38,206 nt of DNA from Verrucomicrobiaceae bacterium (lineage in GTDB: Bacteria > Verrucomicrobiota > Verrucomicrobiia > Verrucomicrobiales > DEV007): positions 1 to 38,206 of the forward strand of contig JAACDM010000069.1 of assembly GCA_009936795.1 (NCBI GenBank), given 5' to 3'. The first letter of the stretch is position 1, and each line of letters opens with the position of its first letter. Positions 1 to 38,206 of the stretch are shown here, one piece after another. Position numbers and translations under genes: made by a program. The notes below the pieces were generated by a model. That model did not search any database, had not been told where the DNA came from, and saw nothing but the letters and a program-made list of their open reading frames with translations.

Positions 1-2
1 AT

Positions 3-560
3 TTGAACCAGCATGATGAGTGGTTTGGCGAGCTGTTTCAAAAAGGGTCCTTTCGCCTCCTCGCTGAGGAACTCTTGCGGGGACCGGTCGTGCCGAAGAA
101 CTTTCAGTATTTCAACAAGCCGCCTGGCGTGGGGATGCCGACACCTCCGCATCAGGATGGTTATTATTTTAAGCTGGCTCCTTGTGAGGCGGTGACAATG
201 TGGCTTGCGTTGGACCATGTGGATAGGGTGAACGGTTGTGTGCGGTATGTGCGAGGCTCTCACGATTTAGGAATGCGTGAACATGGGCGCACGCGAACCT
301 TGGGTTTTAGCCAAGGGATCGTGGATTTCCCGCAAAAGAATGATCGGCTTGCCGAGGTGCCATGTCCGGCTGAGCCAGGGGACCTGCTTGCCCATGATGC
401 GCTGACCATTCATTGGGCGGATGGCAATCGCTCGCAGACGAGGTCTCGTCGTGCACTTGGATTGATCTACTACAGTGAGAGGGCCCAAGAAGACTCGGCT
501 GCCCATGCTGCATACCAGCAGCGACTTGCCGAAGATCTCCGTCGTGAGGGAAAGATTTAG
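3..560 (+). CDS. Phytanoyl-CoA dioxygenase (PhyH) family protein, 5'-truncated by the window edge
   Basis: Non-haem Fe(II)/2-oxoglutarate-dependent oxygenase of the PhyH family, which hydroxylates small organic substrates; the substrate cannot be told from the sequence. The visible part carries the iron-binding HxD in PPHQDGYYF (about residues 48-56 of the visible part). The distal His lies in HDALTIHWADGN, and a downstream Arg-rich stretch (SRRALGLIYY) fits the 2-oxoglutarate-binding Arg. The reading frame is open to the left edge. The TTG at position 3 is only the first possible codon in the window, so the true start probably lies upstream; PhyH proteins are usually 250-300 aa and 185 are visible. 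The gene ends about 57 bp before the sialidase gene on the same strand, so the two could be co-transcribed. Family assignment is secure, the biological role is not. Confidence 0.85.
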   Translation: MNQHDEWFGELFQKGSFRLLAEELLRGPVVPKNFQYFNKPPGVGMPTPPHQDGYYFKLAPCEAVTMWLALDHVDRVNGCVRYVRGSHDLGMREHGRTRTLGFSQGIVDFPQKNDRLAEVPCPAEPGDLLAHDALTIHWADGNRSQTRSRRALGLIYYSERAQEDSAAHAAYQQRLAEDLRREGKI

Positions 561-617
561 ACCGATGAGCGATTTCTGGCTGGCTTTTTCAGGGAATCGT
601 TTGCTAGTTCCATAGGG

Positions 618-1766
618 ATGCGACTATCCCTGATTACAAGTTTTTATCTGCTGGCAGCATTGGCCTTCGCAAATGCTGAACGGGCTGTTGAAGGTGAACT
701 CAAGTCTTTCCTGACCTCGCCTAGTCTTGAAATGCAGCAAGTGTTTCAAGGCGAGCGCTTTCCTAACATCGTCGTCACGATGAAAGGGACGGTATTGGTG
801 ACCTGGGGAAATACTCAAGTCCGTGTGAGTCGCAGCGATGATGGTGGAAAGACTTGGGGAGATGAAATGGTCATCGCTAAACCGGGATTTCAGGGTGGGG
901 GAACAACGGTTGACGAGAAGACGGGGGATATTCTCGTCTTTGTTGAGGAGCAACATCCGCCGGCTCCCCTAGCAGTGTACCGGAGTCAGGATGACGGCAA
1001 GACGTGGGCTGCGGAGAAGCCAGTCGTCCATGTAGATAGTAAAGGGAATGTGCCATCCATGCACATGAATGAGCATGGCCTTACTCTACGGCATGGTGAG
1101 CATGCTGGACGATTGATCCGACCTTCCCGCTTTTATGGGAAGCGCAATCACAAGGATGAATGGCCCAATCATTACACCAATGCGATTTACAGTGATGATC
1201 GAGGGAAGACCTGGCACACGAGCGATCCGTTTCCAGAGAATGGTACGGGGGAGGCGGCGATTGCCGAGTTGTCTGACGGTCGGCTCTACTATAATTCGCG
1301 GGTGCACTGGCAAGAACGCCCAAAGAACACGAGACGTCGTCACGCTTTTAGTGAGGACGGCGGCAAGACGTGGAAGGACTGGCAGGTTGTCGAGGTGCTC
1401 CCTGATGGGCACCAACACCGTTCCTACGGTTGCATGGGTGGGTTGGTGCGTTTGCCAGTAAAGGGGCAGGATGTGCTAATCTTTAGTAACGTTGACACGA
1501 AGAACGCTAAGCGCGAGCGCGGGACGGTCTGGGCGAGTTTCGATGGCGGGAGGACCTGGCCGTTAAAACGTCTCGTTTTTGAAGGTGCCCACGGTTACTC
1601 TTCCTTGAATGCTGGCCGGCCTGGGACGCCCAGCGAAGGGTGGATTTACCTCAACTTTGAAGGGGGGCCCAAGGGAGGTTCAACGGTGGCGCGTGTTAAT
1701 TTGGCTTGGCTTCTTGGGGGGGAATCCACGGGTGATGGCAATGTGCCTAGCGCTCTTGCTAAATGA
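618..1766 (+). CDS. Secreted sialidase-family (BNR/Asp-box) protein
   Basis: Predicted exported six-bladed beta-propeller of the sialidase/neuraminidase superfamily. Residues 1-20 form a Sec signal peptide (hydrophobic core FYLLAALAFANA). Five Asp-box motifs of the S-x-D-x-G-x-T-W type are visible at about residues 71-80, 122-130, 191-199, 244-252 and 307-314. An RFPN stretch near residue 47 matches the FRIP-like motif of the first arginine of the sialidase triad. Further Arg residues (GRLIRPSRF, NSRV) and a late Tyr (GYSSLNAG) suit the catalytic pocket. At 382 aa it has the length of a single catalytic domain. Its stop codon overlaps the start of the next gene (ATGA). It could be an exo-sialidase, or one of the many sialidase-like propellers acting on other sugars, which these bacteria carry in number. 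Confidence 0.85.
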   Translation: MRLSLITSFYLLAALAFANAERAVEGELKSFLTSPSLEMQQVFQGERFPNIVVTMKGTVLVTWGNTQVRVSRSDDGGKTWGDEMVIAKPGFQGGGTTVDEKTGDILVFVEEQHPPAPLAVYRSQDDGKTWAAEKPVVHVDSKGNVPSMHMNEHGLTLRHGEHAGRLIRPSRFYGKRNHKDEWPNHYTNAIYSDDRGKTWHTSDPFPENGTGEAAIAELSDGRLYYNSRVHWQERPKNTRRRHAFSEDGGKTWKDWQVVEVLPDGHQHRSYGCMGGLVRLPVKGQDVLIFSNVDTKNAKRERGTVWASFDGGRTWPLKRLVFEGAHGYSSLNAGRPGTPSEGWIYLNFEGGPKGGSTVARVNLAWLLGGESTGDGNVPSALAK

Positions 1767-2362
1767 GCGACGACTTCGATTGGGAAGCGCGCTACCGTGA
1801 AGACACGGCAGGTTGGGATTTCGGGGAAGTTGTTCCCGCCCTTGAAGATTGGTTAGTTGATCAACCGCCAGTGACTGGCGAGGTGGTAGTGCCTGGATGT
1901 GGGCGGGGGCATGAGGCCGCTGCTGTTGCCAATAAATGGCCTGAAGCGGTCGTGGTTGGTGTCGATCTGTCAGAGACAGCTGTTCGCGAAGCGCAAGAGG
2001 GTTATATTTTTCCTAACCTGCGGTATGATACAGGCGACTTCTTTGCCGCGAGCGGCAAAGATGATTTGGTGGCGATCATTGAGCACACCTGCTTCTGTGC
2101 CATACCTCCGGAACTCCGCCCGGTCTACCGCGATACAGCGGCAAGGCGATTGCGGGCCGGAGGCCTTTTGATTGCTGTGTTTTATCTCCATCCTGAAGAG
2201 ACGGAGGGCGATCCGGACGATGGTCCTCCGTGGGGGTGCTCGGTGCCTGAACTGAATGGCTTGTTTGATGAGCTGTTTGAAACGTTGGTCTCGCAAGTTC
2301 CTGCAAGAGCGTTTGAGGGACGAAAGAATCGCGAACTCTTCCGAGTCTTGAGAAGGCGATAG
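1763..2362 (+). CDS. TPMT-like class I SAM-dependent methyltransferase
   Basis: Small cytosolic methyltransferase resembling the thiopurine/thiol S-methyltransferase (TPMT) family. The N-terminal WEARYREDTAGWDFGE is the typical TPMT-family opening, and SAM motif I reads VPGCGRGHEAA (about residues 43-53). It is followed by the acidic residue of motif II in VVGVDLSETAV. At 199 aa it has the usual family length. It starts inside the stop codon of the sialidase gene (ATGA overlap at 1763-1766), so translational coupling is likely. In other bacteria such enzymes methylate thiols, selenium/tellurium compounds or halides; nothing here decides which. Confidence 0.85.
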   Translation: MSDDFDWEARYREDTAGWDFGEVVPALEDWLVDQPPVTGEVVVPGCGRGHEAAAVANKWPEAVVVGVDLSETAVREAQEGYIFPNLRYDTGDFFAASGKDDLVAIIEHTCFCAIPPELRPVYRDTAARRLRAGGLLIAVFYLHPEETEGDPDDGPPWGCSVPELNGLFDELFETLVSQVPARAFEGRKNRELFRVLRRR

Positions 2363-2438
2363 CTTCGAGAGACACTTTCATAAGCGCAAATGGCCCCGAA
2401 CTCCATTGGAATTCGAGGCCTTTGTTAGCGTGAAATGT

Positions 2439-2897
2439 CTATTCTTGGGACTTCTTGCCCTTCTTTCCTCTCCTGGGCTTCTTGCCGTTGCCTTCCTTAC
2501 CTCTGCCCTGGCGCTTGTGCATCGCTGCTGCGGCTTTGGTTAGTTCTTGGTCCGAGAGTTTGTCGTTGTTGTCCGCATCAAAACGCGCCTTGATGCGCTT
2601 AGCGAGTTTCTCGTCGGAGGCGACGCGTTTCTTGAGTGCAGCGAGGCGTTCTCCTTTGGAGATCTTGCCATCGCCGTCGGTGTCGAGGGAGGCGCGACGC
2701 TTCTTGGCTCCGGCCTGAGCTTTCGCTTTCTCATCTGCTGAAAGCTTGCCGTCGTTATTGGAATCAAGTTTCTTGAGCATTTCTTTTCTAGCCTTGCCGC
2801 GCTCGCCTCTGGGGCCCTTGCGTTTCTCGTCTTGGGCCATGAGGCCGCTGGTGAGGATACTGCTGAGGGTGATGATGGTAATGATGTGTCGTTTCAT
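2439..2897 (-). CDS. Secreted EF-hand calcium-binding protein
   Basis: Exported, strongly basic 152-aa protein with three EF-hand loops. A signal peptide covers about residues 1-21 (IITLSSILTSGLMAQ). The 12-residue calcium loops begin at D45 (DSNNDGKLSADE), D72 (DTDGDGKISKGE) and D107 (DADNNDKLSDQE), each ending in the bidentate Glu. In the third loop the usual Gly at position 6 is replaced (DADNND), so it may bind calcium less well. The tail after residue 125 is rich in Lys, Arg and Gly. Proteins of this type are common in Verrucomicrobiota and Planctomycetes; their exact function is unknown. It is transcribed away from the thioredoxin-like gene on the other strand. Confidence 0.85.
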   Translation of the reverse strand: MKRHIITIITLSSILTSGLMAQDEKRKGPRGERGKARKEMLKKLDSNNDGKLSADEKAKAQAGAKKRRASLDTDGDGKISKGERLAALKKRVASDEKLAKRIKARFDADNNDKLSDQELTKAAAAMHKRQGRGKEGNGKKPRRGKKGKKSQE

Positions 2898-2983
2898 GTA
2901 GTGTGGTTGATTGAGTTCATTGGGGGTCTTTCTTTGACCTATGAGAAGAAACCACGCCTAGATGACGCGAAAATGGCCCTTTG

Positions 2984-2999
2984 ATGACAACGGTGTCAT
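2984..2999. promoter_or_regulatory. Short perfect palindrome in a divergent intergenic region
   Basis: ATGACA-ACGG-TGTCAT is a perfect 6-bp inverted repeat with a 4-nt centre. It lies about 53 bp upstream of the start at 3052 and about 87 bp upstream of the EF-hand gene start at 2897. It could be an operator or a chance hairpin; no promoter elements were convincingly paired with it. The rest of the 154-bp intergenic region shows nothing I can name. Confidence 0.25.
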
Positions 3000-3051
3000 T
3001 CATCGAACCGCTAAGCTTGCCGCTCTTGATGGATGGGTGTAGAGATAGCCC

Positions 3052-4104
3052 ATGCGTTTCTGGAACGATTTTCTTCCCTTGATTGCTGCCGGTTTACTCG
3101 GGATCAGCGCGGGAACCTCGTCTGCTCAGATTGATACTACGCTGTTTGGAGAGGATCTTGGCCCTGCGATTCCCGATAGTCTCGAAACGGGTGAGGACTG
3201 GATGGTGATCGAGGACGCTCCCGAGGCTTTAACGGGCTCAACTCCCTTACCTCAGCCGCCGCCTTCGCCCACACCGGGCGAGTCGATCCCCGGTAGTCCA
3301 TCGGTTGAGGAAAGTTCTGTTCCAGAGGCCAAGCCGGAACAGCCAAAGGCAAAGCGGTCCTGGCTACCGTGGAAGACGAAGCGCATGCGCAGGGAAGAGG
3401 CTGAGTCGCGGCTTGAAGCAGAGAGAGCGAAGTATGGTCCTCGGATGTCTGGTGTGAAGGCTCGGAGTTCTCAAGGTGGTGGGGGTTTTGACAGTGGCCT
3501 GATGGAGAGTGAATTACGTCGTTGGAAGCGTGATCCACGGAAGGCCATGACCCAGGCTCGAGCTGAGCGAAAGATGCTCCTGCTCTGGATCACCGACTCC
3601 GTTCGCAGTGGAAGTTCCAAGCCGATGGCCACGGAGGTCTTTCGGCATGGCAAGTTTCTTCGATTGATGAAGGACTATATGGTCCTGACAAAGCTCGATT
3701 TCGCGGATCCCGACATTGCGTCACACAAGTATACCAAGTATCTGAAAGATAAGCTGAAGGTCATGGGCTATCCAGTTCTCGTTCTCTTCTCGCCGGATTC
3801 AGAGGAGCTCTGGCGGCACGTAGGCTATCGATCAGGACGATTCCCAGAGATCATTGACCAGTTGGGCTACCAGGCGGAGGTCTTTGTGCGGAAAGAGAAT
3901 CATCGCCATGAGAAGTTGGCCAACTCTGGTTACCGGCAATGGATCAACTACAAAAAAGAGCCCATCTTTGCCAAGGCAATGGCGGTGTCCCGGAAAGAGA
4001 AGACGGTTGTGTTATTGGATGAAGCGGGGAAGAGATACTCGTATCCGGTGGTCAAGCTTTCCAAGGAGGATCGCGATTGGCTAGCGGAGAATTTTCTTCG
4101 CTAG
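3052..4104 (+). CDS. Secreted thioredoxin-like protein without CxxC, with C-terminal SHD1-like domain
   Basis: Exported 350-aa protein. Residues 1-25 are a signal peptide (LIAAGLLGISAGTSSAQ). A Pro/Glu-rich spacer runs from about 60 to 100, then a basic, charged segment (100-130). Residues 155-280 resemble a thioredoxin fold: RKMLLLWIT, then the helix ending in MATEVF, and the cis-Pro segment VMGYPVLVLF (P241). Where thiol enzymes carry WCxxC, this protein has TDSVRSGSSK (181-190), with no cysteine, so it cannot be a thiol-disulfide oxidoreductase. The last about 55 residues (RQWINYKKEPIFAKAM to LSKEDRDWL) match the SHD1-like domain frequent in PVC secreted proteins. Role unknown; a binding function is likelier than catalysis. 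The next gene begins 10 bp downstream. Confidence 0.75.
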   Translation: MRFWNDFLPLIAAGLLGISAGTSSAQIDTTLFGEDLGPAIPDSLETGEDWMVIEDAPEALTGSTPLPQPPPSPTPGESIPGSPSVEESSVPEAKPEQPKAKRSWLPWKTKRMRREEAESRLEAERAKYGPRMSGVKARSSQGGGGFDSGLMESELRRWKRDPRKAMTQARAERKMLLLWITDSVRSGSSKPMATEVFRHGKFLRLMKDYMVLTKLDFADPDIASHKYTKYLKDKLKVMGYPVLVLFSPDSEELWRHVGYRSGRFPEIIDQLGYQAEVFVRKENHRHEKLANSGYRQWINYKKEPIFAKAMAVSRKEKTVVLLDEAGKRYSYPVVKLSKEDRDWLAENFLR

Positions 4105-4114
4105 CATTTCGTTC

Positions 4115-5275
4115 ATGGCATCAACCGACTTCGACAAGGCACCGAACCGGCGTGGAACCGGCTCATTAAAGTGGGATATCTTCGATCAGGGGGGGACCCT
4201 TCCTTTCTGGGTCGCCGACATGGATTTCGAGTCGCCGCCGGAGGTGATTGAGGCGCTACAGGCGCGGGTGGCGCACGGTGTGTTTGGGTATGCCTATGCG
4301 ACCCAAGGGGAGAAAGATGCCGTTCTGGAGTATCTCTATCGAGTCCACGGCATCCAGGCACCTGGGGCTTGGATGGTCTGGTTGGCGGGGATGGTGCCCG
4401 CGCTTAGTGTTGCGGCTGCGGTGGCGCGGGAGCGCGGGGCGTTGTCGTCGCTCTGCACGACGCCAGTTTATCCGCCTTTCCTTAAATCTCCTGGTGATGC
4501 TGGTTTAGAGTCGTTGTCGGTGTCTCTTTGCCAGGATATGAATGGGCGTTGGACGTTTGACCGTGATGCTTTGGAGAACACTGTGCGTCCAGATACAGGT
4601 CTGTTTATCTTGTGCAACCCGCACAATCCGGTGGGTACGGTCTTCACGCGGGATGAGCTTGAATGGTTAGGCAATTTCTGTGAGCGGCATGACCTATTGC
4701 TCTGCTCTGATGAAATTCATTGCGATCTTATCCTTGATGAAGAGAAGACGCCGCATGTGTCTGCGCTCCATCTTTCGGAGTCGCTTCAGGAGCGAACGAT
4801 TGTGTTGATGGCAGCGAGTAAGACATACAATATTGCTGGGATTGGTTGCGCCTATGCCCTGATTCCTGATGGAAAGCTGCGCACTGCTTATCGCAAGGCA
4901 TCGGGCGGCTGGGTGCCACCGGTGAGTGTCTTTGGCTATCCGGCGACCGAAGCGGCCTACAGACACGGCGAGCCTTGGAGGCAAGATCTTATCGAGTATT
5001 TGCGGGGGAATCACCGGTTACTGGGTGAGTATTTGCAAGAGCATCATTCTGAGATCAACTTGACTCCTGCTCAGGCGACTTATCTGGCTTGGCTGGATAT
5101 GCGTCCGCTAGACATCGAGAAGCCTCGGCTGTTCTTTCAAGAACATGGGTTGACCTTTTCGGATGGGGGTGACTTTGGTGCGCCCGGTTATCTCCGATGG
5201 AATCTTGGCTGCACACGCGCGGTCTTGACGGAAGGATTTGAGCGATTCACGTCAGCGATCCGCTCGATTTCATGA
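4115..5275 (+). CDS. MalY/PatB-type PLP-dependent C-S lyase or aminotransferase
   Basis: Fold-type I PLP enzyme of the MalY/PatB group, which cleaves cystathionine or cysteine conjugates to pyruvate, ammonia and a thiol. Typical signatures are all present: the N-terminal FDKAPNRRGTGSLKWD, LPFWVADMDFESPPEV (about 29-44), the aromatic GVFGYAYA, the NPHNPVG turn (168-174), the PLP pyridine-binding Asp in CSDEIHCDL (D199), and the Schiff-base Lys in MAASKTYNIAGIG (K236). At 386 aa it has full length. It begins 10 bp after the thioredoxin-like gene and is followed after 37 bp by another PLP enzyme gene. Substrate not determinable; family call is firm. Confidence 0.9.
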   Translation: MASTDFDKAPNRRGTGSLKWDIFDQGGTLPFWVADMDFESPPEVIEALQARVAHGVFGYAYATQGEKDAVLEYLYRVHGIQAPGAWMVWLAGMVPALSVAAAVARERGALSSLCTTPVYPPFLKSPGDAGLESLSVSLCQDMNGRWTFDRDALENTVRPDTGLFILCNPHNPVGTVFTRDELEWLGNFCERHDLLLCSDEIHCDLILDEEKTPHVSALHLSESLQERTIVLMAASKTYNIAGIGCAYALIPDGKLRTAYRKASGGWVPPVSVFGYPATEAAYRHGEPWRQDLIEYLRGNHRLLGEYLQEHHSEINLTPAQATYLAWLDMRPLDIEKPRLFFQEHGLTFSDGGDFGAPGYLRWNLGCTRAVLTEGFERFTSAIRSIS

Positions 5276-5312
5276 TGCGGTTTGCTGGAGTTTGTGATTA
5301 GGAATGTAGACC

Positions 5313-6512
5313 ATGCCTGCACCCTCTCTCGATTGGAGCCAACACCTCGCCAAACACAGTCAGGGACTTAAGCGGAGTGCTGTCCGCGAGATTCTCAAGG
5401 TGGCGGTCCGTCCTGAGGTGATTTCGTTTGCTGGTGGGTTGCCAGCTCCGGAGTGCTTTCCGAGTGAACTCATCGCTTCCGCGTCGGCGCGCTTGCTGGG
5501 TAAGGATGAGTGTCGCAGCTGTCTACAGTATGGTGAGTCCGAAGGATTGGCTGAGTTACGAGAGCATCTCGGGAATTCAGTTTCACGTCCGGTCGAAGAT
5601 GTACTCATTACTTCAGGTGCACAGCAAGGCTTGGATTTACTAGGACGTGTCTTGTTAGATTCGGGTGATGTTATTGCTGTGGAGAATCCTACCTATCTTG
5701 GTGCACTGGGAGCTTGGCGTCCGCAAGGAGTGCGCTTTGCGCCTGTAGTGATCGACGGCGATGGTCTCGTCGTGGACGCGTTAGAGAAGATTCTAGAAAC
5801 GGAACGCCCAAAGTTTCTCTATACGATGCCCAACTTTCACAATCCGGCCGGGGCCGTGCTGTCGTTGGAACGTCGCGAAAGGCTGATCAGTCTAGCGGAG
5901 AAACACGCCTTGCTGATCCTCGAGGATGATCCCTATGGCGACTTACGCTACGATGGCGAGCCCTTGCCGAGTCTTCTGAGCCTAGCTACGGATCGAGGCC
6001 TGGCGGATAGGGTCGTGCATTTGCGCTCCTTCTCGCAGGTGGTTGCTCCAGGGTTCAGGGTGGGCTGGCTCACAGCTCCGCCCGCGTTGCACGATGCGCT
6101 AGTGAAGATGAAGCAGGCGACTGATTTCCACCCGAATATGCTTGGTCAGCGAATCATGCTAGAGGTGGTCCGCGACGACTCCTTTCCAGCTCATCTAACC
6201 CATTTGCGAAAAATCTATGGGGCGCGTCGAGACGCGATGGACGACGCTGTGGGGAGGCATTTCCCCGGAGGTACCACCTGGACGACACCGCAAGGCGGTA
6301 TGTTTCTCATGGCGCAATTACCCCATGGAATCGATGCGGCTGCAAGTTTGCCTGCTGCTCTCGAAGCCAACGTGGCGTATGTGACGATCGATAACTTCAC
6401 CGTGGACGGCACGGGACAAGATACGGTGCGCTTGAATTTCAGCAATGCCTCGCTGGAGCGCATCGAAGAGGGCATTGCTCGCCTTGGAGAGTTGGTTCGC
6501 TCACTGCCGTAG
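5313..6512 (+). CDS. LysN/MocR-type aminotransferase homologue lacking the PLP lysine
   Basis: Fold-type I aminotransferase domain like 2-aminoadipate/KAT2-type enzymes, without a GntR DNA-binding part. Recognisable elements are ISFAGGLPAPECFP (37-50), LQYGESEGLAELREHL (71-86), SGAQQGLDLL (101-110), NPTYLGAL, PNFHNPAG (173-180) and the PLP-binding Asp region LEDDPYGDLRYDGE (203-216). The segment that normally reads S-F-S-K before APGxRxGW reads SFSQVVAPGFRVGW, so the Schiff-base lysine is Gln at residue 242 (codon CAG, 6036-6038). The substrate-carboxylate Arg (R375 region, VRLNFSNAS) is kept. Length (399 aa) and frame are otherwise intact. Without the lysine, transamination should be abolished or very slow. 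It may be a pseudoenzyme, or the change may be a recent mutation or sequence error (AAG to CAG is one base). Confidence 0.85.
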   Translation: MPAPSLDWSQHLAKHSQGLKRSAVREILKVAVRPEVISFAGGLPAPECFPSELIASASARLLGKDECRSCLQYGESEGLAELREHLGNSVSRPVEDVLITSGAQQGLDLLGRVLLDSGDVIAVENPTYLGALGAWRPQGVRFAPVVIDGDGLVVDALEKILETERPKFLYTMPNFHNPAGAVLSLERRERLISLAEKHALLILEDDPYGDLRYDGEPLPSLLSLATDRGLADRVVHLRSFSQVVAPGFRVGWLTAPPALHDALVKMKQATDFHPNMLGQRIMLEVVRDDSFPAHLTHLRKIYGARRDAMDDAVGRHFPGGTTWTTPQGGMFLMAQLPHGIDAAASLPAALEANVAYVTIDNFTVDGTGQDTVRLNFSNASLERIEEGIARLGELVRSLP

Positions 6513-6577
6513 CTAGAGTGGCACTTCGAATAAATGGACTTTCCTTAGTTTGATGGTCCTGATTTAACCTTTGGCAG

Positions 6578-8053
6578 ATGACAACACTTCAGAACTACAT
6601 CCACGGAGAATGGCGGGACAGCGTTTGTGCCGATCAATTGGCTGTCGAGAACCCGGCGACGTTGGAGGTGTTGGCGCAAGTTCCCATGGGAGCGGCCACC
6701 GCGACTGATGTGGACGTGGCGGTGGCAGCATCGGTGGAGGCGCAGCAGGAATGGCGAGATACACCAGTGATCGAGCGCGTGCAGCCTCTCTATAAGCTGA
6801 AGCAACTTCTTGAGGAGCATCGCGAAGATATTGCCAAGACGATCACACAAGAATGTGGGAAGACCTTGGGCGAAGCTCGTGGTGAGATGCAGCGTGCGAT
6901 TGAAAATGTTGAAATGGCTTGCGGCACTCCTGCGCTGATGCAGAGCGAGTTTAGTGAGAACATTGCGCGTGGGATCGATGAGTTCATGATCCGTCAGCCG
7001 ATTGGTGTGGGGTGTTGTATTGCGCCTTTTAATTTTCCAGGCATGATCACGTTCTGGTTTCTGCCCTACGCGATTGCCTGTGGGAATGGGTTCATCGTGA
7101 AGCCGTCGGAGAAAGTGCCATTGACCATGATGAAGGTCTTTGCGTTGCTTGACCAGATTGGATTGCCGAAGGGGCTCGTGAACATGGTTCACGGAGGCAA
7201 GGAGTCTGTCGATGCCTTGTTAGCGCATCCTGATATCAAGAGCGTGAGCTTTGTGGGGAGTTCTCAAGTCGCCCGTTACATCTACGCTAAGGCTTCGGAG
7301 CACGGAAAGCGAGTTCAGGCCCAGGGAGGAGCGAAGAACCCCATCATCATCCTGCCAGACGCTGATTTGGAAATGGCGGCAAAGATCGTTGGTGACAGTG
7401 TTTATGGCTGTGCGGGACAACGCTGTTTGGCAGCTTCTAATATCGTTACGGTGGGTGATGAGAAGGGGGAAGTGCGCGATGCAATTGTCTCCTGCGCTGA
7501 AGCCAAAGTGACGGGCTATGGCTTGGACGAGGGTGCGGACATGGGGCCGGTGATTTCAGCGGAGAGCAAGAGTCGCGTGGAGGGGCTCATCGACCAAGGC
7601 GTGAAAGAAGGTGCCAAGCCGGTCATCGACGGCCGTGGCGTGTCGGTTTCTGGCTACGAGAAAGGGCATTTTATCGCGCCGACGGTCCTGGAAGACGTTC
7701 CGATCGATGGTGAACTGGTGAAGACCGAGATCTTTGGGCCTGTGATGAGCCTGATTCATATGAAAACGATCGACGAAGCGATCGATTTCATTAATCGCGG
7801 TAACTATGGCAACATGGCTTGTCTTTTCACGAGCAGTGGCGCGCATGCTAGGGCGTTTCGCTACCGTGCCGACGCGGGGGATATTGGTATCAATATCGGG
7901 GTGGCCGCACCCATGGCTCAGTTTCCGTTCAGCGGTTGGAAGGAAAGCTTCTTTGGAGACCTGCATGGGCAGGGGAGGCATGCGATTGAGTTCTTCACTC
8001 AGACTAAGGTTGTGGTGGAGCGTTGGCCGAAAGAGTGGAGTCGCAAGTTCTAA
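6578..8053 (+). CDS. mmsA/iolA: Methylmalonate-semialdehyde dehydrogenase (CoA-acylating)
   Basis: Cytosolic NAD- and CoA-dependent aldehyde dehydrogenase. In inositol catabolism it converts malonate semialdehyde to acetyl-CoA and CO2; in valine catabolism it converts methylmalonate semialdehyde to propionyl-CoA. Signatures: N-terminal NYIHGEW, the NAD-binding [15 protein letters not shown] (151-165) and [12 protein letters not shown], and the catalytic Cys in [11 protein letters not shown] (C283). QGGAKNP replaces the usual Glu general-base region, as is characteristic of this CoA-acylating branch. [10 protein letters not shown] carries the conserved helix of the family. At 491 aa it is full length. 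It lies just before iolE and iolG on the same strand, so the inositol role (IolA) is the best reading. Confidence 0.92.
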
Positions 8054-8067
8054 ACAGTTCGTTGTCC

Positions 8068-8967
8068 ATGATTCAAATAGCGAATGCGCCATGTTCTTGG
8101 GGGGTATTGGAATTCGACCTCCAAGGAGAAGCGGCAGGTTGTGCGCAGGTTCTGGATGAGATCCGTGCAACAGGCTATGCTGGCACGGAGCTGGGAGACT
8201 GGGGATTCATGCCGACTGAACCAGCGAAGCTTGCTGCGGAGCTAGGCAAGAGAGAACTCGCTTTGTTAGGTGCGTTTGTCCCCGTGCGTTGGGCGGAGCC
8301 TAGCATGCATGCGGAAGCGCTGGAGATTGCTGTGAAGACGGCTTCTCTGATGCGGGACGCTGGGTTTGCTGATGCGTTTATTGTCCTTGCTGATGACAAT
8401 GGGACGGACCGTGTGCGGTCAGCCGAAGCAGGACGGGTGCTGTCCGAGCAAGGCTGGACAAGTGCGGAGTGGAAAGCTGCTGGGAAGGCAATCAATCACT
8501 TTGCTGGGCAGATTCGAGAAGAAACGGGTTTGCGATCCGCGTTTCACCATCATGCGGGAGGTTATGTCGAAACGCCTCGTGAGGTTCAGTGCCTATTAGA
8601 CGAGACGGATCCTGATCTCGTTGGACTTGTGCTCGATACTGGCCACTACGCGTTTGGCGGTGGCGATGCCTTAGATGTTCTGAAAAAGGTGCCGGATCGG
8701 ATCTGGCATGTTCACTTTAAAGACTTTCATGCAGGCATCGCCGAGCGTGGTCGTGTAGAGAGCTGGGACTACCTACGATCAGTCCAAGAAGGCGTCTTCT
8801 GCAAGCTTGGAGCAGGGCAGGTGGATTTCCGTGCCTTTGCAGATGAGTTACGGGATCAGAACTATGATGGATGGATTGTCGTGGAGCAGGATGTGCTGCC
8901 GGGCATGGGCGATCCTAAGGCATGTGCCCAACACAATCGAGACTATTTGAAAGGACTATCACTATGA
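8068..8967 (+). CDS. iolE: Inosose dehydratase-like sugar isomerase/epimerase (IolE family)
   Basis: TIM-barrel protein of the xylose-isomerase-like family, closest in signature to 2-keto-myo-inositol dehydratase, the second step of inositol catabolism. The start MIQIANAPCSWG at 8068 is chosen because family members begin in exactly this way; an in-frame ATG at 8023 would overlap mmsA by 31 bp and add an unrelated leader. Metal and active-site candidates are Glu in TELGDW, His in FHHHAGGYVE, Asp/His in LVLDTGHYAFGG, His in WHVHFKDFH and Glu in VVEQDVLPG. At 299 aa it has typical length. The stop overlaps the start of the next gene (ATGA at 8964-8967), which points to translational coupling with iolG. 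Confidence 0.85.
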   Translation: MIQIANAPCSWGVLEFDLQGEAAGCAQVLDEIRATGYAGTELGDWGFMPTEPAKLAAELGKRELALLGAFVPVRWAEPSMHAEALEIAVKTASLMRDAGFADAFIVLADDNGTDRVRSAEAGRVLSEQGWTSAEWKAAGKAINHFAGQIREETGLRSAFHHHAGGYVETPREVQCLLDETDPDLVGLVLDTGHYAFGGGDALDVLKKVPDRIWHVHFKDFHAGIAERGRVESWDYLRSVQEGVFCKLGAGQVDFRAFADELRDQNYDGWIVVEQDVLPGMGDPKACAQHNRDYLKGLSL

Positions 8968-9968
8968 GCACAAACGCATTGCGCATCGGCGTCGCTGGAC
9001 TTGGCCGTATCGGGAAGATTCATTTTGATAACCTACGCAATCATGTTTCAGGGGCGGAACTCGTGGCCGTGGCTGATCCTTCTGCTGAAGGTCGTGCTTA
9101 TGCTGAACAGTCTCGTGTGGCTTCCTATGAAAGTTTTGAGGAACTGATCGGGCATCCGGATTTGGATGCAGTGGCGGTGTGTTCTCCCACAGATGAACAC
9201 GCCAATCATGTCATCGCTGCGGCCCGTGCTGGAAAACACATCTTCTGCGAGAAACCGCTCGATCTCTCTGTGGATCGCGTCGAAGAGACGCTTGGCGTGG
9301 TGAAAGAGACGGGTGTGCAACTCATGTTAGGTTTCAATCGACGTTTTGATAGACACTTTGCAAAGCTGAAGTCACTCGTGGCTTCAGGTAGCGTGGGTGA
9401 GCCTCATATCATCAAGTTAACCAGTCGTGATCCTGCCCCGCCCCCGCTTGAGTTTATCAAGCACTCGGGTGGCCTCTTTCTTGATATGACCATCCATGAT
9501 TTCGATATGGCAAGACACCTTGCCGGGTGTGATGCGGTCGAGGTCTACGCGCAGGGATCGAACTTGTTAGATCCCGCCATCGGCGAAGCAGGCGATGTTG
9601 ACACGGCTGTATGCGTGATCACCTTCGAGAATGGGGCTACGGCAGTGATCGATAACAGTCGCAGGGCGGTTTACGGCTATGATCAGCGGGCCGAGGTGTT
9701 CGGTACGAAGGGAATGGCGTCGATAGGCAATGATACTCCTGATCGTCATGAATTGTTCACAGCGGCAGGTCAGCAGGGGCCTTTGCTAGAAAGTTTTTTC
9801 CTTGAGCGCTATGCGTTAGCGTATCGGGCAGAGATGCAGGCGTTTGTGGAGGCGGTGAACGGAGATAAGCCGGTTCCCGTTGGTGGGGAGGATGGGCTTA
9901 AAGCTCTGAAGCTAGGTGTGGCGGCGTTGCAGTCGACGAAGGAGTATCGTCCTGTGGCGATTGGTTAG
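8964..9968 (+). CDS. iolG: Inositol 2-dehydrogenase-like oxidoreductase (Gfo/Idh/MocA)
   Basis: NAD-dependent dehydrogenase of the Gfo/Idh/MocA family, best matching myo-inositol 2-dehydrogenase, which makes 2-keto-myo-inositol for IolE. The start at 8964 gives RIGVAGLGRIGKIH, the Rossmann GxGxxG fingerprint at the correct distance; the earlier in-frame start at 8922 lies well inside iolE. Other signatures: FCEKPLDLS (catalytic Lys of EKP), LGFNRRFDRHF, GGLFLDMTIHDFDMARHL with the Asp/His pair, and RAVYGYDQRAEVFGTKGM, a stretch usual in IolG. It is 334 aa and overlaps the iolE stop by 4 bp. It ends only 6 bp from the convergent isoaspartyl peptidase gene. Confidence 0.87.
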   Translation: MSTNALRIGVAGLGRIGKIHFDNLRNHVSGAELVAVADPSAEGRAYAEQSRVASYESFEELIGHPDLDAVAVCSPTDEHANHVIAAARAGKHIFCEKPLDLSVDRVEETLGVVKETGVQLMLGFNRRFDRHFAKLKSLVASGSVGEPHIIKLTSRDPAPPPLEFIKHSGGLFLDMTIHDFDMARHLAGCDAVEVYAQGSNLLDPAIGEAGDVDTAVCVITFENGATAVIDNSRRAVYGYDQRAEVFGTKGMASIGNDTPDRHELFTAAGQQGPLLESFFLERYALAYRAEMQAFVEAVNGDKPVPVGGEDGLKALKLGVAALQSTKEYRPVAIG

Positions 9969-9974
9969 CCTAGA

Positions 9975-10928
9975 TTACTTTTCTTCGCCCCAGATCACTT
10001 CGAATCTCCCTTTGGAATCGGCCGCTGCGCGTGCCATGCCTCCTGTGTTGAATTGCATCGTGATCTTGCCGTCTTTGTCTACGGCGATGATTCCTCCTGT
10101 GTTCTTCTTTAGGCGTTGAGTTAGGATTTCGTTTGCTGCCTTATCAATTGGGGTACTGGCGTAGCGCATTTGGGCTGCCATATCGTAGGCGATTGCACGG
10201 CGAATGTACTCTTCGCCGGTGCCAGTGCACGACACGGCGCAGGTGGTATTGTCCGCGTAGGTGCCTGCGCCAACGATCGGCGAATCGCCTACGCGACCAA
10301 ACTTTTTGTTCGAGAGTCCACCCGTGGACGTCGCTGCAGCAAGATTGCCATGGCTGTCCAGCGCAACGCATCCGACCGTGCCTTTGCTGAGTTTCGCGCG
10401 GCTGTCTTGCCAGGCTTTGCGTGCGGCGAGGGTGTGAAAGTAGTCTTGGGTTACTAGAGGCACCTTCTTCTCCTCGGCAAACTTATCGGCACCAGGTCCT
10501 GACAAGAGCACGTGTCGGGTGTCCGTCATGACGAGACGAGCGAGGGTGATGGGATTCTTTGTGGTGGTGACCCCGGCCACAGCTCCGCAGGCCAACGTCC
10601 TGCCATCCATGATCGAGGCGTCGAGCTCGTGACCGCCAGCTGCATTAAAGACCGCACCGCGACCGGCATTGAATTGAGCATCGTCCTCAAGCAGGCGCAC
10701 GACGGCTTCCACCGCGTCGAGACTCGTGCCGCCGTCTTTGAGAATGTTGGTGCCGGTCTCCAGAGCTGCTTTCATCGAAGCAGCGCGCTTGATGTTGGCT
10801 TCGTTGCTAAAGTTTGAAGGTGCCGAGCCAGCGCCCCCATGAATAGCGATTGCGTAGCGGTGTTCCTGAGCCTCTGCGGCGAATATGCTGAGTCCAAGGA
10901 ATAAGAAGAGTGGGAGGCAATGACGCAT
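9975..10928 (-). CDS. iaaA: Exported isoaspartyl peptidase/type 2 L-asparaginase (Ntn hydrolase)
   Basis: Plant-type asparaginase of the N-terminal nucleophile family. The precursor cuts itself before a threonine, which then hydrolyses isoaspartyl dipeptides and, more weakly, asparagine. The family opening [10 protein letters not shown] (25-34) follows a signal peptide ([16 protein letters not shown], residues 5-20), so the enzyme is expected in the periplasm. The autocleavage site is in [10 protein letters not shown], with T184 as nucleophile; [17 protein letters not shown] (201-217) and [12 protein letters not shown] (233-244) supply the second threonine and oxyanion region. At 317 aa it is full length. 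It is convergent with iolG and divergent from the ankyrin lipoprotein gene. Confidence 0.9.
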
Positions 10929-11051
10929 GAGGTTAATGTGTGTTGGATAAAATTTTGTATATTTCTAAAAAGTCTAACGAGAAACTCTCACCGAGTCGAG
11001 TCAAGATTTTCCGTGTTATCCGTTGAGCTTCGTGCTAGTGATGTTCGAGCC

Positions 11052-12572
11052 ATGCGTGTCCTTATTCTCCTTAGTCTTGGTCTCTTCCTACCTTTGACGG
11101 CTTGTCGAGATCGGGAAGAGGTGGCGCTCAGTCAGCTGGAAGAGCGAGGCTATAGCTTCGCTGTGAGTGCTTACCATGGTGCCGCAGCCAACGGAGATGC
11201 TCCTGCCGTGATAGAGTACCTCGAAGCGGGTATGGCTGTCGATGTTGAGGGAGAGAACGGCCTAACCGCATTTCAAAACGCTGCGTCGGAAGATCACGAT
11301 GAGCTTGTGCGAGTTCTGATCGAGGCAGGAGCCTCGCCAGATCAGCGCCTTGCGAATGGGCGCACGATGCTAATGCGTGTGGCCGATCGTGTCGGTGGTG
11401 ATTTGCGTATGCTAGAGTTTCTTCTTGAGAATCGTGCCGATCCTCTCGCGGTGGACAGTAGTGGCATGACATCACTCATGGTGTCTGCGCTTGCTGGCAA
11501 TGTCGATGGGGTGAGGCGATTGTCAGAACGGGATGTTCGTTCGCTTGACAAAGCGCTTATGTTGGCCTCGGCACAGGGTTACACGCATTGCCTTGAGGTT
11601 CTCATTGAACGTGGTGCCTATGTGAATTGCCGTAGTCATGATACACAGACGCCGCTGATGTATGCTGCTGGCAAGGGGCACATGGAGGCCACGCAGCTCT
11701 TGCTCCGTCACCATGCGAACCGTTTCGCCCTAGATGATAATGGCAGAACGGCGGCAGATCGTGCGGAGGCGGCCAATCTACCAGCGTTGGCCGCCATTCT
11801 GCGTGACACCTCCAATCTTCTTGCCTCAGGTGTGCCGGCCAACAACGAATTCCTTCCCAGCCTAGATGGGCAACTCATTGTATTGCTTTCCGAGCCGATG
11901 ATGAATGACGTTGTGGGCTCTCTCGATCCTATTGAGCCTGAGCGGCCAGTATTAGAATCCCCTGATGAGGAATCGATGGAAGAAAGTGACGTGGATCCGG
12001 CGAATCCCCGACCACCTACTTTATTGGTGAAACCTGTGATTATCAAGAAGGGTGATCCGATCGGAACCAGTTCTGCTGCCACTTCGAAGCCTGTTGATTT
12101 ACAGACTGAGTTGCAGTTGGGACGATTCGAAGAGCGGTTCGAACCTCTATTAGTCACCGACGTAGATGGTGATAAAGCAAGTATGCGCCTTCTCGGACGT
12201 CCTCCGGAAGAGGCGATGATTACGGTTCTCGTTGGTCAGCGTATTCCCAACACCTCTTACGAAGTGACACGAGTGAACAAGCGGGTAAGGCCTACCAAGG
12301 GTGGTGGTATGCTCGACATCTCAGAGGTCTACGTAAAGAGTAGCCAGAAAGACGGTGAGCAACGATTCGTTCGCAATACGTTGCCTCGCGACGAGGCCAC
12401 TCATCTTGTGGTGGAGGCGAAACGCTCTAAGCAGCGCTTTGCGGCGCGGCTGGGCGATGTGTTCACGATTGCGGAGACACAAGAGTCCTACACCGTGACC
12501 GATATGCGTCCCCATCAACTTCTCATTCGAAATGAGGAGACTCAAGAGATCCTTACGATTGACCGTCACTAG
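11052..12572 (+). CDS. Ankyrin-repeat lipoprotein
   Basis: The start at 11052 is preferred over an in-frame ATG at 10920 because it gives a clean lipoprotein signal: MRVLILLSLGLF followed by the lipobox LTAC with Cys18 as lipid anchor. Residues about 37-255 hold five to six ankyrin repeats (for example NGLTAFQNAASEDHDELVRV and QTPLMYAAGKGHMEATQLL), a protein-binding solenoid. One repeat around RRLSERDVRSLDKAL is degenerate. Residues about 260-370 are an acidic, Pro-rich linker. The last about 130 residues form a beta-rich domain (LVGQRIPNTSYEVTRVNK to LLIRNEETQEILTI) that I do not recognise. The 506-aa product probably sits in the envelope and binds a protein partner. It ends 10 bp from the convergent megasynthase-like gene. 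Confidence 0.8.
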   Translation: MRVLILLSLGLFLPLTACRDREEVALSQLEERGYSFAVSAYHGAAANGDAPAVIEYLEAGMAVDVEGENGLTAFQNAASEDHDELVRVLIEAGASPDQRLANGRTMLMRVADRVGGDLRMLEFLLENRADPLAVDSSGMTSLMVSALAGNVDGVRRLSERDVRSLDKALMLASAQGYTHCLEVLIERGAYVNCRSHDTQTPLMYAAGKGHMEATQLLLRHHANRFALDDNGRTAADRAEAANLPALAAILRDTSNLLASGVPANNEFLPSLDGQLIVLLSEPMMNDVVGSLDPIEPERPVLESPDEESMEESDVDPANPRPPTLLVKPVIIKKGDPIGTSSAATSKPVDLQTELQLGRFEERFEPLLVTDVDGDKASMRLLGRPPEEAMITVLVGQRIPNTSYEVTRVNKRVRPTKGGGMLDISEVYVKSSQKDGEQRFVRNTLPRDEATHLVVEAKRSKQRFAARLGDVFTIAETQESYTVTDMRPHQLLIRNEETQEILTIDRH

Positions 12573-12582
12573 ACTACTCTCC

Positions 12583-15500
12583 TCACGGAGATTCTAGCAG
12601 TGTGCTATTGCTTAATAGGCCTTTGAACTTCGCTGCAACATCTGAGGTGTCCCTTGTGGATATCACCGTCATGCCACCTCTCACGAGACCGTCCCAACCG
12701 AGTTGATGCAGTCCGGTGTGGGTGTCGTGGCGGAAGAGTGTGATGGCACCCTGATACGCTCTGGGCACATAAGCCTGAAGCGGCGGGCAATCGTGTTGTC
12801 CCTCACTTTCTTCAGCAGCTGGATTAATCGTATCGAATAAAGCCACGGAGTCCAAGGAATCTCCCTGGTCCATCGCCTGCTGGCCAACTTCGTAGGCTAT
12901 AGTCCCTCCTAGTGGCCCACCAGTGACAATGAAGGATTCCCCTCCAATGCGGCTCCGAATCTCTGCCAGGCACGCTTCAGCCATGCTCTCGACGCACTTT
13001 TCGGAGGCATGAACAAAGTCGGTCACGATGAGATAGGCGGGACGATCACTGATTGAGCTATCCGCAATCTCCTGACAAATATCCTTATCTGAGGGGCTGG
13101 CTGCAATGAAGAAGATGGGCTGGCCCGTTGTTCTAGTGGACAGCGGCGTTACGCTTAGGGGGTTGCTGGTTGGGTGGATGTTAGATCGTAGACCGTCCTT
13201 GGCAAGAATAAGTGAACCGTCCTCGTGCCACATGGCACGTGTGCCAGTGTGGAAGAGCACTCCTTCGGAGGGTGTGAATCTGCTCTTGACCACGTCTTTC
13301 CGCTGATCTGTATCCTGGAAGAGTGCGAGCCCGTCTCCGCCTACCCAAACGTCTCCAGTCATGCCTGTTGGTACTGGTTGGTGGGCTTCGTTAAGCAGGT
13401 AGATTTGAGTATGTGGGATCGGAGAGCCCAGGTTGGTGAATTCTGCTTCTAAATCCTCCTCAGTGATGGTGTGACAACATGTCAGGAGAGAGTTATACAG
13501 GGAGCCGTAACCAATGGTGAGGCTGACAGGGAGTTCTTCTAGAATACGGGCAACGATCTCGCGAGCGGGGCGTTTGTCTGTGATGACGATTTGGCGGATC
13601 CAGGATAGGTCTTCCGCATGGCGCTCCATTAAATTTGTGAGTTCTTCAGAGGTGAGGACCAGCGAGCTGACCCGTTGTTTGCCTATCGTTTCAGCCAGAT
13701 TCGCAGTGGAACGCATTCCCTGGGGAATAGCGAGGACTCCTCCGTTGAGCAAGGCTCCCCAGACCTCTAGTAAGCATCGATCCGATGAAGGTGATCCTCC
13801 TAGCAAGAACACTTCATGAGGGCTTAGCGTGGCATAGTCTGTATTCTTGACCAAGCGAACGAGACTTCGATGAGGCAGGCTGACTGGAGCTGAGGACTGC
13901 TTTGTCCAATCGAAGAGCACGGTGGCGGAAGCGTTCAAACTTCCAAAATGCGAGGTGGGCGTCTCATTGGCAGTTGGCTGGATGCCCTTAGAAAGTAGAT
14001 TAAGGTCCTGAATCTCTAGTTCTTTGCTTGTCCACTCTTGCGAGTCGGAGACCGGCTGGTCGGAAAGGAGGAGTTTGACTTGCGCCATTTTCAGAGTGTC
14101 AGGATCAGCGCGATGCTGAGGATCTAAAGGCAGATAGGCAGCGCCAACTTTAAGAATGGCCAGCCATGCCTCTAACATAAGGGGTGAAGGCTCAGCTAGG
14201 ACGGCGATCGTATCGCCGGTATCGACCCCCTGCTGCAGCAAGGCGGCTGCGAGTTGATCTGCTCGAGTATTGAGGTCTCCATAGCAAAGCTTATCGTGTC
14301 CGTAGCGGACAGCAATTCTACTTGGCGTTTTGGCCGCAACCGATTCGAACAACTTGTGAACTGGCTCATTGGGAAAGCTTCCTGTGGTGGTAAGATTTCG
14401 GCTAATGACTAGATTCTGGAAATCGCTGCTGGAGACAAGAGGAAGTTCCTCTACGAGGGTCTCCATAGGCATTGTAGCAAATCCTTCTAGAAGTACAATG
14501 AAGCAATCCATCCAACGCGCGATAGTGTCTTCGTGATACCTTGACGCGTCGTAGTCGCAGAGGACGGAGCTTGAGGTGATCTGCCAATGGATGGCCAGTT
14601 CTTCTGGGATTTCGTCGAGAGAGAAACCACAGGTTGGTCCGTGGTTGGCTAGCCAAGCCACGAAAGTCTCTGGTTGGAACAATGTATTCTCAATTGCCAG
14701 CTCTTTCGCTTCACAGATTCGTTCAATGGATTGATTGATGGTGTCAGGTTCGCGGGCAGAGCAGAGCGGTGTATTGACTCCTTCGATATTTGCCAGGAAC
14801 GCAATTCGGTCCGTGCCGCTCCAGGCTTGGAAGAGTCTTTGGAAGCAGGCGAGGAGAAGATTCTCGTATTGGCCGTTGAGAGCCTTGGCCCGTGTGTCCA
14901 GGGCTTGAGCAAGTTGCGTGGGCAGCGCATAGCGAAGTGTCTTTTGAGACTTTTCAGATTTGTCTACATAATCAGCTGGCCAAGAGCCCTGTGCACCTGT
15001 TAGGTGATTTTCCCAATACCCCAATAGCTTCTTGTCCTTTTTCCCTGCAAGTCGGGCTTGATAAGCAGCAAAGTCTACGAGCAGGAATCCCCGATCTTGT
15101 AGAGCGTGAAAGCTCTCGATGAAAGCGTTGTGTACGCGGGCAAGGTCTTGTTCTGTATGCGATAGTGTAGTGGCATTCACCGCACTGGTAGAAAGCCGCA
15201 CGCCCTGCAGTAGGCTCTCGGCTTCAAATAGACGCGATTCGTCAGGAGAACTACTAGGTTCAAGCGTGAATAGTGCGCCTAGGCGACGGATTTTCAGAGG
15301 AGCGTCTAGTTCGTTTGCGACCGCCTGGAGTCCTGCTAGGAGGTGTGTGGTGCGTTCTTGCCACTGAGGGATGCGTTCGGCAGAAGCACGGTTGATCGCG
15401 TTCAGTGTCGCGTGAGCCGCCACCAAAGGGAGAGTGTTCGATAACGTTGCAAACTCATCCTCTGTGCTTCGACGTCCATCGAACCATTCGGCATTGCCAC

Positions 15501-18500
15501 TGACGATTCCCAGGGGAAGTCCATCAGCGAGGGGCTCACCGTAGATGACGATGTCAGGTTTGATCGGGGCGTGCTTGGAGTGACCTAGAATATTCCACCG
15601 GAATGCAGTGTCCCGTTCATCGAGGATGAATGCGATATTCCAACGCTCAGTTTCTTCGCGAACGGTCTGAAGGATCTTTGTGCGCTCATCTTCTTCCAAC
15701 TGAATAAGATCAAGAGGATTCACCACGATGGCGGCAAGTTCGCGACGACGACGATAGATTTGTGAGGTGAGTTGGGAGGCGTCGGCTGGCAAAGTTAGAC
15801 AGTGGCCGACGTTCCCTCCTTGGTTTGGCTTTACCAGGCCGATTGCAGGCCGATTCGAATGCTCCTTAGCGAGCATGAAACTGAGGCTCAGAGCATCCGC
15901 AGAAGATTGGGTGAAGGTGACCCTGTCAGATCCATTCTGTGAGGAGATTGCTTTACTGACCTCGAACTTGAGGGCGTGGAGAGCATCTGATGTCGCTGCT
16001 GGCTGGAGATGGTGACGGTAGGCTTTGAGGATCTCCGGTGCTGAATATCCTAACAAATGCTTGGAAACTGAGGGGGAGATATCAACGTAGTTTCTCTCGT
16101 CCGCATCCCAAGCTTGGCCACCGAGTTGGCGAATAATTAGAATGTCAGCGTTGTTTGAAGCTGGTTCCCCTAAGAGGGCTTTTGTAGAAGCGATCCGTTG
16201 CTGGCTTTGCGGGGCGGCTTCGCGGATACGGGCATTAACTTCTTCCATGTAGTCTGCAATCCCTGCAGGAAGCGGTGCATCTTCTGGGCCTGCGGTCTCG
16301 GGCGTTGACGGGAAGACTGCTGAACGAAGGTCGTCGAGGGCATTTTCAATTTGTTCGAATCTACAGTGAAGCTTGGCAGGATCGCCTAGGGGTGTGTTTG
16401 ATGGCGCTTGAGATACCTCCTCCTGGCTGTCTGGCGCGCTTGGTGGCGTGTCACTTCGGGCCTCGTTATTTGGATGGTCTGCAAGAGTGGTCGAGTTGGA
16501 TTCCTCAGTAGAGTCGAAGGAGTCGTTCGTGGTCTGATCGATCTCTACTTCCTCAAAACTTTCTTGAATGGGGGCATTCTCCGAAGGCTCCTGCGACGAC
16601 TCTCGAAGGGGATCTTGGCTCAGAAGAAGTTGAGCGGCAGCTTGGGCTCCTAAGGGTGGGCGATTTATCGTTGGTGGATCTGTTTTTTCTTCACTAGCAG
16701 GTTCAGCATATTGAATTTCGGGCGACGTGTCTGCAGCTCCTGGCTCGGTTTCTTCGGATGGTGCTTTGGAGAGAGCTACGGTGTCGACACCATGGAATGC
16801 ATGCCAATCGACAGGAACGCCTTGTTCCCAAAGCTTCCCTAAGGTCGAAACGATGTGGTGCATTTCGTCTTGTGGGCCTTGGGTGGTTCCACTGAATGCT
16901 CTAAGGCCAGTGACATCGGACTGTTTCAAACTATCGGTGAGTGTATCTCCCGGTCCTACTTCGAGAGCCAGACCAGAGAACGCTCCCTCCAAATGGTTGA
17001 GACCTTCGCTAATACGCAAAGGCTTTGAGAGTTGTGAAATCCAATGAGTAGGAGCGCTTGCAGCCTCATCCATCACCCAATCCCCAGTGACTCCAGAGAT
17101 AAATGGAATTTGAGTGGGCTGGAGATCGACGTAAGAGAGAACGGTTTCGAAAGCGTCTTCGATCACGTCCATGGCATTGCTCTGGCGAGGGGTGGAGTAA
17201 CCGAGAGCAGTGAATGCAATGCCTTGGGTCTGCAGGATTTCCTCAAGAGCTTCGACACGTCGGGTAGGCCCTGTAATTAGGGTACACTTGGTCGACTGAT
17301 ACGCAGCGACGTCGACTTGCTGTTTTAAGAAGGGTTTCACTTCTTTAGCTGGTGCATTCACCTTGAGAACCCGTCCCTCAGGACAACGCTTGGAGATGAG
17401 TTCGGCTCGTTTAGCGATGAGTGCTAGACCTTCTTCAATTGTAAACACGCCGCCCAGGCATGCGGCGACATACTCGCCAATTCCTTGACCGAGACATGCA
17501 TCAGGATAGACTCCCCAAGACATCCAGAGGCGTGCGAGCGCGAATTCCATGGCGAATACGGCGGCGTCTGTGTGGATCGACGTCTGGCTGAACTGCTTGG
17601 GATCGAAGAGGGTCTCTCTTAAATCGTGGCCGTTTAGTTGACGGTGTGTGTCACCGCACCAGTCAATGACTTCGCGAAATGTCGCCTCACACTCGTAGAG
17701 CCCCTTACCCATGAGGGGGTGGGCTGCCCAGGAATCGGGAAAGAGGAAGACGGTCGGAGGTTGGGGCGTTGCTGCAAGCGTGTTGATCGATTGATTGAGC
17801 AGAAGCCTTGTCTGGTCAAGATCTGTCATTGCCATGCTGGAGCGATGTGCCTTGGTGTGTTTGCTCGTTGCTAGAATGCTAGCGATCTCCTGAAGGCCTT
17901 CTGTATTTTGAAGAGGAAGCTGTTTGGCGAGAGTTACACGTTCAGTATTTAGCAGTTCGTTAGTGTTTTCGGACGCGATGAGAAGTGCTGGACGGCTGAC
18001 CTTTTCAGCTGCCTGATTTAGTAGGTGAGCCTCCTCAGCGAGGTGAACCTCTTTAGCAAGACGTTCTTCTTCGGCAAGCCGAGCCTCTTTAGCGCGGTGT
18101 GCTTCCTCCTTAAGCCATGCATCTTTAGCGAGGCGTGCTTCCTTTATAAGCGTAACGGCAGCATTTGAATTTTCGCTCGGAATCTTGTTCGACAGTTGCG
18201 TGAGAGCCTTCTCTTGCGGTTTGATCTTTGGCGTGAGGCCATCCGCTTTGTCCGAAACTATGGTAAATGGGCTTTCGATGATTCGCTGGGTCAGGTTAAG
18301 ATCGGGATCAAGCGCCCCGTGCTTGCTGGCCAGGTGCTTTTGCAGTTCGGAAAGGTGCTTATTGGCAAGGTTTTCGATCGTCTCGCGCTTATGTAAATGC
18401 CGGCTGTAGCTCCATCGAAAGACGAATTTGCCATCTGCTTCTCGTGATTCTAAGACAACTTTGTAGCTACGGAGGGCTCTCGGACTGTGCAATGCACCAA

Positions 18501-21420
18501 CGGCTTCTTGAGAGGGCTGGAACAAGCATTCTGCGGTTAGCTCAGTGGTAGTCGCTTTGCGGGGACGAAAGCTCATCCACGGCGCAGGCAGATCTGTGTC
18601 GGGGTTTCCAATTCCATGAATCTCCTGAAGCGTTTCAAGTTGTTTGCCTAGATTGTTCGCGGTGTCTTCGAAGCTACCAGAAGGTGAAAGAAGGATGGGC
18701 GCCGATTGCTCGCACCATCCTATAGTCTGACTAACGTTAGTAACGGTCTTACGGTCTTCCCAAGTCCAGTTGGCCAGTGTCGGTTTTGCTTCTAGAGCCT
18801 GGAACGTATGGGCCAAGCTTGCAGCCAAGATGGCTTCAACAGGCTGCGATTGGCTGAGCAAGACTTTGGAGTTTTCCTCATCGAGGCTTATTTCTAATTG
18901 CTCCTGACTCCCCTCGATGTTTCTGCCGGGATTCTCGAAGTCTGCGGGAATGCCAATGGAGGCGCTAGCGCTATCCGCGAGAACATCCATGTAGGCCTCA
19001 CGAGCCACTCTGGGTACTTGACTGATCTCTTCAAGCCACGTCGCATAGGAAGCTGTTTTTGCTGGGAATTGCGGATCGGCTCCATGGGAACGAGCTTCAT
19101 AGTCCGTAGCAAGGTCTTTCAAGAAGATTCCCCACGAGGTGGAATCAATCACGAGTTGATGGGCGACTAAGAGCAGTCTTGCTGGTCGTTTCGCGCCTAG
19201 ATCGAAGTAGACGGCGCGTAAGAGAGCTCCTTGGCGAATGTTCAGTCTGCCTTGCGTAGCCGCAGCGATCGTCTCAATCTGGTCTTGGATACCATTGTCA
19301 GAAGCCTTTCTTAGATCGACAACCCTGAGAAGGTCGCCACCAGTGGTCTTACTATATTCCTGTCGCCACTCGCCGGTCTTGAGATGAAACTTCAAACGGA
19401 AGATAGCATGTCGATTTGACACTTCCGTGAGAGACCTCTCAAGCAGCTTACAATCCAGAGGCTTCTTCGTTTGGAGCATAAGCGCATTGTTCCAATGATC
19501 TCGCCCTTCAATATTCTGAGGGAAGAACCATGACTGAATCGGAGAGAGAGCAAACGGTCCATCTGGAGGCGCGGGTGCCGATTCCTTGCCGGCGTCGTCG
19601 GTTGCTGGTGGGCTTACGACGATGAATGGTGATACAAGTGGGCTATCTTCGCTCGGGGCGCAGGAGGACGCCTCTGATTCGATGATAGAGTTTTGGTGGT
19701 CTAACTGAGAGAGTGTCCGCCACGTGCTTGCAATTCGCTGAATGGCTTCAGATGGTGCGACATGACCCTCAGTGTCCAAAGGCGATGTGTAGGCTTCTTT
19801 CAATTCTACTGTGTCTCGATCGCCGAGCGTCTTCGCTAGTTTGATAGGAACCTGAAAGACGCTCCAACCTTCTTCTGGGAGGTCCTGTCTGCAGTGGCTG
19901 ACCATTTGGTCAAGAAACGTTTGAGTGTTCCGGTTGTCTTCCGAAGAGAGGAAGGGCAGGTCGATATCTAGGCAGTTATGCTGCGTAGCAATCTCGGAGA
20001 GGTCAGCGAGCATTCTGTTCTCTACCCCGCGATACGCGGCAATGTCATCCAAGAGGAAGTTATGAACCAACAACGTCCGTTTGACTCTCTCAAACATGAT
20101 AAGTCCAACGACGCCGAGATCGCTGTGAATGTCCTGCACGCGGAAGAGTGTTGCGTAATGGTATGGTCGTCTCAGCCAAGTCTTGATCTCGCTTTCTGAG
20201 AATCGGCGGGCCGTGGCATTGAATAGAGTTGCCTGCGAAGTCAGCTCAGCCATTCGGGCATGTTGCTCGGGCGTTGGCGAAACTTGGGTGACCTTGACAT
20301 CAAGCGCTTCCACATAGTCTGCGAAAGATCGAGAGTTTTGGCGCAGAAGGCGTCGTTTGCTCTCTGCCAGTTGCTTGTCAGCTTCGTCTAATCCCATGTC
20401 TTTGTTAGACAAGTCTCTGTCGAGTAGCCAAAGGTGACCAAGAAAGTCTGGGATCTCATTCGCATTTTCCGGCAGGACGATACTGATGATGTCTGACCGC
20501 TGCTTGCGCAGTTCGGTAACCAAATCGGCGCTCTTGGATAAGAAGGCTACGTGGTGTCCTGGAATGCCTAGCTGTTTCGCGAGCAATTCTACTGCTTCTC
20601 GAGCGGACGTTGAGTGGCGACGGACATCCACGATATCGTCAGCTTTCAGTATCATGTCCGGGTGATCGAGGATCGCCCGCTTAACAGCGTGATCGGGGCC
20701 ATCACTAAGAACGGCGATGAGAGCTCCAGACTCTCGCTGACTAGCGAGGGCGCGTTGAAGCTCGCGGTGTTCCGCTGCGATTTTGATAGGATCGCTTTTC
20801 TCTAGCGTCGGGCTTTCTTTCCAAAGAGTATCATGGTCGTGGACAATCAGAAGCTTAGGAGCGGGATGGTGGGCTTGGTGGATGAAGCGCGCAGCAATCA
20901 TTGCGAGCGCCGGATAGAGTGGGATTTGATCTCCATCGGTGCCGCTCGTGGACCCCATCCATTCTGGAGAGCGCGCCACATGGACGTGGTCATTATTGCT
21001 CAGCGACGCAAACAGGTGATTTTCGACTTGCTTGGCACAGGCCTTTGCATCGTCACCGGTGGCGTCCTCAGGTGGAGCAAGAAGAACGATCACATTGTGT
21101 TTAGCCTCACCACATTGGTTGAGGAGTTGGCTAGCGAAGGCGTTTGCAGCGGAGTCTTTTTGTGATCCACTGCGAGTGGCAGCGGAGTCTGAGATGGTAA
21201 AATCAGGCCAATCACTCGGACGGACAATCAGGAAATTGATGGAGTGAGCATCTTCACGTTTAAGACCTTCATTAACGAGTTTGCCTGGATCACTGGCGGC
21301 GGGGCGAATCACCAGTTCAGTGTCCCAACCGAAGCGTTGTCTCCAGGCCTCGAGAGGCCCGCGGAGGGGCTCCAAATCGAAGGTTCCCGTAAGGGAGATA
21401 GGTGCGTGTGGTGAACTCAT
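12583..21420 (-). CDS. Giant PKS/NRPS-like protein with all recognisable active sites lost
   Basis: One uninterrupted frame of 2,945 codons. Domain order: FkbH-like (1-550), condensation/epimerization-like (624-1031), charged heptad-repeat helix (1093-1140), KS-AT linker and acyltransferase (1140-1545), acidic disordered linker (1545-1740), class III aminotransferase (1750-2112), C-lobe of a condensation domain (2113-2335), adenylation (2350-2748), thioesterase (2765-2940). Known hybrid synthases with these domains build lipopeptides or glyceryl-primed polyketides. Here the catalytic positions I can align are changed: HAD motifs I and IV, H754-Q755, G1313 for the AT Ser, Q1413 for the AT His, E1962 for the PLP Lys, no adenylation P-loop, P2836 for the TE Ser. 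The KS body and every carrier domain are absent. No partner synthase, phosphopantetheinyl transferase or exporter lies nearby. No membrane segment or signal peptide is evident. It is unlikely to make a product itself; scaffold, regulatory or relic roles are inferences. Confidence 0.9.
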   Translation of the reverse strand: MSSPHAPISLTGTFDLEPLRGPLEAWRQRFGWDTELVIRPAASDPGKLVNEGLKREDAHSINFLIVRPSDWPDFTISDSAATRSGSQKDSAANAFASQLLNQCGEAKHNVIVLLAPPEDATGDDAKACAKQVENHLFASLSNNDHVHVARSPEWMGSTSGTDGDQIPLYPALAMIAARFIHQAHHPAPKLLIVHDHDTLWKESPTLEKSDPIKIAAEHRELQRALASQRESGALIAVLSDGPDHAVKRAILDHPDMILKADDIVDVRRHSTSAREAVELLAKQLGIPGHHVAFLSKSADLVTELRKQRSDIISIVLPENANEIPDFLGHLWLLDRDLSNKDMGLDEADKQLAESKRRLLRQNSRSFADYVEALDVKVTQVSPTPEQHARMAELTSQATLFNATARRFSESEIKTWLRRPYHYATLFRVQDIHSDLGVVGLIMFERVKRTLLVHNFLLDDIAAYRGVENRMLADLSEIATQHNCLDIDLPFLSSEDNRNTQTFLDQMVSHCRQDLPEEGWSVFQVPIKLAKTLGDRDTVELKEAYTSPLDTEGHVAPSEAIQRIASTWRTLSQLDHQNSIIESEASSCAPSEDSPLVSPFIVVSPPATDDAGKESAPAPPDGPFALSPIQSWFFPQNIEGRDHWNNALMLQTKKPLDCKLLERSLTEVSNRHAIFRLKFHLKTGEWRQEYSKTTGGDLLRVVDLRKASDNGIQDQIETIAAATQGRLNIRQGALLRAVYFDLGAKRPARLLLVAHQLVIDSTSWGIFLKDLATDYEARSHGADPQFPAKTASYATWLEEISQVPRVAREAYMDVLADSASASIGIPADFENPGRNIEGSQEQLEISLDEENSKVLLSQSQPVEAILAASLAHTFQALEAKPTLANWTWEDRKTVTNVSQTIGWCEQSAPILLSPSGSFEDTANNLGKQLETLQEIHGIGNPDTDLPAPWMSFRPRKATTTELTAECLFQPSQEAVGALHSPRALRSYKVVLESREADGKFVFRWSYSRHLHKRETIENLANKHLSELQKHLASKHGALDPDLNLTQRIIESPFTIVSDKADGLTPKIKPQEKALTQLSNKIPSENSNAAVTLIKEARLAKDAWLKEEAHRAKEARLAEEERLAKEVHLAEEAHLLNQAAEKVSRPALLIASENTNELLNTERVTLAKQLPLQNTEGLQEIASILATSKHTKAHRSSMAMTDLDQTRLLLNQSINTLAATPQPPTVFLFPDSWAAHPLMGKGLYECEATFREVIDWCGDTHRQLNGHDLRETLFDPKQFSQTSIHTDAAVFAMEFALARLWMSWGVYPDACLGQGIGEYVAACLGGVFTIEEGLALIAKRAELISKRCPEGRVLKVNAPAKEVKPFLKQQVDVAAYQSTKCTLITGPTRRVEALEEILQTQGIAFTALGYSTPRQSNAMDVIEDAFETVLSYVDLQPTQIPFISGVTGDWVMDEAASAPTHWISQLSKPLRISEGLNHLEGAFSGLALEVGPGDTLTDSLKQSDVTGLRAFSGTTQGPQDEMHHIVSTLGKLWEQGVPVDWHAFHGVDTVALSKAPSEETEPGAADTSPEIQYAEPASEEKTDPPTINRPPLGAQAAAQLLLSQDPLRESSQEPSENAPIQESFEEVEIDQTTNDSFDSTEESNSTTLADHPNNEARSDTPPSAPDSQEEVSQAPSNTPLGDPAKLHCRFEQIENALDDLRSAVFPSTPETAGPEDAPLPAGIADYMEEVNARIREAAPQSQQRIASTKALLGEPASNNADILIIRQLGGQAWDADERNYVDISPSVSKHLLGYSAPEILKAYRHHLQPAATSDALHALKFEVSKAISSQNGSDRVTFTQSSADALSLSFMLAKEHSNRPAIGLVKPNQGGNVGHCLTLPADASQLTSQIYRRRRELAAIVVNPLDLIQLEEDERTKILQTVREETERWNIAFILDERDTAFRWNILGHSKHAPIKPDIVIYGEPLADGLPLGIVSGNAEWFDGRRSTEDEFATLSNTLPLVAAHATLNAINRASAERIPQWQERTTHLLAGLQAVANELDAPLKIRRLGALFTLEPSSSPDESRLFEAESLLQGVRLSTSAVNATTLSHTEQDLARVHNAFIESFHALQDRGFLLVDFAAYQARLAGKKDKKLLGYWENHLTGAQGSWPADYVDKSEKSQKTLRYALPTQLAQALDTRAKALNGQYENLLLACFQRLFQAWSGTDRIAFLANIEGVNTPLCSAREPDTINQSIERICEAKELAIENTLFQPETFVAWLANHGPTCGFSLDEIPEELAIHWQITSSSVLCDYDASRYHEDTIARWMDCFIVLLEGFATMPMETLVEELPLVSSSDFQNLVISRNLTTTGSFPNEPVHKLFESVAAKTPSRIAVRYGHDKLCYGDLNTRADQLAAALLQQGVDTGDTIAVLAEPSPLMLEAWLAILKVGAAYLPLDPQHRADPDTLKMAQVKLLLSDQPVSDSQEWTSKELEIQDLNLLSKGIQPTANETPTSHFGSLNASATVLFDWTKQSSAPVSLPHRSLVRLVKNTDYATLSPHEVFLLGGSPSSDRCLLEVWGALLNGGVLAIPQGMRSTANLAETIGKQRVSSLVLTSEELTNLMERHAEDLSWIRQIVITDKRPAREIVARILEELPVSLTIGYGSLYNSLLTCCHTITEEDLEAEFTNLGSPIPHTQIYLLNEAHQPVPTGMTGDVWVGGDGLALFQDTDQRKDVVKSRFTPSEGVLFHTGTRAMWHEDGSLILAKDGLRSNIHPTSNPLSVTPLSTRTTGQPIFFIAASPSDKDICQEIADSSISDRPAYLIVTDFVHASEKCVESMAEACLAEIRSRIGGESFIVTGGPLGGTIAYEVGQQAMDQGDSLDSVALFDTINPAAEESEGQHDCPPLQAYVPRAYQGAITLFRHDTHTGLHQLGWDGLVRGGMTVISTRDTSDVAAKFKGLLSNSTLLESP
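12601..13128 (-). other. Type I thioesterase domain, Ser replaced by Pro
   Basis: Residues about 2765-2940. GQPIFFIAASPSD is the usual opening. The nucleophile elbow GxSxGG reads GGPLGGTIAYEV, with Pro2836 for Ser (codon CCA, complement at 12913-12915). The acid is kept in LFDTINPA (D2863). The expected GDHF-type His near the C-terminus is absent (STRDTSDVAAKF). The domain follows the truncated adenylation domain directly, with no carrier between. Confidence 0.8.
13177..14373 (-). other. Adenylation domain, nucleotide-binding motifs erased and C-terminal subdomain missing
   Basis: Residues about 2350-2748. A1/A2 are good: CYGDLNTRADQLAAALL and LKVGAAYLPLDP. The A3 P-loop (TSGSTGxPKG) reads DWTKQSSAPVSL (2504-2515) before the retained PHRSLV. 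The A5 motif YGPTE reads YGSLY (2638-2642). A6 is fair (GDVWVGGDGLA). A7 TGD reads TGT (2725-2727). After A8 the sequence stops matching, so the C-terminal lid with the A10 lysine is missing. ATP-dependent amino-acid activation is not expected. Confidence 0.87.
14416..15084 (-). other. C-terminal half of an NRPS condensation domain
   Basis: Residues about 2113-2335. FLLVDFAAYQARLAGK and LLGYWENHLTGAQ match the middle of condensation domains (DYAxWQR, YWxxxLxG), and LLLACFQRLFQAWSGTDRIAF matches the C-lobe. The N-lobe of about 170 residues with HHxxxDG is absent: the aminotransferase end runs directly into the mid-domain sequence. No catalytic His is therefore available. Confidence 0.78.
15085..16173 (-). 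other. Class III aminotransferase (AMT) domain, PLP Lys replaced by Glu
   Basis: Residues about 1750-2112, related to the glutamate-1-semialdehyde-aminomutase-like AMT domains of mycosubtilin/iturin-type synthases. Kept: WDADERNYVDISPSV, LLGYSAPEI, the PLP Asp in ILDERDTAFRW (D1934) and PDIVIYGEPLADGLPLG. In the last of these the canonical YGKxIGGG lysine is Glu1962 (codon GAG, complement at 15535-15537). The aromatic stacking motif GxYHG reads NQGGNVG, and NSGTEA reads QSSADA. PLP chemistry should be impossible. Confidence 0.85.
16786..17757 (-). other. Polyketide acyltransferase (AT) domain, Ser and His both lost
   Basis: Residues 1222-1545. PTVFLFPDSW corresponds to the FxFPGQGxQ start of AT domains. 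The nucleophile elbow GHSxGEY reads GQGIGEYVAACLGGVF (1311-1326), with Gly1313 for Ser (codon GGA, complement at 17482-17484). The HAFHS box reads STPRQSNAM (1409-1417), with Gln1413 for the catalytic His. The post-AT linker WEQGVPVDWHAFHG is well kept. Residues 1140-1221 resemble the KS-AT linker (RPALLIASENTNELL and following), although the ketosynthase itself is gone. Confidence 0.88.
18001..18144 (-). repeat. 21-bp/7-aa charged heptad repeats in the linker
   Basis: Residues about 1093-1140 are a run of imperfect heptads of the EARLAKE / AHLAEEA kind, rich in Ala, Glu, Lys and Leu. At DNA level units resembling ctctttagc recur about every 21 bp on the + strand. The segment should form a long, highly charged helix, possibly a coiled coil. 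It lies between the condensation-like domain and the KS-AT linker, close to where the missing ketosynthase would be. It looks like replication-slippage expansion. Confidence 0.75.
18328..19551 (-). other. Condensation/epimerization-type NRPS domain, catalytic His lost
   Basis: Residues 624-1031. The opening LSPIQSWFFPQN with DHWNNALML is typical of epimerization domains and their close condensation relatives. The motif HHxxxDG with following SW reads HQLVIDSTSW (754-763): the second, catalytic His is Gln755 (codon CAA, complement at 19156-19158) and the Gly is Ser760. QTIGWCEQSAPILL matches the later VGWFT-type motif. Because the carrier domain that would present the substrate is missing too, neither condensation nor epimerization is expected. 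I cannot decide between the two subtypes. Confidence 0.85.
19771..21399 (-). other. FkbH-like (HAD IIIC) domain of the giant protein, degenerate
   Basis: FkbH domains dephosphorylate 1,3-bisphosphoglycerate and load glyceryl onto a carrier protein. The order of segments is conserved: the N-terminal fold ISLTGTFDLEPLRGPLEAW, the HAD core, LTSQATLFNATARRFSESEI (family: KTNQFN-TTRR) and the GNAT-like FRVQDIHSDLGVVGLIMFE. The catalytic core is changed. Motif I, canonically DLDNTLW, reads HDHDTLW (194-200), placing His at both Asp positions when anchored on TLW. Motif IV, canonically FLDDNP, reads FLSKSA (293-298). Motif I could be rescued by a one-residue register shift (D195, D197), but motif IV could not. 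Confidence 0.87.
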
Positions 21421-21525
21421 GAGCAGTCTCTAGCATTGGAGGGTGCTGTACATCGCAGTTGCCTACCCCTGATTCGGGAACCGGAAAGCACTATGCAAGC
21501 ACAGGTTAACATAGAAATTATGATA

Positions 21526-21556
21526 ATAATATTCTTTTGCAAATAACTAAGGTCAA
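21526..21556 (-). promoter_or_regulatory. Candidate sigma70-type promoter of the giant gene
   Basis: On the minus strand, TTGACC (21556-21551) is followed after 19 nt by TATTAT (21531-21526), or after 17 nt by AATATT. It lies within an AT-rich patch that stands out from its GC-richer surroundings. It is about 105 nt upstream of the ATG at 21420. No strong Shine-Dalgarno precedes that ATG (AGAGACTGCTC). Pattern-based only. Confidence 0.35.
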
Positions 21557-21639
21557 CTTGAAAGGCTCGTCCCGGTGCGTGGTCAGGGACGATTGTGCGC
21601 TTGGTATCGCTTCATTCCCGGCGTTGCTTCGTCTATCCC

Positions 21640-22623
21640 ATGCTTTCGCTCTCGTTTTCGTGGTCTCTTGTCGTCTGTAGTTCTCATTTCCTAGCAATGC
21701 TCGCATCATTGGCGATTAGAGACCCAGGAAGCGCGGATGCATACAAGGCGGAGGCGGCTCTGGAGGAGCGATATCGGGTCAAGAACACCTGTATTCCCAC
21801 TGGCTGGACGATGCAGAGCGCCTGATCTACAGGCGTGAGCTGGCTTCGGGAGTGTATCGTATCGCTTGAGCTGAATTGAGTCGGCCACAGGGAAAGGCGG
21901 ACCAGCCCCCGATCACACTCAGCTAGCTATCGCCCTAGGAGAACAGACCAGACAGGCGAGCCATTCACGAACGAACCCCTGTGCATGGAATCAATCCGGG
22001 TGCGTTCTGGGGATGGCAAGACGGCCATTGAGTTTTGATCTCAAGGTGTTCGTTGGCACTGGGTTTTGCCATGCTTAGATTAGAGGCAGCCTTCGCCATG
22101 AAGCTTTGCTTAAGGCTGGTAGAGGAATATCAGCGTCTCATCGACAACTAGATACCAGGAAGTGTCCCGAGGAGGAATACAACGGTGAGCACTGGCCTGG
22201 CAAGATGCTCGACACTCTCGGTAAATGTCAGTCATAAGCGCAACATATCACCGCGGACACCTGTCCTTGGTTTAATTGTGCTGCAGTGGCCGATTGTGAT
22301 TACCACGACAATCGCATGGACAAGATATGGTGGACTGAGCGTTGGATCGATTGGTCTATGGAACCGCTTTACGCAGAGCAATAAAACTTCACCCAGGCTC
22401 ATTGCTGGCAAGGCAAGCTATCCCTAGCCGTCGGCAAACCCGATATGGATGTAAATCCGGCCTCGACGATACAGGTGTTAACCGCGCTTAACGACGCCGA
22501 CAAGGAATTCGATCTTCTCTTTGAGCCTGGAGCGAATCATGGTGTGGGGAAGCGGAAAGCCGTCGGCAAGACTTCTCCGTGCGCTATATATTGAGCGTTG
22601 AGCCACGCCATGACGAACGTTAG
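21640..22623 (+). pseudogene. Decayed S9 (dipeptidyl peptidase IV/prolyl oligopeptidase) peptidase gene
   Basis: Fragments of an S9 peptidase can be read in order but in shifting frames. Near 21740 an Ala/Glu-rich N-terminal piece (YKAEAALEERYRVKN). At 21798 HWLDDAERLIYRRELASG, ending in TGA at 21867. At 21911 DHTQLAIALGEQTRQ. At 22286 VADCDYHDNRMDKIWW and WSMEPLYAEQ, then a TAA (22382-22384) where the family has Ser. In the same frame come VGKPDMDVNPAST and KEFDLLFEPGANHGVG, holding the catalytic Asp and His regions. After a frameshift the C-terminus SRRQDFSVRYILSVEPRHDE ends in TAG at 22621. About 1 kb remains of an expected 2.2 kb or more, so the middle, with most of the propeller and the Ser site, is deleted or unreadable. 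It fills the otherwise gene-free interval and ends overlapping the convergent 178-aa gene by 4 bp. Confidence 0.78.
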
Positions 22624-23156
22624 CTATCGAAGCACTTGGGCTGGTCCAAGATTTCCTTGAGTACGAATGCCGTTTTTGTATTGTCAGCAGTGAGGAGCTT
22701 TCGCACTTCTTTGTTGATACTTCCACGGTCACGATGCCGTGTGGCCTCAACCCGACCTGCTGCGAGATTCTCCATGGCGGCTCTCTCCTTATCCGAAAGG
22801 CCCTTTGATCCCCAAGGGGCCTTGTCCTTGATCTCGGTCACACTCGACTCTTGGCGAGGGGCAGCGATGGGGGGAGACGGGTCTGGAATTGGCGGGGGCG
22901 TCTCGGTCGGAATACCCAAGGATTCCAGAATTTGACGCATCGGATCCTCCTGCCGAGAAGGCTGCGGCCGAGAAGGGGCCTGAGGTGCGGGAGCGGTAGG
23001 GAAAGCTGGCGGCTCTTCTTCGTAGCCGCGGACCTGAGGGCGGCGCTGCGCGCTTGCCTGCTTGGCCTTCTTCACTTTCTCGCCGATCCAGTTTAGAAAA
23101 CTGATCAGGAGAAAGATAAGAACGAAGATCGACTCTTCTGGAATGTCGAACGGCAT
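22620..23156 (-). CDS. Small membrane-anchored protein downstream of floA
   Basis: Unrecognised 178-aa protein. An N-terminal membrane segment (SIFVLIFLLISFLNWIG, about 9-25) is followed by a basic stretch (EKVKKAKQASAQRR), then a Pro/Ala-rich flexible region to about residue 100. A conserved-looking C-terminal helix region ends in TAFVLKEILDQPKCF. The same end pattern (a VL-EIL-xPPK-type finish) is familiar from hypothetical proteins of PVC bacteria, but I assign no function. It is 21 bp downstream of floA, so it probably belongs to the nfeD-floA transcript and may work with the flotillin membrane domain. Confidence 0.75.
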   Translation of the reverse strand: MPFDIPEESIFVLIFLLISFLNWIGEKVKKAKQASAQRRPQVRGYEEEPPAFPTAPAPQAPSRPQPSRQEDPMRQILESLGIPTETPPPIPDPSPPIAAPRQESSVTEIKDKAPWGSKGLSDKERAAMENLAAGRVEATRHRDRGSINKEVRKLLTADNTKTAFVLKEILDQPKCFDS

Positions 23157-23177
23157 GGCGTCAGCTAAGAGACGTTG

Positions 23178-24203
23178 TTAGTCTTCGCCGTCACGCGCGA
23201 TAGAATCACGCATATCGGTGTCTGCCGTGAGATTCTTGTAACGGGCGAAGTCCATCACGCCGAGGTTACCACTGCGGAAGGCCTCGGCCATGGCACGCGG
23301 CACTTCTGCCTCTGCTTCGACCACTTTGGCGCGCATTTCCTGCGTCTTTGCAGCCATCTCTTGTTCGAGCGCCACAGCGGCAGCACGGCGAACCTCTGCC
23401 TTGGCTTGTGCGATCTGTTTGTCTGCTTCTGCCTGCTCAGTTTGTAGTTTAGCGCCCACATTGTCACCAAGATCAACATCAGCAATGTCGATAGAGAGAA
23501 TCTCAAAAGCCGTGGATGCGTCGACGCCTTTCTCCAATACGAGTTTTGAGATATTATCTGGATTCTCAAGAACATCCTTGTAAGACGGCGCGGAGCCGAT
23601 GGAAGTCACAATGCCTTCACCCACACGGGCGATGATCGTTTCCTCCGTAGCACCTCCGACAAACCGGTCGAGGTTCGTGCGAACGGTGACTCGGGCGCGG
23701 GCTCTCACAGATATACCATCGCGAGCTACAGCATCGATCTTATCTTTTCCGGAAACTGTGCCTGGGCAATCAATCACTTTTGGGTTGATGCTTGTGCGAA
23801 CAGCTTCCAGGACAGTCTTTCCCGTGCCTTTCACGGCAAGGTCGATGGCCTGTGCCCTTTCGATGTTCAGCTTGATACCTGCCTTATCGGCAGCGATCAT
23901 GGCGAGAACGACTTGGCTCACTTCACCACCAGCAAGGTAGTGGGCTTCCAGAATGTCTGTGGTGACAAGGTCGAGACCTGCTTTAGAAGCCGTGATCCGG
24001 CTGTCGACGATGAGTCCCACGGGAACGCGACGCAACCACATGGCGATGAGTGTAGCCATGGCTACCGGCGCATCGGCAACCCGGGCACGCAGCCAGATAT
24101 TGAAGAATTTGAGAAGGATGATGACGACGACCAGGGCGACCAGGGCGACGATTCCAAAGAGACCATATTGCCAGGCCTCTACAGCTAAGATTGGGGTGTT
24201 CAT
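23178..24203 (-). CDS. floA: Flotillin-like protein FloA
   Basis: SPFH-domain scaffold protein of bacterial functional membrane microdomains. One membrane segment near the N-terminus ([20 protein letters not shown], about 15-34) is followed by the SPFH domain ([20 protein letters not shown] to the FloA-typical [20 protein letters not shown]). An Ala/Glu/Lys-rich helical region follows (about 265-310). It ends with [20 protein letters not shown], a signature of the FloA/YqfA family. At 341 aa it has the expected length. It sits 31 bp after nfeD, the classic NfeD-flotillin pairing, and before a small membrane protein. Confidence 0.93.
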
Positions 24204-24234
24204 AGACTTGAATAGATGGTTGTTAGTTGATGTT

Positions 24235-24717
24235 TTAGACTGTTGCTGGAGGCGCTGTGCGACGAACGACGATGCGTGAACCCTCTACTTTCACGACGCG
24301 GACCGCAGTATCAGCGTCGATCATACCAGATTCAGCGAGCACATCGAGACGTTTGTCGCCGAACTGAGCCTTGCCAGCTGGGCGAAGATCTGTCTTGGTC
24401 ACCCCTTCGGTGTCGAGAAATTGCTGATATTGCTCCAGCGCCTCATCATTGCTGACCGAGGTGCTCAGAAGGAAGTCCTTTCCAGGGCCTAACTTGTGAA
24501 AGTATTTTAGCCAAAGAGTGAGAGCTCCGACGATGAAGAAGACAGCGACCGTTGTCACGATGAGTCCCGTCGATGGTCCATACTCGGTGAAACACATGAC
24601 GATGGCACCGGCGATGGCCGCGATGCCAACGATTCCAAGGATTCCGCCTGGCAAGAAGAACTCCAGGCCGATCGCAACGACGCCTAGCACGAGAAGGATG
24701 ATGATGGTTGCTAGCAT
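24235..24717 (-). CDS. NfeD family membrane protein (short form)
   Basis: NfeD proteins partner with SPFH/flotillin proteins in membrane organisation. Hydrophobic segments cover about residues 2-25 ([20 protein letters not shown]), 27-45 and 53-72. The Gly-rich [13 protein letters not shown] is a family mark. The C-terminal about 60 residues ([19 protein letters not shown] to [11 protein letters not shown]) form the OB-fold domain. At 160 aa, without the N-terminal ClpP-like protease of long NfeD, it is the short form. It heads the nfeD-floA gene pair. Confidence 0.9.
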
Positions 24718-24788
24718 GGAAGACTTTCGATAGTGGACTCCGTAATGGTGCGCGAGTCAACCCTTGCCGGTTACTGCTGCTGCGCGAC

Positions 24789-26513
24789 CTAGGACTCTTT
24801 CGGGATCAACTTCACTGTTTTGAACCAGGCGGCTAGACCTGAAGTGCGTTGGAGAGGCCGCTCCACGCTGGCTCGTACGCTGCTGATTGGTCCCCATATG
24901 GACACGGTATTCCGAGCGCGGGTCACGCCTGTGTAGAGCAGTTCCCGGGTGAGGAGGCGAGATGCTTGATCTGAGAGCACTAGCAGAACGTCGGTAAATT
25001 CGCTCCCTTGGCTCTTGTGGACCGTCATGGCGTATGCGGATTCGTGAGCTGGCAAGCGGGCGGGAGGGATGCGGCGGTAATTGCCGTCACCAGTGCGAAA
25101 GAAGGCATGCAACTTGCCGTTCCAAGGAAGCAGGATGCCAGTGTCGCCATTGAAGAGTTCGACGGCGTAGTCGTTCTCAGTGATGAGGATTGGGCGACCA
25201 GGATACCAACGCTGTGCGCGGCTCTGGCCCATGCGTGTCGCTAAAATATCGCGCACGTATTCGTTGATGGTCTCGGCGCCATACGGACCCCTGCGATGCG
25301 CGCAGAGGATGCGAAGCTCGTCGAGCTTTTCAAAGGCTTGGTCAGGTTCCGGACAATTTGCTAATGTTCTTAGATAGGCTCCAAGTCTCTGCCACAGAGC
25401 GTCTCGCATCTGGCTGGCGCTTGGAAGGGGTTCTTGAGTGCAGGACGTATCTTGGTCATCGGCCAAGAGAAGTTCTGTTAGGTCTGCATCCCCATTGCGA
25501 ATGGCGACTGCGAGAGCGCCGATGCCTGTGTCCTGGGCAAAGCGATAGTTGCGCGTGAGTTCGACGCGAGGCAGTGGACTGTGTTCAGAACACAGGGCTT
25601 TAAAGACCGCGCCGGCATCCACGGATGGCAATTGTGCACGATCTCCGACGAGCAAGAGGCGGGTATTAGGTTTTAGCGCTCGCAAGAGTTTCGCAAAGAG
25701 TCCCAGATCCATCATGCTAGCTTCGTCGACGATGACTAGGTCGTAGGGGAGGGGATTATCCGCGTGATGTTTAAAAGTCGTTTGGTGACGTTGATAGCCC
25801 AACAAGCGGTGGAGTGTGTGTGCCTGGGTAAGCAGTGCCGTGGCAATGGCGTCATTGACTTCAGGAGCCGCTACTCCCGCTGCGATCGATTCTTGTAACC
25901 GTAGGGCGGCTTTGCCAGTAGGTGCCGCGAGCGCGATCCTGAGTTCCGGATGCAGTGAAAGAAGATGACCAAGGATGCGTAGCACTGTCGTCGTCTTGCC
26001 GGTTCCTGGGCCTCCGGTGAGGATAAAGAATGGATGTGCTGCGGCAAGTTGAACCGCTTGCTCTTGTTTGTCTTCGTGAAGTGGCCCTGGCGTGGAGGAC
26101 TGTCCTCGCATTAACCAAGATCTTAAGCGTATCGAGATCTCATTCTCGTAGGTCCAGTGGCGTCGAAGATAGAGCCAACGATCTTTCCGCAGCACAAAGG
26201 GAGTCTGGTCGCCCGGTGAACCGATCGCTTTGCTGTCTTTAAGGGAGGCGATCCAGTTGGCGGTCTGAGGCATCACCACGTCCTGCTCATCTGGTGCTAT
26301 TTCTTGGCTCTCCCAAAGGTCATCTGGAACCAGTTTCGCTAGATCTACGCAAACATGACCGCGTTGAGGCCATTGGCTAGCAAGAGCCATGGCAAGTTGC
26401 ACATCTGGGCGGGACTCGTTGGTGAGTCGAGCCGCGAGGTTGGTCAAATGGACGTCCACTGGAGAGATCGCTCCCGATGCTTGCAGAGAAGACAGTGATA
26501 AACGTCTATCCAT
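24789..26513 (-). CDS. recD: RecBCD exonuclease V, alpha subunit RecD
   Basis: 5'-3' superfamily 1 helicase subunit of RecBCD, which processes double-strand breaks. Walker A is TGGPGTGKTTTVLRIL (about 166-181), motif II is VIVDEASMMD, and the C-terminal motifs are AMTVHKSQGSEF and LYTGVTRAR. At 574 aa it is typical of RecD. The start ATG at 26513 overlaps the end of recB by 8 bp, which fits the recC-recB-recD order and translational coupling. Confidence 0.93.
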   Translation of the reverse strand: MDRRLSLSSLQASGAISPVDVHLTNLAARLTNESRPDVQLAMALASQWPQRGHVCVDLAKLVPDDLWESQEIAPDEQDVVMPQTANWIASLKDSKAIGSPGDQTPFVLRKDRWLYLRRHWTYENEISIRLRSWLMRGQSSTPGPLHEDKQEQAVQLAAAHPFFILTGGPGTGKTTTVLRILGHLLSLHPELRIALAAPTGKAALRLQESIAAGVAAPEVNDAIATALLTQAHTLHRLLGYQRHQTTFKHHADNPLPYDLVIVDEASMMDLGLFAKLLRALKPNTRLLLVGDRAQLPSVDAGAVFKALCSEHSPLPRVELTRNYRFAQDTGIGALAVAIRNGDADLTELLLADDQDTSCTQEPLPSASQMRDALWQRLGAYLRTLANCPEPDQAFEKLDELRILCAHRRGPYGAETINEYVRDILATRMGQSRAQRWYPGRPILITENDYAVELFNGDTGILLPWNGKLHAFFRTGDGNYRRIPPARLPAHESAYAMTVHKSQGSEFTDVLLVLSDQASRLLTRELLYTGVTRARNTVSIWGPISSVRASVERPLQRTSGLAAWFKTVKLIPKES

Positions 26514-29500
26514 GAGCGACCTCCTGTGGTCCTGTGAGGAACTGTGACAAGTCTTCTATCAATGAGGCTGAAGGACGGTCAGTGAAGACGCCAAATATAG
26601 GACTAGATTCCTGGCTGATGCCGCGAACAAAGAGATAACGCACGCCTCCAAAGTGGGTGTCGTAGTCGTACGTATTGCCGAGTCGGTAGCTGAGAAATCG
26701 ATGTAGGGCGACGACATAGAGATGGTACTGGAGGACGTAATTTGATTCAGCCATGACGCTGGGTAGACGCTCATGATGATAGTCTTCAGCGTGGCCTCCG
26801 AGAAAGTTCGACTTGTAGTCCGCGATGAAATAACGGCCTTCGTGTTGGATCACCAAATCGATGAACCCTTTGAGGAAACCCTCGACCGGGAAGAAGTCGA
26901 AAGCGTTCTGGCGAGACAGCAGCTGGTGTTCCTCGAAGAATTGTTCCAAGCGAGCCACCGTGAGATTGCCGATAGGGAAGTGAAAAGCGAGTTCGTTCAA
27001 CCGCTGGCGATCGGAGATGTCAGCGAGTCGGAAACCGTCGAGATCACTGTGGAAGAAATCCAGTGTGTGGTGGGTCAGCTCCCCCAACCAGTCGTCGACA
27101 GAGAGGCCGTGAACCTCCAGCTGCTTCTTGGCCTCGGTGTGAATGGCTTCGGCGCTAGCTTGAAAAGAAAGATTTTCGTAGATAGCATGGAGCATGTTTC
27201 CCGTGCGTGCGCCTCGAGGGAGCGCATCCATGCCGGACAGTTGTTCGGCAGGGATTTCTGGCGCTGGCAAAGGATCTGGAGCGTCGCGGTCGGGAGTTTC
27301 TAATGTTTCACCATGTCCTGCCAATGATGAATAGCTTGTGATGCCCCAGTTGCGACTGGGCTGAGCTTGAAACTGGCGTGGTGCTTGCGCTCGCTCGGAT
27401 TCATGTTGAGACAGCGTCACTTGGTTCCGATTCTCCCAAGTTCCGAGGGCAATAGTACCATTGCTAGCACCTACCAGTTTTGCCAAGTCCTCTCGGAAGC
27501 GCATGGGCGTGTGCCTCTCTAACCTATCTTTGACATCTGAAAGGGAGCCCTCAAGATCGCTTTCCAAATGGTGCCAAAGGTAGGCAAGACTAGAGGCCTT
27601 GTACTTCTTAGTTTCTGGAGCAAAGAGTAAGTAGACGCGATGTTGGGCGCGTGTCAGGGCCACGTAGAGAAGGCGGAGTTCTTCTTCCAATGCTTCTTCA
27701 CCGGCTTGACCGCGATGCATATCGAAGCTTTCGGAGCCCACGTCAATCACGCGCCTGTGGCCGTGTTGTTCGGCCTGGTGAAAGCTCACGTAGTCTTTGT
27801 CCTTTCGACTTCGATCTGTGCCCATCCATGCATACGGCATGAACACGAAGGGATATTCGAGTCCTTTGCTCCTGTGAACGGTCACGATCTTGACGCGATC
27901 ATCATCGCTTTCTAGTCGGAGCTCTTTCTCGTCCGATAGCGAGGAATCGCGCTCGTCCTGGTACCATTGCAAGGTTGCATGGATACTTAACTTCTTCGAT
28001 GCCTGGGCTTCTTCGACCAGTTCGGACAAATGAAGAATGTTGGTGAGGCTGCGCTCACCATTGGGCAAGGCGAGGAGGCGCTGAGAGAGGTATTCTTCGC
28101 GCAAGAAGCGCCTGAACATCACGATGAAGCTCTCGGCCCGCCATTGCGCACGGTACGAGCCAATCATTTCTAACAAACTGCCCCAACGTCCTTCATCAGT
28201 CAGTGCTAGCTTGAGATCTTCATTGGTGAATCCCATCAGTTCGCTCAGCAAGAGTGCCTTGAGAAGGTTCTCATCCCGAGGTGAGGCGAGGACGCGTAGA
28301 AAGATGTCGAAACACTCTGCTTCCTTCGTTTGGAAGAGGTGCTGCCGTTCGTAGCTCACGGTTTTTACACCCAGTTGTTGAAGGCATTCTTGAAATGCAG
28401 GAGCTTGCCAGTGGGATCGAATGAGGATCGCAATGTCTGACGGGGCCACTGCGTGACCGTTGACATGGAGAGCCTGATCGCGCCCTAACTGAAGGAGTCG
28501 CGCAATTTCCTGACAGGTGGCTTCAACGCATTGCTGCTCCGCTTCGCGAGGGCCTTTCTCCGAGATCTGCCATAGCTGCATCGGTGCGATGTCGGCATCC
28601 TCTCCAACGAGCGTGCGCTGGCGATCATCAAGCGAAATGGGCGGAGAATTCACCACATGATAGTCAATTGCAGATGACCAGAATGGCCGAGGTGCCACAC
28701 GGTAGACGGTGTTCACCGCTTCGATCAGTCCTGGCGATGATCGCCAGTTCTCTCCCAAGGTGGCCAGGTGATCCGCCTGTTTCCGAGCGTGGGTGTAGGT
28801 AAAGATATCGCCGCCGCGGAAAGCGTAGATGGCTTGCTTCGGATCTCCTATTAAGCAAAGGAGTCGATGGTCTTCGCTGTCGTGTAGATGCTTGAAGATG
28901 GCATATTGGGTAGGGTCGGTATCTTGGAATTCGTCGATAAGAATGATAGGATACTGCTGCCCCAATGACGCTGCGAGCGTGCCGGATTCTTCTTGCAATG
29001 CCTGGCGTGCGTTCTGCAGAAGGTCTTCGTAGGCAAATCGATTGAGCAACTGCTTTCGCTCGGGAAGTCTCTGGCGAAGGAAGAGTAGCAAGTCGCGCTT
29101 CGTTTCCACCCATTGATGCTCAAGCATCGCTTCCAAGACTTCTCCCTGATCACTCAGGTTGTCACAGAGGTCGAAGAAGGCATGAGAAGGAGGTGTCTCG
29201 CCGTCCTTGGTATTCTCGACAAGCTTGGTGTTTGTAAACCTACTGAGTTTGTCGCACGTGCTCGGCAGAGGAAACGGCTCGGCGAGCCAGTCGCGAACGG
29301 CAGCGAGCCAAGTGATGGTGCGCTTGGCTTGGTAAACGCGGCCGTTCAGTTTAGCTTCATTTATGGTGGCGAGGATTTCGTTCTCGTTGGAATCCAGAAA
29401 TGCTTGAACTTCGGCGATAAGATCTTCCCACGACTTTAGATCGGCATGGGGAGCTTCCTCGTTTGATTCAGGGACAATGTCGGCGTCGGCCTGAGACATT

Positions 29501-30096
29501 GCCGTGCGGGCGAGGTCCATGAGCGCGGGTAACCCAAGTTTCTTCTGGCGCAGGTAGCTGAAGAAACTCTCATTCTGTCGTACCACAAGCAAGCGCCAGA
29601 AATCGTGCAAGGTGTCTTGTACAAGGCTTGCTACGTCGGGCTCAAGTTCGGTGTCGAACATCTGCCCGCTCTCAAAAGCCCGGTCCCGCAGGAGTCTCTG
29701 ACAAAACCCGTGGATGGTCAGAATGGCGAGTTCATCAAAGTTGAGCAGAGCGTCACGCAAACTTTTGATCGCCGTGGTGGTTTCGATGCGTTGCTCTTTG
29801 AGCAGGTCAGTGACTAGGGGGTCTGGAGCGAGATCGTCCGGAAGAGTGTCGTTCAGTTGGCGCAGTGCTAGGTGAAAGCGCTCGCGGGTCTTGCGGCCGA
29901 GTTCATCGGTGGCGGCATTGGTGTAAGTGACGAGAAGAAATTCTTTCATCTCCACGTTTTTCTCCAGCACAAGCCTTAGAACAAGACTAGTGATACTGTG
30001 CGTCTTTCCCGTTCCGGCGCTTGCCTCGATAAACACGCAACCGCGAAGCGGACAGTCGAGCGGGTCGAATGCGTGCATGATGCTAAAACTCGACAT
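26506..30096 (-). CDS. recB: RecBCD exonuclease V, beta subunit RecB
   Basis: 3'-5' helicase and the only nuclease of RecBCD. The start at 30096 (MSSFSIMHAFDPL) is chosen because it is preceded by GAGAAGAAG as a ribosome-binding site and overlaps the recC stop by 14 bp; 30078 (MHAFDPL) is the alternative. A longer frame to 30249 would run far into recC and has a non-family leader. Walker A is EASAGTGKTHSI (about 24-35), motif II is LIDEFQDTDPTQ, and a later helicase motif is VTVHRSKGLEYPFVF. The C-terminal nuclease shows GFIDLVI (D1080) and IADYKSN (D1093, K1095). At 1,196 aa it is full length, so helicase and nuclease should both be active. Confidence 0.93.
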   Translation of the reverse strand: MSSFSIMHAFDPLDCPLRGCVFIEASAGTGKTHSITSLVLRLVLEKNVEMKEFLLVTYTNAATDELGRKTRERFHLALRQLNDTLPDDLAPDPLVTDLLKEQRIETTTAIKSLRDALLNFDELAILTIHGFCQRLLRDRAFESGQMFDTELEPDVASLVQDTLHDFWRLLVVRQNESFFSYLRQKKLGLPALMDLARTAMSQADADIVPESNEEAPHADLKSWEDLIAEVQAFLDSNENEILATINEAKLNGRVYQAKRTITWLAAVRDWLAEPFPLPSTCDKLSRFTNTKLVENTKDGETPPSHAFFDLCDNLSDQGEVLEAMLEHQWVETKRDLLLFLRQRLPERKQLLNRFAYEDLLQNARQALQEESGTLAASLGQQYPIILIDEFQDTDPTQYAIFKHLHDSEDHRLLCLIGDPKQAIYAFRGGDIFTYTHARKQADHLATLGENWRSSPGLIEAVNTVYRVAPRPFWSSAIDYHVVNSPPISLDDRQRTLVGEDADIAPMQLWQISEKGPREAEQQCVEATCQEIARLLQLGRDQALHVNGHAVAPSDIAILIRSHWQAPAFQECLQQLGVKTVSYERQHLFQTKEAECFDIFLRVLASPRDENLLKALLLSELMGFTNEDLKLALTDEGRWGSLLEMIGSYRAQWRAESFIVMFRRFLREEYLSQRLLALPNGERSLTNILHLSELVEEAQASKKLSIHATLQWYQDERDSSLSDEKELRLESDDDRVKIVTVHRSKGLEYPFVFMPYAWMGTDRSRKDKDYVSFHQAEQHGHRRVIDVGSESFDMHRGQAGEEALEEELRLLYVALTRAQHRVYLLFAPETKKYKASSLAYLWHHLESDLEGSLSDVKDRLERHTPMRFREDLAKLVGASNGTIALGTWENRNQVTLSQHESERAQAPRQFQAQPSRNWGITSYSSLAGHGETLETPDRDAPDPLPAPEIPAEQLSGMDALPRGARTGNMLHAIYENLSFQASAEAIHTEAKKQLEVHGLSVDDWLGELTHHTLDFFHSDLDGFRLADISDRQRLNELAFHFPIGNLTVARLEQFFEEHQLLSRQNAFDFFPVEGFLKGFIDLVIQHEGRYFIADYKSNFLGGHAEDYHHERLPSVMAESNYVLQYHLYVVALHRFLSYRLGNTYDYDTHFGGVRYLFVRGISQESSPIFGVFTDRPSASLIEDLSQFLTGPQEVAHG

Positions 30097-33000
30097 TCTT
30101 CTTCTCGTTGTCGAGGATGGGTCGGACGATCTGTTCACTGAGTGCGGTGAACGTCTTGTCGAACGGGTTTCCAGTCGTCCCGAACGCGAGTTGGTGATAA
30201 TAATCGTCACGCTCTCCGGTCTGGTGTTGGTTGCCTTGCCAGTCATCACGCGCTTTGGCGAGGCTCTCTGCTGGATCTTTGCGCTTCTTGCGTTGCTCGG
30301 CGTAGGTCATTGACGCCCTAGGAAACAATGCTAGAGGTTTGGTGAGCGCTTCCTCTCTAATTTCAGCGAGCTGTCGAAGCTCATGCACGGCGGCATGCGT
30401 TGTGTTGAACTCTTGGAGCGCCATGTTTTGATCGTCGCGTCCGAGAATAATGGTTGGTTTTTGCTGGAGGTTCGGAAGGCTTTGCGCGACCAGGTGTTCG
30501 ACCCAGAGTCGGTAGCGGTCCTTGGGCCGTATCTTGCCAAATCGTATGCGGCGGAAGCCCTCTTCTCGAAGTCCGTTGAGCGTGCCACGCACCCGCCATT
30601 CGCCGACCATGAGATCGACCTCAATCGGATCGACCAGTGGACTTGCCAAGAACTCTTGCATGCTTTTTTGGAAACGGCGGACATTGGCGACCACGTGATG
30701 AACTTCACTCCGTCCGTGGGCTCCATGCGGCAATTGACCGCCAGCGAGAAGCAAATCGCCGATCTCATCGATTGGCGTTTCGGCCTCCAGAAGTTCGAGA
30801 ATCCACTGATCAAGTTGCCATGAATCCAACGCGTTTAGCGTGATGGGTTCGACGTCTGAGGTTTCGATGCCTGAACTCGGTTTGTAGAGACCGAATACGT
30901 GCTGATAGTATGTCGCGACTGGCTGTTGGAGGAAGTGTATGAGTTCACCAATCGTCACGATTTTTTCAGTTGGTTCGTCGGTTTGCAGCTCAGGCGCTTC
31001 GATTCGTGACGGGGTGGATTCCAAATACTCTCGAGCAAACGTGCGGAAACGCTGGTCCGGGTCAAAGTAGGTCGGACTGAACGGTTGGAGTGGATGGGTG
31101 GTGCTATAGGTCGACGGGGCGATTTGATAAACGCGTTCGAAGTAGTCGCGAAGCTGGTTCACGAAGACGCTGGGTGACATCTCGCTGTTATCCTTCAGGC
31201 TCTGGCCTGTGTAGAGCATGACAAAGTGATCACGAGCAGCCAGCATCGCCTCTAGGAACATGTAGCGGTCATCCTGCTTGCGAGTGCGGTCGCCCCGCAC
31301 GGGATTATTGCTCATGAGATCGAAGGTATCTTGGCGATCTTGCCTGGGAAACTCCTTCGAGTTCATGCCGAGCAGCACGACCACGCGAAAGGGAATGCTC
31401 CGCATGGGCAGGAGATTGCAAAACGTGATACCACCGGTAAAGAATCCGCCGCTCGTGCGTGATTCATCGAGCCGTCCCTCAACGTAGGTGCGGACGACGG
31501 CAAGGCTGAGATTGTTCTCGAAGTTGGCTTGTTGGACCGAAGCTTCGAACTCATCAAACAATTGATAGAGAAACTGAAGTTCGTAGGCATAGGCAGGATC
31601 ATCGACAAAGAATTGCCGCACGATTTGCCGACCTAACTGTGCCCAGCGGCTTGCTGGGTGGAGACCCTTCAATTGGTCGGCGGTCGCTCTCAGTTGGTCC
31701 CATAGACTCAAAAACTGGCTGAGGACTTCGAGGTCGCTGCCTTCCACGTGATCAAAGGGAAGCACTCCTTCGAAGGATGCCTGTTCGTTACTCGGCATTG
31801 CGTAGCCTAACAAGAGGCGATCCAACCCGAATTGCCAGGTGTTTGCGTAGGTCTCCGGAAGGTCGAAATCCGCTTTCGAATGCCCATCACGCGCCCAGCG
31901 CGTGCCACTTACCGCAATCCAGTGGCGTATAGTATCCAGTCCCGTTTCCGTGATTCCGAAACGTTCCATGATGGGAACGCATTCCAAGATGCCGAGAATC
32001 TCGCTCACCTCCCATCGAGTATCGGCAAGGGAGAGCAGTTGTAGAAAGGCACCGCTCAACGTATGCGAAAGCCGAGGGGTACGATCCGCGATATCGTAGG
32101 GAAGATAGCGTTCGTCACTGTGAGGACGGCCGAAGACGGCGTGGATCTTCGACGTGTAGTCGTCGATCTTCGGAGCCATCACAATCACATCACGCGGGGC
32201 TAGATCAGGTTGTTTCTCAAACAGGTCTGACAAGACATCGTTGAGTACCTCGACCTCACGCATCGGGCTGTGGCAACTGTGGACCTGAAGACTCGGTGCA
32301 TCGCTCTCCGTCTCGGCATCAATATTGCCCTGGCCTTCTTGAAGTGACAGAATATCCGTTTGCAGCGCAGAAAGAGCACTACGTCCTTCAGCGAAGACAA
32401 ATTCTTCATCATGATCAGCGGTTTCGATATCGACGAGCTGATCGAAGAAATCCCGCCCGAGCTTTCCAAAGTAGGCGAGTAGTTCGTTCTCGAAATCAGG
32501 CTCTGCGGTGAGCCCGAGCTCCATTTGATCGAGCGGATCTAGGGGCTCAGACTTGTTGCGGGAGAAGATACGGGTGCGTTGTTTGCGAGAAAGGATGTCT
32601 CCCCAATACTCCTGGCAGGGGTTCAGAAAGAAGAGATGCAGATCGGTGTGCGGTGAAAGGGCATTCAACGTGTCGACAAAGAAAGGCGCCAGCGATGATA
32701 GGCCAAACAGACAGATGCGAGGAGGAAGCGCTGACAGATTGTCGCCGTGCTTCTTCTGAGCAATTGCTTGGAGAAAGGCACGTTGCAAGGCTAGACGATG
32801 ATAGGGGCCCGTTCGTCGGATCAAGGCCTGCCATGTGAGCGCTTGCCAGATCTCCTCATCAAGAACTCGTCCATTTAGCCAACGCTGAAGGATCTGTGGA
32901 CGATAGAGTTGATATCGATCCAACAGTTCTCCTAGACGGCTCGCGAGTTGATAGAGTCTAACATCGGGAGAAGAAGCCTCAGGATCGAGAAAGTTTGCCA

Positions 33001-33250
33001 GTGGCTCGCCGCCAGTTTGCTTGGCGACGTCTGGCAACACTTCCATGAGAATCCACTGAAGCGCCTCCCGGTCCAGTAGTGCCGAGTGCTCCTCATTCCA
33101 TCCAGGAGTATTGGCCACCATCACCCTGGTGAGAAAAGGGATGGGGAAGGGAAACTGAATATTGGCGCTAACGCCTAACGTCGTCGCGAGTTCGAGGGAC
33201 AACCAACGCTCCAACCCATGGCTTTGCACCATGATGACGTCGGCAGCCAT
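30083..33250 (-). CDS. recC: RecBCD exonuclease V, gamma subunit RecC (5' end frameshifted)
   Basis: RecC holds the complex together and reads Chi. Family signatures are clear: VQSHGLERWLSLELATTLG near the start, FPFPIPFLTRV, CLFGLSSLAPFFVD, and VVLLGMNSKEFPRQDRQDTF in the C-terminal half. The frame given starts at an ATG that falls inside the conserved N-terminal domain (MAADVIMVQSHG). The expected first residues, MLTIHSSNRVETLAARLGGL, lie immediately upstream (ATG at 33333) in a frame one nucleotide out of register. Either the gene uses the internal start and has lost about 28 residues, or a 1-nt deletion or sequence error interrupts it. It is the first gene of the recC-recB-recD set. Confidence 0.9.
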   Translation of the reverse strand: MAADVIMVQSHGLERWLSLELATTLGVSANIQFPFPIPFLTRVMVANTPGWNEEHSALLDREALQWILMEVLPDVAKQTGGEPLANFLDPEASSPDVRLYQLASRLGELLDRYQLYRPQILQRWLNGRVLDEEIWQALTWQALIRRTGPYHRLALQRAFLQAIAQKKHGDNLSALPPRICLFGLSSLAPFFVDTLNALSPHTDLHLFFLNPCQEYWGDILSRKQRTRIFSRNKSEPLDPLDQMELGLTAEPDFENELLAYFGKLGRDFFDQLVDIETADHDEEFVFAEGRSALSALQTDILSLQEGQGNIDAETESDAPSLQVHSCHSPMREVEVLNDVLSDLFEKQPDLAPRDVIVMAPKIDDYTSKIHAVFGRPHSDERYLPYDIADRTPRLSHTLSGAFLQLLSLADTRWEVSEILGILECVPIMERFGITETGLDTIRHWIAVSGTRWARDGHSKADFDLPETYANTWQFGLDRLLLGYAMPSNEQASFEGVLPFDHVEGSDLEVLSQFLSLWDQLRATADQLKGLHPASRWAQLGRQIVRQFFVDDPAYAYELQFLYQLFDEFEASVQQANFENNLSLAVVRTYVEGRLDESRTSGGFFTGGITFCNLLPMRSIPFRVVVLLGMNSKEFPRQDRQDTFDLMSNNPVRGDRTRKQDDRYMFLEAMLAARDHFVMLYTGQSLKDNSEMSPSVFVNQLRDYFERVYQIAPSTYSTTHPLQPFSPTYFDPDQRFRTFAREYLESTPSRIEAPELQTDEPTEKIVTIGELIHFLQQPVATYYQHVFGLYKPSSGIETSDVEPITLNALDSWQLDQWILELLEAETPIDEIGDLLLAGGQLPHGAHGRSEVHHVVANVRRFQKSMQEFLASPLVDPIEVDLMVGEWRVRGTLNGLREEGFRRIRFGKIRPKDRYRLWVEHLVAQSLPNLQQKPTIILGRDDQNMALQEFNTTHAAVHELRQLAEIREEALTKPLALFPRASMTYAEQRKKRKDPAESLAKARDDWQGNQHQTGERDDYYHQLAFGTTGNPFDKTFTALSEQIVRPILDNEKKNVEF

Positions 33251-33333
33251 GGGATCGGCGAGCGGTTTCGGAGTAGTCCACCAAGACGCGCTGCGAGTGT
33301 TTCGACACGGTTGGAGGAATGGATCGTGAGCAT
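33251..33333 (-). other. recC: Out-of-frame 5' end of recC
   Basis: From ATG 33333 the minus strand reads MLTIHSSNRVETLAARLGGL, a good RecC N-terminus, then leaves the family pattern at about LRNRSPIPW. The frame one nucleotide earlier reads KPLADPMAADVIMVQ and continues as recC. The switch falls within about 33260-33275. No typical slippery heptamer is present, so a 1-nt deletion is likelier than programmed frameshifting. Confidence 0.75.
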
Positions 33334-33348
33334 TGGGGAGAGAAAAGA

Positions 33349-33375
33349 ACCACGGAAGGGCACCGAAGACACGGA
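33349..33375 (+). repeat. Left imperfect inverted repeat of the GxxExxY cassette
   Basis: ACCACGGAAGGGCACCGAAG followed by ACACGGA. The minus strand at 33805-33831 carries a closely similar sequence in the opposite orientation. About 21 of 26 aligned positions agree, with one 1-nt gap. Weaker similarity continues inward (TGAAGGGCAAG against TAAAGGGAAAG). Confidence 0.6.
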
Positions 33376-33403
33376 CAGCTACTTTTGAAGGGCAAGCTAC
33401 GAT

Positions 33404-33781
33404 TCAGTGAACGACTCTATCAATCTTTGGATGATGTCCGAAGTTCACGAAAAAGCCAACCCGCAGACCTCTCGCCCGTAGGTAACGATAGGTCTGAGCA
33501 CGATATTGGTCCGTGAGCCAGGAACATGCCTTTAAATTGACGATGATCTTTCTGGTGGCAGATGAAGTTGGGCCGTTAGTATGAGCTAAGCTGCCGTCCG
33601 CGATAGGATAGATTGAACTTGGGTTGGCTGACGTAAGGGACGTCTCTAATCTCAAATTCGATCTCCACCCCCCCCCCTGATAGACGGCTTCAAAAAATCC
33701 GTGATCCTTCGATTTATTCACTTCAAAGTAGGCTCCTCTAATGGCGTAGGATTCGTTTTCGAAAAGTAGTTTGGTGTCCAC
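33404..33781 (-). pseudogene. GxxExxY family protein, internally frame-scrambled
   Basis: The ends read as a GxxExxY-family protein (about 125 aa, function unknown). The start has SYAIRGAYFEVNKSKDHGFF followed by EAVY (the name-giving GFFEAVY), and the C-terminal part has KIIVNLKACSWLTDQYRAQT and ARGLRVGFFVNFG. The middle is in the wrong frame. After VYQ a run of nine G (C9 at 33669-33677 on the + strand) shifts the frame. The true sequence (EIEFEIRDVPYVSQPKFNL, then SYRGRQL) is legible in another frame, which then meets a TAA before RPNFICHQK. At least two further shifts restore the original frame. The stop-free 125 codons therefore hide several compensating indels, and a functional protein is unlikely. 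Confidence 0.8.
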
Positions 33782-33804
33782 AACTTTCCCTTTAGATACT
33801 TCCT

Positions 33805-33831
33805 TTCCATGTATTCGGTGTATTTCGTGGT
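33805..33831 (-). repeat. Right imperfect inverted repeat of the GxxExxY cassette
   Basis: Minus strand ACCACGAAATACACCGAATA followed by CATGGAA, similar to the left repeat at 33349-33375 in inverted orientation. It lies just upstream of the GxxExxY start and about 13 bp from the end of dhaL. Confidence 0.6.
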
Positions 33832-33843
33832 GGTTTTACTTAT

Positions 33844-34479
33844 CTACTCGTTCACATAGTCTCGCATCGCTTGCATGATGATAGTAAAGGAGAGAGCGCC
33901 CGCATCTGGATGACCGACGGCGCCGTCGCCGAGTGTCTTTGCTCGCCCAAATTTGGCAACCATGTCTTTACTCGCTTCCTTGCCACCTTCTGCGGCATCA
34001 GCAGCAGCTGCCAAGGCTTCTGTCAGGTTACCTTCGCTAGTACCTTTTGCTTTCTCAGCCGCGGGTACCATTGCATCGACTACGGTCTTGTCGCCGACTT
34101 CGGCCTTGCCCCGATCTTGCACGCCCTGGACGGCCGCTTGCAGGAAGGTAGCAAGTCCGGCACTATCAAAGACCCCTTGGCCTTTGAGAGCCTTTCCGCC
34201 AGCGCGGAAGAGGGTGCCGAAGATGGCCCCGGACGCTCCGCCCATGGAGCTCATCATGGCTGTGCCCACAGCCATGAAGGCCTTGTCAATTGAGGGGAAT
34301 CCGCCTTCGGCCAGCTTTTCTTTGGCTGCGGTGAGACCGCGTTGCATACCGAGTCCATGATCGCCGTCGCCAATATTGCGATCAGCCTCTGACAGTTCAG
34401 GTTCGCTTGCGATGATCTTATCAGCCACACGGTCTAGCATGGCAACGACTTCGTCGAGTGTAAGGTTTGCTTTGCTCAT
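33844..34479 (-). CDS. dhaL: Dihydroxyacetone kinase subunit L (ATP-binding)
   Basis: Nucleotide-binding subunit of the dihydroxyacetone-type kinases. The Mg/nucleotide-binding aspartates are in EADRNIGDGDHGLGMQRG (D33, D38, D40), followed by MSSMGGASGAIFGTLFRAGG, the helical-barrel signature. At 211 aa it has the usual length. It starts 4 bp after the dhaK stop. No DhaM phosphotransfer subunit is present in the window, so either ATP is used directly or DhaM is encoded elsewhere. The same ten bases (TAACCCTATG) stand at the starts of dhaK and dhaL. Confidence 0.92.
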   Translation of the reverse strand: MSKANLTLDEVVAMLDRVADKIIASEPELSEADRNIGDGDHGLGMQRGLTAAKEKLAEGGFPSIDKAFMAVGTAMMSSMGGASGAIFGTLFRAGGKALKGQGVFDSAGLATFLQAAVQGVQDRGKAEVGDKTVVDAMVPAAEKAKGTSEGNLTEALAAAADAAEGGKEASKDMVAKFGRAKTLGDGAVGHPDAGALSFTIIMQAMRDYVNE

Positions 34480-34483
34480 AGGG

Positions 34484-35488
34484 TTACATTTTGGAATAGC
34501 CCACAGACTGACAAGGCATGTCCCAATACTTCTTCAATTCGTCGTCAAGTTTGAGGAGGCTGACAGAAAGTCCGGCCATTTCCTGACAGGTAACAATATC
34601 GCCAATCACGGTGTCATAGACTTTGATGCCCTTGGCAGCGAGCAAGGGCTTGATTGCACGATTAAGAATGAGTAGTTCCATCTGGGTGGTGGCACCGAGA
34701 CTGTTGATGAAGAGGATAACCTCATCCCCGTCGCCGAATTCCAAGTCGTCGCCAAAGACAATGTCCAACAACTGAGGGGCCATCTCATCCGCGGTACAAA
34801 GCGGATCGACGCGGACACCTTTCTCTCCATGAATGCCCATGCCGACACCCATCATGCCTTCGGCAAGGTCGAAGGTGGGTTCACCAGTGGCGGGAATCGA
34901 GCCTGCTGCGACGGCCACACCAACAGAGCGTGTGTTGTCTCGTGCTTTCGTAGTGACTCTCACAAGTTCGTCTAAAGAGTCGACTGTCGATGCAGCCGCT
35001 CCTGCGATCTTTACGATGAGCACGAGGCCAGCGATACCACGGCGATCTTCTTTACGCTCGGGCGGTGCTGAAGCGACGTCGTCCCAGATGAGCACGGTTT
35101 CGACTCGGATGTCTTCGTCATCAGCAAGTTCGGCGCCCATGTCGAAATTCATGACATCGCCAGCGTAGTTCCCGTAAAGGTAGAGCACGCCTTTACCGCG
35201 ATCGACGGCTTGCGTGGCTTCTAGTACAATGTTGGGCGGGGGAGCGGCAAAGATATCGCCACAGGCAGCGCCATCGGCCATGTTGCTGCCGACGAGGCCA
35301 TGATAGATGGGCTCGTGGCCGCTACCGCCACCGACTAGCAAAGCGACTTTGCCATCAGGCAAATCACTCATAACAATGGAACCAGCCCCAACCTTCTTCG
35401 CTTCACCGTCATAGGCCTCTACGAGGCCGTCTAACAGTTCCGCTGCGCAAGCGTTGGGATCGTTGATGATCTTAGGTGTCTTTCTCAT
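34484..35488 (-). CDS. dhaK: Dihydroxyacetone kinase subunit K (substrate-binding)
   Basis: Substrate-binding subunit that holds dihydroxyacetone, or a related ketose, as a covalent hemiaminal on a His. The start at 35488 (MRKTPKIINDPNA) is chosen because DhaK proteins begin this way; an in-frame ATG at 35575 would overlap the upstream gene by 59 bp. GGGSGHEP (53-60) is the family hallmark. The covalent His is in GVGMGIHGEKG (H220). NYAGDVMNFDMG and GDEVILFINSLGATTQMEL are also typical. At 334 aa it is full length. It lies 28 bp downstream of the aldolase/dehydrogenase gene and immediately before dhaL, in an apparent operon. Confidence 0.92.
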   Translation of the reverse strand: MRKTPKIINDPNACAAELLDGLVEAYDGEAKKVGAGSIVMSDLPDGKVALLVGGGSGHEPIYHGLVGSNMADGAACGDIFAAPPPNIVLEATQAVDRGKGVLYLYGNYAGDVMNFDMGAELADDEDIRVETVLIWDDVASAPPERKEDRRGIAGLVLIVKIAGAAASTVDSLDELVRVTTKARDNTRSVGVAVAAGSIPATGEPTFDLAEGMMGVGMGIHGEKGVRVDPLCTADEMAPQLLDIVFGDDLEFGDGDEVILFINSLGATTQMELLILNRAIKPLLAAKGIKVYDTVIGDIVTCQEMAGLSVSLLKLDDELKKYWDMPCQSVGYSKM

Positions 35489-35516
35489 AGGGTTAGAGGA
35501 AATAGGTCTTGATGAA

Positions 35517-37490
35517 TTAAATGACGCGATCATTGCCGCCGTCCACGGGAATTTGAGCGCCGGTTGTCTTACCAAAGGTGGTGCCGGCCATGGTGGCGAT
35601 CATATTGCCGACGTCAGCTGATTTGATTTCCGTCTTCATTAGGTTGCGAGTTTTGTATTCCTCGACGGTCATGTTATAGCGCTCAGCGGAGCGGGCGAGC
35701 ACCTCTGGTGTCCAAAGTTTTGTGTCGAACACAGCATCTGGATGGACCACGTTTACGCGAATATTCTCGGCTGCGAGTTCGAGCGCAGCCACACGGACGA
35801 GTTGTGTTAGCCCTGCTTTTGCACAGGAGTATGAGGCAGCCCCGGCACCGGGAGCGTTCACATTGCGCGACCCGATGTAGATGGCGGTCGGATCGATGCC
35901 GTGACGCAAGTAAGGGACGCAATGGTGTAAGAGACGCACATGCGAGGTGAGATTGACGGCAATGCTCTTGTCCCAGTTTGCTGGGTCCAGCTTCTCGACA
36001 TACGCCCCGGCAGTAAAGATGCCAGCATTGCTCACGAGGATATCAAGTCCGCCGAAACGCTTCACCGTTGCCTCGACGGCACCACGCGTGGCGTCGTCGT
36101 CTGTGAGATTGCAAACGATTCCTAAGCGATCATCATCTTGCAGCTCTTCGATCTCGGGGTTTAGGTCGACGCCGACCACAGCAGCACCTGCATCATGCAA
36201 GGCCTGTAGGCAAGCGCGTCCGATGCCTGCAGCAGCACCGGTGATCAAGGCGACCTTGCCCTCAAGCGGCTTGCGAGCTGGAGCTTTCTTTAGCTTTGCT
36301 TGTTCCAGTTCCCAATACTCGATGTCGAATAGTGGACTTTCTGTTAGCGGAATCCAACCACCGAGCTGCTCGCCTAACTGAACGGTCTCGCGTGTCGTCT
36401 TCACAATATCCCCAACGATGTCAGCGTCCTTTACATTGCGACCAAACGAAATCGTTCCATTCTCTAACCAAACCGCCCAGCGAGGAGCGGTGTCGAGCAT
36501 CTGAATATCAGGCGTTGAGAACCGTTGGAAATAATTCGTGTAAGTGCCCGTGTAGCCATCAACGGCGCCATCAAGATCATCGTTGGAGAAGATCAAGGGC
36601 ACGCGTTTTGTTCGAATAACGTGGTCGGGTGTCACTGGACCTCGACCAGCAATATCGGCGACTTTGTCGAGCTGGGCAAATCCAGCAGCTTCGGATGATC
36701 CATCGAATCGAGCGATCATGGCTTGCTTGGCTGTTTTTGAAACCTCGCTGCGTAGCTGTGCGAGTTTCACGAGATTCAAGTCTGCTGGCTCGGCTTTTGG
36801 GAACTCGTAGCCAGCGCACTTCGAGCTGATAAAGGCTTCAGCCTCCGCGACGAGCGAGATCATGCGGTCGTAGGATTCTTTGGCCGTGTTTGCAAAGCTG
36901 AAGATCCCGTGACTCATGAGCACCATGCCTTCGATCTTTGAGAAATCTTGACTCTGGATCAATTCATACACCTTCCGGGCGAGCACGAAGCCAGGCATGA
37001 TGTAAGGCACCACGATCACGCGATCACCATAGACCTCTTTTACACGAGCTTCGCCATGATCATTGTTAGTGAGTGCTAGGATGGCATTGGCGTGGGTGTG
37101 ATCGACAAAAGCGAAGGGGAGGGCTGCGTGGAGGATGGCCTCGACAGAGCCCGTGGGCGCTGCTGGGTTGGTCATGCCTGCGCGCATCTGAGCCACCATA
37201 TCAGCATCCGAAAGCATCTCTAAGGCGGCTAGCTTCATGAGCACGTCCATCCGAATGGGTGCAAAGCCTTCCTTGGCAATGGTCTCCAAGTCCCAGCCGG
37301 AACCTTTCACATAGAGGATGTCTTCCTCTTCTCCGAAAAACGTCTTCTCCCGGATCTTTACCGAGGTGTTTCCGCCTCCGTGGAGCACCAATTTTGGGTC
37401 CTGTCCCAACAACTGCGAGGTGTAGACCCGCTGGGCCAACAAATCGTCGCCCAGCGCTGCCGCGTTCTGATCATTCCAAAGGTTCTTCAT
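35517..37490 (-). CDS. Bifunctional class II aldolase/short-chain dehydrogenase (RhaD/RhaEW-like)
   Basis: Two enzymes in one 657-aa chain. Residues 1-390 are a zinc class II aldolase: HGGGNTSVKI (37-46), VDHTHANAI (129-137) and MSHGIF (H194) supply the zinc ligands. Residues about 405-657 are a short-chain dehydrogenase: GAAAGIGRA (418-426), NAG (488-490) and SYSCAKAG (Y554, K558). Fusions of this type (RhaEW/YuxG) cleave rhamnulose-1-phosphate to DHAP and lactaldehyde and oxidise the aldehyde. Here the gene is followed by dhaK and dhaL. That would be explained if the aldolase releases unphosphorylated dihydroxyacetone, or if the kinase makes the sugar phosphate that is cleaved. The actual substrate is inferred, not shown. 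Confidence 0.88.
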   Translation of the reverse strand: MKNLWNDQNAAALGDDLLAQRVYTSQLLGQDPKLVLHGGGNTSVKIREKTFFGEEEDILYVKGSGWDLETIAKEGFAPIRMDVLMKLAALEMLSDADMVAQMRAGMTNPAAPTGSVEAILHAALPFAFVDHTHANAILALTNNDHGEARVKEVYGDRVIVVPYIMPGFVLARKVYELIQSQDFSKIEGMVLMSHGIFSFANTAKESYDRMISLVAEAEAFISSKCAGYEFPKAEPADLNLVKLAQLRSEVSKTAKQAMIARFDGSSEAAGFAQLDKVADIAGRGPVTPDHVIRTKRVPLIFSNDDLDGAVDGYTGTYTNYFQRFSTPDIQMLDTAPRWAVWLENGTISFGRNVKDADIVGDIVKTTRETVQLGEQLGGWIPLTESPLFDIEYWELEQAKLKKAPARKPLEGKVALITGAAAGIGRACLQALHDAGAAVVGVDLNPEIEELQDDDRLGIVCNLTDDDATRGAVEATVKRFGGLDILVSNAGIFTAGAYVEKLDPANWDKSIAVNLTSHVRLLHHCVPYLRHGIDPTAIYIGSRNVNAPGAGAASYSCAKAGLTQLVRVAALELAAENIRVNVVHPDAVFDTKLWTPEVLARSAERYNMTVEEYKTRNLMKTEIKSADVGNMIATMAGTTFGKTTGAQIPVDGGNDRVI

Positions 37491-37591
37491 CGTCTCGTGG
37501 TCGCCAGCATGCCGGAACTGAGCGATGAATCCAGTGGAAACCGCTGTGGATTGCGGCTCTGTCTGCCGGCCTGCAAATCTTTCGCGGCGTC

Positions 37592-38148
37592 GTGACTTTC
37601 GGGAATGCTTCGAAGGGGGGGGATTCTGTGTTTATCAGCCCAGGAAGGACGAGCCGGTGCATTGTGTTGATTCTGGGGATGCTCCGCCCGGTTGTTGATG
37701 ACCTTCGCACGGCGAAGAAGGGTGAGATTGTCGAGATGAATGGAAGTCATCGGGGCAAGGGATGCTTCTGCGTGTTGGAAGGGGGTGGTGGGTTCGATGA
37801 TCTCATCGTTGCCGAATCGGGACTTTCGCGGGGACTGCTAAAGTTGATCCACTCGAAGGATCTGGACAACAAGGGCGCTCCTGACATCGCAACGGTAGTT
37901 TTTAGCAAGAAAGCCAATCTGCTTTGGTTTCAAAATGTTGGGGGTGCTTTATAGAAAGGACGACCTCGATCAACGTCCGCTCTGAAACGGAACGCGCTTT
38001 TATGCCAGGGTTTGACCCTTGGCAGGGTGGCATGAGGAACCGTGCCGATGTGAACGGAGACGGTAAGCGAGATCGGGTCCTTGCCTTCCCGGTCTACGAA
38101 CCTGAGGATTTTGATGATGATCGCCGAGGGGCACGCGGCGTGCGGTGA
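37592..38148 (+). pseudogene. Broken FG-GAP/VCBS-repeat protein fragment
   Basis: Two frames together resemble the blade repeats of FG-GAP/VCBS secreted proteins. 37592-37954 reads FDDLIVAESGLSRG, then DLDNKGAPDIATVVF and NLLWFQNVGG before a stop. The next frame continues at about 37945 with FIERTTSINVRSE and ADVNGDGKRDRVLAF. The join lies in GTTGGGGGTG, so a G-run indel is probable. A run of eight G also occurs near the 5' end (37615-37622). No convincing start or signal peptide was found, and the tail near 38150 fades out. It may be a remnant of a longer gene. The remaining sequence up to 38206 shows nothing else. Confidence 0.5.
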
Positions 38149-38206
38149 GAACGCTGCGAAAGTTTTCCACCTTATAAGTAAGGCGCTCCGTCAAGTTTGC
38201 TGGATG

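Follow-up and report, generated by a model that had tools for sequence, protein, structure and literature searches.

A giant, predicted non-catalytic megasynthase homolog conserved under purifying selection in a verrucomicrobial genus

The window (the whole 38,206-nucleotide stretch of DNA analyzed here, on contig C186 of the host assembly G000, a 6.6-Mb draft genome) carries an 8.8-kb gene whose product, judged from sequence, is a selected, non-catalytic megasynthase and not the product of a pseudogene. It is a single minus-strand frame of 2,945 codons, running from an ATG (21420) to a stop (12583) with 0 internal stops, and encodes a ~320-kDa protein of 2945 aa with eight or nine dead domains. 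The frame is predicted to derive from a megasynthase of the architecture FkbH-ACP-KS-AT-ACP-AMT-C-A-PCP-TE, or from a recombinant relative thereof with an epimerization (E) domain.

Domain architecture and lost active sites

Pfam models for condensation, AMP-binding, acyltransferase (AT), and class III aminotransferase (AMT) domains match the giant protein above cut-off, and those for thioesterase (TE) and HAD give weak signals; the same scan detected neither a carrier domain nor a ketosynthase (KS). Residue losses were scored against four intact lines of matching architecture and against a wider panel (~30 intact related lines in all), and both comparisons bear out the initial annotation, which had described an intact frame with its recognizable active sites altered. 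The gene and its parts are as follows:

12583..21420, minus strand: whole pseudo-megasynthase gene; single open frame with orthologs in G001 and G003
20386..21420, minus strand: pseudo-FkbH HAD part, aa 1-345 (alignment with intact lines; NCBIfam FkbH)
20821-20841, minus strand: HDHDT in place of DxDxT, aa 194-198; HAD nucleophile Asp replaced by His
20527-20544, minus strand: SK in place of DD in the pseudo-HAD (alignment with intact lines)
19741..20385, minus strand: pseudo-GNAT part of FkbH, aa 346-560 (alignment; AF2 pLDDT ~75-88)
18301..19578, minus strand: dead E domain, aa 615-1040 (phmmer best match PvdL E2; Foldseek)
19141-19161, minus strand: HQLVIDS in place of HHxxxDG in the dead E domain
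17926..18300, minus strand: charged helical/coil linker, aa 1041-1165, with low conservation (sequence)
16741..17853, minus strand: dead AT, aa 1190-1560 (Pfam and alignment)
17473-17490, minus strand: GQGIGE in place of GHSVGE, aa 1311-1316; AT Ser lost
about 17179-17187, minus strand: RQS in place of FHS; AT His lost
16201..16740, minus strand: low-complexity acidic linker at the former ACP2 site, aa 1561-1740; the FLELGFDSLLLTQ motif of intact lines is absent
15076..16188, minus strand: dead class III AMT, aa 1745-2115 (alignment; Foldseek match to a GSA aminomutase)
14401..15075, minus strand: truncated condensation (C) domain, aa 2116-2340; HHxxxDG half missing
13201..14400, minus strand: dead adenylation (A) core, aa 2341-2740, without P-loop and C-terminal subdomain (Foldseek A-core match)
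12586..13197, minus strand: degenerate TE, aa 2742-2945; lid and catalytic His missing
12904-12921, minus strand: GGPLGG in place of GYSFGG; TE Ser lost

The host genome also encodes, on contig C288, an intact 3634-aa hybrid PKS-NRPS paralog of the FkbH-ACP-KS-AT-ACP-AMT-C-A-PCP-TE architecture with all motifs intact, to which the giant protein gives a collinear match. The two share the FkbH ... AT-AMT-C-A-TE order and homology along the whole chain; however, the giant protein lacks the KS, both ACPs, the PCP, the C-terminal subdomain of the A domain, and any intact active site, and carries the dead E domain where the paralog has ACP-KS. The PP-binding domain (PF00550) was found neither in the giant protein nor in its G001 ortholog, as against three copies in the intact paralog, and with both ACPs and the PCP absent no phosphopantetheine site is left; the Cys-His-His of a ketosynthase is likewise missing along with the KS itself. 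By its sequence, the giant protein thus falls outside the type I PKS and NRPS megasynthases, having no carrier Ser, no KS, and no GHSxG and His in its AT, and is classified instead as a predicted pseudoenzyme, combining homology to enzymes with lost catalytic motifs, an intact frame, and purifying selection.

The altered HAD, AT, AMT (Glu1962), adenylation, and TE residues listed in the initial annotation were all recovered by alignment of each domain to the intact lines. Against the NCBIfam FkbH model (TIGR01686) the giant protein scores 110 bits, under the curated cut-off of 146.65 (paralog: 278), and the SCRALGKG loop has gone from the GNAT-like half of the aligned FkbH region, in which aa 434-458 form the most conserved block. 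The HHxxxDG to HQxxxDS loss listed there stands as well, but the domain that carries it (aa ~615-1040), the first nominal condensation domain of the chain, is a dead E domain as judged by its best matches in phmmer and Foldseek, PvdL E2 (E 1e-44) and the E domains of TycA/TycB3 (tyrocidine). A second E motif, EGHGRE, was sought in this domain and is absent. In the AMT, TYGK has become IYGE, with the PLP Lys replaced by Glu1962 and the cofactor-phosphate residues also lost, and the PLP-binding Asp is retained, as had been read from the sequence at the outset; despite the Lys to Glu1962 change, the domain still scores 65 bits against PF00202 (cut-off 30.5). The second C domain is cut down to ~215 aa of its C-terminal part. 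Both the YTSGSTGxPKG P-loop and YGPTE are lost from the A domain, and the score against the NCBIfam amino-acid adenylation model AA-adenyl-dom (TIGR01733) is 140 bits versus a cut-off of 317.4 and 435 for the paralog.

AF2 models, built from shallow alignments, have a mean pLDDT of 61-62 and low overall TM-scores, with pLDDT ~75-88 across much of the HAD-GNAT region. Foldseek matched the A-core to solved A-domain structures, with TMt reaching 0.84, and the AMT to the GSA aminomutase 5i92 (TMt 0.69); as the AF2 alignments took in the intact paralogs, these matches denote fold compatibility and not proof. The structural modeling advised in the initial annotation thus recovered the A-core and AMT folds, whereas the models of the E and second C domains were too poor to be of use.

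On the minus strand ~110 bases upstream of the start codon there is a promoter-like TTGACC-17-AATATT (21528-21556), a consensus match only. Small antisense ORFs within the gene (window 13816-13511) recur opposite the G003 and G001 orthologs and probably just mirror the conservation of the coding strand.

Orthologs, intact relatives, and selection

Two congeneric species (G001 and G003) carry orthologs with 42-44% identity. That of G001 is a complete open frame of 2960 codons aligning end to end, and that of G003, which has neither an E domain nor a TE, is split by contig ends, its N-terminal part running off one contig and its C-terminal part beginning the next; it is open up to those ends, so that the interruption is a contig break only. 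Orthologs broken by stops had been named in advance as the observation that would speak for a young pseudogene; G001 has no stop and G003 is cut by contig ends alone. The catalytic losses are common to all three species (G000, G001, and G003), several as identical replacements, namely HAD Asp to His (HDxD), GQGxGE and RQS in the AT, and AMT Lys to Glu (YGE). Hence, these losses are older than the genus and do not stem from sequencing error. In a profile search of 387 genomes of the order, the three dead proteins scored 1081-1147 bits and the next match, which is catalytically intact, 216. No ortholog was found outside the genus among 75 family and these 387 order genomes, and a scan of the species collection returned only the two known ones. 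In G002, the fourth member of the genus, the flanking asparaginase and FloA genes lie near contig ends and the interval between them is missing from the assembly; the apparent absence of the giant gene there was rejected as evidence of gene loss, since the flanking contigs stop at the locus.

All genomes compared, including the Verrucomicrobiales/Verrucomicrobiia bins among the relatives, are drafts or metagenome bins, a circumstance that might suggest an assembly or sequencing artifact. However, independent assemblies share the gene, its losses, and the following convergent neighbor, which makes the chance of an artifact practically negligible:

10920..12572, plus strand: ankyrin-repeat lipoprotein gene, the convergent neighbor in all three species (54-61% identity)

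An intact FkbH-type line occurs in each genome with the dead gene (C288 in G000, C35 in G001, and C11 in G003), and lines of the same architecture were found across the family and also in a second family within the order. In the FkbH, AT, A, and AMT trees, the dead orthologs group together with a support of 1.0, and a long stem separates them from every intact line sampled; the idea that the giant gene is a broken copy of the C288 gene was accordingly rejected, and none of the sampled lines can be fixed as its exact parent. Motifs are intact throughout the panel except in G033, from another genus of the family, whose only detected FkbH-type line (L079:3192-12734, contig G033:C32; 3181 aa) is an open frame that is dead in two domains, the AT (GCGVGE and a deletion of the His region) and the AMT (Lys to Glu). 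The remaining motifs examined in this line are intact or nearly so, with EANGT for EAHGT in the KS, and by its sequence it looks like an independent step toward the same degeneration.

The initial annotation had proposed that selection acts on the protein and not on its catalysis, and this is supported by a pairwise codon likelihood analysis of the G000 and G001 genes, which gave a dN of 0.57 with saturated dS; dN/dS=1 was rejected (2dlnL 939), as were values >=0.2 (2dlnL 83), the saturation of synonymous sites meaning that the omega values are bounds and not estimates. Omega=1 was also rejected in each domain taken separately, including the TE, which is the least constrained. In a neutral simulation with substitutions but no indels, ~3 in-frame stops had arisen by 0.01 substitutions per site and 61 by 0.285. 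The locus further offers an internal control for decay in the neighbor at 21.6-22.6 kb, rightly seen as decayed from the outset, which is a plus-strand remnant:

21875..22608, plus strand: remnant of an S9/DPP-IV-like peptidase gene

The remnant shows 62% identity over 95 aa to an intact 790-aa protein encoded beside the G003 ortholog (L037:4984-7353, minus strand); as the gene is wrecked here and intact there, genes that are not under selection do decay at this locus. A young or slowly dying pseudogene, still open by chance, would fit with the dead line evolving at about twice the rate of the intact paralog (dN 0.57 versus 0.255), with the weak constraint on the TE, and with the absence of the E and TE domains in G003. 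Against it, the faster line is still strongly constrained, with omega=1 rejected in every domain including the TE, its losses predate the genus, its synonymous sites are saturated, more than one species has the frame open, and the neighboring peptidase gene did decay; we therefore consider a pseudogene very improbable. At the depth of the genus this reading is refuted, and it could hold only for a very recent loss confined to the present strain. Taken together, the open frame, the common losses, and the rejection of dN/dS=1 indicate a selected non-catalytic protein.

Proposed function and comparison with known systems

We see about an even chance that this conserved giant pseudoenzyme acts as a non-catalytic scaffold or regulatory subunit, with its folded domains as binding platforms; the initial annotation had tentatively suggested a scaffold, a decoy, or a regulator. 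Just short of even, and hence more tentative, is our fuller proposal of a pseudo-megasynthase, i.e., a whole assembly-line megasynthase turned into a selected non-catalytic scaffold or regulator of the active paralog. In such a scenario, an ancestral megasynthase, or an E-containing recombinant relative, would have shed its KS together with every carrier domain before the radiation of the genus, and the remaining active sites would have been abolished afterwards, with the domain folds and their order kept by purifying selection. The pseudo-GNAT, pseudo-AT, and pseudo-A domains above all would be candidate protein-binding platforms. The likeliest putative partners are the intact paralog or other biosynthetic proteins, the intact line being a plausible one as it accompanies the dead gene in every genome that has it.

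The pattern of conservation bears on this proposal. Of the residues invariant in the intact lines, the dead line keeps structural ones, i.e., glycines and hydrophobic residues (24 of 57 G, 15 of 28 L, and 10 of 22 A), much more often than polar catalytic ones (0 of 7 K, 0 of 16 T, and 0 of 9 Q). Where the ancestral residue is lost in all orthologs, 40 of 126 positions are identical among them versus 24-37% overall; thus, the former active sites are conserved no more than the domain average, favoring a structural over a pocket-based role. Among the better conserved blocks, however, are the elbow of the AT (aa 1298-1322) and the lysine loop of the AMT (aa 1955-1979), which could reflect a retained pocket function. 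These blocks, conserved among the orthologs like the PLP-binding Asp, would suit a ligand sensor or sequestering protein, whose dead domains bind CoA esters, amino acids, acyl-adenylates, or products of the line and report or buffer them. We consider this unlikely, as the protein has lost the ATP P-loop, the PLP Lys, the phosphate- and malonyl-binding residues, and the metal ligands of the HAD, and as conservation at the lost positions does not, on average, exceed that elsewhere.

The invariance of the replacement residues HDxD, GQGxGE, RQS, and YGE in the three species might instead point to a re-purposed enzyme, in which migrated or new residues in at least one domain catalyze a new reaction, as in the pseudokinase SelO, and alternative activities in pseudoenzymes have precedent (PMC10211241). 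However, neither a carrier domain nor a recognizable cofactor site is left, and the parallel degeneration of many domains would be needless were one new activity the target, so that we rate this lower still than a ligand sensor. A non-catalytic scaffold or regulator is hence the reading that we carry forward.

Individual elements of such a protein have been described. The X-domain of glycopeptide-antibiotic NRPSs, the best precedent for the proposed binding role, is an inactive condensation-type domain that recruits P450s (PMC5238595), and shares with the giant protein a catalytically inactive condensation-type fold under selection; yet it is a single domain within a functional synthetase and its P450 partner is known, whereas the giant protein is a free-standing chain dead in all its domains. 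Pseudoenzymes, including pseudokinases and pseudoARTs, have lost catalysis and retained the fold in scaffold or regulatory roles (PMC10211241); they are usually single-domain proteins, in contrast to the eight or nine assembly-line domains found here. The open-access literature searched yielded no description of a fully inactive megasynthase, in line with the initial annotation, which knew of no such system. Single inactive domains and pseudoenzymes being already known, the new part, as far as the literature searched goes, is an entire assembly line kept by selection although dead. This indicates that the full architecture of an assembly line, stripped of its chemistry, can be worth maintaining over deep divergence, and makes the structural or regulatory value of megasynthase domains themselves directly testable. 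It is also a caution for genome mining, since pipelines that call PKS/NRPS clusters from domain hits can include non-enzymes in their counts.

Neighboring genes

The convergent ankyrin-repeat lipoprotein was considered as a specific partner and rejected, its orthologs occurring in 43 of 75 family genomes without the giant gene. A second ankyrin protein is encoded upstream of the giant gene in G001 and G003 (L034:776-2560, minus strand, and L037:3225-4994, plus strand), and its C-terminus resembles, by eye, a YkuD L,D-transpeptidase with an SHGCVRL motif; this protein was not found in the window. Further along, at 24789-33250, the window encodes an ordinary RecBCD-like set comprised of RecD, RecB with a PD-(D/E)XK domain, and RecC.
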